Assembly (NCBI RefSeq): GCF_963675165.1
Contig: NC_087379.1
Span: 3,622,763-3,686,762 of the forward strand
DNA from: Halichondria panicea
Lineage: Eukaryota > Porifera > Demospongiae > Suberitida > Halichondriidae
Length of the DNA: 64,000 nt
Reading direction: 5' to 3'
The translations under genes and the position numbers were made by a program. Below, piece after piece: positions 1-64,000 of this stretch; within the stretch, counting starts at the first letter, position 1; every line of letters begins with the position of its first letter. Below the pieces are notes generated by a model that saw only the letters and a program-made list of their open reading frames with translations, had not been told where the DNA came from and did not search any database.

Positions 1-3000
1 AATTGCAGATGTTTTAAACCCACGCATGTGATAAACATTCCAATGCGATGACACTTGTGTATGAATATCATTATAACAAAATTCCTTGTAATTTTAATTT
101 GGACAGTCCTTAATGCCCCTGAGGTGTATGTGCTGTATGCATTATAAACGAATGGGGCCTGTTGCTAAGATAGCCAAAGAGGTGACACTAGTGATGAGGT
201 GACACTAGTGATTCCACATGATATCAAAATAAGGAGTACGCCGAAGGTTTAAGGATAGTACGCCGAAGGTTTAAGGATAGTAAACAATTAAACGCGAAGA
301 GAGCCAAGGTGCACTTGATTTTTGGGGATCTGAACAATCCCTTCCTTCACTTTTGACGGAGTTGATGACATTACAGGTAATCACCTGAATATCAGCAGCT
401 TAGTGATGATGAAGACACCCACATCGCTACGATCGGAAACGGTATGGATGAAGGAAGGTATGAAATGACAAAATAGTACCTAATTGAATTGTGGGTGGAA
501 AATCTACAGCTGACTTCTGCCACAACCCTACTCAATCTTAGTGTCTGTTCAAAAACGGTGCAAAGGATCAACTGGAATGGTCATCCAAAATCCTGGTATT
601 TAGCTACTGTCCACGAGCTACTGTCCACTACTTTGCATGACACTCAAAAGACTCGGTTTTTCTTCAACAAAGTGAAGCAAATAGTGCAAAGAGTTGATGA
701 AACAATAAAGGTACATCTAAGAAAGTAGTATAAGACTATACTAGATGTCTATAATTATGAAGAAGGTATTAATGGAGACGTTTTTATAAACAAACAGTCC
801 ATTTAGTGTTGGAGCCCCTGATTTAAATGCTAATTACGATTCACATTATGTAGAATCACATTATGTAGAATCACAAATGTTGTCACAAATGTTGACAAAT
901 CACTTTCTCTGTCAAAATTATCATTGTTTGTGAGTGGTGGTGATGGGGATAATTTTCGTGGGTAAGAGTTTTCGTGGGTAAGAGCCTCTGCTGATGTACT
1001 GCTGTAAATACATTGTCATCTGCTTTAGCCTTAGACTGTCTGGCTTTTCCTTGGTTGTGCTAATTTCGGCAATCCTTACTTCTCTTTGATTTAGACACTT
1101 GTTTCACTATTATTCAATAGTGAAAAATGTTGTCAATGGTGAAAAATATGTGTATGTGATCGTCAATAATTGGGTTGCCTATTGTCAATGATTATCCGAT
1201 TCATTGTCAGTAACTATCGTTATGTTTGTCAATGGAATTATTGCCAATAATTATCATCGTGTTTGTCAATGATTGTTTATCTTCAGTTTATCGTCATCAT
1301 AATGAAAACAGACCAATTGGCGCAAGCTATAATTTGTGCGATCTATATACCAGATGATAGAGCAAAGAATTGCCTACGCATTGATGTGCTTAGTGTGCAC
1401 ATACCTCGTTCTATGCCTGAGTTATGCACGTTGGAAACTCGAGGTTGTAAAACAGCAGTATTGAGAAACACCCACTTAAAGATTGCTAAATTGGGAAAAG
1501 TAAGGCTGCTTAGACAAAGCGCTTCGATGGAATGCGTTGGATTCAGAGGAGCTATAGAGAGGGAAGACTGTAGACTGTAGATAACTATAAGCCAAGAAAA
1601 ATTATTATGAGATTATACACTGTAGTCTGGCTATTGCTCCAATTGGTCTGTTTTCCCAGAGCCTGTCACATATTATATTGTCTTTTCATTCTGAGTATTG
1701 ACAATATAATACATGGTGTTATAATTACATGGATGTTTTCCACCGATTATTATTTGATGTCCCTATTATTTGATGTCCCTGCTCCATTGATGTGAGGTCA
1801 CCATAATTATTAATTACTTTACTGCGCATGCGCATAAAGTATTACTGTTGCCTAGCTCACTGTACTGGTACTGTAACTCAAGACCTCCCAGAACATTGTC
1901 TGTCCACCACAGTCCTACGTAATGGCAGAAGGCGAATGGCAGAAGGCGAGCAGGAAGCTCATGTAATAGATAAATAGATAGTAACTGTGATACTTACATT
2001 ACGCCAGACGCTTACAGTACGCCAGCTGTCTCGCAAGCTACGCTTCGAGTTAAGGGTCTGTGGCAGGGTCTGTGCTGTGGCAGGGTCTGTGCTGTGGCAG
2101 GGTCTGTGGCAGTGTGCTAGCTATCCCAGTATAATTTACTGTACTCAGCCTATCAGCATGTTAGTCCATCACATCATGTGGGTGTGGTTTAAGGATATGA
2201 GTGGGTATAGACCGTTCTTCGAGTGAAGGAGCGTGGCTTGCAACTTACGATACACAACTGATATTACATACTCATACTGTCAGCTTGTATTAAATGACAC
2301 TCCAATAACCTGGACGGTAGCGCTAATGACTACCACAAAAAAGTACAGGCCAGCATCATATTACATATTAATTTTCTATCAAAATAATTTATGTAGCTGT
2401 AACTGAGTACAGTGTATGTTTGAGTACAGTGTATGTTTTCATTGTAAAGATGGGCAGGTTGGTCAAGCTATTGTGGACAAGTAAGGGTCCTGCTTGCATT
2501 CTTTTCTACATGCAGGTACATTCTACATGCAGGTACATGCAGGTTTCTCACCAATTCCCAAATTCCCAATGGGAAAGGCTTGGACAAAGGGCGTGGTCGA
2601 CCACCTATACCAGTGGAACTCATAAAGTTCACATGGAAAGAAATTAGTGGTGCACTTCTCTGGCGCCGATTAAAGCAGAATGGAGATTAAGAGTTACTCT
2701 GATATAAGTGACCAAGAATTAGAAGATATTTGGTTTGACAGTACTGGGTTGCCAATAATGATAATGAGTGGATCTTTAGGAATACATGTTCAACGAAGAA
2801 GGATAACAGCGAAGAAGGATAACAGAAATGTTACAGCATATTGACCCATGCAATGACCAAGCCCATGCAATGACCAAGACCTGTTCGTACTAGTCGGTTT
2901 TCCATTGCATGGCTTCGCACTGGCTTGGAATTTGCACCCTATTGGAGTACAAAGAAGATGTGATGTTTTTGGATGTAGTGAATCAAGCGTGGTCGATGAT

Positions 3001-3226
3001 GCCTTTGGAGTTGTTTGGAGTCAGCTCGGAATTAGCCTCGAGACCAGGCCTCTTGAGAAGAGGGCCTGGTACCTATTGCATGGGTGATAGTGCACATGCG
3101 CAAACTGAGTCTCCCAGAATATGGGGATTCGTTTACCTTAGTAAACTATCGTAAACTTATACCGTAAACTAGTTTTTACTGGGAAATCTATTCCGTGATA
3201 TTGTACTAGATCTCTAGCTCTATGCA
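1..3226. other. Noncoding A+T-rich region with dense short tandem duplications
   Basis: No convincing gene was found. The longest open frame (105 codons, 1263-1580, +) has no recognisable motif and no clear exon context. The region is marked by at least 13 short two- or three-copy tandem duplications with units of 12-22 bp. Positions 2160-2230 share words with the reverse complement of 17780-17895 (for example GTGGGTGTGGTTT and GAAGGAGCGTGGCTT), so a dispersed repeat is present at both sites. Confidence 0.6.
179..2878. repeat. Cluster of short direct tandem duplications
   Basis: Directly visible duplications (position, unit length): 179-212 (17 bp), 235-278 (22), 602-629 (14), 841-870 (15), 871-894 (12), 953-984 (16), 1748-1779 (16), 1921-1948 (14), 2058-2108 (17, three copies), 2405-2438 (17), 2504-2537 (17), 2794-2825 (16) and 2845-2878 (17). 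Copies are identical or nearly so, and the unit sequences are unrelated to each other. This argues for a mutational or assembly process, not one repeat family. Confidence 0.9.
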
Positions 3227-4165
3227 ATGGCGTCAACCGAGTTTTGTCAAGCTGTGGCTTATGCCCTAAATTGTGTTGGTCAAGAAGGCCTCACACTGAA
3301 GTCGAAGCAAGAAGAGGCTCTCATCCACCTCTACGATGGTCGGGATGTGTTTGCTTGGTTCCCTACAGGCTATGGCAAGTCTCTCTGTTTCCAACTTCTG
3401 CCCTTCATGTTTGACTTCAAACTAAAGCGGACAGGCTGTCAAGAGTTGAGAGAAGTGTTGTGCTGGTGCTGTCACCACTAGTTTCTTTGATGGTAGACCA
3501 GGTGTCAGGCCTGCAGAAGAGGGGTGTCTCTGCTGCTATACTCTCTGGCAACAAAGGTAAGCAGCTAGAACAGCCATAATACTCAGACTTCTTTTGATTG
3601 ACAGAGTACATATAGAAGGTAATGGCTCTATGATCTAGAAAGATAGCTAGAAACTGATGTGAACACCGTTTAATATAGCATGTACATGTCCAGTCTGTAT
3701 AATTACAGTTGGATAGCCACCGTACCTACTTGTACGTGTTTTAGTTAAATATGCATTTCGCATTACATCATAATATTGAACAGGAAGAAATTTGTTAGAA
3801 AGTTCTAGTTTCTTTAGCTCACTTTTTTTGGGAGCGGTGCGATCATTTCAAAGAGAAAGAGAGGTAGTAAAAACATCTAACTCTTCATGATTGTAATGGT
3901 ACAACTCCTAGCTCTTGAAGGTAAGTAGGGGAAAAGATATTCTTTCTTGAGTATTGTATACTGTACTTTGTGGTTTTGTACTAGTGTTTTTGTAGCTGTG
4001 CAAAAACCCAGTTCCCAGTAATTTTAGCAGGTCATGTTTGTCAGGCTTAGACAGCATAGGAATACATTTTATAATTTGTGATCTAATACGCATAAAAAGT
4101 TATACCTTCATAAAAAGTAGGTGTGTAATTGCTCATTTTGTATGTACAGAGTTCCACGATTCGTA

Positions 4166-4510
4166 TTAGTCTAAGTCCATATCCTCTGTCTCTTCTGCAG
4201 ATTCGTTATCGGTGTCTCTGTTGTCTCCAAAAACATCTCGCATTATATCGTCTACCTCAGAATCGCCAAATTCATCTTCAGATTCTGAAGAGCTCTCTTG
4301 GTCGAGGTTAAGTTCGTGACTGGTCTGAGAAGTTTGAGGTACATTTGTGCACCCTTGACATTTGCATCCAGGACCACAATCATGCTTGTCTCTTCTGCAC
4401 TTGCAACGATTTGTTTGGCAGCCTGTTTTGCAACCACATCCCTTTTGAAGCAAGGTGACTCTGTCTCTGATCACCGAAACATTGCTCTCACTGTCCCAGT
4501 CGATGGCCAA
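4166..4510 (-). CDS. CXC (tesmin/TSO1-like) cysteine-rich domain and acidic tail
   Basis: This 114-codon frame begins with about 25 residues and then a CXC-type cluster (GCGCKTGCQTNRCKC, then CGPGCKCQGC, plus-strand 4350-4440). CXC motifs of this kind bind zinc and contact DNA in tesmin/TSO1/MSL2 proteins. It ends in a Ser/Glu/Asp-rich tail. The ORF lies directly downstream of the 1613-aa ORF in another frame. The two are joined in frame if one unit of the 10-bp duplication at 4529-4553 is discounted, so this is very likely the C-terminus of the same protein. The methionine at 4510 need not be a real start. Confidence 0.7.
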   Translation of the reverse strand: MAIDWDSESNVSVIRDRVTLLQKGCGCKTGCQTNRCKCRRDKHDCGPGCKCQGCTNVPQTSQTSHELNLDQESSSESEDEFGDSEVDDIMRDVFGDNRDTDNESAEETEDMDLD

Positions 4511-4520
4511 TGTACTTGTG

Positions 4521-7500
4521 TCAACCTGTTTCCATCCGTTTCCATCCGTTTCCGTCTAGTACTGGGTAAGTGATATTGTTGGAAGTTGCTTGACTCCACA
4601 CACATTGTACCCAACAGGACCGTTTCCAATGTCTGTCAAGTGCGTCATAGGAGGGGATCATTTCTTCTTCATACTTTATACGGAGCCAGATTTTCTCCCT
4701 CATCAGAGAAAGCCATGCACTGTGGTGTACTTGGGCATGCTGTTTGCTATCAAGAAGTGAGTTAAATAGTGACATTGGTGTTGGGAATGAAGGTAGAAAT
4801 ACTGATTTGTGCTTTCTGAAGTAAGCACATCCAACCAGCCTAATGAAGGAGAGGAATCCATCAGCGTCTGGTTGAGATAGCATTCCTGGAGTTTGAGCAG
4901 TACTATCGCAGATAAATTGTGAATATTCAAACAGTGTAGCCATAAATGTTGCCTTTCCTATTCCGTTAAAAAATGAAACGAAATCACATCCTGTACTTAT
5001 GTATAGCATCTGCATAACTGCTGGTAGTTGTTCAATTGCAGCGAGACTAGGATCATTCTCGAACGCTGTGAGGAGTGCCTGTATGTCTAGGAATCGATGC
5101 TCTGTTGAGTTGAACAGGCTCAGTCGAACATTACATTCAAGCTGTGTTCCAGCAACCAGTGGTAAGCCTACGTGATACACATCTGTATCAGGACTGAGTA
5201 CAAGCTTCCTAGTGCCTACAGAATTGATTACATGTAACCAAATTCTCGTGTCTGACTCTTCTGCATTACAATATAGAGAATCGTCAACTTGTGGTTGTGG
5301 TGTGGATCCAGTTACAAACAGGCATTTGTTTTGCAGATTACTGCTGAACCCTCCAGCTGTAACAAATTTTTGTTGTAGAGCTAGCTTGCGCTGCACTTTC
5401 TTCAAGAAGTAAGTTGAGAGAAAAGTAACAAGGTTTCTCTTGCATAATCTACAACTCAAAATATTTTTTCTCCACATAGGAGGGATCACCATGTCTGCTG
5501 CAAAAGTTGTGCACTGGTGATCGTCATTCAAGTGTGCTGTCTTGTCGCGATGCAGTCGTTCAAAATATTTGGGACTTAGCTGGACACACTCAGGATCGTC
5601 GAAAAGTAAGTGTACTTCCTGTGATCTACTTCTAAAGTATGGATAGATATGCTGTCGGATTAAAAAGTCGGCATAATCACCTATGTTTTTATGTGCACTC
5701 CATGGTGTAATATTTATCAAAAACATTCCCTCGATTATGACAGCATCTGGTATCCATCCAGGTTTTAATGACGATGCAATAATAGCAGCATTTGCCTTCT
5801 CATACCGTTTTTGTAGCACATTGGTAGTGTTTGACTTGGCTCCTTTAGTTGGTGTGCCATCAATGTTTGCAATCGCTCTGGGTAGTTCCAAGCACTGCTC
5901 ATAACTTTTGCTTAGGTTTGTTCCTGTGATTGTAGCATGTGCAACTCTCCTTTTCCATAATTCTATCTGAATCTTTCTCTCTCTTTCGATTTCTGAGCCC
6001 TTTTTTCGTCGTCCGAGTTTTTCTGTAAATGTTAAAAGTCTCTTTCGGTGTTTTGGTGGTTTGACACTAGGAGTTTTCAAGATGTAGTACTGCACACGGT
6101 TCCTATACTCTGTTTCCCCTATGGATCTAAAATTGATGAGGTCATGTTCTTGTTGGGGAGTTAGTTGTTTTTTATTGAAAAGGTGACATAGAGCATCGTT
6201 ACAGGTGCTTGTGACAAGGCTACATGACTCTAACTTGTTCACTTGTTTCTTAATGTTTCCTTCCAACTTTCTGCTCTCGTTGTCATTGCTAGTAGCATAC
6301 AGTGATTTGATTGGTGTTATATCAATCTTTTGCTTCTTAAAAAGCTGTTGCTCAATGTTTTTCATTGCTTCTGCTCTGATAGGTAAGAAGAGTGAGATTC
6401 TGGTGATAGTTTCAGCAGACGGTCTGCTAACGAACTCCTTGCATTCACGATTAATGCACATCTCATGTGCCTCATCGATTCCTATTGAGTGGCCTGGCCT
6501 ACCAAGAAGACTCACAGTGAAACCACCTTTTTCGAGATTTGCACGAACATCACCTGGTAAGTTATACATATCTCTTATGTGTTGAGGAATCAATTGCTGG
6601 TACCTGGGTCGATCAAATGCAGTGAAAATTGGCACCATTAATTTAATAGCAGCCATTCTTAAGTCCCATTGACCAGTTCTCACAGCACAGTAGAGTGCTA
6701 TGTATCCCACACAGGTTCTGAATATGAATTCAATCCAAAACTTCACTGTTTTGTTTTCCGACTCTCTCTTCTGGATGTACTCGTCAAATAGTTGAAGTAC
6801 ATTGCATTTCTCTTGCAGGTCTTCCAGCAACTGGTTGATGTTCCTCAGGGCACTTTCTTGGGTTTCAGAAGGAGGAAGATTTTGGACCATTTCTGATGCG
6901 GTGTGAAGAAAATCTGTTGGGACATTCCCCTTCTCCAAGAAAATGGAGAACAGGAGCCGATACATGGATTCCCACGCTTCCATTAGAAAATGGTGAGTCC
7001 TCTTAAAGTTAGAGGTGATGGAATTGGGGGTGTTGTACCCACTACACTTCCCAATATCCACTAGGCCTGCATCAAAGTAGATTTTGACCAGTACCTCTTG
7101 GTAATTCTTGAGAATATGCCAATCTCCTGGGAATGGAATGAGCCATGCTAAATCACTCCCATACTCTGCCTTAAGAGATTGTATGCGGGCATATGTTACT
7201 TGATCCCCTTCTAGGAAAATTAGTGCTTGTTTCTTTGTAGCAATGAATTTGTTGTACAGGTCGTTTATAATACTAAGCACAGTCTCGTTATCGTCACATT
7301 TTTGATCTAGAACGTTGTAATAGATTATGTTGGACCTTTCTACACTGCATATATTGCTAGATAGACTGAAATAGGCCTGGAAGTCGATCAATGGTGTGGC
7401 ATGTGCTGTACAAGCAACTTTCAGCAGAATATAGTTACCAGCAATATTTTGAAATTTTTTTAGGGCACTCTCTTCGTTAAGTTTCAGCCCAAAGTCATTC

Positions 7501-9362
7501 ATGCTTAGCGGTGTTGTTTCAGTACTCTGTACATGGGTGTAGATTGTATTGGAACTTTCCTCGCTTGCCGATAGGGCTCTGATCGCTCCTGTTCTGCTCC
7601 TTCTAAGTTTTTTCGGTTGAGGGGACTTAATTGGTGATCTTGTTGAATATACTCTCTTTGTGAGCATGCGGTTCCCAATTAAGTCTGTATTGGTAGTTAG
7701 TGTTAGTGGCTTGGGTTGGGCGATTTGTACTGTTGTGCCATGCCAACTTAACTGCTGTTTTCCACAATATACTCTGGCATAATGGTGTATATAGTCAATA
7801 TTATCGGCTGATGCGATCATAAAACAGTTACTTGGGTAGCTTTTCATTATTCCCTCACTCGCTCGTTTCTCAATACGGTATTGAACATACCTCAAAGCAG
7901 TTTCAGAGCTTGCACAAATGCCTAAGCGATTGAACATCCTAACCAAGCGTATAGAGCCTCCACATGTTTCAATTGCTTCTGTCAATAGGGTATGTATTGG
8001 GAAGGAACACTGGTTGTTGATAGTGAAAAACAGTACACACACACAAAAGAACCTCCGAATAGTTCGTACTTGTGACGTGTTCTTTATGGCTTTCTTTGAG
8101 AGAGGTTTGGTTAGCAATGAAATAGCTCTCCAAATGTCTGGATCAAGTTTATTAATGAACTTGTTAATGTCAATGCTCTCTATATTATGTGGCTGTCCAG
8201 AATCTTGTTCAATCAATTCATTAATTGACTTGTGACATTTTTCATTTAGAGTGAGGCATACCTCAGACAATTTGTCTTTTGTTTCGTGACGTCTGCAGTG
8301 ACCTAGAGCAACACTGAGGGCATAGAAAATGTCTCCTCCATGGCGGTACAGAATCGTACCTATCCTCATCACTGAGCATTTGTAAGCCATATGATGTTCT
8401 AGCATATTTGAGAGCTCACTTCTTAGCCAAATTGAGTTTGGAAAGTCAACAGTGATGTTCATCTCTGAAGCCATTTTTGATAGTTTAATCTTAAATGTCT
8501 CATACACTTCAGGCAATAACAGAGCTGTTTGTTTCAAAATCGCTTTGCCAACATGTATGGCTGACAGACTAGATACGTATGATAGGACCTCATCCGATGT
8601 TCTGACATTAGATAATATGGGTATATCGGATTCAATCTTATCAAGTAGCAATTGAAGGTCAGAGTCTGTGCTTTTGACTGACCCCTTTAGTCGCTTCAGT
8701 AAATAGAGATGGGATTTGTAGCACGTAAAACACACTCGGTCACTAGATGATATGCTCTCATTACTACTAGTGACAGTGTTCTCTGAGAGGAACGCCTCTA
8801 TTATGTCAGGCTCTGAGACAACTCGGCTTTTTGTAAAGTCTGATATGTGTTTACTACACGTTTTGCATTTGAGGTGGGACGGGTTCAATTTTCGATATAG
8901 GACGCCGTAGTGGTATGTACAAAGAGGTATGCCATCAGTACCTCTTGGTGTTTCAATGCGTTCTATATTCATATCAAACAATGAGCATATTGTTGCTCTA
9001 TCAGCTAATGTGGTACTTTTGCATTCACATTCATTGCATTCTGAAACATAACACTGTTGCTCTTTTTCATTCTCATCATTTATTTTTCTCCATCTAGGTA
9101 CAAAACTACTCTCGCCAATGGAACTCACATCTTGCCGGCAATTTCTGCAAATGCAGCTATCTGGATTGATGCCAAGAGCTGGTTCAAATTCTTGAAGCTT
9201 CTTGAGAAGTGAGCCATCCTTCCATGACTTTGGATGGAAATACTTCGACATATTACCTCGTTTGCAGAGGATGCATGGTTGACAAGGCTGCCCTTGGTGA
9301 ACACTTGAAATAGCGGGTCGCACATCAGCTCCGCTCCCTCTTGTGGCTCTATGCTGACTCAT
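4521..9362 (-). CDS. Giant transposon-type ORF, 1613 aa (zinc clusters, possible nuclease motifs)
   Basis: A single uninterrupted 4.8-kb frame in a window where most other frames are broken. The N-terminus has cysteine clusters (PCILCKRG at about residues 29-36, CICRNC near 70-75) and further Cys pairs to about residue 220. Around residues 515-545 there is ADNIDYIHHYARVYCGKQQ, and near 745 PFPGDWHILKN. An Asp block followed by GDWH is a pattern seen in transposase-like RNase H folds. Near 1365-1395 there is AEESDTRIWLH, followed by SPDTDVYHVGLPLV, resembling the acidic clusters of PIN/FEN-type nucleases. I chose Met at 9362 as the start because no better upstream frame is contiguous, but a minus-strand open frame at 9470-9688 could be an upstream exon. 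The ORF ends early at a 10-bp tandem duplication just before the CXC ORF. It is probably a mobile-element protein; the biochemical role is inferred. Confidence 0.7.
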   Translation of the reverse strand: MSQHRATRGSGADVRPAISSVHQGQPCQPCILCKRGNMSKYFHPKSWKDGSLLKKLQEFEPALGINPDSCICRNCRQDVSSIGESSFVPRWRKINDENEKEQQCYVSECNECECKSTTLADRATICSLFDMNIERIETPRGTDGIPLCTYHYGVLYRKLNPSHLKCKTCSKHISDFTKSRVVSEPDIIEAFLSENTVTSSNESISSSDRVCFTCYKSHLYLLKRLKGSVKSTDSDLQLLLDKIESDIPILSNVRTSDEVLSYVSSLSAIHVGKAILKQTALLLPEVYETFKIKLSKMASEMNITVDFPNSIWLRSELSNMLEHHMAYKCSVMRIGTILYRHGGDIFYALSVALGHCRRHETKDKLSEVCLTLNEKCHKSINELIEQDSGQPHNIESIDINKFINKLDPDIWRAISLLTKPLSKKAIKNTSQVRTIRRFFCVCVLFFTINNQCSFPIHTLLTEAIETCGGSIRLVRMFNRLGICASSETALRYVQYRIEKRASEGIMKSYPSNCFMIASADNIDYIHHYARVYCGKQQLSWHGTTVQIAQPKPLTLTTNTDLIGNRMLTKRVYSTRSPIKSPQPKKLRRSRTGAIRALSASEESSNTIYTHVQSTETTPLSMNDFGLKLNEESALKKFQNIAGNYILLKVACTAHATPLIDFQAYFSLSSNICSVERSNIIYYNVLDQKCDDNETVLSIINDLYNKFIATKKQALIFLEGDQVTYARIQSLKAEYGSDLAWLIPFPGDWHILKNYQEVLVKIYFDAGLVDIGKCSGYNTPNSITSNFKRTHHFLMEAWESMYRLLFSIFLEKGNVPTDFLHTASEMVQNLPPSETQESALRNINQLLEDLQEKCNVLQLFDEYIQKRESENKTVKFWIEFIFRTCVGYIALYCAVRTGQWDLRMAAIKLMVPIFTAFDRPRYQQLIPQHIRDMYNLPGDVRANLEKGGFTVSLLGRPGHSIGIDEAHEMCINRECKEFVSRPSAETITRISLFLPIRAEAMKNIEQQLFKKQKIDITPIKSLYATSNDNESRKLEGNIKKQVNKLESCSLVTSTCNDALCHLFNKKQLTPQQEHDLINFRSIGETEYRNRVQYYILKTPSVKPPKHRKRLLTFTEKLGRRKKGSEIERERKIQIELWKRRVAHATITGTNLSKSYEQCLELPRAIANIDGTPTKGAKSNTTNVLQKRYEKANAAIIASSLKPGWIPDAVIIEGMFLINITPWSAHKNIGDYADFLIRQHIYPYFRSRSQEVHLLFDDPECVQLSPKYFERLHRDKTAHLNDDHQCTTFAADMVIPPMWRKNILSCRLCKRNLVTFLSTYFLKKVQRKLALQQKFVTAGGFSSNLQNKCLFVTGSTPQPQVDDSLYCNAEESDTRIWLHVINSVGTRKLVLSPDTDVYHVGLPLVAGTQLECNVRLSLFNSTEHRFLDIQALLTAFENDPSLAAIEQLPAVMQMLYISTGCDFVSFFNGIGKATFMATLFEYSQFICDSTAQTPGMLSQPDADGFLSFIRLVGCAYFRKHKSVFLPSFPTPMSLFNSLLDSKQHAQVHHSAWLSLMREKIWLRIKYEEEMIPSYDALDRHWKRSCWVQCVWSQATSNNITYPVLDGNGWKRMETG
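4529..4553. repeat. 10-bp tandem duplication that splits the giant ORF
   Basis: GTTTCCATCC is present twice in tandem plus a partial third copy. The ten-base length shifts the minus-strand frame exactly between the 1613-aa ORF and the CXC ORF. Confidence 0.85.
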
Positions 9363-9469
9363 TAATGACCTATTTTAATGCATTTGACATGCCATAATTT
9401 TGCATAATTTGTTTCAATTCACCTTGTAAATAATAATAATTATTCTCAGCAAAGTTGATTCAGTGGACC

Positions 9470-9688
9470 TCAGGATGACCACATGGCCTTGTAAAAATCA
9501 GCTGTAAATTTATGAATATATGTGGGAACAGCCAGATTTTTTTTGTTAAATAAATGATGGGCATTGGTCCACAGATCTTCAAAAAATTTAAGCAAAATAA
9601 TGCTGGGAACTGGATTTTTGCACAGCATGAACACGTGCACTAATTTTGTGTCTGAAAATGTATGCTGTGGAAGAATCAGGACACACAC
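9470..9688 (-). other. Possible upstream exon of the giant ORF
   Basis: An open minus-strand frame of 72 codons lies about 110 bp upstream of the giant ORF start. Its composition (Phe/Leu/Lys-rich, ending near a GAGGTCCAC that could be a splice donor) is compatible with coding sequence. No domain is recognised, and the right arm of the inverted repeat falls inside it, so it could equally be element end sequence. Confidence 0.25.
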
Positions 9689-11259
9689 AAGAAACAGGCT
9701 TAAGCTGTTAATTGGTGGGTATCATTAGAATGTAGAAAGGCTACTAAAGAGCTCTGTGCTTGTTAGAAATTGTTAGCATAGCTGTAGAGGACGTCAGGAC
9801 CACTCAAAGTTGAAGTAGAAACTGGAAGTCAAAAACCGCAGAGCTCAGGAAGACCGGAAGTTCAACCATGATTTTAATTAAAAAGGCACCTTGGCCATTA
9901 GACTGATTATGTAATTGCCTGTGTTGTTCATAGATGTCGAGAAGGATCTCTTGGCTAGTGAGAGTGACGTTTCCTCGGGTCGGTTCTCTCTCCTCTATAG
10001 TGCTCCCGAGGCCATCCTAGACAAAGAAGCATGGAAGCAGCTCTTAGTCCAACGTCCTCTTTGTAACACTGTAGTAGCAGTCGCTGTTGACGAAGCACAC
10101 TGTGTGTACAAGTGGTAAAAGTCATTTAAATACACATGTACATATACAGTGTTACTGTCAGTAGCCTTTAAGTTTTAATACACGCACACGTCAGAATAAT
10201 GTACATGTACATACACATAATTACATGTATTGTATATACCATGCATATACATACATGTACAATTTACGTTTAACGGGTACCATACATGTTCCTCTCAGTT
10301 GTGTACAATGATTTGCACAACTTACAGGAGTAAAGACTTTCGTCCTGCCTTTGATCGTATCCGTGACCTGCGAGCATTTGTGCCTCCCGATACACCATTT
10401 CTGGCTGCGACTGCCACTGTGACCAAGAGGATGAGGGACAATATTGTTCAGAAGCTTGGCATGGCAGGCTGCTATATGGTATCTGAGTCTCCCAACAAGC
10501 CCAACATCTGTTATGAGGTTGTACGTAAGACATCTATCGAGGAGGACTTTGCATTCGTTGTGGCAGACTTGTGAGAGAAGAACATCAAGGCTCGACGCAT
10601 AGTTGTCTACTGCCAGTCGTTAAACATGTGTGCGAGTTTGTACGAGCACTTCAAGTACACTCTCAAGGATGCTGGCTACTACCCTCCAGGAGCTGAACAG
10701 ATCAGTGACAACAGAATGTTCGGGATGTTTCACTCCTGTACTGACGAACACAACAAAGCAGTTATCATGGGGAGTCTTGGGAAGCCTGATGGTGTTGTCA
10801 GAGTTCTGTTTGCGACGATGGCTATTGGTATGGGGGTGGACTTCGAGAACTTGGACTTCATCATCCACTATGGTGCCCCTAGGTCATTGGAAGACTACTT
10901 TCAAGAGAGCGGCTGAGCTGGTAGAGATAATCAGCAGTCGTTGGCTCGAGTGTACTGGAGGCCAGTTGAAGCTCCTGTATATACCGATCTGACTATCTCA
11001 AGGAATTTGGAGTTACAAGCTGTGAGAGAGTATCTTGAGAACACGAAGTGTAGGAGATTCGTGCTGCTGAAGTATTTTGATTCAGCTGTTGCCTGGAACA
11101 TGGAGTCTCGTGACAAGAGGTGGTGCTGCGACAATTGTCGATCCGTTGCTAAGTGATGAAAATGATGGGGGTAAGTAATGTACAGGGTATTAGAATGTAC
11201 AGGGTATTAGAATTAGCTACATGTAGTAGTCAGAATCAGGCCTCAATACCATCATATTC

Positions 11260-11418
11260 AAAAATATCTGAGGCTTGTATATCATCAAGTCCGTACGTGG
11301 CACTATACACGTATACACGTCCGCATCCTCGGTGTCTGAGTCAAAAATATCTGAGGCTGGTATATCATCAAGTCCGTACGTGGCACCATACACGTCCTCA
11401 TCCTCGGTGTCTGAGTCA
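11260..11418. repeat. Direct duplication of about 80 bp in the acidic C-terminal coding region
   Basis: Two tandem copies beginning AAAAATATCTGAGGC occur at about 11260 and 11343. On the minus strand they encode a Ser/Asp/Glu-rich stretch (DSDTEDEDVYGA type), lengthening the acidic tail of the DUF6589-like protein. Confidence 0.8.
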
Positions 11419-11661
11419 ATTCTCATAGCGGTTTCGCTCCTTGTGTATTCTTTAGCCTTCCTCTTGATCCATGTGCTCATTTTTTTCTCTGTTTAATTGT
11501 TGCAGGGGGTCTGGGGAGAATTTAGGGAACATTCTGTGAGACCGGTTCACAATAACGCTGAGGACCTCAGCCTTCTGAAGCACAGCTACAACTGTCTTGA
11601 CGTCCTTCTCATCTGACCTCGTGCTGTGAGCTGTTGCTTCACGGTGGATGTTAGTCTGCTT

Positions 11662-11695
11662 GTCAAAGGCCATGGAGAGTCAAAGGCCATGGAGA
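11662..11695. repeat. 17-bp tandem duplication breaking the DUF6589-like frame
   Basis: GTCAAAGGCCATGGAGA is present twice in tandem. The minus-strand frame carrying SLHRISMAFD changes exactly here to the frame carrying KQTNIHREATAH. Confidence 0.85.
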
Positions 11696-12840
11696 TTCGA
11701 TGAAGAGACGATACGGATCGTGCTGCCCAAGTGCTGGCAGTCTTCGTAAAGTTGGCACCCATGTTCGAGATGATGTTCTTGTAAAGCTTGTTTATGTGCT
11801 CATTGTGGAGATCACATGGGATGTTCCGTCCTAGGCCGCCATGAGTGTTGATGAAGCGGCCCCAGGTCAGCTGATGAGAGAGGTATGGCTGGAGAGTGGC
11901 AAGTTGAAATTGAAGCCTAAGTGCCTCTAGTGCATATTTTGTCTTTTTCTCAGCATGAAAGTGGAGCATTAAAATCTTCCACAGCCTAATAACACGCTCA
12001 CCGTCTCCTTCTTTCCAGGCATCCACAAACAGCAGTACTAAGGAGGCGAAATGACATAGCACTCGAGCATACCCGTGCACTTTATCTCCACTGTCTATCA
12101 CAGACTCTCCAAGCAGCGCCTCAGGGATCACTGTGAACTCCTTCACCACTGTCTGGGCCACACTACTCAGCAGAGATTGGTTTACCTCTTTGTGTCCTAT
12201 GGTGTATGTTAATGTAAGTGTTATTTTATCGGTATGCTGTGTAAGCAATAATTATGTTACCTTCAATGTCAAATTCCTTACAGCCTGCTGTCACTATGTG
12301 CCCCTTGAAGACTTTGAGGAAGGCAGCTTGACATGTGTGCATGTCATTCTTCGGTTTCTTCGCCTTGGAGCATCCAATGCGAGCAAAAAGACTGCTGAGA
12401 GTGCCGTAATCTTCTTGGCTGTCCTTGTGCAGCTTCTGCCAGATGAGCTACATGTAAAAAGGTAACATATATAATATGCTTGCGTGCTTCATGTACATTG
12501 TACATATCTGGAGTGCATGAATACACTCCTGTTAGTATATACACTGGCATATAATACTGTACACACGAAGTCAATTAAGTTACTGTAATTATATGTATTA
12601 TGGTGGGCTTTTAATAATAATTTATCACATGTACTTTAAACTTACAATCATAAAGTTCATCACACAATGCCAGCCATCAATGCATGGCTCAAGTTGTTCA
12701 ATCCTCCCTCCAGGAGTATTGGAGCACTGCACATGACGTTTGGCACCCTGCTCTCGCTCACATGTGAGGTGATCACCCCCAGACAGGGCCGTGTGCTTGT
12801 GGTCTGATCCCAGGTACGACACCATTGTTCTCATTATTTC

Positions 12841-12868
12841 TATCATTTCACTACTATCATTTCACTAC
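12841..12868. repeat. 14-bp tandem duplication
   Basis: TATCATTTCACTAC is repeated once in tandem, in intron or noncoding sequence of the DUF6589-like locus. Confidence 0.85.
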
Positions 12869-13359
12869 TCACATTCTCATTGTTGTGCAGTACATCCAAT
12901 ACAACCACCTCTGACCTTACTGCCATCTCTTCACTGTATTGATGTGGGATGTGCTTAGTGACCAACCTCTTCTTCTCAAGGCCCTTAATGTAATCGCACA
13001 GTATTCGACTGACCAACAATGATGTCTTCTTTGGATGGCAGGAAGCATAGAACGAGACAAATCAGCGATAGGAGCAGGAGGAGGTGAGACACGGGCCTTG
13101 ACAGCAAATATACTAAACATATGCATGAGCTTCCCATGATGGTCACTTGCAATGTCTCGTACATTGACTTGCTTGTCGACATTGTCCCCCACGAACTTCA
13201 CAAATGCCCCGTCCTTTAACCACTTATCAAGCACTTTAGTGTGACCTTTACTGATCATATTCACACGCTTCAGTATTGCGTTGTAACTGAGGGTCACGTT
13301 GATGTGGTTGAGCCTAGTTCAAGCCTAGAAATTAACAATAATAATAATATTTTTTTATC

Positions 13360-13590
13360 AGGCTGCATTGAGGGGGGTATTTTTCTCACCCCCCCGGGCC
13401 CCCTAGGATACATTAGTATAGGCATTTGTACTGCTACAATGTATAGTTCTAATGACTTGTGCACCAGAATTGACCAAAGGCCTAATTTTTACAGGGGAGC
13501 ATGCCCCCCTCGGACCTCCCTATTATAAATCACACACAATCACAATCACAAATCACACACAATCACACACAATCACACACAGACCTTCTT
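13360..13590. repeat. G/C-run repeat and CACACAAT simple repeat
   Basis: 13370-13512 holds long C and G runs (a GGGG...CCCCCCCGGGCCCCC arrangement, then CATGCCCCCCTCGG), and 13529-13580 is a short array of AATCACACAC. A similar G/C-run motif occurs at about 42550-42625. The block lies between exons of the DUF6589-like gene and probably marks a dispersed repeat. Confidence 0.5.
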
Positions 13591-13970
13591 CTGGATGTGA
13601 GTAGAAAAGAGGGCACTCGACAGATAGGATTGAACCCCACACATCGTTTTGTTGCGTTCCTTCAAGAGGATAGCCACCGCTGTGCTTAGTCCTGGGAACT
13701 GTCGCTCTCCCTTCTTCAGCTTGTTCCTCTTGGACGAGTGGGTGATATCACAATCATGATAGCACAATCAATAATGTGGTGGAGAGTTGGTGCTTTGGTC
13801 TCAAGCTCAGTGACTGTTTGTCTCCAGGAAAAGCTTTCTGCTTGCTCAATGGTCATGGACCGGAACAGTGACACAGGTTGTGAACTTTTGCTGCACAACG
13901 AGGCACACTCATCATCTACTATTCTCGAGATACAGCTTCGTCCCTGAGCTGAGGGTATGAGAAAACAGCC

Positions 13971-15633
13971 CTACAAATTGACTGCAGGTTCCCCCCTGTC
14001 AGTGCCTTTGCAATCTTCTCAAGCTCTGGACGAATGGATACTGTACATATCGCCCTCTTGCTTGGTGAGTACACCGATATCTGTAATAGCACACATTTAT
14101 ATAATTATTTTAGCTATACTTACTACATGTACGTGCGTGTACCTTGACTGACTTCATGTCAGTAGCAGTGGTATTGGTACTCTGGGGAGTGCACTGCATT
14201 CCAGCTATAAACAAAAAATTCTCATTGTGATACAGGACATTTTTTAACTCTACGTATAAGTGAATATGAGTCCCACCCTTGAATCCCAGCCTTAATTTAC
14301 ATGACCCAAAGGGATTACCGAGTATACTAAAAATTATAACACTAAACACTCTGCAGATATACCATTGGGTTGCTGAGTATTGGCAGTCTGGCGAGAACTC
14401 TCAACACGAGTAGCTGGAGGAACGTTGCTCATGTCTCTCAAAGACGCACCACTGCACCACTCCGATCAGTCACTATGATGATCGAAATCACTATGTTTCA
14501 CTGTACTGATAACAAATATATTATCTTACTCTCGTCCTGGACACGGAAACAGAGCCTCCTACCAGACGCTCCAACAGTCTGCCGCTTTGCTGTTGGTCTG
14601 ACTTGTTGTGTGTGTGGAGATACTCCAACCCCACTAGTGTCCTTGGATCTCTTTCTTGAAGCGTGAGTGCTCTTGGGGCGAACATTTATAGTAGAATATT
14701 TAGTAGACGCGGCTTCTGACCGAGTATAATAAAGTATCAGTATTAAATGAAGGAATTATTAAAGAGATCATAATAAACGAGATCATTGGTCAGGAATTGT
14801 ACATGCTGTAACTCACGTACACGGGGTGCTGGAGACAATCAGAAACCAATCAGAAACAATGACGAATCACCAGAGTTAATGACATGTTGGTTTTTGATCG
14901 GTGCGTATTGACAAAACAATATTTAGCAGCTAGAAAAATTTAGACCACAAATATACCGTCACCAGCTGCGAAATCCCAAATCCTACAACGTTGAGCACTT
15001 GCAGAGTGACGTCCATCTGGGTGACAATTGCCATTTCCTCGCTAGTCTTTGCACTTGATAAATACAAAGATAAAGGATAAAGTATCTGTCAGACCTGTTT
15101 CAACACAAACTTGCGTCAGCCTCCATACAACCTCCATACAACCAGAAACATACAACCAGAAACAAGCTGTGTGCAACCTCGAGCTTCAACTGAACACACA
15201 GGGCAAAGGTGGTAATCTGGTTGCTTGCGAAATCATGGAATACTGTAGTGTAAATTTGACGCGTCACGCCGGCTGTCCTCAAGACTCACTTGCAGATGTG
15301 TCAGATATGACTACTACACTCTATAACTCTCTGCCGTGGTAAATCATCAAAGCGATCGGATCGTTTACCATTTCAACATGCCGAAAGAGTGGGACTAGTC
15401 TTCTCCAGACAACACATACATCCACACAACACATACACCCACTAATGAAACGTAAATCCAGTGCATTCCATTGTTGCTGGTTCATGCTGGTTCATGCTAG
15501 ATGTGGATAGTTGAAGAGTAGAGTGCACTGGAGTGGTAAGTATGTGGTAGAGCTAGCTGGAGTCGGGGTGTTTCCAGTGTGAGCAGATTGTCCTAGAATA
15601 GATTGTCCTAGAATACAAGAGGTAATGGCCAAC
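13971..15633. other. Noncoding stretch, possible upstream part of the DUF6589-like gene
   Basis: Short open frames are present on both strands but none has a recognisable motif. On the minus strand 14560-14660 reads as a Ser/Thr/Arg-rich segment that could be an N-terminal exon of the DUF6589-like gene. Short duplications continue (15119-15165 around CCATACAACC, and 15586-15615 with a 15-bp unit). Confidence 0.4.
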
Positions 15634-15634
15634 A

Positions 15635-15804
15635 AGTTATTAAACTTACAGAATCAACGATCTTCAAGAGACGCACATATAAGGCTCCTTGACCTGCCAG
15701 ACTTTTCACTGCGCAGTAGTTATTAAACTTACAGAATCAACTTCACAATGACAGTGAGAGACGCAGTGAGAGACGCACATATAAGGCTGCCAGACTTTTC
15801 ACTG
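15635..15804. repeat. Direct tandem duplication of about 84 bp
   Basis: Copy 1 starts at 15636 and copy 2 at 15719. Both begin GTTATTAAACTTACAGAATC and end in GCCAGACTTTTCACTGCG, with small internal differences. Copy 2 itself contains a nested short duplication (GTGAGAGACGCA). Confidence 0.8.
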
Positions 15805-16239
15805 CGTGTCCCCGAACAGTAGTGCGACACTTCAAAATCACCAATTGAACACATTCATTCCATCAACGTCAGAGCAGTAGTACAATTTTTACGCCCATTT
15901 ACGTGGTTACTTACAGTGTCATCGATTTGTGGTTAGCAGCTTGTGATGTCATCAAAACGGTAGAAAATAGTAAAATATGTATTTTTCCAACAACGGAAGT
16001 TTAAATGTAGCCCATTTATTTTTAAACTTACTTTTAAAGCTAAGCTATAAAATTTTCAGAAAGAAGATACTAACCAAAAGTGTACCTAAAAACCGGTAAA
16101 TCATGAATTGTGAACATTTGTAAGACCCATAAAGGGATGGCCAGGAATTGTGTGATAAAACTTAGCTGTTTAAGGTTAGTGTTTTATTACTCTAACCGAT
16201 TACCCACTATAACAATTTGACAATTTGCTGTTGTTCTTT

Positions 16240-17151
16240 AACCGTCATTCTTTAACCGTCACGGGCCACGATCGTTGCCCGCAATAGTGACTTTTTTTGC
16301 GAAATTCTAATTCTGCGATACTTAGGAAGAGGCTCGAACTACGCACATCCCTGTATAGGGGAAGAGCTGTAGAATCACGTGCAATTTAGTCTAGAATTTT
16401 CCAAGCCACGTTGCTATGTTAAATTTCATTAGCATCTTACCGCACGAAGTTTATAGCTATGGCTAGATTGTTTACTTGTGCTGATGTGCTTGAACAGCTT
16501 GAGGACAGCAATGGGCGATGTCTCCTCTGGTGATGACAGTGCCTATGAAGGAGAGGGCATAGTAGGATACCTCCCAAAGGCTCAGCTTTATGCCAGACGC
16601 TGATGAACTGTCTGGGACTGAGGACATGCATGACATGGACCTAGACTATGGACCAGGACGGTGAAAGACCAGGAGAGGGCTCACTGTGTGACTCTGGCAA
16701 GTAGTATAGTATAGCTAGAATATCAGTAGTGTAAGTATAGTATAGCTAAAATAGAATTAGCAGTAATGAACAGTCTTTATGTGAGCTTGTAAATTTCATA
16801 GATCGTTCACCGATATAGTACGTATTGTACTTCAAATTGATTATATATCTTAGCACTGTATTGTTACATTCATATGATGTGAAAATCAAGCTTTGTCAAG
16901 CCTTTATCAAGCCTTTATACCATATGATAGGCTGATCCACAAAAAAAAATTTTTGGATTTTATCTTACCGCTGGCCGAGCATTTAAAATGATAAAAACGG
17001 GTGAGCGTAATAACCGTGGTTGTTACCATTTTATTCGTTGTTGTATGGGCATTCTATTGGTATATGGTTGCTGGGCATTTTATTGCTCTGGAAACCCGAT
17101 AGAGACATTTCACTTCACTGTTAATTAAGAATCCGACGGTTAAAGGGTTAA
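16240..17151 (+). mobile_element. Possible decayed piggyBac-like element
   Basis: The right edge reads GACGGTTAAAGGG followed by TTAA (17148-17151), and the left edge contains CTTTAACCGTC (16250-16260). Only about 11 bp match as inverted termini, and no TTAA is present at the left. Between them, 16458-16530 and 16510-16600 encode in two frames MARLFTCADVLEQLEDSNG and SSGDDSAYEGEGIVGYLP, which resembles the acidic N-terminus of piggyBac transposases. No catalytic region remains. This is a tentative assignment. Confidence 0.3.
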
Positions 17152-17935
17152 TCACCACCACCTTAATTATGTTTCCATGTAAAAAATTTTAGATATGTTG
17201 TAGTTCTGTCATTCATCTACACACGGGTATCAACACCACCATTTCTTAGAAATGCTCCAATCAAAAGATATTTACAACTAAAAGATATTTACAACTACTC
17301 ACACATTTGTGGTAATCTACTCTCTAGACTAAATGAACTGAGCTATGAATAGATTGAATGCAGTTTTTGCTCGTCCTATGCCCTTGGTTAAAACCAAACA
17401 GTGCAGACGCAACAATTTACCACAGTACACACCTTTGAACGACAAGCAGATCTAACAGTAGCCATGGACACGAGTCCAAGTTCCAGGAGATTTCTGCGTG
17501 CTGTTTGTTCCCAGATGTGTTGTAATCATCATTTTCTACATGCAGGTGTATGTGGTTCTCACCTCTGTTAGATTACCTTCTCCTTCTCCTTCTCCACAAA
17601 CTTGTCCACAATAGATGCCCACCATCTGTACAATACACTGTACTCAGCTACAGCTACACACAGTCATTGCAAAATTAATATGAGCTGGCCTGTGTTAGTT
17701 GAAACGTGGTAGTCAGCAAACCGCGCTACGTTATTGGAGTGGGTATTGGAGTGGGTAATGGCCGTTTAATACAAGCCGACCAGAAAGAGGTTTATAAGCC
17801 ACGCTCCTTCACGGGTCTGATTGAAACGTGATTGAAACGTCACCATAAACCCACTTTAAACCACACCAAACCACACCCACATGATACTGTGATGGTAGTT
17901 AAAGGGGTAGTCACCAGATCTGAGTGCGTCTCAGC
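17152..17935. other. Noncoding stretch with tandem duplications
   Basis: No gene is seen. It contains a 17-bp duplication at 17264-17297 (AAAGATATTTACAACTA) and others near 17735 and 17820. Positions 17780-17895 share words in inverted orientation with 2160-2230 and could be the edge of an LTR or other dispersed repeat. Confidence 0.5.
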
Positions 17936-18235
17936 TAGGCTGGCTGCGAGCACTCCAAATTCGCACGTCTTTCTGAGGTCGGTCACATCAGATTGTTGGT
18001 TGCCTATCCCAAGTGACGTTGGTATGTTGGTATGCAATGATTTTTTCCAGCACTTCGTCCAACTTCTTGTCGTCGCCTGGGGTTGCAAAACTGAACGTGT
18101 TGAAAACCTCTAGGGCATATGGATGTAGGAGAGTAGCAGTTTGTACTTCATCTGTTTTTTTGTTTTTGCCCATGTATAGTTCAAACCGTTGCTTCCACTT
18201 GCGCCAGTTGTCGCCTTGTAGATTTCTGGAACGAT
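17936..18235 (-). pseudogene. LTR-retrotransposon gag-like fragment
   Basis: The minus strand encodes NWRKWKQRFELYMG and then LLHPYALEVFNTFSF (within 18299-17988), a pattern typical of the N-terminal gag-like region of metazoan Ty3/gypsy-type polyproteins. In another frame DVTDLRKTCEFGVLA follows (about 18000-17930), as expected a little downstream in the same region. Frames are broken and no protease, reverse transcriptase or integrase was found. This is an old, truncated copy. Confidence 0.5.
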
Positions 18236-18785
18236 CCATCTCTGACACCATGTAAAGTATTGTATCTCTTAGTGGAACACAAATCATAAGATAAGCCATG
18301 TGCCTGATCCATGATAAGATACAATAATAATAATACTACAGGTAATGTGTAATGTTACAAGGACCATTGCTCCTGTGCAGAGAAGTAGACATTCTAACGT
18401 GTACATATTAAATTTATCGTATTAAACAGGTTGTAGTGTCATGATCCTGTTCGAGCTGATGATAGCTCACATTCTTCACTTGATCCACCACATAAAGAAA
18501 TGACTTGATAGACTTGATAGAACCACACAAAAATATCTAACCTTGAATAAGCTCTTCACTTGTTCTTCTGTCTTCAGAATAAGCTTCAGCAATAATGATA
18601 AACGGGATACTAACGGTTCATACACAAACGAGAATATACTACTAGCTAGAATTGGGCTAATTGGTTGACGCATGCGCAGACAACTAGTACCAGGCCTGCC
18701 TAACCGTTATAAAAGCTGTGGTATATGTAGGGGGTTATGTTAGGTGTTGAAAAGTTACTAGCAAACATAAGTGTTATGGTAATTG

Positions 18786-19321
18786 TGTGTAGTGTGCGTG
18801 TGCCCCCTGTTTGTCCGTCTGCATGTGTGTGAGTGTGTGCGTTGTGTGTGCCCCTGTGTTGTGTGCCGTGTGTGAGTGCGTGTGTGTGAGTGTGTGTATG
18901 TGTGTGTCCCCTGTGTGTGTGCCGTGCATGTGTGTGTGTGTGTGTCTGTCTGTGTGTGTGTGTGTGTGCGTGTGTGTGTGTGTGCGTGCGCGCGCATGTG
19001 AGTGTGGGTGTGTGTGTGAGTGTGAGTGAGTGTGAGTGCGTGTGTGTGAGAGTGTGTGTATGTGTGTGTGTGTGTATGTGTGTGTGTATGTGCCGTGCGT
19101 GTGTGTGTGTGTGTGTGTGCGTGCGCGCGCGTGTGAGTGTGTGGTGTGTGTGTGTGTGTACGTGCGCGCGCGTGTGAGTGTGTGGTGTGTGTGTGTGTGT
19201 ACGTGCGTGTGAGTGTGTGAGTGTAAGTGTGTGTGTGTGTGCCGTGCGTGTGTGTGCCTCTGTGTGTGTGTGTGTGTGTCTCTGTGTGTGTGTGCGTGTG
19301 CGTGTCCCTGTGTGTGTGTGC

Positions 19322-19363
<42 letters not shown>

Positions 19364-19757
19364 TGTGTGTGTGTGTGTGTGCCCCTGTGTGTGTGTGTGT
19401 GTGCGTGGTGTGTGTGTGTGAGTGTGAGGTGTGCCGGGTGTGTGTGTGTGTGCCCCTGTGTGTGTGTGTGTGTGTGTGTCCCTGTGTGTGTGCGTGTGTG
19501 TGCGTGTGAGTGTGAGTGTGTGTGTGTGCCGTGCGTGTGTGGTGTGTGTGTGAGTGTGAGTGTGTGTGTGTGCCGTGCGTGTGTGTGTGTCCCTGTGTGT
19601 GTGTGGTGTGTGTGCCCCCTGTGTTGTGTGCCCCGTGTGTGTGTGTGTGGTGTGTGTGCCCCCTGTGTTGTGTGCCCCGTGTGTGTGTGTGTGTGCATGC
19701 GCTTGCGCGTGTATGTGACCCTGTGTTGTGTGAGTGTGTCCCCCCTGAGTGTGCGTG

Positions 19758-19789
<32 letters not shown>

Positions 19790-20198
19790 GCCCTTGTGTG
19801 TGAAACCCTGTGTTGTGTGCCCCGTGTAAGTGCGTGTGTGGTGTGCGTGTGTCCCCCCTGAGTGTGCGTGTGTGTGTGTGTGCTGTGTGGGTGTGTGTGT
19901 GGCCCTTGTGTGTGATGTTTCTGTGTGCCTGTGTTTGTGGTGTGCCTGTGTTTGTGCCCCGTGTAAGTGTGTGTGGTGTGCGTGTGAGTGTGTGTGTGGC
20001 CCTTGTGTGTGATGTTTCTATGTTTCTGTGTGCCTGTGTTTGTGCCCTGTGTAAGTGTGTGTGTGGTGTGCGTGTGAGTGTGTCCCCCCTGAGTGTGCGT
20101 GTGTGTGATGTTTCTGTGTGTGCCCCGTGTGTGTGTGTGCATGCGCTTGCGCGTGTATGTGACCCTGTGTTGTGTGCGTGTGAGTGTGTCCCCCCCGA

Positions 20199-20231
<33 letters not shown>

Positions 20232-20533
20232 GCTGTGGCCCTTGTGTGTGAAACCCTGTGTTGTGTGCCCCGTGTAAGTGCGTGTGTGGTGTGCGTGTGC
20301 TGTGTGGGTGTGTGTGTGGCCCTTGTGTGTGATGTTTCTGTGTGCCTGTGTTTGTGCCCCGTGTAACCCGTGTAAGTGTGTGTGTGGTGTGCGTGTGTGT
20401 GGTGTGCGTGTGTGCGTGTGAGTGTGTGTGCTGTGTGGGTGTGTGTGTGGCCCGGCCCTTGTGTGTGATGTTTCTGTGTGTGCGTGTGTGTGCCCCCTGT
20501 GTTGTGTGCCCCGTGTAAGTGTGTGTGTGGGGT
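18786..20533. repeat. GT-rich satellite of about 1.75 kb
   Basis: Almost pure TG/CG/AG dinucleotide sequence on the plus strand, with higher-order words that recur (GTGTGATGTTTCTGTGTG, CCCCTGTGTTGTGTGCCCCG, GTGTCCCCCCTGAGTGTGCG). Later parts (19600-20530) show irregular higher-order units of about 100-250 bp. Alternating purine-pyrimidine runs such as GTGCGTGCGCGCGCATGTG favour Z-DNA. Long open frames on both strands are Cys/Val or His/Thr repeats and are not genes. Confidence 0.95.
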
Positions 20534-21252
20534 AGTGTACAGCAATATACATTTTTGTAGACTTGATATGTACATCATAGTTTACAGAGATATACAAATA
20601 GGGTTAGTTTACATGCAAGTAAACTGTGGCACGAAGACTACAAGGTAGATTCCCAAACAGTAAACTTGTTATTTGATGTACATGATTGTAAACTGGGCAC
20701 ATCTAGTTTACAGCAAGTTTTCAGCAAGTTTACAATGCAAATGAATTGGTGACTTTCACTGGGTGTTTTACATTTATCTATAATTATGTGTATAGTTACG
20801 TATGCGTCTGCGCTTGATGAATTGTTTACGACAAAAAGTATATACACAGGGAAAATATTGAAATTTCCTGCTACAGTGCTGCTACAGTGCAGCCCTTAAG
20901 ATCTGCGCATTTCCTGAAAAATGGCAGGTGTCCTGCAAGTGTCCTGCAACCTACTTACAAAGGATAGTGCAACGTTTCCTTTCCTGAAGAAGTTCAGGAC
21001 ATGTGTACGATTCATATAGGAAAGTCTACAGGAAATGTTGTACTATCCTGAAAGTATAGGAAATTTAGATATTTTTCCTGTGATAAAGATGATCAATGAT
21101 CTACATGGATTAACATTATAAAAATTAACTGAGATAATGAGAGCTACTTTTGTTGCTTGTGGCAGGTAGCATTCACAATCTTTTAGTCCAATCTGGGTGT
21201 GGCGAAAATTGCATGCTGGTAATTCATTCACAAAAGAATCGTATATATCAAA
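20534..21252. other. AGTTTACA-rich flank and noncoding sequence
   Basis: 20560-20735 contains many AGTTTACA or GTAAACT words and the motif TGTACATCATAGT, which also occurs beside the second GT block (about 29231-29243). 20860-21070 is rich in TTCCTG repeats. No gene is seen. Confidence 0.6.
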
Positions 21253-21832
21253 ACACACACACACAAACTGCCAAAAGATGAGACATCTTGACAATATGCA
21301 CTGCCAGAAGATGGGACATCTTTGCAGTACATTAAAAACACACACACACACACACACAAACGTTAACAGATTGCCAAAAGATGAGACATCTTGACAATAT
21401 GTACTGCCAAAAGATGGGACATCTTTGCAGTACATTAAACACACCCACACACACACACAAACGTTAACAGATTGCCAAAAGATGAGACATCTTGACAATA
21501 TGCACTGCCAGAAGATGGGACATCTTTGCAGTACATTAAACACACACACACACAAACGTTAACAGATTGCCAAAAGCATCTTGACAATATGTACTGCCAA
21601 AAGATGGGACATCTTTGCAGTACATTAAAAACACACACACATAAACGTTAACAGATTGCCAAAAGATGAGACATCTTGACAATATGTACTGCCAAAAGAT
21701 GGGACATCTTTGCAGTACATTAAACACTAAACACACACACACACACACACACACAAACGTTAACAGATTGCCAAAAGATGAGACATTTTGACAATATGCA
21801 CTGCCAAAAGATAGGACATACACACACAAAAA
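21253..21832. repeat. Minisatellite of about 100-bp units with hairpin potential, around six copies
   Basis: Each unit has an (AC)n block, AAACGTTAACAGATTGCC, AAAAGATGAGACATCTTGAC and then ACTGCCAAAAGATGGGACATC plus a TTTGCAGTACATTAAA tail. GATGAGACATC and CTGCC...GATGGGACATCTTTGCAG are near-palindromic, so every unit can form two hairpins. The (AC)n length varies between copies. Open frames through it merely translate the repeat. Confidence 0.9.
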
Positions 21833-22420
21833 GAAAACGGACTGCTGTAATGTTTGGCATACAGGGCTGCATCCAAGACTTTCATTTGAGGATTTTAGGA
21901 CAGGGGGGGGCAAATGAAAGGGGGGCGAACTAAGATATCCGCGAACTGTACGTTTCACAGTGAAAGCCAAACTAGAAGGGTCTGGGGGCTTAATTTGAGG
22001 GCCTTAGATCGATTCTGGTGCAATTTAGGTGCCTATTAATGAATCTGCCTGATCGTAGGGGGGCGGGGGTGAATTACTCTCTTCTCCATCCCCTCAATGC
22101 AGCCCTTCCTTAACTGCAGCCCTTCCTTAACAACTGTTGTATAGTATAATAGTATAGTAGTAATAATTATTAATCACTCACAATTTTCACAGTGGATCCT
22201 GTCCGGATCAGCAATCGTTGGGTCGGCCATGGGGTACATGTAGGTTGGTTTAGCCTGCCAATTCACATTCCTAGAGTTTTGTCCTCGCAAAGAGATAGTT
22301 TAAATAGCTAAGTATCTCCTCTGCACTAGCACCACAATACAGTACAGTGCAGTACAGATAAAGGTCAGCTAGTTATGATATGTACCTCGTGTTAAAGGTC
22401 AGAAGGTTCAAAGTTGATTT
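21833..22420. other. Noncoding stretch with G-runs and a tandem duplication
   Basis: It contains G-runs (about 21902 and 22058) and a 17-bp tandem duplication at 22098-22131 (TGCAGCCCTTCCTTAAC). It lies directly upstream of the kinase pseudogene. No promoter motif could be called with confidence. Confidence 0.5.
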
Positions 22421-22465
22421 TTGAATATTATTTTAGGTTCAAAGTTCATTTTGCTAGAATTAAAA

Positions 22466-23587
22466 ATGGCTACGGTCGCAATAAGTCCAAGTGCAGAGCT
22501 TGAGTCTCCTTTGCCAAATTCTAGTGCTACTATGAACAGATATAGCCGATCTAACACCCTCGAAGAGAAGAGAAGCGAGAGAAAAAAGCGAAGGAAATCA
22601 AGAATAGGAATAAAAGCTGTTGAGGCCCATTTAAGCCCTGGCTTTAAGGAATAAAGCGGAGAAGAATGTGGTGCTATATAGAAATATGTCTAGATCATAT
22701 TGGGAGAGGTGGCAGTGGGAGCTTCAACAGAGAAAGGAGAGTATGGCACGTGAGAGGGCATTGCATCGGACACGCTCAAGCGTCACGAGAGAGGTAAATG
22801 TACATGTACACGAAATCGATCAAGATTTGCTGCATGATCCACCAGATGTGACAGAAAGTACTGAAATGTATATTGGTCGGGGATCATTTGGTATTGTTAA
22901 GATGCAGCTGTTTCGTAATGTAAAAGTGGCTGTGAAAGAACTGCTCCCCCACTCATTACTAGACGATCTTAACAAAGAAGCAAATATCTTAGCTCGCTTT
23001 TTTCACCCTTATCTACCTTTCTTGTTTGGGACTACTTACGAAGCCACTCAGGATTGTAGATGACACTGACTGATGCTTTCTCTACCATGATTGAACAGCT
23101 TAAAGAAACAGTTTTAACACTTTGTGCCCAACTTATGGAAGCAGTGCGGTATTTGCATGATGAAGTTCACGTCCTACATAATGATCTCAAGTGCAACAAC
23201 ATTTTGATTGGCGAGAGCCTTACTGAGGCACCGGTAACTGATTCATCAAGTCGGAGGTATATGCAGCTAGTAGTGATAGACTTTGGGAAAGCAACAACAG
23301 TAGAACGAGGAAAACGATACCACCTCTCTGAAAGTGAAAAGGCCGAATATATCCGTCGCTATTCCCATATTGCACCTGAAGTTGTCGAAGGACTAACAAA
23401 ACAGTCCAAAATGAGTGACATGTATGCTGTTGGTGGTATTCTCATCAGAATGCTAGAGAGTAAAATGCTCAGAGGTGATGTACATGTAAGGAAAGCCATA
23501 GATGACTTCTCAGTCAAATGTCGTTCTCCAAGATATTTGTTCAGGCCTACTGCGCAAAATGGAATTGATGTTATTTGTAAGATTTAA
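22466..23587 (+). pseudogene. Protein kinase-like gene, frame-broken
   Basis: The N-terminus (22466-22654) is basic (KRSERKKRRKSRIG). A one-base shift near 22640 leads into ALRNKAEKNVVLYRNMS and the kinase N-lobe: glycine loop IGRGSFGIVKMQ (about 22871-22906) and VAVKELL (22924-22944). The frame stops at 23061-23063 and resumes in another frame. The hinge region usually found there is missing, so a small deletion is likely. The C-lobe has the catalytic loop LHNDLKCNNIL (HND instead of HRD), IDFGKAT and APEVVEG, followed by MSDMYAVGGILIRML. Catalytic Lys and both Asp are retained. It resembles lineage-expanded Ser/Thr or Tyr-type kinases; no transmembrane or receptor part is seen. Frame breaks could be sequencing errors. 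Confidence 0.75.
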
Positions 23588-25172
23588 GTTATATTTAGCT
23601 TAGATTAATAATTAATTTTGTGATTAATATTTACCCTTTTGCACATGACTCATTAATAAAATTGCAAGTGATCCATGCCATGAATTCATTATGGGACGAT
23701 GCAAAGAAAATTACACCATTGCATGTACGTGCCGTGCGTATATATATATACATGTGAAAATAAAATTCAGTTGGACAATAGTGACACTACCAGTACCCTT
23801 TGTGTTCCTATTACTCTACCAAAGTCAATGTCTGTTTCACAAAAAGCCACTCTTTTCTTTATACTAGATAATCGAACATATTCAGATGTAGACAATGATC
23901 TAGCCCAAACTTGAGTAGGACCTCCAAACCAGACTTTGCAATTATGCTCATCGTAAAAAGTGACGTAAGCAATCCATTCAGACAAAACTTGGAAACTTGT
24001 ACATTGAGATGCACCGGAATATGCTTTTATGTTGATCTTGCAAAAACGTTCAATTCTTGCTAGATGAAGCTGATCTGGATAGCTAGGGTGACAAGCCATC
24101 ACATGAGACTTTGTGACATAGCGACTGTTTGCAGAGCCAAGCACGAATCCATCTATTGTGAGACTCGCTGTGCTTTCATATAAGGACAAAAGAGCGCAAT
24201 TGTTGTGACCTACAGCTACCGACATTATAATACGATCTAACATATCTTTCTGATATGATTCCCATGCATTTTCGATAATAGGGAATAACGGTTTAATGGT
24301 GACCGATCGAATCGAGAATGTTGTGTTTGAGCCTGTGCTTGCTCCAAAGAACAAGCTTGCAGGGAGCCTTTATCGTAGGTGTGATGAACTAGTAGTGGAT
24401 AGAATTCTTCCCTGAACTCAATTGGCCAATTTTCGGCACCATAGTATTGGCCTGACATAAAACGTCGCATGAGCTGAAGTGATATGTTCTTACAGTTTGT
24501 GTGGTATGAGCCTAGCACCCCATTAAGACGCTCAAAGCTGAATAGCCAAAAAGAATAAACAGGGCCAAAGTCTAAAACACACTCCATCAGATGGGCGTGG
24601 AGGTGCATGTTGATCGTGTAGTTTCTTTGTCCATAAAGTTGTTCAAATAGTTTACAAAAATCCATCAACAAAGAATCACCCTTCTCTAAGTTACGTAGAG
24701 TAATTTGGCGTTGACATACTATGTCAACAGCTTTAACAAACAGCAACCAACAGTCATAGTCTTTGTGAGGAATTACTCCTTTCAAAGAGCACAGTGAATA
24801 GATAAGAGTCCAATTTCGCCATTGATCGGCTGTGAAACTTTAAAAACCCGAAGCAATCTTTGAAGGAATACGGCCAATTTCAGGGGGTGTAACAAATCTA
24901 TCAACCTTCTCTTGTATACTCAAATAATGTGTCTTGTCTAGTATACCAAGTGACGTCCAGACAGATAGAACATGCTTTGCTGTGCCTAACAACAAATTGT
25001 GCATCGGATCTATAACTGAGAACCTAACAACGTAACAACGTCAAAGTATGGTAATTCAAGTAGAACGGAGTATCTACATCCATGCTCTGTTTCTATTAGC
25101 TTCTGTTGTGCTTTTGTTATTGCTTCTTTATGAGCTTGTGCCTGATCACGATGTGAGATTGTGGAGCGTTTA

Positions 25173-25198
25173 GTCCAATTACTACGTCCAATTACTAC
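25173..25198. repeat. 13-bp tandem duplication breaking the Tnp2 frame
   Basis: GTCCAATTACTAC is repeated in tandem. The minus-strand frame ending in TDRSNWT continues in the other frame as RSNWTKRSTISH, so the peptide RSNWT appears in both. Confidence 0.85.
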
Positions 25199-25538
25199 GG
25201 TCAGTGCCTGTAAAATCAGCCTTCTGTCCAAATACTTTGGTAGGGAAGGGTTTTAAACATCTCGAACAGGCACGGTATGCGTTGTGCCCCACAAATCCCG
25301 ACACTTTCCTACTTGCAGGTATATCACAGGATACACAAATTAGGGCGGCCCGTACCAACACTTGTGTACCAGAAGCAGTTGGCATGACAACTCCAGTCCA
25401 CAGTTCCTTTAACTCATTAACTAAAGGTTTTAAATAGGTATTAATATCTCCTTTTGGCTCATGAGGACCGGGAATAACGCCAACAAGCAGAACATTTTCA
25501 GTTAAGTATCTTACACGCCGTGGAAGATTTTGAATGGC

Positions 25539-25558
25539 GATATAAATTGATATAAATT
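25539..25558. repeat. 10-bp tandem duplication breaking the Tnp2 frame
   Basis: GATATAAATT is repeated in tandem. The minus-strand frame containing NIDWFQPFKHSPYS shifts here to the frame containing AIQNLPRR. Confidence 0.85.
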
Positions 25559-26477
25559 GCTCCAGCAGAATAGGGACTATGCTTGAAGGGTTGAAACCAA
25601 TCAATATTTATCGTCAATGCATAATTGTAAGGCACAGACAGAAATGGCGCACCTGATGGGGTCAAAAAATCTTTCCAAACTTTCCCGTCATATATGTCGC
25701 GAAGAGTGCCTGGATCAGTTTCAATATTTCTCCACAATTCACATGAGTGATGAAAGTGTGGTCGAAACGTGTGGTCGAAGCAGGAACGTTTTTAAAGAAG
25801 CAACAACACTTTGATAACAGTATGTCTGACGAGGGTACCAAGAAATAGTTCCGGCTGATGTTCGAATCTTTTTCATCAATTGTTCATTGCAAGGATTTCT
25901 CTGTCGAGTGTGGGGATGGTGAGGATACTTGACATATGATCAACGTTTCGATTCTTTCGTCTTATTAGGTAGAGTGACAGTGCATACATTTAAAGCATAT
26001 GTGGTATGACATTTAGGACAAGAGACGTACTTGGAAAATGAATCCTTTTCTTGTCCAATCAATGTTTTTGCTTGCCCTAGGTTTTTGGGGATTATCTGTG
26101 CTAATTCAATTATCTGTGCTAATTCTCTAAGAGAAGCACTCAAACAACAAGTAGAGAAAGCAGCTTTGCAAAAAAACTGAAAATTATGTTGATTCCTGAA
26201 TTAGACACCTTGAACAGTGTCTGCCACATTAGAATGAATACAGCGTATAATCTTGCCATCCGTAGGACTGCTGACTCTACTTGAGAACCTTTTACAGTAG
26301 TATTTTCATCATCAAACCAAAGTTCTGTTAACTGCGTGTCATCATCCTAAACAAAATAAGAATTATTATATACAGACAACTAGCTCCACATGTAAATGTA
26401 TACCGTATAATGGGGAAATTTTTGTGGGCGCTTTTTTCGAGGGCAGAACTAACGAATACTGGGATAAACACCGGTAT

Positions 26478-26800
26478 CAAGAGTTTATGATACAGAGAGA
26501 GTATCGAACGTAGGCATACTGTACATCAGATGTATGCGGAGAGTAACGTGACTTCTTGTATCTGTCACAAGCTTGGAATTTGCACACTGACCAATCCAAG
26601 TGTGGGTGATGTCATCTATCAAGAAAGTAGATTACATCACCTACACTTGGATGGGTTGATAGATTACATCACCCACGCTTGGATTGGTCAGTGTGCAAAT
26701 TCCAAGCTTGTGACAGATACAAGAAGTCACGTTACTCTCCGCATACATCTGATACACAGTATGCCTACGTTCGATACTCTCTCTCTATCATAAACTCTTG
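26478..26800. mobile_element. Foldback MITE, family CAAGAGTTTATGATA, copy 1
   Basis: A near-perfect inverted repeat about 323 bp long. The left arm starts CAAGAGTTTATGATACAGAG and the right arm ends TCTATCATAAACTCTTG. It includes inner matches such as CACAAGCTTGGAATTTGCAC and its complement. Flanks CCGGTAT and CCGGTAC form a 7-bp target-site duplication with one mismatch. It sits in an intron of the Tnp2-like gene. Copies 2 and 3 are at 46713 and 47702. Confidence 0.9.
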
Positions 26801-27487
26801 CCGGTACGCAAAGCTCTTGGTGGGTATGCACAATCATGGTATTAAGTGTTTTATATACACCAGGAAATACTCACGTCAGCATCCACTTCAAAATCATCGT
26901 CAGTGTCCTCCTCACCACTTGTACTCGAACTCATGATATTGTCTTGTTCATAGACAGTTTCTGTAAAACAGTGATTAATCTAAAAATGGCATGTTTTTTT
27001 ATCTAAATATTCAAAGCGGTGTCAACTGTTGATTCATTTCCTTCACATGAAGTCTCCTCCATCTCATCGTCCGAGAAGCTAAATTCTTGCTCAGCCCTAT
27101 GTATGTCGTGTCCTGGTGTTAAATCACACGTCCAACTGTTAGCAGCAGATGAATAATACAGCTGTTTGTGCTGGTAGTATAAATTATAGAGTGTCTTGCT
27201 TATTTTTTCATTGCAATGTTCAGTGGAATCGCTTCGCTTTTCCATTGTATACACTGTACTGTATATGTATTTGTGTGTGGTTGTAGTACCTCAGCCATGT
27301 GGTCGGGGCTGCAGTGACATCATGTGGGAGGATCTCAGACCAGTATAGCAAGCCTCGCCCTCTTCCCAAAATGTATTGATGGGTGTGGCCTAATAACTGA
27401 TCAGCACGTGAACTATAAGTCATTGAACACGTGGTTCAGCCATTGTTATAGAAGTCTATTATACGTACCTCTGCTTATAGCGGTGCG

Positions 27488-28955
27488 ATGGCCTACCTAC
27501 CAACCACAGTTTTTATTCTACCACAACTCCATCAAGATCCAAATCTACTGTTTCCCAAAGCCAAAGGACACAACTACCTGTACCTCATGACAGATCTAGC
27601 TTACATGCCTAGAATGGCTTTGGAAGACTTAGTTGATGATGTTATGAATGACAGAGAGGAAATGTCTGACAATGAATGACAATGAAGACTTTCGCTTTGG
27701 TGATTTGGATGACCCAGACGTAGTAGACCCGCCTCCATACCGTTGATCAGCGAGTTTATACACTCTCTGATGCCCCTCCTTCCCATGCTGATCAGCTTAT
27801 GACTATGATGCAACAGCAGCAAGCTCAACTTCAAAAAGTACTTGATGGACAACAAGCAATGGAATTACGTCAAAGTGTAATGGATACCAAACTGGCTAGT
27901 TTACAGGAACTCCTCACCCTCAAGCAGCTCTGATGGGAAACGAAAACGTGTGGTCACTCGCACATTATCCGCCCATTGACTACACAGCTAACACGTTTTG
28001 TATTTCTCCCCTCCCTCAGTGCAAAGTATATGCAGTTCATAAGCAACTGGATGTTCTGTTTGATACATCTGAAGTGTACGTTTACATTTTAACTGCCATG
28101 CCTAAAAGACTCTTCTTTGTAAACAATAGATTCTCTTCCAGTCACAACAAAGGTGTTCAAGAAACAATTGTGCAAGAGATACAAGATCAACCTGAATGCA
28201 AATTTAGTGACAAAGATATAAGACGTAGGTATTGCATACTTTTCCGTCTTTAGTATTTAAGGAGATGTTATGAAAACCTAAGGCGGACATTCCTTGAACA
28301 ACAATCGGGAAAAGAAGAGCTCGTTGAGCAACAGTCCAAACGCAGAAAGTATCGTTCTCGGCGTGAAAGATTAATTTTTATGATAAACTAGTAGTATTTT
28401 ATTTGCTATTTAATTATAGAAATTTCAAAGGCGGTCATCTGTGGTAACAAAGAACGAGATGGATAAGTATTGGAAATTGCTCAGTCTGGCTTATGTCACG
28501 GAAGAGAGTGACGATCCAGACAACCCCAATGGTATCATTAAACACAAACTTGACTGGCGTTCTGAGAGTAAGTTTTTTTTGTTGGCAATACGTCACATCA
28601 CCCTGCTTATTGTTTTAAAGGACTTTCCACTTTCATGAGCACCCTAGACTCACGCATTGCCAAGAAGCAACCTACATCTCCAGGGTTAGTGGCTAAAAAA
28701 GTACGGAAGCTGGGTGAACCTTCCAATACTACACCACCGGATGATGCTCCTAAATGGGCTGTCAACAGCGATGTTATTCAGAGTGAGTATAGTGCACAAA
28801 TGACGTTGTAATTCTATTTATTTAACTAGGTACATCACGCAACAAAGAGAACGTCTCGCCAGATGGTAAGTCAAACACTCTTACAAATTTTTATTATGCA
28901 AACTTTATTATTCAACTGCAGATAATGCTCAAGCTCGCGATCAAGCTGTCTAGTG
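27488..28955 (+). CDS. Unknown multi-exon gene, partly frame-broken
   Basis: I do not recognise the family. Coding-like segments are as follows. 27488-27745 contains ALEDLVDDVMNDREEMSDNE and then DLDDPDVVDPPPYR. 27746-27930 is Gln-rich (LMTMMQQQQAQLQKVLDG). 28020-28230 contains QETIVQEIQDQPECKFSDKD. 28262-28372 contains RRTFLEQQSGKEELVEQQSK. 28424-28570 contains YWKLLSLAYVTEESDDPDNP and ends with a GTAAG donor. 28620-28780 contains LSTFMSTLDSRIAKKQPTSP and ends with GTGAGT. Short exons near 28829 and 28921 follow, ending at a TAG near 28952. Introns are under 100 bp. A 10-bp tandem duplication at 27667-27686 and a one-base shift near 27748 break the frame. The overall character is charged, Gln-rich and possibly coiled coil; it may be a transposon accessory protein. 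Confidence 0.45.
27667..27686. repeat. 10-bp tandem duplication in coding sequence
   Basis: TGACAATGAA is repeated in tandem, producing an immediate stop after MSDNE. The reading frame of DFRFGDLDDPDV follows it. Confidence 0.85.
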
Positions 28956-29029
28956 ACATGAACATTGTGAACATAATTATTGTGCACATGCATGGTTGTG
29001 AAAAAGTATTGGATGATGTCATTAAAAAA

Positions 29030-29262
29030 ATTAATTTATCAATGAGTTTACAAGCGAGTTTACACAAAAGTTGTGAATCTACAATGTAGTTTACACGGGA
29101 GTTTCCACATTTTTGTGAGTCTACAATGGAGTTTACATAACTGATACTTGAAGATTACAGCGTTTGTTCATCTACAATAGTGTACAAGACTAAACACTAA
29201 GAGTGTACAACATTATGATGTAAACTTTAGTGTACATCATAGTCCACAACTTGTACACTACC
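29030..29262. repeat. GAGTTTACA-rich degenerate array
   Basis: About six GAGTTTACA or GTAGTTTACAC words are spaced 15-40 bp apart, ending in GTGTACATCATAGTCC and TTGTACACTACCC directly before the second GT-rich block. The same words flank the first GT block on its other side (20530-20735). Confidence 0.65.
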
Positions 29263-29269
29263 CTATCTG

Positions 29270-29762
29270 GCCCTGTGGTGGTGTGTGTGTGCGTGCATGT
29301 GACCCTGTGTTGTGTGCGTGTGAGTGCTGTGTGGGTGTGTGTGTGCGTGACGTGTGGCCCTTGTGTGTAATGTTTCTGTGCGTGTGAGTGATTGCGTGCG
29401 CGTGTGTGTGCCCCTGTCTGTGCGTGTGTGTGAGTGCCCCTGTGTTGTGTGCCTGTGAGTGTGTGTGTGCTGTGTGCTGTGTGTGTGATGTTTCTGTGTG
29501 TGCGTGTGTGTGATGTTTCTGTGTGTGCGTGCGTTCACGTGTGTGTGTGTGCCCCCTGTCTGTGCGTGTGTGTGAGTGCCCCTCTGTTGTGTGCGTGTGA
29601 GTGTGGTGTGCGTGTGAGTGTGTCCCCCCTGATCATGAGTGTGCGTGCGTGTGTGTGTGTGTGTGTTGTGTGTGTGTGTGTGTGCGCGTGTGGCCCTTGT
29701 GTGTGATGTTTCTGTGTGTGCGTGTGAGTGTGTGTGCCCCCTGTCTGTGCGTGTGTGTATCT
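29270..29762. repeat. Second GT-rich satellite block, about 490 bp
   Basis: TG-rich sequence on the plus strand sharing words with 18786-20533 (GTGTGATGTTTCTGTGTG, GAGTGTGTCCCCCCTGA, CCCTTGTGTGTGATGTTTCT). The shared compound words show the two blocks have a common origin beyond simple (TG)n slippage. Frames through it are not genes. Confidence 0.9.
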
Positions 29763-29888
29763 ACATATAAAAGAGTTTCATCAACAAGAAGGTAAAAACA
29801 AGTATTAGTTATTATGATTTTAGTAAACTTGTGCCAGAGGTAACTTGGAATTTGAACTGAAAATGTTAATTTTATCTATTCTTTCAGA

Positions 29889-30011
29889 CGTGAAAGGGAA
29901 TCCAAGCTGATGGGTGAAACCTTGTCTACCAGTGACACTTCTGATGAGGAAACTGAACTCACACAAAGGAGGCGCACCATGCAAGAGTTGCACAACATAG
30001 TACATACATAA
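29889..30011 (+). other. Possible terminal coding exon
   Basis: An acceptor-like TTCTTTCAG precedes an open segment containing SKLMGETLSTSDTSDEETEL and RRRTMQELHNIVHT, then a stop. The segment is hydrophilic and acidic/basic. It could be a last exon of the unknown gene at 27.5-29 kb or part of another; no partner exon is proven. Confidence 0.3.
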
Positions 30012-30764
30012 TTATACATTATTATAGTACATCCACACACACGCAACATCCACGCACACATGCTGTCTACAGCGAAAACTGTTACCCTTCTGTAATTGTA
30101 ACACACACACAAACTTTTCATTGTACAGGCAACCCAGTTAGAATCAGTTGGCTGTGAAGTCTAATTAGTCCAAAGCAGTTTGTCCACTCTCACCCAGCAA
30201 TTCTTTCATCTTTTAATGCTTTCATTATATTAGAAGTCTATGTTGCAGATAGACGGTATAATGGATCGGATTGTGATTATGGTGGTAATTGTGGTATTAT
30301 ATCCATGGTATTATATCCACTTCGTATGATTAGCAGAGGTTGACACATTCAAAATTATGCATTTTATAGACTATAGACATAATTGTGATCCACCAAGTAA
30401 TCATTAATTGTTCTGTATAAAACTTTCAGATGACCTGTTGCTCTGTTGCCCACCACCACAACTGACACTACTTTCGAAACCGCGTCCATCCACATCAACT
30501 CATCTTTTTTTTTTTTTTTTTTTCCAAATAATAGCAGCTTCTATGTAGACACAATGAAAGGTGGAGGGTACAGAAAATAAAGAGGACATACAAAGGATCG
30601 AGATCACCAGGTCGATGGCCCCAGGGTGTCCACTTGACGATCTGGACCCTCGGATCGATGAGCGAAGGAGGGAAAAGGTAAGTCGGCAACGGAGCCAGCA
30701 TAGTGTACTGCTATATGATTATGATTGGTCCCATTTAGATGCTAACATCGAAGCGAGTCTGGTT

Positions 30765-31100
30765 TACAAACACACAGGTTTACAAGTTCAATGGTGGCTC
30801 ATGTCGTAAAACAACTTATAGTTATAGTGAAGCTACAAATGTCATAACTACAAATGCTACTCTATAGTGCAGGCTATTTCTTTTTAGCTTGACCTAAGCT
30901 TCCTACCTAGCCCTCTCTACAAGGTCCCTAGAAGGTCCCTAGAATCTCCCTGAGGTTGTACTACGAAGATCTTGTAGTAATTGTCACTTTTCTTTCGACG
31001 ATTCTGATCGAACTGTACCTCAAAGCATAATATTAAAAATACCACGTGGAAGAGCAGCTCAACAGCGTGCACAATGAGTAGCCATGCGTCGGGGAAAGGG
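30765..31100. mobile_element. TTAA-associated element, copy 1 (partial)
   Basis: From ACACAGGTTTACAAGTTCAA at about 30770 onward it matches 35300-36195 piecewise (TTGTACTACGAAGATCTTG, GTCACTTTTCTTTCGAC, GAAGAGCAGCTCAA). It ends in CGGGGAAAGGG followed by TTAA (31101-31104). Its left end was not found. It lacks the palindromic insertion present in copy 2, so it records the empty site. Confidence 0.65.
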
Positions 31101-31104
31101 TTAA

Positions 31105-31688
31105 TGATACCATTTGTGTGTGCAGCACATTCATGATCAGCTGTGTTTTGCGCATCCATTTTGTGGTTGCACTATCATCACCACTATCATCACCACAATC
31201 ACCACAATGAAAGTACCACAGTAGACTTGTGAGCTCCACCTTGAGTTGTGTGTGGAAGGTTCTATTCGAAAGAGGAAGTGCTGAGTTACAGATATGGCTG
31301 TAACTGGTAAGAAGGGAATTAAAACATGTCAACAAAATTAAAGTGATGCAAAAGTGATGTACAAAACACAAATTTAGTAGCACTTAATAATAATTATGAA
31401 TATTGTGTAGGGGAAGATGAACAGGAGGGCCAATAAAAACAGACCTTCACGCGGTAAATATTAAATTGACAAAAAAGTACCAGTGCAGCAAACCTGTTTT
31501 TTTTCACAGATGCGAAGTTCCACCTTTCTTAGAGCTGTCTAGGACAGTTCAAGCGAGCGAGATAACTAACGTGCATCTTTCGGTAGCCAGATTACTAATA
31601 GCCAGATTACTACTTACGAAATACCCTCTCCGGGGAAGCCCCATGCGCAACAATAAAAAATTACTAGTGTTGAAAAGAAATTCTGCAA
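31105..31688. other. Noncoding stretch
   Basis: No gene is recognised. Short tandem words recur (CACCACTATCATCACCA near 31170; AGCCAGATTACTA near 31585). Confidence 0.4.
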
Positions 31689-32289
31689 GTGCAGAGCACA
31701 GCGTGCAGCAGCAGCACTAAAATTAATGATGACGTGATGAGGACAGTTGCCCTGGACTATTTCACTGGGCACTCAAGAGTAAATGAAAGTAATTTAAAAT
31801 TAATTAGATTTTGGTTCCGCGGTGGGCGGTATACTACGTATGAAATCATGACCGCGGCTCAATTCTACAGCAGATACATCAGTAGTAACTCTTTCTCTTT
31901 TGGATACGATTGTAAGAATATCAATGAATCAAGACGCAGCCCCAAAATGCTATACAATTGCACATGGCTTCACCACGAGCTATGCAAGAATCTCTTTCCC
32001 ACTGTAAAAATACAAACCTTTTTTGGAATATATCTACATGCCGTTTATCTACATGCCATTGTTGTTCATGCCATTGCAGTATGAAGTGATGTCACTATCA
32101 TCTGTGAATGCTGAAGGCCAAGAGCGTTTATTCAGTCAGGCTAAACGTATTAGTCTACGAGCAACAAATAGGAAAACTGAAAATGTTTTACCCACAATTC
32201 TGTTAGCATACAAGCACGACAAAAAAAATGGGAACATACAAATCTCCTCTTCAAGTATAAGGGAACAGAAGTTGAAAAAAGTTTCATAA
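31689..32289 (+). pseudogene. hAT-like transposase C-terminal fragment
   Basis: The second frame (32068-32289) contains SSVNAEGQERLFSQAKRISL and RKTENVLPTILL, resembling the C-terminal dimerisation region of hAT-related transposases. The preceding frame (31689-32084) has FTGHSRVNESNLKLIRFWFR and ends in a short duplicated segment (ATCTACATGCCGTTT then ATCTACATGCCATTG) near which the frame changes. N-terminal zinc finger and catalytic core are absent. Confidence 0.45.
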
Positions 32290-34020
32290 GCGCACGGCTG
32301 TCAAGTTGGCAAGTGCATATAGAACTCTAGAACGTATCAGTACTTTCCTAAAACGTGGGCAAAGCAAGGAGTCAGTGACAGAGCCAGGGGGGGTATCCCC
32401 TGTATGACACGTATGACACCCATATTTGAATCAGTTTTATCACTTTACAGTGGTGAGCACATCCGATGCCTTGCTCTCATTAACGATCTCTCATTAACGA
32501 TCCAATTTGACTGCAATTTGACTGTGGGGAAATGTTTAGGAACGTTTTTGATGGCAACATCCAGTGGTGTTGTTCTACAGATTTGGGATTGGTAGCAGTG
32601 GTTTTGAGCAGCCATACAGCCAAACACAGCTGACATGAGTTTCCAAACGACAATGAACAGCTGCTGGCTGTTCCTGGCTCTGTATCATCGGAGTTCCTTT
32701 CTGCGTAAGCCATGCAAACGTGCACAGTATAAGATTATGCACATGTTACAAAAAATCAACTGAAGGGTATAAATAATTATGGGTATCCTTGGGGGAGCGC
32801 CCAGACAGACACTTCAAAGCCAGCATGGTAGCCACATTTTTGAAAAGGTTTTATGTAAGGTTTTATGTATTGACATAATTTAACCACTTGCACACGCAGT
32901 ATTTAATTTCAATGCGTGGACTAGTATAGTAGTAACCGAAAAAATACAAACAATGCGCATGCAGATCGTATCAGATCCATGTGGTAGCTTGTAAAACCAA
33001 AGAATTTGACTAAGTTCTTAGTTTTTCATGGCTTCCAACATAGTGTACATAGTGCCATGCATTCTCATCTAAACACTCTGTGCATCTGTTCTCTGCTGAT
33101 TCTCTGAAAAAGGACCTTCCAGGAAGCTCTTCTTCAGATTCCCAGGGCTAGAGAAGGCCTTGAGTCATTACCTGTTAGCTCAAAGTTGAAGGGTGTGAGA
33201 AAGAGGGGGAAGAATAGCTCCTTTCACATTGAATGGACAGCCTTTGTCGAAGAGGTATGCGGGTGTAACTCGCAGGAGAAGACTTGCTTTTGAGACACTT
33301 CTGTGTTTGACATTATTATATTTCAAGTCCATTTCAGTCAAGAAAGTTTCTTAGCTGGATCTTCAAATGCAAACTCCAAACTCCTCTAGCTCAACCTCTT
33401 TCAGACCATTGATCTGTATCTCCTGCGTGATTCCATTGAGTAGGAATGCTCAAGTGCAGTACTAGTGCTTTGGGGGTACACCTACACCTGCAATAATTAT
33501 ATTATTATTGCAATTATTATTGCAATTACCAATACTGAATAATTTACTGAATACACTGTGTGTATGTGCGCGCGCACGTGCGTGCGTGTGCATGTGTCTT
33601 ACATACAATTTAGATGACAAATTTTAGTTGCACGTGTGCTTGATACATAATTATTGTAGGGGTGTACATGTAGGGGTGCACATGTACACATATTGGGTTT
33701 CGAATGCGACGTTATTACGAATGTTTACATAAATCGCTATTAAAAGCTATTGAAAGACACGCAAAAAGTGAGCATGATTGAACTTCCACGTGACAAAGTA
33801 TTAGTATGTTAATTTAGAATATGTGACTGTCCACGGGAAAAGGGTGTATTGGGGAGATATCTTTGTTTCCAGTAAAATGGGTTTAAAGTTTAACTAAACT
33901 TCCTTTTTTTCCTGTACATCACATGAGAATAGAAATTACATCATATGAAAGAGCAAGAAATAGGCTTTAAATAGATATTTACACTTAATGATGATCTGAA
34001 TACTAAGTTTAAAGAAGTGT
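32290..34020. other. Noncoding stretch with a Z-DNA-prone run
   Basis: No gene is seen. 33550-33600 is an alternating purine-pyrimidine run (TGTGCGCGCGCACGTGCGTG). Short duplications occur at about 32484-32510 and 33655-33680. Confidence 0.5.
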
Positions 34021-34623
34021 GCTTTTCAATGTCGGTAACAAGCAGTCCAATGCCAAAGTAGCTCCTCTGCTCAGCCTGCAACTCCTCTACAGGAAGGTGC
34101 TACTACTGTTGATCTAGATAGGAGTCTTGAAGACATTAGTCAAGCTGAGAAGCTGAGAGTACAGAAACATTCATCGCTAACTCGTGTGGATGTAAAATGG
34201 GTCCTAAGAACTCTCCGTGCTCAAAACTTTTAACTAAAAACACCATTGTGAAGTTCAGGAATGAGAGTATAGATCATGAATTGGATCTTGTTATTCTTGC
34301 TCTACGGATACTCAGCCTAATTCGAAAGTCAGTGAAAAATCAATGGCTATAAGTACTTTGTGCATGGAGTGCGCGTCTGACGTTTATGTTCCTTCATTGT
34401 GTTCCTTCATTGTGTTAGTCATACGAGATTTGAACACTTGCATAATTATAAGCATTTTGTTGAAGTTGGCTTGACGACTCGGACTCATGGAAATCAAAAG
34501 ATACTGCCGAAAAATTCTTTCGTAATCGTACTAATCTCGGAAAGAGAAAACGAACTTGTACTGTATGCAAAGACCCAGGGCACACTAAAAAGACTTGCCC
34601 AAATAAAGACTTGCCCAAATAAG
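34021..34623 (+). pseudogene. Degenerate transposon-type ORF with CCHC zinc knuckle
   Basis: 34150-34320 reads NSCGCKMGPKNSPCSKLL and then HELDLVILALRIL, a cysteine pattern followed by an ELDL block that I associate with an invertebrate transposon protein family. 34355-34450 reads KYFVHGVRV, a TGA, then MFLHCVSHTRFEHLHNY. A 13-bp tandem duplication (GTTCCTTCATTGT, 34388-34413) breaks the frame. The end (about 34475-34620) encodes RTCTVCKDPGHTKKTCPNK, a zinc knuckle of the C-x2-C-x4-H-x4-C type. The middle of the protein is missing. Confidence 0.45.
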
Positions 34624-34947
34624 TGACTGATGTGAAACAGTATTGTTTTTAGCTGTTTTTCCCATGTTTTATACAACTTCCTGTCGTACAGGATGTAAAC
34701 AGGATGTTATATTTGGGCTTGTATCTCAATAAACGATCCATATATAAGTTTAAATTATTTTACACCATATTCCTATACACAATATTCTATAAGTAATGAG
34801 GTGTTTAAAAGTGTTAGAAACTCAATTTATCAAAATATCCCTAAAACACGTCACATATATAGTTGAGACATAATTAATGGACTAAGTGTGATAGTTTGTG
34901 CCCATGCCATTGTGGATGTGATTCACAATCAATGTGTCATCTGCAAA

Positions 34948-36195
34948 CCCTTTCCCCGTTTTAAGAAAATACAGAATAAATAACAATTTTCTTTAAAAAT
35001 GTGTATGTCATGAACCATACATTGAAATGACTTGTAACTATTTCCTACAGGTAGCGCAGACCCCAAAGGTATCTTGACACCATCTTCGTTACCTAGCAAC
35101 TGACCCCACTAATTAGCAATTGTTTACAAACTATGTACACAAATAATATTGTATGAAAGCACAAAGTGGAAAGCACAGAGTGGCTAAAGACACTAAATAA
35201 GTGGTGTTCTCATGGTGACATGGTTGAATCAGGATCTGCAGAAAGTTTTTTGCGAGGTCGTATCAGCAGACGCCCTTTTCCCGGGAAATGTTTTCTTCAC
35301 CTACACACAGGTTTACAAGTTCAATGGTGGCTCATGATGTCCACTGCTGTACTAACTAGCCAAGCTATCAAGACTACAGATGCTACTGTAGACTTACCAG
35401 ATCCAAGAAGAAGTTGTTCCATCGCAAGAGGATATATATCAGGCCTATATTTTCTAGTTTGAGGTAGCTTTTTATCTAGCCCTCTCACTCAACAAGGCCA
35501 TAAGCATCGATATTCTATAAGCATCGATATTCTCATTGTCTAGCTACTTTAGAACTTGTACTACGAAGATCTTGAAACATTATCAAACGGTCACTTTTCT
35601 TTCGACATTACTCGTACGACATTACTCGTACCTCGAGGCAGCATATTAAAGATACCATGTGAAAGAGCAGCTCAATGCGAGCGTGTGCATAGCTCCAACA
35701 CAGTGGGCACAACGAATTTTTGAAAATGACCACTAAAGTGGCCGTCATATGTGACAGGGCCTAGGAAAACAACCCTTATGGAGCAAACTAATAATGTTCA
35801 GTACACTACAAAGTAAAATATTTAGAGCTATTTTAGGATTTTGGTTTTCTTTCATAAGAAGGAACTTCAATATCTCCTCTAACTAAAAAAAAAATTTTTT
35901 ATCCGAACATTTTTTTGTATAGCCGTTACAAGGCAGCCATTGAATTTTTTCATGCTGTTCTTGTATGCGGATAGAACTTCGAACATTAGTTTCTCAAAAC
36001 GGTAGGTCAATACTGTCCCCCTTTCACCCGAAAATATTTTGGGGTAGGAAGGTGCAAAGTGAGTGATATTGTAATCAATTTGAAGCTTAAACACTGCTTT
36101 ATTTAATTAAGCAATAAAATACAATTAATTAGTTTGCTCCATAAGGGTTGTTTTCCTAGGCCCTGTCACATATGACGGCTTCAACGGGGAAAGGG
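34948..36195. mobile_element. TTAA-associated element, copy 2 (1.25 kb)
   Basis: Perfect 13-bp terminal inverted repeats: CCCTTTCCCCGTT at 34948-34960 and AACGGGGAAAGGG at 36183-36195. TTAA follows the right end, but the left flank is CAAA, so the target-site duplication is not intact. It shares blocks with 30765-31100. It contains an open frame at 35166-35462 (+) of unknown function and a nested palindromic element at 35741-36179. TTAA with CCC...GGG ends would fit piggyBac-type elements. Confidence 0.65.
35741..36179. mobile_element. Palindromic MITE nested in the TTAA element
   Basis: Terminal inverted repeats of about 52 bp: the left starts GCCGTCATATGTGACAGGGC and the right ends GCCCTGTCACATATGACGGC. 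The related copy at 30765-31100 lacks this segment. No clear target-site duplication was seen. Confidence 0.85.
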
Positions 36196-36234
36196 TTAAC
36201 CTCGCATTCGAAATGAAAGCACCGCAGGTGCTGA

Positions 36235-36660
36235 TGCCTCGGTGGAGATGCCAAAGCTACATAACATAAAGCTACTAATAGCTTACTGCGCAAACTCAAA
36301 GAGTGGGTAATGATCGGCCATGATTGTTGTTAAAAATGATCGATGCCAAAAGTTCAAGTCGGCTGCCATCAGCAGAGCCTTGCAACTCTCTTCTCACTCT
36401 TGCAGCTGCCAATAGCTAGCGTTCTAGTGCAGAGCTAACTACTAAGTAGAGTAGTATTAACACTCGGTAAACAAGAATGGCAAGCAAAACTAGGCATAAC
36501 TTGAGAACGAAGCATTATTTTGCAAATACACGAATTAAAATCCAAGAAAAAGAAAACTCTTACTTGCACTTGCACTTGATTCATCCTTGAGCAGCTGTAG
36601 CAGTCTACACAGACACAAACATACTACCGTATACCTCGCTTGCGCATCCGCACCGAAGCA
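36235..36660 (-). mobile_element. TGCCTCGGTG MITE, copy A
   Basis: Short inverted ends TGCCTCGGTG (36235-36244) and CACCGAAGCA (36651-36660). The reverse complement matches copy B at 53488-53846 in order: GCGAGGTATACGGTAGT, GTGTAGACTG.TACAGCTGCT, GCAAGTAAGAGTTT, GTAGCTTTGGCA. Noncoding. Confidence 0.7.
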
Positions 36661-37275
36661 TAATTATGGTAGATGCATGTAGTAGGTCTCAGTGAATGTC
36701 TCGTCTCTTATATGCATGTAGATTGATTGAACGGTATACAATGTACACGTAATATCTACATAATATCTACATATTCATTGAAGAAGCAGCTTACCAATGA
36801 ACTTGATGTTCATACACAGCTTTCAGATCCTCCCTACACCACGGTAGTTTCACTTGGAATTTTAGTTATTGCGTTGCACGGCTACGTGACGTCACAACCC
36901 CAATTTCTTGGTGCGGCAAGATGCTAGCGACAGAGTGGCACTGTTGTGGGCTTTAAACCTGCTACATGCCACCTCAGCCTTAGATTATCACAGCCTGAAT
37001 AGCTGAATAGTTCTTTGTTCTGATCCTTGCACCACCAGGCCCCAGCCAGCTCAGGTAAATGAACCACATAAATGCTGTGGATAGTGCAATTTTCCAAGAT
37101 CAGGCACAGTGTCTTAGCTATAGATATAAATCTTCATATTCTTGCTGCGTTGAATGGTTCTTGAGAAAAACATATTTGCAAAGTATCACCACTTGACCAA
37201 TTACCCAATTACCACAAAGCTAGCTAGCTAGCTCCAGCTGCACTGCTGCACAGTCAAGAAGTATAAGTACTAGCA
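36661..37275. other. Noncoding stretch upstream of the RAG1-like gene
   Basis: No gene is seen. CACAGTG occurs near 37087 but is not paired with a convincing second terminus, so it was not called a Transib-type end. Confidence 0.4.
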
Positions 37276-37785
37276 ATGGAGGAGCATGTCAAGTGTCTAG
37301 CAAAACTTTGTAGAGTGTGCTCTAAGAATATAACCGAAGAAAGAAATCTATTGCAGAATTTAAAGATTGATCCGGAATTGGAACACAACAGCTCCCCGGT
37401 TTTGCAACAGGTGCTACAAGTGCAATTGAGCAAGATGGCACAAAATCATCTTTACGAGTAACATTTTGGAAACAACATAGTAACGAACAATGTGAGACAT
37501 GTGCTAGATTTGTACAGAGTTGCCGAGCGGGGAGAAAGCCTAAGGTTCGGAAGGGGGGGGAAACATGACAGCATTACTAATGGGCATATGCTCCAGTCGA
37601 TTCACTCCATGAAATTAATGCCCCAACTTTCAACGTCCCAGTCGAGGTTCAGTGACACACCACCCCCAATCCAGCTCTGCCAATCTTGTGACAACATTTT
37701 GGACGAGCCTGTGGAAACAAAGTGTAGACACAGTATATGTAAACGCCCAGTGTGCTCTGAAAATTTCTAAATCTATCGGATGTCA

Positions 37786-37807
37786 GACCCTTTCCCGACC
37801 CTTTCCC
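37786..37807. repeat. 11-bp tandem duplication in the RAG1-like RING region
   Basis: GACCCTTTCCC is repeated in tandem. The upstream frame reads IGCQTLSRP and the downstream frame reads TLSRGTFKNF, so the shared peptide TLSR marks the duplication-induced shift. Confidence 0.85.
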
Positions 37808-40196
37808 GAGGCACTTTCAAGAATTTTAGGTTACACTGTGACCATCCCAAGTGCAAGGCTGTCGTACCTTTGACTAGTCTCCGTGACCATGTGACCAGAT
37901 GCTCTCCAACCCTGGCAAGACAGGTGTTAATGATTCAAACTCCGTCTCCACAGTCCACCCCCGGTCCTAGTAACCAGTCCACACCCAGTGTCACACCCAG
38001 TGGTGGCCGTCCAGAAACCCCTCTCACCCGGTCTCGCTCCAGTCCATTCTCGAGTCACCACTTGACAGAACCCCAACAAAAGCAGTTGCGTCGCGAAGAT
38101 TGTTGCACAAGAGCGAGTTACCAACAGGGGGACAGGTAAGGGAAATGTATCTTATATTTTCACACCAAAATTTACGTACCTAGCCCATTTGCTTGAGTCG
38201 GATTCGTAAACCTCGGAAAGACTCCTTGTCTACCTGCACCAGAACTCTAGGAAAGAGTCAGAGTCATGGGTGATTCTTCAGCTAAGAGACAGCTGGAGGA
38301 TGAATTTCGTAGAACTTCCCCAGAGGCTAGACAGCAAATCCTCAGAAATGCCAAGATCACTGAGACCACCGTGTCACCTGAAGAGGTTTTAGCTATGAAA
38401 GCTGATCTCTCAGTATACCATGGAATAAGCTAAGACATCTTAAACGGTAAGTCAAATAGACAATCCAATCAAATAGACAATACAATAATTATACGTATGT
38501 ACGTACATGAAGGTGGATATGCCATTGGGGGAAAAGGCTATCAAGTGAGGCCAAGCAGCGAAAACTCATTAAGAATATCATACCTGTTGACATCCTAGCT
38601 GAGGAGGCCATGTTTACTTTCAACAGAACAGGGGGAGGGTTTGAGATTCGTGGTGCTGCTTATGCCCAAGTCCCTGACATCAGCAAGTTAGTGATTTGGT
38701 TGTTGGATTCCAACCAGAGGTAATTAGTACTCGTTTCAAGCTTGACATTTCACAATTAGTTGCACTCGACTGACGTGGCACAACGGATTGATCCCAGATG
38801 ATGAATGAAGTTTGGGTTAAGGTTGGAGGAGACAAAGGTGGTGGGACATTTAAGATGTCCCTGCAGCTTGCAAACGTAGCTCACCCTAACTCAATCAACA
38901 ACACATTTGTGTTTGCCTGCTTTGAGGCTAACGATTCTGTCACGAATCTTCACGATAGTCTCGATGGGTACAGAGACCAAGTCCCAAGTCGAGGCCCTCA
39001 TGGCATTGACATGGCAGTAAGTACCACAATGAAGGTGATAACCAACAAAGTACAATTGATTTTTCAGGGACAGTGTTTTTTTGTTTGGGGACTACGAGTT
39101 CCAGTGCAGAATATACGGACTTTCAGGGGCAGCTGGTCAGTTAAGCACAAATGTTCTTTAAGTGTTCAGTTCGATCTTACATGTCGACATTGTTGCTTGT
39201 GGTGCCATGTCACATCCACTGAGATGCAGCTATCACCATCCAGTCCAACGAAGCGGAATCAGAGCTCCCCTCCCCTCGTACACTAGACATCGATCACACA
39301 AAGTTTATTCAGAAGGGTGGTGGGAACCTGAAGAAAGCGAAAGAGTACAACAATGTAATTTAGATCAGGTAAGTAAACAAAACCTTAAATTGTCAAAATA
39401 GAGATTATCAATGGAAAATTCTTTATTAGGGTGTGTCTACCAAGCCTACACATCAGTTTAGGTGTTTTTCTTAAGCTTTTCACCTTGTTTGAGGAGGATG
39501 TCCATCACTTGGACGTGCTGATAGCTCTTCAGCAACGCTCACATGGTCATGCCGGAGGCATAGGTTTCCAGAAGCACATCGACAACCTGCACATTGACAA
39601 CCTCCGCATGGACAACCTCCGAGAAATGGATACGCTGTATCATGAGGCCGACGAACTGGAAGATGAAGCAGACTTCTTCGACGATCTTGCGATCTGGACA
39701 ACTCTCGATCATGAAGCAGTGATCAACTTGAGTCCCTGCGAGAGCAAGCAAGAGATTGTAGAAGGAGAGCTGCAGATTTAGTAAGCTATATTATATTTTC
39801 TTTGTAATGAGTAATTATAATTATACTTATGGCCAAAAAACCAAAGTGCCCTTTGACAAGCAAGACAGTCCATGCAATCGGGGTATTGAGAAGGTGCTTA
39901 AAACCATAGGTGTCGAACGACAGGCCTATTATTCCGGGACATTTGTTGTCCATACTTGTCTAAAGGTATATGTAACTTACGTTGTGATAATAATTATAGC
40001 AACCCAACATCGGCCTCATTACATCATCCATCATCGAGACAACTATGATCCACTGTCCGCTATTAGCAGACGACTCTGAGGTGATAGCAGAAAGATTTGT
40101 TTGCAAATTGCCACAACTGTATTAGAAGAGAGCGAAGTGTCACAGTTAGGTATGCACATTTACATTATACGTGAAACAACTATGGGACATTTTGCA

Positions 40197-40226
40197 GAGA
40201 ACAGCATTAAAGAGAACAGCATTAAA
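40197..40226. repeat. 15-bp in-frame tandem duplication in the RAG1-like core
   Basis: GAGAACAGCATTAAA is present twice, giving ENSIKENSIK. Being a multiple of three, it leaves the frame open. Confidence 0.85.
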
Positions 40227-40380
40227 GACTTTATGAAGGCTTACCGAATGGCTAATAAGAGAGTCACTCCCAAGCTTCATATGCTGGAGGACAACATAGT
40301 GCCATGGATCAGGAGATGGGGTGTGGGAGTAGGCTTCCACTCAGAGCAAGGGGCAGAATCCATCCACACCCAAGTCTAGT

Positions 40381-43300
40381 CTACGCCAACATCTGTCCTT
40401 CTCTTGATTGTAGGTATCCTAGCCCTGAAATTTTCAGGGCAGTTCTTCAGATAATGTTCTTTCATCACTCTCTCGAGCCTTTGAGTTGGATTGCGGGTGC
40501 TGGCATAAATGTTTGGCTATGGCCGGCCGGCTATTATATAATTATTACAGTTGAGGTGCTAGCTCTACCCTCTCAACAGAAAAGTGTCTTACTGTGCTGA
40601 GTCTTTAGCTAGCTAGCTACTATAAGTTCCCTAGCTTTCAACTGGTACATGGTATAGTATACTGGGCACTCACACACACTGGTAGCAAAATTCTATGATG
40701 TATAAAACTCAACGCAGCAGCTGCCTTTCTTCTTCTCTTTACAACATCCTCTCTGCTCCAGAAAATTGTTGAACTCGCAGTGCAGTCTTTTGAAAACTGC
40801 CACCCTACCAAAGCGTAACTTTTCAACCGCTCACAGGGTGAGCGTCAAACTTGGACCAAAGAAGAGAGCTCCTCTCGTCTTGTTGTTGTTCAATGTTTTT
40901 GTGCTGATATCAGCAATACTGAATGATTTGCACGTACTCAATTAGGGCTACCCCCAGGAAATACCAGTCAAAAATTAAAAATTTATTGCGCATGCTCAGA
41001 ACTAAAAGTCATTGTAATGAAACCATCGTGACACATGTTGGCCTCAGGGTAATGCCAGGAGGGAGACCAATCACATGTTCAGGTTTGAGAAGCTTATATG
41101 GCACTCTTGTTTGAGATTCACCAACAGCATTAAAAATAATTATGATCATGAGTATAATTATATACCTGCTTGGAAACAACTCATAAAACTCACAATATTT
41201 GGCACGACTGAACGCAACTCTTTCATGCTTGAAGGCTGGGGTTAGCACTGATATAATAACAGGAACACACCTGGTTTAGTTGAGGATGTGGGATTGGTCT
41301 CCAAGAATTTACAACCACTCTGAGTACCTGTCATTGAACGTCACGTGTACTCCAAACTTCTCAGCCCAGTCACATCAGCCCAGTCACAGTCACACAAAAA
41401 CAAAAACAAAAACAAGTATATACAATGGACTTGTAGTAGTCTCTGAAATAAATATGTAACAGAAACCATATATAACGTATCAACCGTATGTATACGCGTA
41501 TCAATTGTGGATATACATGTATGCGCTCACAGTACATAGGCAAAAGTAAGCCATTGTTACAGTGATCAATCTTACATGTACATTCTTGCAGGTTGCTCAA
41601 AATTCTTTGAGTTTCGTGCCAAAGTGTGTGGATTCTCCACCATCGGCCATTTGTTTGTACTTCCCACTTCCCTTTCTCTTCACCAGTCATCTGCTTCCAC
41701 TTTTCAGCAGCCAAGCGGTTCTTCTACCCCAGGTCAGAGAGTGCCTGCAATTAAGTGAGTGTGATGATATCACCGTACTAAACCACAAAGCACGATAGCA
41801 ATAATAATTAATCATTGGCTAACTATAGCTACTTAAAGCCCAGTGTATAAGTAGCATCAAGATACGCCCTTGGTAGCATATATCTAACTGGAGGAAAATT
41901 GAGCCAGACGGTTATCCATGTATCCATGTATAAATATAATTATGTGTAATACCCGAAGTATACACATGTTGGAATTTCAACAGCAATTAATTCGCCATGG
42001 ACGTAAACTTTAAGATGTATCTAAACTATAACGGCAAGGAAAAGACATGTGAAATGTTATAATAGCTATATATAGGGTTGACCTTATGAGATTCTGTATC
42101 ATAATAGCGAATGCGTGGGTGAATGCTCACTGATTTTATACTACATCTACACAGCTAAAAAGAAGCTAGACCCTTGTTGGCAAGAGTAGGATAGATGGGT
42201 GGGCCTTCGGGCATCAGGAAGGCTGGAGGAAGGGTGGGGCAAACTACAAGCTGTACGGACAAGCTTGCTGTTTGTTTTCAATAGTTTATTCCAGTGGGTA
42301 TAATTATGGGTATAATTATGACACGTATTGTCCACGTATTGTCCACTATCGAATTTATGCCATCATTGGCCGCCTCGCGCCCTCGTCCTCGGCTGATGTA
42401 GTTATAATTATTATCATGACGACTCCTTACCAAATCATGCCTTGAGGCGAGGCGATGCGACCGTGTAATAAAAATATAACACGAAAGGGACTGTATGACT
42501 TTTATTACACCCTTGTAATTTTAACAACGTGCAGGCATAGCGTAGGAATATGTTTTAGGGGGGGTCTCACTTATTGGGACAAGCACTGCAAGAGGGGCTC
42601 CAGCCCCTGGAGCCCCCTGCTGTATAAATATTTGTAACACCAGTTTAAGACATGTATGAGCCATGGAGGGGCCAGCGGAATCTTCATGAAAAAATTTATA
42701 AAGGTAACACGTACCTACAATTATAATTGTAACAATTGGGAGACCTCAGCTTCTGTGGAGGTTTTTTCGGCATGGGTTTTTCTGTGTCATTGCTCTGGCA
42801 CCTCTTCCTCTTATTTCCTATCCAATTCTATAATGGGGCCATAATGGGGCCATATGCATGCATTGTTCAAAATATAATTATTTCGAGTACATGTAGGAAC
42901 TAAGGGTAGAGGAATGGGGGGGGGGCAACATCACACGGTTACCTCCACTCTATATCAATGCACAGCAACGTGGGGTATATCTTTCTCCAGTGAGATACCG
43001 TAATTAATGTTGTACACTGTTTATAGAACCCCTCAAATTAGTGTCTATAGTGCAGGCTTTTAGTACGCAGGTGGATCTACGTTTGATTTTTGGTATCTGT
43101 ATGCATCTAGACAGTTATAATGCATCCACATACATGTAATAATGTTCTAGTAAAAGGTAAAGTGCTTGGTATATTAAAAGCACCGTAACAAATTAATTAC
43201 AGCAACCAGTTGGTGCTTTTTTAGTTCTAAAATTGTGTTCAGTCTGGTTAAGGTTATGTTCAATGTTCAATCTGCATAGGTACGGTAGTTACATACCAAC

Positions 43301-43672
43301 CTTAATTGCACTTTCTTCTTTTCCAAACATCTTTTGAAGTCTCCATGCCACCATCATATGCTTTAACTATCTCTCCTCCTCTGAAAACTCTACCTTTGCC
43401 TTTGGAATTGCCATGGTTGCTACACAAATCCACACGTACACGTGGGTATTTCAATATTTTGTGTTTTCCAGTCCAGCTGTAATACTTGATTACAACAGGT
43501 AACAACTAGTACCTAATAGCCCGGAAATAACATGTGAAGCGGGTGGTTTATATGTACTTATGACATCATTGGTGATGAATAATATTATCATTAACGTTGA
43601 AATCCCTACAGAGAACACCTGACATGGCAACACCTGACATGGCAACACTTCATGGTGTTACACCCCCTGCTA
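40381..43672. other. Long noncoding stretch
   Basis: No convincing gene was found on either strand; open frames are short and without motifs. It includes a CAAAAA simple repeat (about 41394-41413), G-runs (42917-42927), a G/C-run repeat at 42550-42625 and a 15-bp tandem duplication at 43616-43645 (CACCTGACATGGCAA). Confidence 0.5.
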
Positions 43673-43809
43673 GTTTGCCACTGCTGGGTCGTGACCCGTG
43701 GGGAAGGCAGGGCATAGGAGATCGGCTAGTTTAAAATTAAGCCTTGCAGTTTGCCACGTCGTCACCCGTGGGGAAGGCAGGGCATAGGAGATCGGCAAGT
43801 CTAAAATTA
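43673..43809. repeat. Direct repeat, two copies of about 60-67 bp
   Basis: Both copies contain ACCCGTGGGGAAGGCAGGGC and then ATAGGAGATCGGC. Copy 1 spans 43673-43739 and copy 2 spans 43750-43809, with small differences. Confidence 0.85.
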
Positions 43810-44654
43810 CAATCGAAGAAACTTTGAAGATATTGCCGAGCCCTTAAGCAGTGCAACAGTCCTTGTCGTTTTTTGATGGACATTTAACGCGAATGGTGGT
43901 TTAACGCTGAAAGACAGCATGGATGTGGAATTGATGTGGAATTGAAGCATGCACTTCGAAATTAAAGTCAACCTCGAAAATATGCTCATCTGCTAGCATC
44001 GAGTTCGATGACAGCATGGCTCCAGATGAAACACGCATGATAAAATTAATGACTGAAACCAATACTCAGTCAATACAAAGTCAATACAATTGTTTCTAAA
44101 GTGGTGAAACACATCAATAAAGTCCAAAGCCACCGTGATGCTTCATAGCATACAAAAAGGCATACAAAAAGTGTTCACGGAAGGCAGAGTACTTCGTAGG
44201 TAAGGTAATGGAAAGACTGCAAGTAGATGCTGTAGGATACGGTGAAACATGCCATTTCTGAGAAGCTCAGAAATGGTATAGCTTGTGAAGAACGCTAGTA
44301 CATCTTGAAGTGTAACGTCTGAATACAACATTTTAACATAATTATGTAACGATAAACTTTGACCTACAAAAGATGTAGGTATTCTGTATTGGCACTGCTA
44401 CCAACCGATGAAAATGACTTCGACTCAAGCAGATTGAGTATTGAATCTTACTTTGATTATGGGCTAATGGGCTAACGAATTACAACACGTGTACTAATAG
44501 GCCTTTTCACAATAAGCTATGGAATGTCTGCATGACACAGTAATTAGTTTTCCTTTAACTGGGTGAAGTTTTACTATCACTGCAATGTCGTTCAGTTAGT
44601 ACTAAGGATGCCAAAAGAAAATTTGAAGCACCAAAGTGGCTTGTGAAAAAACTC

Positions 44655-45035
44655 CTTAGCTTACCTGCATCCAAGAAAGTAGTTTCCGACTTCACAAAGA
44701 AATACTTGAAAAATATTGGGTACTCCGTGCCAGATTCCAGCCATAAACTGGATCGATCCAGTGCTTTGACATGGAGAGCAATGCTTTTGACCAAATTCGG
44801 AACATCTTCAACCGAGAGTGGTTTCGTCACGTCCACCAGTTTGTCATGACACTCAGTGAGCTATGTCATACACATTACCTATAGTTAATACCTTTTCCAC
44901 AGCATTCTTCACCTCAATTTCTTCTTTTCCAGTAATGAGGGTAACCTGAACCACCTTGAACCAAGGACATCCCAACGAGAATACCAATACGTTTGTAGTG
45001 TTCATCCTGAATATGAAACTGGTCACACCACACGT
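44655..45035 (-). pseudogene. Possible HECT-like (G2E3-type) fragment
   Basis: In one minus-strand frame 45035-44925 reads IGILVGMSLVQGGSGYPHYW, reminiscent of the AMSLVQGGPG motif in invertebrate HECT-domain proteins of the G2E3 type. Downstream, in other frames, are EEIEVKNAVEK and an exon-like segment DKLVDVTKPLSVEDVPNLVK (44850-44660) with a GGTAAG donor at its end. A 13-bp duplication near 45032-45058 (ACACCACACGTAT) may have shifted the frame. The catalytic Cys region was not found. The call is tentative. Confidence 0.3.
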
Positions 45036-45164
45036 ATACACCACACGTATCTTTCCCTACTTCTCCCACAAACCAAGTCTAGAAAATAAAAAGCTATTAA
45101 TGAAACACACACAATTTACACGGCCGGCACAGTGCACAAAACGTTCCATTCATACTTAAGTACT

Positions 45165-45304
45165 TACCGTTACTCTCTTGAATGGACTGAAATTCTTTTT
45201 GCGAGTTTCCCACAGTAGGCTCATATCTCAGGTTTCAGCATATCTACCGTTACTCTCTTGAATGGACTGAAATTCTTTTTGCGAGTTTCCCGCAGTAGGC
45301 TCAT
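45165..45304. repeat. Direct repeat of 60 bp at 80-bp spacing
   Basis: TACCGTTACTCTCTTGAATG through GAGTTTCCC.CAGTAGGCTCAT occurs at 45165-45224 and again at 45245-45304 with a single visible difference. Confidence 0.9.
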
Positions 45305-46102
45305 GCTTGCTGCTGCTTAATAACATCATGTAGGCTTGATATATTTTAGAAAGCATCTCTCTCACGGCTCAGAGCCATTGTAAACTCCATCAGGGCACTT
45401 TCAGTTTCAGTAACATCTTACTGTAGCTGCATAATAATATCGTCCAAGACTAGCCATCCATAAGGCATGGCATTTCTTTCAAACATAAAAAAAAAACAGT
45501 GAATCTGAATCTACTCACCAAGGAGAGCACAAATGCGTTGTTCCTGAACTCCTAACTCTTCTTCTTACTGACGATCTTTACAAAAATGCAGGTAAAGGTG
45601 GCCATCTAAATTGTGCAGCTAGCGGCGAATTGTTCCTTTATAGTGGCCGCGGTCAGTTGATTTAAAGCCGCAGCGCTAGTGCTTTAAATAGAAATTAATT
45701 CAAACTACTGACACCATGGTACCAAGACACAAGCAGTAAGCTAGCTAGCTATAATTATGGCTTATTAAGTGAGATGATTATATGTGAACTAGACAAATAA
45801 ATTTATTATAATTATGCATGTGCTGTAACTGCTCTAGCTGATATATAAAGTCCTTTTGTTTGTCTTCCACTGTACAGGTGGAAAAAAATTACTTGCAATT
45901 TGAAGAGAGCTGTATATCTATCCATTAAGCTTACTCACGTATTATAATTAATTGCAGGAGGGCCTTGAGCAGAGCGTTTCAGATTTAGAGCCTGAAAATA
46001 ATTTGGTACTTTTGGGCTGGCCAAGGCTGCATGGTTATTGAAGCTTCTGTCCCCTTCCAGGCCTATCCACTTGTAGGGGGGGAAGTTGTGTACAGTACAT
46101 TA
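45305..46102. other. Noncoding stretch
   Basis: No gene is seen. It contains an A-run near 45490 and low-complexity A+T-rich sequence with many AATTAT words. Confidence 0.4.
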
Positions 46103-46242
46103 GGCCACTCCAAATGAGACTGTAGTTTCCCGTCAGAGACTCTAGTAAATTATAAGCGGATGTATCATAATGACTATCAATGAGGTTGCTAAAGCAAGAA
46201 GCGCGAGTTGGACGGGAAACTACAGTCTCATTTGGAGTGGCC
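46103..46242. mobile_element. 140-bp MITE with TTA target duplication
   Basis: The left arm begins GGCCACTCCAAATGAGACTG and the right arm ends CAGTCTCATTTGGAGTGGCC. Arms are about 33 bp and perfectly complementary by eye. TTA flanks both sides (46100-46102, 46243-46245), fitting the PIF/Harbinger TWA preference. Confidence 0.85.
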
Positions 46243-46712
46243 TTAGCTATGAGCCTGTGCCTGTGTGTGTGTGGGGGGGGGGTACAGTTTATCACTGCTA
46301 TCAGAGCTATATCCTCCTCCCCCCCAGCTCCTGGTGACGACTGACGGCTAGCCACAGGGATCACTCGAGACGATATTGGCCAGCCCGGGGCCCTCCTTGA
46401 CAGCTACATTGTACATGTAGGTACATGTCCACCTACATGTACATGTTGCTCTTTAGGAAATCAAATCCTATACAAAAAATAATTATTGTCCGTATTATTA
46501 TTCTCCCGCGGTGCCTAGATTTCCAAACTGCAAAACCTCGAGTATATCTGAGTAGGTAGAAATAATTCTGCCCCCTATTATGCTTTTGAGCACTGCCCCA
46601 AATTCAGCCTATTATGTAGTCGGGCGTCGCCTCCCTCTGTAAGGGAGGTCGGGAATCAAGCCTGTCCACAGTTTTGTTCTGGCCTGTTACGCAATAGCAT
46701 CATGAATATTAT

Positions 46713-47000
46713 CAAGAGTTTATGATAGAGAGAGAGTATCGAACGTAGGCATACTGTACATCAGATGTATGCGGAGAGTAACGTGACTTCCTGTATCTGT
46801 CACAAGCTTGGAATTTGCACACTGACCAATCCAAGTGTGGGTGATGTCATCTATCAAGAAAGTAGATTACATCACGGTTGATAGATTACATCACCCACGC
46901 TTGGATTGGTCAGGTCAAATTCCAAGCTTGTGACAGATACAGGAAGTCACGTTACTCACAGTATGCCTACGTTCGATACTCTCTCTATCATAAACTCTTG
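46713..47000. mobile_element. Foldback MITE, family CAAGAGTTTATGATA, copy 2
   Basis: Same arms as copy 1 (CAAGAGTTTATGATAGAGAG and its complement ending in CATAAACTCTTG). The flanks ATATTAT at 46706-46712 and 47001-47007 are a perfect 7-bp target-site duplication. Confidence 0.93.
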
Positions 47001-47701
47001 ATATTATTCATTCTAGCCGTATTAAAGTGGGTGTTGCTCCTGTGCAAAGTTGCTCGTGTGCAAAATTTACACGTGGTAAAATTAAGTGGGTGTGATCAAT
47101 CCACTTGAAAAATACTGCAATCTCAGGTACATAGGCTTGGTTCCTGTCCTCCTTCCTAGCTTATAGTTTTCTACAGTCCTACTACCTCTCTGTAAAATCT
47201 GGAGCTTTGAATCCACTCTTTCTACTGTACCGAAGCGCTTTGTCTAAGCATGCATCCATATCCACCAATTTAGCAATTTTGAGTGGGCGTTTCTCAACTG
47301 TGCTGTTTTATCTAAACCAAGATAGTAGAGGGGACACCCCTTTTTGCTCATTACACGCTCCTTTTTACTCAACTAGCCTCATCCAACGGAGGTGCTTGGC
47401 CTTTATCTCTGGGTTAACTTAGTAATAGTAATAAACTTAGGCACTTGGCTGTTGGGCACTTGGCTGTTGTACAAGAAACAAACATTTAGATGTGATGAGC
47501 CTGCTTGACTTTGCTGACTTTAAAACGAAGTCACTAGAATTTGACCGCATGACTCAGTATTATGGTCCTCTACTATCTATGACTAAACATTAATGCGTAA
47601 GTATTTCTTTGTTCTATCAGAGCCTGCTCCAATATGTCCCTTTTCCCAGAGCCTGTCACATAATTATATTTATGTTACGTCCACAAAGCTATCACTAGCA
47701 C
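47001..47701. other. Noncoding stretch between foldback copies
   Basis: No gene is recognised. The words TTCCCAGAGCCTGTCACAT at 47642-47660 also occur at about 1654-1672, so another dispersed repeat is present. Confidence 0.4.
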
Positions 47702-48016
47702 CAAGAGTATATGATAGAGGAGAGAGTATCGAACGTAGGCATAATTGTATGCGGAGAGTAACGTGACTTCCTGTATCTGTCACAACCCTGGAATTTGCAC
47801 ACTGACCAATCCAAGTGTGGGTGATGTCATTATCAAGAAAGTAGATTACATCACCCACACTTGGATGGGTTGATAGATTACATCACCCACGCTTGGATTG
47901 GTCAGTGTGCAAATTCCAAGCTTGTGACAGATACAGGAAGTCACGTTACTCTCCGCATACATCTGATACACATGCAGTATGCCTACTCGATACTCTCTCT
48001 CTATCATAAACTCTTG
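47702..48016. mobile_element. Foldback MITE, family CAAGAGTTTATGATA, copy 3
   Basis: Begins CAAGAGTATATGATAGAGG and ends ATCATAAACTCTTG, with the same inner arms as copies 1 and 2. Flanking 7-mers (CTAGCAC and CTCTCAA) do not match well, so the target duplication is lost or an end has changed. Confidence 0.85.
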
Positions 48017-48446
48017 CTCTCAACACAGCAGAGGTTGTCTGTACATAAGTAGACTGGATAACAAGTCAAATATGAAAACAATTACAATTATGAAGGATTA
48101 TGAAGATCATAAAATACATAAATTTTACTGCAAAAACATTCAGGTATATTGCTGCTCAAATGTAGGTAAAATTACACAAACACAGGAGGCCGTGGAGAGT
48201 GATTGTTCGTCATTGTTCATGCCGTATACAAAGAGTCAGCGTGCTCTTGTCGTACCTTTTTTTGCCGGGTTACACACTCATGTTTTCTTGTAATCTATAC
48301 CCCACAAACAAAACGGATGCAGAGCACCACCGCAACTCGATCTTAGTAGATACAAAGGGTGTTCCTGCATGTACAAGGAAAATCATTTGAAAACAGTGGT
48401 GATGTTTTGGAGGAGTTAAAACAAGAACAAAGGACATGAATAGGAA

Positions 48447-49840
48447 TTAGTCTCATGAATCAGCCGCTCCCTAGAGAGACTGTCTGCACTTTAGTCTAAA
48501 TTTTTTGGCCAGGTCGGACCAATCAGATCAAAGATTGACATAAATTAAAGGAATGATAAAAAGCGTATACTATATGCGTTTTATACAGTAGGACACATTT
48601 ATAGCTAGCGCTGGGCTACTGTTAGCCAGTCAAGGAGCTATAGTAAGTTGAGTTGACTGCACTAGTGCTGTGCAATAGACAGCCCTGAGTGCTACTCCTA
48701 GTTGATAGTTCAAATGCATAGTTGGTAGTTGCTACTTGATAGTTTAAACGCGTAGTTGGCAGTTGGGAGTTGGGAGTTGGCAGTTTGTATAACCTTTAAA
48801 CTTTGCAACAATAATTAGCCTGCTTTTATGTAAGTTAAAATTGATACTGACACCAATAGATATCTAGCTGGTCTAAAACGGCAATATTAATCATATATGT
48901 ACAGTAGGGAGGGAGGGGGGGGAATATAGAAACAGGTTTTGCATGGCACTTTTTATAAATCTTAGATTCTATTGAGGTTGAGGTTATGGTTAAAAGATTA
49001 GAGGCTGTGCAAAGATCTATAATATCAAGAGTTCATTAGGAAGAGTACGCAACTCCACTTAAAACCATAATAGGCGTTTCTTCAACCCTCGTCACAACCG
49101 GCCTATAACCACATGCTGTTGTATAAACTGTAAAATCAAATATGCAATGAATAACATATTTATGTATGTGATAATTATCACTACTGACGCTGATAATATT
49201 CAACCAAAATGGAATGCTGTGCTTTTTGTTGATGATGTCATTTACAACTGCCAGTAGGAAAGGCAATGAGTTACTAATTTTATTCATTGCCTTTCCTACT
49301 TGTTGCGGTTACAACAGCCAGTATCTGTGACGTAGGAAGTGAGGAATGCTTTTTATGCACAGTCTATTGGAGTTGCGTACTCTTCCTAATGAACTCTTGA
49401 TAATATATACAACATTTGCTAACTGGCGTAGAAGATGTAGTCTTTACTAACGTGTGTCCACTATACAATGTACATTAAGTAGGGCTTGTCCCCATCAATG
49501 AAGGCTTAGAGAAACAGATTAATTCCTGGCATTAGTTTGTTGCGAAGTTTAAAGGTCACGAACTACCAATTGCCAACTGCCAATTGCCAACTCCCAACTA
49601 GGAGTAGCACTCAGGGCCACCGTAGTGCAACCTTTTCTTGTTTTTAGCAACGTTCTTGGAGCAAGCTAAACAAAAATTCATAGCTGCTAAGTCAAGCGTT
49701 TGCGGTTGACCTTTTACATGCGTTGGAAATAATCGAATTCTTTTGGTTTTGACACTGATGTAATGGCATCCATTGTGCAATGACCTCTGGACTAAGACTA
49801 AAGTGCACCTCTAGGGAGCGGCTGATTCATATGAGACTAA
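48447..49840. mobile_element. 1.4-kb inverted-repeat element with 7-bp target duplication
   Basis: The left end is TTAGTCTCATGAATCAGCCG and the right end CGGCTGATTCATATGAGACT plus AA. Both inner sides carry an inverted block GAGTGCTACTCCTAGTTG and its complement, next to small arrays of AGTTGG units. The 7-mer ATAGGAA flanks both ends (48440-48446, 49841-49847). The right part has a short minus frame with CLACSKNVAKNKKRLHYGG, a possible zinc-finger remnant (49598-49780). A second MITE is nested at 49026. Confidence 0.8.
49026..49399. mobile_element. Nested MITE with CAAGAG ends and 7-bp target duplication
   Basis: Begins CAAGAGTTCATTAGGAAGAG and ends with its complement CTCTTCCTAATGAACTCTTG. 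The flanks ATAATAT at 49019-49025 and 49400-49406 match perfectly. An inner hairpin TAGGAAAGGCAATGA...TCATTGCCTTTCCTA lies at about 49255-49300. The ends and target length link it to the CAAGAGTTTATGATA family. Confidence 0.88.
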
Positions 49841-49912
49841 ATAGGAACTATTTGTGTTGAGTTCGACCTTCATAAAGTTTTCATACTTCACTGAAATTGA
49901 ATGTTTCATATA

Positions 49913-50198
49913 CAGGGTTTTGCAGAATCTTTGCAATATCTACAAAAAAGCGTTGTGCATTGAAGCGTTCCTTATATGGTTATCTTATATGGTTACCTGT
50001 TATCAACCAGAAAGTTGTAGATCTTAGTCAGCATGTCACTATTCTCCATCTTGTATCCCAAATAATGCCTTGATCTTTTTGAATTTTGTTTCCCAATCAG
50101 GCATTTCACCACAATAAATTATGTAATGACACCACAATGTGTAAACATTAGATATCCATATAAGGAACGCTCTATTTCAAAGATTCTGCAAAACCCTG
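49913..50198. mobile_element. 286-bp MITE with TA target site
   Basis: Ends CAGGGTTTTGCAGAATCTTTG (20 of these shared) and CAAAGATTCTGCAAAACCCTG are inverted, with further matches AGCGTTCCTTATATGG. TA flanks both sides, as in Tc1/mariner or pogo derivatives. Confidence 0.8.
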
Positions 50199-50416
50199 TA
50201 CTAATGGATTCCTTGTTAAAAAGCGCTTCTATCTAAAACTGACTTATGTAGACACACGTTATCTATTGTATATAGTATCATTGTTGTGTTTTGTGGCTTA
50301 CCAGGACCTCAAGAATCTAGGAAGCAACAAAGAAGATTGATTCTGCTAGGTGCTGGGTGGGGTTTAAATGGACACGTGGTGATTAGCGCGCATGCGCATT
50401 AGATCCAGAATAAGGT

Positions 50417-50796
50417 GCAGACATGGGAGGGATGGGAGGGAGGGAACGTCTGGTCACTATTGCAGCAATTCCGTGGACCCCTGCCAGAATGTTGGCAGTG
50501 CCAATCAGGTTTGTCCACGTCATAGTGGGGCGGTAACACCCCGTATATTTTCCGCATAAAATGAACGTGAAAAGAAGGATTATTGACTCTAGCAAAGGCT
50601 AATTTTAGTGTTGAACCATACCTGGCTGCGAAGGAACTCGGTTACAAGGACCTCAGACCAAGCAAGAGCTAGCTAGCTGCGAAGGAAAATATTTGTCTAC
50701 ATGTGAATTTGGTTAATTAACAAATATCTTGCACGTGACTACATTCCTCAGTGCTGCTGCAATAGTGACCAGACGTTCCCTCCCTCCCACGTCTGC
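50417..50796. mobile_element. Foldback element
   Basis: Left arm GCAGACATGGGAGGG...GGAACGTCTGGTCACTATT is inverted at 50755-50796 (AATAGTGACCAGACGTTCCC...CACGTCTGC). The left arm carries an extra short duplication (GGGAGGGAT). The target-site duplication was not resolved. Confidence 0.7.
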
Positions 50797-51035
50797 TTGC
50801 GAGACTAAGGAATAAGGCCCTTAAAGGCACTTCATTATTTATGGTACCAACCCTGAGTACCGTATAGCGGGTAAGTTTCGTGGGGTAAAAAATTCGTTCA
50901 ACTCGAGAAGTTTACTAAGATATCTCGATCAAGAATCTTGGGGCAAATGACGCATGTACAGACAGTGTATACCAGGCCGTTGGCCTGGAATCAAGGCTAA
51001 CCTACAACTTACTTAGAATTTCTAGTAAAGAGGGA

Positions 51036-51165
51036 TTTCAGGTTGGTTGGCAGAAGTTAAAAGTTGAAGTGCACTCAACCCATGACCACGCAGTGTCCTA
51101 CTAATGCAATTAGTTGTCATGGCTGACTGCACTTCAACTTTTAACTTCTGTCAACCAACCTGAAA
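51036..51165. repeat. 130-bp hairpin (small foldback)
   Basis: Left arm TTTCAGGTTGGTTGGCAGAA and TTAAAAGTTGAAGTGCA pair with TGCACTTCAACTTTTAA and TTCTGTCAACCAACCTGAAA. Probably a very small MITE. Confidence 0.85.
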
Positions 51166-51248
51166 AGTTATATCCTCAAAGGCAAGGTTTTTTGCATGCG
51201 CACTAATATCTAGATGGGTAAGACACCATTTTGTCAGTGTCCATGTGA

Positions 51249-51303
51249 TTTAGAAGCCCTCAGGCACTTTGTAGTTCCCTCGGGATACTAAAGGGCTTCT
51301 AAA
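51249..51303. repeat. 55-bp hairpin
   Basis: TTTAGAAGCCCT (51249-51260) pairs with AGGGCTTCTAAA (51292-51303). It lies upstream of the membrane-protein gene, so it could be a repeat remnant or a local regulatory hairpin. Confidence 0.7.
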
Positions 51304-51365
51304 TCCCATAGATACCTCCAAAACAGTGTCTAACTGCGTCACATAATATTTATTTACTTTACTAC

Positions 51366-54153
51366 ATGTACATGTATACGTTGAATTCATTAAAATGTTT
51401 CTCACAACACATTGTTCATTTTCGTTTTGTGGTGCAGATCGCAGCCATCTTACTGACGGCAAGTTGTGTGAAAGGTAAGAAACACAAAATAGATCCAAAA
51501 CTAGAGCATTGGAAAACAGTTGATCTTTTTTATTTTGTGATTCCCCCGCTATAAAATTACTGGATCTGCCCCTGGCTGCATCGCATGATTAGTGTTGAAA
51601 TAATGATCTACGTAAGAGCCAGTGTACAAGTTAGTTTATGCTCTCTTGTATTCAACTTATTCAACTTATTGTGTTGTTGTTGTGTTGTAAATAGCAGTGA
51701 TTTAGCTTCCAGGAGATCCTACGCACCTTGGGTTAATTAATGGTGCTCTGATTGGTCAGTGTATCTGTTTCTGTACAGGGCAAATCGTGGACCTGGTGTC
51801 ACCGTCACCAACCAGCTATTGTGACGGTGATGCTACGACATGCCGGGTTAGTGGGCCTGCAATCTTTTGGCAGGCCTCACCGTTTTTAGATGCCGCTGTA
51901 GGGTATCAGACTCAGGTAGGTTAAGGCCGTTTTTTCTTGAAATTGAAGAAAAAGTGTACTATAAAAAATCTCGTCAATTACACATTATTTTTTCCAAAAT
52001 GTATTGTAAACATGAATACCGATAACATTATTACCATGGTTACTATCTTGTGCGTTAACTGTGACCAAATACGACTTACCTTAACCAATAGTTTTGAATA
52101 TGCTGCCTCCAATACCGAAGCCATATTGGTATCAAAAGAAAGCTCTTAGTGAGATCTACTAGAAACAAGGTGGATATTTGGTATAAACTCATTTTAGCTC
52201 TGATTACATCAACTTTGTTGAAAAAAATGCTCAGAAAACGTGAAAATTTATAATTTGTATGCCTACTGTATACAAAATACGTGATAGCAGCCCTAAATAT
52301 CTGTACTGTATTTCTTTTAATACTAAGATTGTACCATGAAAGTGATTGTTTAACAAGTTAACATACGCAACAAGGTGGTAATCATGGCAATGATGTTATC
52401 ATCCTGATCCATTTTACGTATATAATATGAATGCCAAATATATAAAGGTACACAATGAAACCATTACACAACAACAATGAATGGATTGCAATGCACCCAT
52501 ATTTATGAAACGGACTTAACCAACCTGTGTTTGCAGGACTCACCGCCAGCCACCAACACATTTGCTGATGGGGATATTTCCATATCCCTCATCAGCAATA
52601 ACCCTCTGGCATCAGAGTTGGTATTGAGAGGCATTGACACTGTCAATATCACATGCTCAACACTGGTATCCAAATCTATACAACTGACACGATCATGTGA
52701 GTACCAGTGTGGCTTAGTAAAACTACATGCAAGTTGTAGTGTCATTATTCCTACACATTATTCCTACATGTATTCCCCCCAAACTATACTATTTGTTTCT
52801 TTATGTTTGCAGCAACACCCACCCCCTGTGGTTAATGCCACCATGACATACACTGGTGGGGCTGTTTTCCATATTAGTCCAAAATTGGTACCTAGGTGGT
52901 GTCCTTGGTAGTGTGACAATTAACCAAATGACAGTGGTGAGGTTCAACGTAACTGAAAATTACGTTGATATGAACCTCACCCTGTCAGGTAATGACCACC
53001 TTACAGCAGAAGTGAGGGTTGTTTCTAGGTGTGGTCAGGTGTCTGCACCGAGAAACACGAACGACATTTATATCATATCAAGTGAGTCACAATCACTCAA
53101 ATGGGGACAAGCCTAATAATGTTTTTGTGCAGCTCGATCTCTTGGTGCAGACCCAACAATGACAGACCTATACCAGTGATAACGTTGTCAACGCTCTTTG
53201 TTTTGTCTGTTTTGGTTTTGTCTGTTCTGATGGTCATTGTGGTAAGTGAAATTTAGACTGAATGATGGCTAATACTACGTACACTAATTAGATTACATGC
53301 AAATTCCCTGTGTTCGTTTTACACATAATAATTATTATCAGCAATTCCCACTTGTTGTACAAGCTTAGTGTGTCCTGGACTTGTACAGTCATGCATGCAC
53401 TCATGTCAACAGATACTAATACTCACAGCTTGTAAGTTAACCACATTGCTTAGCCACAAGCAATACAAGCGTAGGTTGAGCTAGTTATGCCTCGGTGCGC
53501 AGAGGTATACGGTAGTGTGTTTGTGTGTGTGTGTGTGTGTGTAGACTGTTACAGCTGCTGTGTCTGTGTGTGTAGACTGTTACAGCTGCTCAAGGATCAA
53601 TGAAGTGCAAGTAAGAGTTTCTATAGGCTTCTAGTCATGTTTTCTTGGATTCGTATTTGTGGATTTGCAAAGTAAAGCTTTGTTCTCGAGTTATGCCTGC
53701 TGACTTGCAGCCATAATATTAGGCTTGAACTTTTGGCATCTAATCGTGATCATTACCCACTCTTTGTGCTGCAAAATTAAAAATGTTCATCATAATGTAT
53801 AAAAGCTAGCTTTATGTTATGTAGCTTTGGCACCTCCATCGAGGTATCAGCGCTTTAATTTTTCAGGTGACCCTATCGTACCTTATCTGTGAAAATCAGT
53901 GCATTTGTAAATTCTCACCTAGCTTGTTATTGAATGATATTGTTTATGTTGTAGTGCTGGAAATATCAAGGCCACTTTAGGCGGACCACTCATCATTCAT
54001 CGGTTAGTTCAACATGCCTATATTAATAACATGCTCAAAAGTATGCTATAATAGTCTAGCTCTATATTTTGTCACATTGTCCTATTCCTTTATTAGAATG
54101 CTGAAGAACTTCCTACTGAGACTAAACAGTGTAATTACCTAATTAGAACGTAA
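51366..54153 (+). CDS. Type I membrane protein with Ig-like ectodomain features
   Basis: Seven exons can be traced with GT-AG borders: 51366-51474, 51779-51915, 52537-52696, 52813-53091, 53133-53241, 53955-54002 and 54097-54153. Exon 1 ends in a hydrophobic signal-peptide-like run (FVVQIAAILLTASCVKG). Exons 2-4 encode an ectodomain with cysteines, SPSPTSYCDGD, IFWQASPF and N-glycosylation sites (NITC, NATM, NVTE, NLTL). Exon 5 gives a transmembrane helix (IPVITLSTLFVLSVLVLSVL). Exons 6-7 give a short cytosolic tail ending LIRT. Phases agree at all junctions except through exon 4, where the frame drifts by one or two bases, so a small indel or sequencing error lies there. The protein is probably a cell-surface receptor or adhesion molecule; the ligand is unknown. 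It is the best candidate for a resident host gene in the window. Confidence 0.6.
53488..53846 (+). mobile_element. TGCCTCGGTG MITE, copy B (in intron 5)
   Basis: Starts TGCCTCGGTG (53488-53497) and ends CATCGAGGTA, an imperfect inverse. It contains a GT run and a duplicated GTGTGTAGACTGTTACAGCT. It lies wholly within the intron between exons 5 and 6 of the membrane-protein gene. Confidence 0.7.
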
Positions 54154-54892
54154 ATAGTAGTCTTAGTCTGTAATTTTTGGAGAAATCTATATAGCAGTCC
54201 TAGTACTTTTTACATACACCGAGTATGTATATTGAAATTTTATTCTGAAATTTTTATTCTGAGCTGTATAATAATTATTGCTATACTAATACTAGTACAA
54301 GAACTGCATGATTGTTATAACAGACTGATACCAAAAAAAATGCAATCAGTGTAAATAAATTCATGTAGCAAGTTGCTGTTTTTACTGCAGATATTCGATT
54401 AAGCTAGTGTACCACAAAAAGTGTACAAACAAGTGCAAAAAACATTGTGTGAAAAAATAGGAGGAAGTAGAGCTGAGCGGCTCATACACCAATGGAGTGT
54501 TCGTGTTGGTGCTGGTTATTTATAGACTTGAAAGTTGCAAAAACTGAAGGAGAAGTAGTGCTGTGCATGCATGGACCTCACTCAAACCATGCCAATTAAT
54601 TAAGGGATGTCTATAATTATACCGAATGCAAAGTATACAAGTATAATTTTTTTATAGAGCGCACAGTGTGGAATTTTGCAATAATAAAAAGAAAAAGACA
54701 AAAGACATTATACAGACAAAGGTGCAAAAGACATTATACAACAAGATAATTTCTTGCTAATTAAACTGTCTTTGAAGTACCGGTTTATCAATCTCTCTTT
54801 GATATAATATCTTGAAGTACCAGTTCATCGAACTCACCTAAGAATGGGAATGAGTAATAAAATTATCATTTGTATAAGTGTATAATCATTTC
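54154..54892. other. Noncoding stretch
   Basis: No gene is seen. Short duplications recur (AAAAGACATTATACA near 54700-54740; CTTGAAGTACC.GTT near 54772 and 54811). Confidence 0.5.
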
Positions 54893-56033
54893 TTACCAGT
54901 GCTTTTCAAAAAAGGGCATACAAATCTTGTAGTCCCTGTGGTCAGTGTCATCTTTAAATAACCGATGAAAGAGGAGCCCAACCTGCTTCCAATCTAAATT
55001 TTTAGCAGTCCACTGATTTGATACAAATCTAGGCAAGCGGTACATTTCATTTTCAGGTTCGTTCGAGGTGTCACTACAGAACTCGCTTGATATGATCAGT
55101 GCACCTGTGTCCGCACGAATGCTTCTGTCTAAGTCTATTAGAACCAAAGTGGTCCAATCCACTGCCACACAAACATGTTTAGTTGATGAAGCTCTTCGAT
55201 GATTTGCACTAAAACTTCTAAGTACCAATACACTTTTTTTTTTATTTCGTTAGGCACGAGCGGTGGTAAGTACATTTGGTACCTGAAGTAGGTAAACGGG
55301 TTAGTTCCACAGGAAATGGGAAACCCGATTGACTTGGATCTCCACCCTTCATTTAACAGAACGAACAATCTCGATACCTCCGCCTGACCAGCTGCTGAGT
55401 TGAATTCACGATGACGACACTCTGGCCAGACATGATTTGTTTTGCTCCAGCCCCAAATGTCCCAGTGATGTTGTTTGGGCATACTGGGTAAGCAAAGAGG
55501 AAACGTTTTGATTCATCCCATCTCTTGTCCCAAAGAGTTTTATTCTTTAAATAGACGCGTTTGAGAGAGGCATGAAGGTCACAAGGGACATGATCCTCGA
55601 TGAATTTCATATGATGATAATTCCATGTCACCGTGACCAAGAGAACGCATTGAATACTCCCATACGGAAAGTAAAACCCTTGAAGGGATTTTTCTTGGAT
55701 ACACCGGTTTCTCAGTGATGACAGCATTTGTGCTAAGTGAATGGCTAGCTTTAGAGTAGTGTCCTTGTATGATTCGACCTCGCATATAAAAAATGTTGCT
55801 CCAGTTTCATCTTTAATTGTTACGTCCGGAAATCTTCGGGTTTTAACCGGCATTGCGTTGATGTCTGGCAATAGTTTCAAAGCTTTGCCCACTAGAACTT
55901 TGACTTTCAAAGCTTTTGATATGTAATCACCAGCTCTAGTTTCGCTTGTAAGATTCACAGATACCTTCAAGCCGTCATCCAAGGCATCCAAACAGTAGAG
56001 TGTAGGGGGGGGTTGGACATTTCTGTCAATCAA
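54893..56033 (-). pseudogene. Nuclease-kinase protein (Crinkler-like), frame-broken
   Basis: The N-terminal part (56033-55353) contains RFPDVTIKDETGATFFICEV and then ES, a D...E-x-E pattern of PD-(D/E)XK nucleases, followed by AIHLAQMLSSLRNRC. The next frame (55482-55138) contains FVLLNEGWRSKSIGFP and EVLVQIIEELHQLN, as just before a kinase catalytic loop. The last frame (55228-54893) resumes at AVDWTTLVLIDLDRSI, where LIDLDRS would replace DFG, and ends CMPFFEKHW. The HxDxxxxN loop expected between them is missing, so a deletion has occurred. A restriction-like nuclease joined to a kinase-like domain recalls Crinkler-type effectors that are expanded in some animals. Assignment is by motif only. 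Confidence 0.4.
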
Positions 56034-56536
56034 ATGTTTTAATGCTGACGTACTAAATGACGTACTAAATGGCGACTTTGATAAAGTGCTGGCCGAAGGG
56101 AGAATTGGTATGATGGCACTCGAAATCGAATTCCTGGATAATTCTATGAAGGAAATAATGAGTGGTGGTTATTATAAGCACGAGGTTCTTAATTAGGCAC
56201 CTAACACTTTGTGAGCGAAGCAACACACTGCTCCATGCCCACTCGTTTTATTTACCAGTACAGTACGAGCATATCTAGTGATAGAACACTAGCTAAGTTG
56301 TGTTTACCCCTATGGCGCTGAAGAGTCCAGCCATCTTCTTCTTTGGAGTTTCTTCGTAGCCCCGAGACGGTAGATTTCCTGCCTAAATTTAAATTAAGTC
56401 ATTTGACTTAACAAATTCCACAGAGGCAATACTTGCATTTCATTGGGTTAAAAATCACATTACAGTCTCTAGACCTAATCCTAGCTCTACTTGATTTTGA
56501 TATTAGGCCATACCAAGTTAATGTTTAATGGTTTTA
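56034..56536. other. Noncoding stretch
   Basis: No gene is seen. The sequence carries a short duplication (GACGTACTAAAT near 56048-56070) and ends at the TA flank of the pogo-like transposon. Confidence 0.5.
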
Positions 56537-57108
56537 CTCAGGTAGAGTAATCAATCGAATATCGGGCGGCACCTATTTCCGGACACGGCCACGCCTAACT
56601 AGAGAACAGCTGTGATCATTTATTGCCAGCAGTACATAGCAGGGGCCCCTACTAACCTGGACACAAAATTTCGAGTCGTATCATTAGTCGTAGTAGAAGC
56701 AAGAGCTCTTGAAACGCAAAATACGGACATACGCATGATCATCCAATCTGTTGTATTCTCGTTTAGCCACTGCAGAGACCTCTTGTAAAGAGCAAACAGA
56801 ACGATAAGTATACCTAAAGAAAGATAGACTACTGTGCTATACAAACAGCATCTAAACAAAACTCTTGGTGCTATACAAATTACACAGTTCAAGTAATCGT
56901 TGTAGTGAAGGTTAAAGTGCGGACATCTTCTCTTCCATTGCTGCCTCCCTGATCACACTACCTCAGCAGATCGATTTCAAACACGTGGATGGATTAAAGT
57001 TAGCTGATGAACGTGTGCATGTGAAGGGCTCTGTACTGGACCTTTAGCTTGCTTTGAAATTTGTGAGTTACACTTACTTGGTTGTAATGTTTTTGTACAC
57101 AGTGTGTA
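56537..57108. repeat. Left long terminal inverted repeat of the pogo-like element
   Basis: Reverse-complement copy of 62405-62972 with its outer tip at 63502-63507. Each arm contains the same 90-codon open frame (minus at 56620-56892, plus at 62623-62895). That frame is identical because the arms are, and is not evidence of a gene. Confidence 0.92.
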
Positions 57109-57120
57109 TGATTAAACTGT

Positions 57121-57185
57121 TACATGAACCTGAGACTTTCTGAATAATAGTCAGATGCTCTTACTACTGAGCTACCAGAGCTCTT
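57121..57185 (-). pseudogene. tRNA-like (tRNA-Asn-derived) truncated sequence
   Basis: The minus strand reads TGGTAGCTCAGTAGTAAGAG (A-box, with D-arm pairing GCTC/GAGC) and then TCTGACTATTATTCAGA (anticodon stem TCTGA/TCAGA, anticodon ATT), followed by AGGTTCATG, a degraded B-box. The T-stem and acceptor stem do not form. It is a tRNA pseudogene or SINE-type head just inside the left TIR. Confidence 0.6.
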
Positions 57186-57656
57186 AGGCATTGGAACGGA
57201 GAATATAATTTCAAATTCAAGCCTAGAGCTTTGTAATAGGCCATATGTGTAGTTTAGCCTGTAAAGGGGCATGTGATTGGCATGCCAGCACACCTAAGGC
57301 CAGGCACGTGTGTAAAAGTATGCCCCTTGAATAGAAATATAGTGCTAGCTATTCTGCACATACATTTAAACGTACACAGTCTCATGCCCAGCCACTTTAC
57401 CTGTGGTAGGCTAATTGCAAGAACCTGCTGTTGTGGGTATAAGGCACAGGATACAAAGTATTCCTTTGGTTTTTAATATGCATATTTTTGTTGTTTGCAG
57501 TTGTTTGATGGCTCAGCTCAGCTTGAATGACCGTGTGTTTGTCGCACGAAGAACTTTTACTCTCTCGCCACCGCGATAGTCAACCTCTTACAAGTCATGG
57601 ACTGAAAGTACCCTCTATAAAGTATACTTAGCACATATTGAAGATGGGCTCTCAGT

Positions 57657-60600
57657 TTGGGGCGAGAAGTGGCCCACCAAAGCTCCTCACTGATGAGGAA
57701 GAGAATGAACTTGTTAGTTTTCTCTGTGGTTGGTTGTGCATCAATGGGCTATGCAAAATCCAAACAGGAAGTTTTGGCACTGGTTCGTAACATTGTTCAA
57801 ACAAAAGGACTTCGAACTGCCGTAGTCACTGATGGGTGGTGGACCTCGTTTAAGAAGAGGCATGGTGAACTAGCTGTACGTGCTGCAGAGCCATTATCAT
57901 ACTCAAGGGCTGTAGCAAGTTCTCCCCAAGTACTTTCTTGCTATTATGACTTGTTGGAGCAGACGCTGACAGAGAATGATTTACTCGATTGCCCATCCCA
58001 AATCTACAACATGGACGAAACAGGCATGCCCCTCGACCCTGCACCTCCAAAAATCATCACTGTCAGAGGTGTAAAACACCCAATAAAAATCTCAACCGGA
58101 AATAAAGCACAGCTTACATGTGTTTCAGCTGTCAGTGCAACAGGTCAAATCATTCCTCCTATGATTATATTTGACAGAATGAACATTAAAACAGCTTGGA
58201 CTTATGGAGAAGTACCAGGAACTAGGTATGGAACATCAAAAAATGGATGGATTGATAGTGTGTTGTTTGAAGACTGGTTTAAGTGCCAATTTTTGCCTAA
58301 TGCATCTCCAGTGCGTCCTGTGTTGTTAATAATGGATGGCCATTCTACCCATTACCAGCCGAGTACTGTGAGACTTGCAGCTTCGGAGCAGGTAATACTC
58401 TTCTGTCTCCCGCCGAATACAACGCATTTAACACAACCCCTTGATAAGGGCTGTTTTGGGCCACTGAAGCGTGCCTGGAGGAAGGACTGGAGGAAGGAAT
58501 GTCATAGTTATATGGCACAAAGTGGTGGAAAAATGGTGACCCGATACGAGTTTTCTCGGCTGTTCAACAAAGCATGGTTTGCATCAATGACCCCCCCAGC
58601 TAATGCCATAAGTGGATTTCGATGCACAGGCATAGTCCCTTTTAATCGAGAGGCAATTAGGCTACCTGTTGCTGATTTTAAGGATCGGGTTTCAAGCTTG
58701 GCACAGGAAACAGGCCTTAATTTCATACCACTCTACAACTGCAGTCCATCAAGATCTATACATCTAAATGATGCAAGTGTTGAAGAAACAGACTCTTCTG
58801 ATGGTGACTCCCCTGCTAAGAGTCCTGCTAAAAACAGCTGTGTTCTACGACAGACTGCTGTTACGAAATGTCTTTCTGCAGTGACGGTGCCTGAGTTGCA
58901 CACCCAACAAGCTAAGCCAGTTGGCAGTGGACGGGTGCTAACAAGTTCTGAAAATCTGAAGATTATTAACCAAAAGGAACAAATGAAGCTTGAGAAGGAA
59001 CTTAAGAAGAAACAAGCTCAGCAGAAGAGACTTCAGAAGCAAGAAGCAAAGAAACAGAAACAGAAGCAAACTCTCACACCCGCAAGGTTGCCCAAAGAAT
59101 CGACTAACTGTGAGTCAAAGTACTGTTATGTTTGGTCGTATAATTATAGCTTATAATTATTTATGCAGCTGTTCCTGAGAGTGATGTTGTCTTCACCGAC
59201 AACGAGTGGGACCGTTTTGAAACGAGGCTGCTTGAAGGCTATGATCTTGCACCAAAGGGAAGGTATAAACTATGGCTTGAAATGTATCATCCACAAGGTG
59301 GGTTTTGTGTGTTACATGTGGAACGTTACATTCGTTCTCTAGAGTGTACAGTACGTGTACACACATTTTTGTTTCATACATGTAGCTGGTGGTACCTGTA
59401 ACAAACAAACTGACGAGCGTGAGTCGGATTTAGAAGTGTCTCCTCAACCAGGTACTTACATGTACAATACACTTCATTATACACTTTACGTAATATTTGT
59501 TTCCTGCTTTTGAAGATGCTGATGATTCAGAAGGTAGAAGATCGTTCGGACCAGGTACATGTACATATTATATGTGCTGTATTGGATATTTGCGAACACA
59601 ATAATGACTGGTTTTTTTTATTACTGTAGATGATTATTGTGATCCTATTGTGGATGCCCTTTTTGATAGTTGGTGCTATTCAGGAGATGAATCTATTGGA
59701 CCAGGTAAAGAATATAATATGTACTCATGATACAGCGTGTTTGATTTTCACTCTGTAATACAGTTGTGTACCCTATAATAACATGCTGCTTTGTTCAGAT
59801 CGTGAAACAGAGTCTGTGCCTGATACTACTGGCAGTTGTCTGCCGAGAGCTGGTGAGCTACAATGTAAATGTTTGCTGTACTATAATTGTACAAAGTTAC
59901 ATAATTAATTTATACAGTATGTTTATTAGAAACTTTTTTATTTCAGGCTCACAGGAAGTTACTCCACCTGTTCCTGGGAACAGTCAAGGTATATCTCACA
60001 CATGAATATGTGAATGAGTGTGCATACATGTACCATATACAGGTACAGTTGCATACATGATAAGCCAACATGATTCACACAGATCCGTTATCAGTAAAGA
60101 GCTGTAAATATAAACTGGTAAATTATTGGGTAGTTTTTGGAAAGTTCATTTTGCGCCATTTTAGTCTCGCAGAAAGTTTCACCACCTGGTCCTGTGAACA
60201 GTACAGAGTCTGTGTCCAACAAGAAGCTTCCCCCTCTTGGGCGCCCACGGAAAACTGGTACAGTATGTTTTGTATAATTTTACTGTGAGGGGACAAACTT
60301 ATAAATTTCATTTTTGCGTAGTCTCCCAGAAGGTTACTCCACCCATTAAAATAACTGTAAATAGTCAAGGTGTTTAAAAAATACATGCAGACGTTGTGGC
60401 TTTGAAAATTAACGTCTAATTAATTTATTTACGAGCTGAGAATAGTGGGTCAAGAGTTGAGGGTATATGTACATTTGATTTGTACTTACATGTAACCATT
60501 AGGCACTAAAATTTAATGGTACATAATCGCTACATGTACTTGTATAGCATGATCACATGTACTAGCTACATGTACGTGTATATGGATCGTATAGTGTAAT

Positions 60601-62284
60601 AATAATGTTAACTATTGGATCATAATAGTAACCTTTACTGGATCATAATAATAACTATTTGCATATTAATAACTTTATTATGATACAATAGTTTATACGT
60701 TATTATTACAATCCAATGGTTGCGTTATTATTACGATCTAATGGTTGCGTTATTATTACGATCCAATAGTTAACGTTATTATTACACTGTGCGATCCAAT
60801 TAAATGCATACATGTAGGTGACCTTCATGTTTTATAATTGAGCTGCTGCGAAGAAAAATGGCAGTCTCATCAGTCAAGACAGCAAGAAACGTCCTGTTAG
60901 GTGCCCAAGGAAAACTGGTATGTTGTATAATTATGCTGTAAGCATGTGGGACAAACTTATAAACTTTCATTTTGCTTCTTTTTAGTCTCCCGGAAGGTTA
61001 CTCTACCTGTTACAGCAACTGTGAACAGTCAAGGTGTTTAAAAATACATGCAGACATTGTGGCTTTGGAAATAATTATTAAGGTGTCTCGTTTATTTATT
61101 TAGGAGCTGAGAATACTGGATCACAGGAAGTTGAAGGTATATTATACCATCATTAGGCACTAAATGGTTCATGATCGCTACTTGGTGTAGCATGATCCAA
61201 CCTACAGACATGTAGTAGTTAATTATAAATGCGTTAATTGTCACAGAGCCTGTGTCAGCTACTGCGAAGAAAAATGGCAGGCTCATCAGTCAAGGTCCAG
61301 ACAGCAAGAAAGGCCCTGTTGGCCGCCCGAAGAAAACGGGTATGTTGTATAAATATGCTGTGAGGGGACAAACTTATAACTTTTCATTTTGCTTCTCTTT
61401 AGTCTCCCGGAAGGTTACTCCACCCGTTACAGTAACCGGGAATAGTCAAGGTGTTTAAAAAATACATGCAGACATTGTGGCTTTGAAAATTAACGTCTAA
61501 TTAATAATTATTTAGGAGCTGAGAATAGTGGGTCAAGATCACAGGAAGTTGAAGGTAAACCAGTAAGTTGTATACACTGTTCCATTTTTGTCTCAATAAT
61601 GGAGGTAAATATGCACCACACTGTCTGCACCTAGCCTCACGTCATGTGCTTACTGTCTGGTTATTGTACATAATGTAAATTTATGATCTTTGCAGAGCCT
61701 GTGTCAGTTACACACTGTAGTACTGCTGGTCATGCAACGAGAACTGGTAAGCTACAGTTAATTTAGAATAGTAGTACACACTTACTTATAAGTTTTACAT
61801 GTATACACCTTTATATTTGTTTTCTTAAAATTAGTGCTGCGGAGGGTTTCTCCACTTTGTCCTATGAACACTCGAGGTATTACACACACACACACTCATG
61901 ACATTGAGCTCTACAGTTATACAAATCATTTTCTCTCAGAGTCTGTGGCTATCAACAAGCACAATGTTGGGCGTCCAAGGAAGACTAGTAAGTTGTGAGA
62001 AAGTAACGTATATATTAGAAACTTGATATTGCTCCATATTTCAGTCTCGCAGAAGGTTACTAAAACTGGTGTTGTGAGCAGTCAAGGTATTCCCTTCACA
62101 CTTGTATGCACCCATTGTCATTAAAGTTAATGTTTCTTGTGTAGGTCTGTGCATCAGCCGTAGGTGCACTAATGCTGATAGTGGTGATTGGGTGAAGTGT
62201 GACAATTGTGGGCAATGGTATCACTGTGAATGTGTGGGAATTGTTATAGAAAATGCCAAAGAAATCCGTTTTGAATGCTGTTAG
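57657..62284 (+). CDS. Pogo-like transposase with AT-hook mini-exons and PHD finger
   Basis: Exon 1 (57657-59109) encodes a DDE_1-type transposase: GWWTSFKKRH (CENP-B-like HTH), Asp in YNMDETGM, Asp in LLIMDGHSTH, and LPPNTTHLTQPLDKG with the third Asp. It ends in a Lys/Gln-rich coiled coil (about residues 435-480). About 20 small phase-1 exons follow (59169 onward). The nine I measured individually are all multiples of three, including two of exactly 93 bp (60165-60257 and 61247-61339) encoding GRPRKTG or GRPKKTG AT-hooks. The last exon (62145-62284) encodes a PHD finger (WVKCDNCGQWYHCECVG). The start is uncertain: 57639-57720 in another frame encodes RSGPPKLLTDEEENELVSFL, which should precede GCASMGYAKSK, so a one-base shift near 57724 and a nearby deletion damage the N-terminus. 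Confidence 0.8.
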
Positions 62285-62404
62285 ATCTATTTTTTTGTGA
62301 ATCATTTTGCAGTATTGTGTTATATAACTGTTCATTAGTTTTATAATTTTTCATTAGTCATGTGTTTTTCATTAGTCATGTGATGTTTGGTATGATTGGT
62401 AGAG

Positions 62405-62972
62405 TCTACACACTGTGTACAAAAACATTACAACCAAGTAAGTGTAACTCACAAATTTCAAAGCAAGCTAAAGGTCCAGTACAGAGCCCTTCACATGCAC
62501 ACGTTCATCAGCTAACTTTAATCCATCCACGTGTTTGAAATTGATCTGCTGAGGTAGTGTGATCAGGGAGGCAGCAATGAAAGAGAAGATGTCCGCACTT
62601 TAACCTTCACTACAACGATTACTTGAACTGTGTAATTTGTATAGCACCAAGAGTTTTGTTTAGATGCTGTTTGTATAGCACAGTAGTCTATCTTTCTTTA
62701 GGTATACTTATCGTTCTGTTTGCTCTTTACAAGAGGTCTCTGCAGTGGCTAAACGAGAATACAACAGATTGGATGATCATGCGTATGTCCGTATTTTGCG
62801 TTTCAAGAGCTCTTGCTTCTACTACGACTAATGATACGACTCGAAATTTTGTGTCCAGGTTAGTAGGGGCCCCTGCTATGTACTGCTGGCAATAAATGAT
62901 CACAGCTGTTCTCTAGTTAGGCGTGGCCGTGTCCGGAAATAGGTGCCGCCCGATATTCGATTGATTACTCTA
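62405..62972. repeat. Right long terminal inverted repeat of the pogo-like element
   Basis: Inverse of 56541-57108. Its outermost few bases continue at 63502-63507 after the nested palindromic MITE. Confidence 0.92.
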
Positions 62973-63499
62973 CATTAAGGACTGGGACCAGCAATTATTG
63001 CTGATTCAGCGGAAACGAAGCTCTGCCCACGATTTTTACTATCAATTGTGCAGTAAAAATGGAGTTTTGCTGCTCTAATCTTTAGCTCAAATTCCGGAGC
63101 GTAAAACCTTAGTTAAAGTGTTTACTTTTTAGTGCAGTAGTTAGTTCAAAGTTATATACAGGCACTACCGTTAGCGCTTAACAGTGGGATCAGCTAAAGG
63201 TGAGATTTTCTAAATAAAGTACTTTTTCAGCTTAATATTTTGCATGTAAAGGCTAATAACTTACTTTTCATTGATCCCATGATCCCACTGTTAGGCGCTA
63301 ACGGTAGTGCCTGCATATAGCTTTGAACTAACTACTGCACTAAAAAGTAAACACTTTAACTAAGGTTTTACGCTCCGGAATTTGAGCTAAAGATTAGAGC
63401 AGCAAAACTCCATTTTTACTGCACAATTGATAGTAAAAATCGTGGGCGGAGCTTCGTTTCCGCTGAATCAGCAATAATTGCTGGTCCCAGTCCTTAATG
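62973..63499. mobile_element. 527-bp palindromic MITE nested in the right TIR
   Basis: Arms of about 235 bp: CATTAAGGACTGGGACCAGC at the left and GCTGGTCCCAGTCCTTAATG at the right, matching far inward (ACGGTAGTGCCTG.ATATA). TA duplicated at 62971-62972 and 63500-63501. Removing the insert and one TA restores exact complementarity to the left TIR, proving both the insertion and its target size. Confidence 0.93.
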
Positions 63500-63507
63500 T
63501 ACCTGAG

Positions 63508-64000
63508 TAGGGCCGGAAACTATATGCGGGCTAAAACACAAAAGGTTCGCTTTGTATTTGTAAACTGCAAATGGCCAGCAACGTGACGCATTTGGAGGTT
63601 GTGAAATAAACGTGGCACGTGGGCCCCACTAATTTGCCTCATGTAACAGTTTCTATTCTATTCAATGAAGTTTCTCCAGAAAAGTATACTACTTCAATAC
63701 GTGTTAGGATCAAGTTTATTTTATGTTCGAACCTTCTGAAGCATGCTGGAAAGACTAATAGCCGAAAATTCTCTCACAGCCAACCAGCTTGCTCTACATG
63801 GGAGTCAAAGGACACTGTCACTGCTCAACTTGGCTTTGCAATGCTGTCAACTTAATGGAAGATTTGTTCAGTATGTGTTCCATCCTAACAAGCAAGCAGT
63901 ATCTATGGACTTTCTGTTGTAAGAGAGCAAAGACTACAAAGACTACTGCAGTGACAAATCAGAAAGGCCAGAATATCAACATAGAGCTACGATGGAATAT
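63508..64000 (+). other. Flank with an unassigned open frame
   Basis: An open frame of 78 codons (63619-63855) has no recognisable motif, and another frame around 63700-63920 is open in part. The window ends here, so a truncated gene cannot be excluded. Confidence 0.25.

Follow-up and report, generated by a model that had tools for sequence, protein, structure and literature searches.

A probable Chapaev-type transposon relic with the layout of RAG1 in a sponge, and 12/23-like spacing at the ends of its sister copies

Does a sponge carry a RAG1-like gene that joins the N-terminal zinc-binding half to the catalytic core, and if so, what kind of element does it belong to? The question is raised by a locus in the window (the whole stretch of 64,000 nucleotides of Halichondria panicea DNA that was analysed), which an earlier note described as a near full-length RAG1-like gene with motifs in RAG1 order from an N-terminal C..C to SEQGAES. 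In the translation of 37276-40380 all of these motifs were found in that order, spread over all three forward frames (Table 1). The RAG1 layout was borne out and the intact RAG1 gene was not: the locus is a broken and wider structure, a degraded DNA transposon that spans 36840-41030, has inverted ends and is flanked by a 4-bp duplication. When the exons of a sister copy were compared with the window copy by one-sequence tblastn searches, nine of the 11 (exons 1-7, 9 and 11) were recognisable in order, with a best E value of 1.6e-23 for an exon of an intact relative, and exons 8 and 10 gave E values of 0.1 or worse. The exon containing GGDKGGG matched the Pfam family DUF1280 (E value 1.5e-13); the N-terminal pieces of the window copy gave no match to the Pfam family RAG1_imp_bd. 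Since there are stops after half a RING finger and in exon 2, frame changes in exons 2, 4 and 6, an exon 1 whose middle is unmatched and an H(4)H motif that has lost its second histidine (HMLEDN), we consider the window copy to be dead. The locus is probably the remains of a Chapaev-type cut-and-paste transposon, now dead, which encoded a transposase with the layout of RAG1.

The ends of the window copy were located by seeking pairs of ends flanked by a target duplication and were then tested against 500 dinucleotide shuffles, using a score that combines the likeness of the two ends to each other with their likeness to the ends of the family (shuffle mean 24.7). In pattern searches of the window, the 12-mer of the family with three mismatches allowed had 55 matches, fewer than the chance mean of 73.7, and the 14-base inner block had none; in an inverted-repeat search of 36500-41500 the window ends were not among the 25 longest of 58. 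No inner box with one mismatch or less was found at the window 5' end. Since the candidate inner-box remnants lie at position 20 of the 5' end and 23 of the 3' end, giving spacers of 12 and 15, the window copy is without the long spacing of its relatives, which may be due to decay or to membership of another subfamily.

Table 1. Features of the transposon copy in the window, with positions counted from the first letter of the window
Feature	Position	Strand	Basis or remark
Target-site duplication, left, ACAC	36836..36839	.	exact 4-bp match to 41031-41034; 5 bp without match
5' terminal inverted repeat CACGGTAGTTTCA, decayed	36840..36852	+	end-pair score 37, maximum 31 in 500 dinucleotide shuffles
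Candidate inner-box remnant ATTTTAGTT, position 20 of 5' end	36859..36867	+	3 mismatches to CACTTAGTT; by itself not significant
Exon 1 remnant: start codon, CRVC, WKQHSNEQCETC (RAG1 importin-binding/Chapa region); two frames, middle unmatched	37276..37559	+	tblastn with exon 1 of a relative, E 0.008 and 8e-4 (one-sequence search)
CRVC motif	37309	+	translation/pattern
WKQHSNEQCETC motif	37467	+	translation/pattern
CQSCDNILDEPVETKCRHSIC, RING start	37678	+	translation/pattern
Half RING finger, then stop codon 37768-37770	37678..37767	+	Pfam zf-C3HC4, E 0.0078, under cut-off
C2H2-like CDHPKCKAVVPLTSLRDHVTRC	37837	+	translation/pattern
C2H2-like finger remnant	37837..37902	+	pattern match; similar finger in L028, L030, L033
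Exon 2 remnant (linker toward core); frame change and stop	38184..38439	+	tblastn E 8e-5
Exon 3 remnant	38511..38714	+	tblastn E 6.5e-7
Exon 4 remnant; first catalytic Asp motif GGDKGGG; frame change	38767..38983	+	tblastn E 1.3e-4 and 1.6e-23; Pfam DUF1280 E 1.5e-13
GGDKGGG	38825	+	translation/pattern
PNS	38885	+	translation/pattern
Exon 5 remnant; second catalytic Asp motif FGDYEF, and GLSGAAG	39078..39137	+	tblastn E 4.6e-9
FGDYEF	39084	+	translation/pattern
GLSGAAG	39117	+	translation/pattern
Exon 6 remnant; C(2)C motif CCLWC; internal frame change	39185..39360	+	tblastn E 3e-6 and 7e-5
CCLWC	39191	+	translation/pattern
Exon 7 remnant; LHISLG	39431..39550	+	tblastn E 1.2e-11
LHISLG	39446	+	translation/pattern
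Exon 9 remnant	39852..39965	+	tblastn E 5.9e-8
Last exon remnant; HMLEDN, SEQGAES (catalytic Glu), stop 40377-40379	40212..40379	+	tblastn E 2.8e-16
SEQGAES	40341	+	translation/pattern
Candidate inner-box remnant CTTTTAGTT, position 23 of 3' end	41000..41008	-	2 mismatches; position in relatives 31-32; contrary to 12/23 spacing
3' terminal inverted repeat, reading inward CACGATGGTTTCA	41018..41030	-	end pairing and shuffle score
Target-site duplication, right, ACAC	41031..41034	.	exact 4-bp match to left

The genome searched for relatives comprises 131 Mb in 39 contigs, and ten Wnt matches in it mark its source as an animal. In a DNA search with the core exon of the window copy, the nearest relatives were two at 69%, copies A (C17) and B (C1), which are 99.7% and 98.9% identical to each other in two aligned stretches, have the ends CACAGG..CCTGTG and are flanked by the 4-bp duplications GCTG and ATGG. 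Their near identity, clean ends and different duplications suggest recent movement. In answer to the search for other copies that the earlier note had called for, seven better-preserved relatives in the same genome were examined, one of them with an unbroken model of 947 codons. CAC is present at the ends of all seven and of the window copy. A script that required a duplication of 3-5 bp found exact 4-bp duplications at five more elements and at the window copy, and in eight of nine elements 4 bp match exactly and 5 bp do not, the exception being L036 (3 of 4 bases). Of the end structures that had been proposed, the terminal inverted repeats are present and the 5-bp target duplications are not, being 4 bp instead. 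Since all copies come from one genome, they are related by descent and are not independent.

Profile searches of the genome placed DUF1280 in at least 14 places (at least 13 over the cut-off) and RAG1_imp_bd in at least 19 (at least 16 over the cut-off), and neither family had a match among those scored in 14 control genomes. The gene model of copy A, whose exons were placed by hand from sequence alone, has 11 predicted exons and 947 codons with zero stops at positions 503-3919 of 4393 bases; the predicted introns are 47-67 bp long, nine of them GT-AG and one GC-AG. The pieces of this gene occur in order in L028 and L033 (10/10), L030 and L032 (9/10) and L027 (8/10). In the core, the proteins of L028, L030, L032 and L033 are 53-57% identical to that of copy A, and in the N-terminal half the aligned members are 34-39% identical to it. 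L027 has stops in exons 1-3, and the first exon of copy B is interrupted. L036, with ends at 21 and 31 and AAC at one end, has gene pieces on both strands, which indicates an internal inversion.

Judged by profile matches, the N-terminal half, with its zinc fingers and RING, is a genuine relative of RAG1. A profile built from five sister copies, taken from nine elements after the exclusion of L027, L029, L031 and L035 for stops or missing exons, matched residues 101-377 of full-length mouse RAG1 (chain 6oem_A) with an E value of 9.7e-14, and this match covers the zinc fingers, the RING and the finger that follows. All five sister copies matched Pfam RAG1_imp_bd at E values of 1 or less (best 6e-12), and up to three of the five matched the RING model (best 1.1e-4). 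The product of the first exon of copy A matched the RAG1 N-terminal structure 21wb with an E value of 2e-5, a search in which RING proteins also match, and the full protein matched it at 8e-4. Invariant GRP-K and GRP motifs lie between the Chapa part and the RING. A stretch of RAG1 begins GGRPRQ, presumably the start of its nonamer-binding domain, and on our reading the GRP-K and GRP motifs may resemble it. The N-terminal alignment had zero relatives among viral contigs.

The core of copy A contains CIWC, GLHISLG, HMLEKH and GGD/SGD/GAES, and these motifs are kept in the other members where the exons can be read, apart from GGE and HMLEKR in L032. The conserved line of the core in six elements reads G.KGGGSFKM, SGDYEF, GLSGA.G, C.WC, PK.H.LE, GLMGEQGAE.IH. 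The second aspartate lies 19 residues before the first cysteine of C(2)C, and this D-x18-C-x2-C arrangement has the same spacing as GYD..C..C of RAG1, in which the aspartate of GYD is, we assume, catalytic. The profile comparison with RAG1 and its relatives that had been suggested for this locus succeeded for the N-terminal half, as described above, and failed for the core: a core profile built from six elements out of nine (with L029 entered in two parts, and L027, L031 and L035 excluded for stops or missing exons) found no RAG1 or Transib chain at E values up to 10, missing both 6b40, the RAG1L of amphioxus, and 6pqn, the HzTransib transposase. Its sole match was an unrelated repeat protein (E value 0.029). 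For scale, a RAG1 core query found 6b40 at 3.7e-79 and 6pqn only at 0.01. A profile alignment of the core with RAG1 had the expected register (PNS, C..C, LH), but 7 of 150 shuffles did equally well and it was rejected as proof. The RAG1 core family had zero matches in the whole genome, in a search whose positive control was silent too. Because the core profile matches neither RAG1 nor Transib and the alignment is on a par with shuffles, the claim for the core is one of a shared motif pattern, not of proven homology. Chapaev, Transib and RAG1 have been placed in one group (PMC4411706, PMC12730594).

Chapaev is recognised by target duplications of 3-4 bp, by CAC/GTG at the termini and by the motifs C(2)C, LH and H(4)H (PMC4079192); the CAC..GTG ends, the 4-bp duplications and the same three motifs therefore make the present family a probable member of Chapaev. 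Chapaevs with a Chapa domain, which is a truncated N-terminal part of RAG1, a RING and a transposase core are known, and their union has been argued to be older than the split between Chapaev and Transib (PMC4411706). As to when N-terminus and core were joined, this union is already published for Chapaev (PMC4411706), so that the main inference of the earlier note was in print, and the window locus alone dates no new fusion. The RING-bearing subgroups of Chapaev (Kapitonov & Jurka 2007, cited in PMC4411706 and PMC4079192) are like the present family in their ends, duplications, motifs and combination of Chapa, RING and DDE; they are set apart by their descriptions in these two articles, in the parts seen, where unequal bipartite ends of 12-13 and 23-24 do not appear.

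Other known systems share some of these features. N-RAG-TP of Aplysia californica also has RAG1 N-terminal-like sequence within a transposon, but consists entirely of such sequence (cited in PMC8355894), whereas here N-terminus and DDE core are in one gene. Some Transib elements have a CAC heptamer and an inner box at 12/23 (+-1) (PMC8355894), as here; Transib differs in its 5-bp duplications and lack of an N-terminal region, and the core had no match to one solved Transib-type transposase. ProtoRAG/RAGL elements encode a RAG1-like protein, and ProtoRAG has unequal functional ends (27/31), but they contain RAG2L, almost always make 5-bp duplications and have other spacings (PMC8289069, PMC7204232), and their cores were unmatched here. 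Vertebrate RAG1 and its 12/23 RSS are alike in the N-terminal zinc fingers and RING, in the order of DDE and zinc motifs and in the geometry of heptamer and box; they differ in that the inner box here is CACTTAGTT and not the nonamer ACAAAAACC, and in that this is a single-gene transposon with introns for which RAG2 was not found. In the whole genome the RAG2 family had one sub-threshold match (E value 0.75) and none over the cut-off, and the control genomes were silent too.

The sister copies have unequal bipartite ends. When spacers are counted from the 7-bp heptamer, as is the convention for RSS, the terminal CAC box and the inner box CACTTAGTT are separated by 12-13 bp at 5' ends and by 23-24 bp at 3' ends. 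In copy A the ends consist of CACAGGTGTTTC, 8 nt and CACTTAGTT, and of CACAGGTGTTTC, 19 nt and CACTTAGTT. The gaps between boxes are 8 and 18 in L027, L028 and L030, likewise 8 (with one box mismatch) and 18 in L033, and 7 and 18 in L032, where the spacing from the heptamer is exactly 12 and 23. The long spacers of 18 nt were found in five different sequences. A pattern scan allowing three mismatches placed short ends at 12 sites and long ends at 17, and the reversed patterns had no match; 9 of the 12 short ends and all 17 long ends in these scans start with CAC. When the spacing was left free (TGTTTC, 2-30 nt, CACTTAGTT), the genome had 49 matches, 42 of them at the two spacings (16 at 12-13 and 26 at 23-24) and 7 elsewhere; the reversed pattern had 20. 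Each of the nine facing pairs within 20 kb consists of one short and one long end. Three pairs found without the use of duplications, C4 (1.5 kb), C17 (4.3 kb) and C9 (15.9 kb), are flanked by exact 4-bp duplications (AACT, ATTA and AGGT), and a facing pair on C1 (1.7 kb), altered at both ends, is without a duplication, so that three of four such pairs have exact 4 bp.

At the 3' end, the elements of group 1 (L027, L028, L030, L032 and L033) agree with copy A in 10 of 12 positions of the terminal box and 9 of 9 of the inner box; the spacers, 18 vs 19 long, agree ungapped in 2-5 of 18. With gaps the spacers agree in 11-12 of 19, which 10-55 of 300 shuffles equal, and this likeness consists mostly of CAATG shifted by one base; the shared CAATG means that the 3' spacers are not free of common ancestry. 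The next 40 bp at the 3' end are alike at the level of shuffles (46-271 of 300). At the 5' end the likeness persists through the next 40 bp, where 0-19 of 300 shuffles reach it, and conservation there is accordingly broader. A single inner box per terminal 300 bp is present in four of the seven copies; three (L030, L032 and L033) have an additional inner-box-like site at 259-266, and L030 has another 166 bp from its 3' end. With one inner box per terminal 300 bp in four copies and few extra sites elsewhere, there is no long subterminal repeat array. From these comparisons, the spacing looks functional.

The same ends might be neutral, with a 3' insertion of 10-11 bp inherited from an ancestor, or an arbitrary subterminal site as in CACTA, and a match to 12/23 by coincidence with no pairing rule behind it; we hold this to be quite possible, if short of an even chance. 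It would fit with the shared ancestry of copies that all come from one genome, an inner box unlike the RSS nonamer, the additional sites resembling the box in three of the seven copies, the CAATG common to the 3' spacers and the 12/15 spacing of the window copy. It does not readily account for an inner box (9/9) and a spacing (18 vs 19 nt after the 12-mer) that have been kept at the 3' end where the next 40 bp are at shuffle level and the spacer is nearly so, for the variety among the long spacers, or for the uniformly heterotypic facing pairs.

Three further explanations concern the nature of the element itself. It could belong to the RAG/ProtoRAG/Transib branch proper, as an ancient RAG1L whose RAG2L was lost. 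Such a placement would suit the RAG1-like N-terminus with its RING, the CAC ends, the D-x18-C-x2-C spacing and a 12/23-like geometry otherwise known from RSS and some Transibs (PMC8355894), but is improbable in view of duplications of 4 bp and not 5 bp, a core profile that misses RAG1, 6b40 and 6pqn although 6b40 is within easy reach of a RAG1 core query (3.7e-79), and zero RAG2 matches over the cut-off. RAG1 is itself a host gene domesticated from a transposon, and with this precedent, and with no close sister of the window copy in the core-exon DNA search (nearest 69%), the locus could be taken for another such gene; its stops, frame changes and lost zinc ligand, together with transposon ends and a target duplication, make this very improbable. 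The motifs lie in different frames, which would be compatible with two unrelated elements fused by insertion, the outcome that the earlier note had named as refuting its reading. We can hardly credit this, since the same order recurs in copy A and five further elements, each within one inverted-end pair, so that the halves are not an accidental fusion, and for the family it is refuted by copy A, in which both halves form one unbroken gene.

V(D)J recombination is ordered above all by the 12/23 rule. A 2021 review gives a few Transib transposons as the only other known case of 12/23 asymmetry, and states that the TIRs of RAG-like gene pairs in invertebrates depart from the rule (PMC8355894). 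In literature titles and the openings of abstracts we found no earlier description of Chapaev ends with 12/23-like spacing, which does not prove that none has been published. A superfamily that has the RAG1 N-terminus, RING and DDE together with 12/23 spacing, apparently without RAG2, offers a direct means of testing whether a RAG1-type transposase can by itself give rise to the spacing rule. The most far-reaching interpretation, to which we give a probability of roughly 0.3, is that a Chapaev-type transposase with the full RAG1-like layout and no RAG2 enforces 12/23-type pairing of ends in an animal. If so, the 12/23 geometry would predate both RAG2 and the separation of Chapaev from Transib/RAG, or it would have emerged on two occasions from one and the same RAG1-type architecture.

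Starting from the observed element boundaries, 4-bp target duplications, unbroken sister gene model and unequal ends, a mechanism can be proposed for the Chapaev-type element. By analogy we infer that two transposase molecules would act as a dimer that brings a short-spacer and a long-spacer end together, in the way that RAG combines a 12-RSS with a 23-RSS. The inner box may be gripped by the zinc fingers, by the GRP-K/GRP motifs in the manner of AT-hooks, or by the region before the core; the DDE centre would then nick next to CAC and release the element, which would be joined to target sites staggered by 4 bp. ProtoRAG is described as working best with its unequal ends (PMC8289069), and mouse RAG1 alone, without RAG2, is reported not to prefer 12/23 (PMC8355894). 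If pairing is enforced in the sponge elements, it would be enforced without a recognisable RAG2. The two ends of copy A share a 15-mer that is displaced by exactly 11 bp, and in copy A, L027 and L032 the two longest blocks shared between the ends are the terminal 12-13-mer, at shift 0, and a 10-15-mer displaced by 10-11, or one helical turn.

Among the relatives of the window's Chapaev-type transposon in the same genome, one copy on contig C1 (L032, C1:8508000-8517999) carries altered residues at two positions of the transposase. It reads GGEKGGG where the other aligned copies have D, so that the first catalytic Asp is changed, and HMLEKR where they have H, which changes one zinc ligand. Despite both changes, its ends retain the exact 12 and 23 spacing between heptamer and inner box.

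The tail of L030 holds approximately 1.7 kb of extra sequence, within which lies an opposite-strand frame that we take to be DDE-like; this extra sequence is probably a nested element. At C9:3241592-3257474 the short and the long end are 15.9 kb apart and have an AGGT duplication in common, and the interval probably represents a single element with a large insert. On contig C12, two copies (L027 and L029) are separated by approximately 123 kb and their core exons are near-identical as read, with most of the 5' part missing from L029.

The window also contains other open frames and a tandem repeat, listed in the table below. The frame and the second piece matching DUF6589 possibly belong to another mobile-element family, the overlapping pair resembles a CACTA transposase remnant, and the DDE_1 frame appears pogo-like.

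Other open frames and the tandem repeat in the window
Feature	Position	Strand
1617-aa open frame, Cys-rich N-terminus, Pfam DUF6589 match	4521-9374	-
Second piece, Pfam DUF6589 match	11586-12251	-
CA-type tandem repeat, ~1.9 kb, several frames open	18700-20603	
Two overlapping frames, second with weak DUF4218 match (below cut-off)	23767-24839	-
271-aa open frame, no Pfam match at E<=0.01	55353-56168	-
504-aa open frame, DDE_1 endonuclease match (E 5e-25)	57642-59156	+

A CA repeat similar to that in the window breaks up the transposon copy L010 on contig C10.
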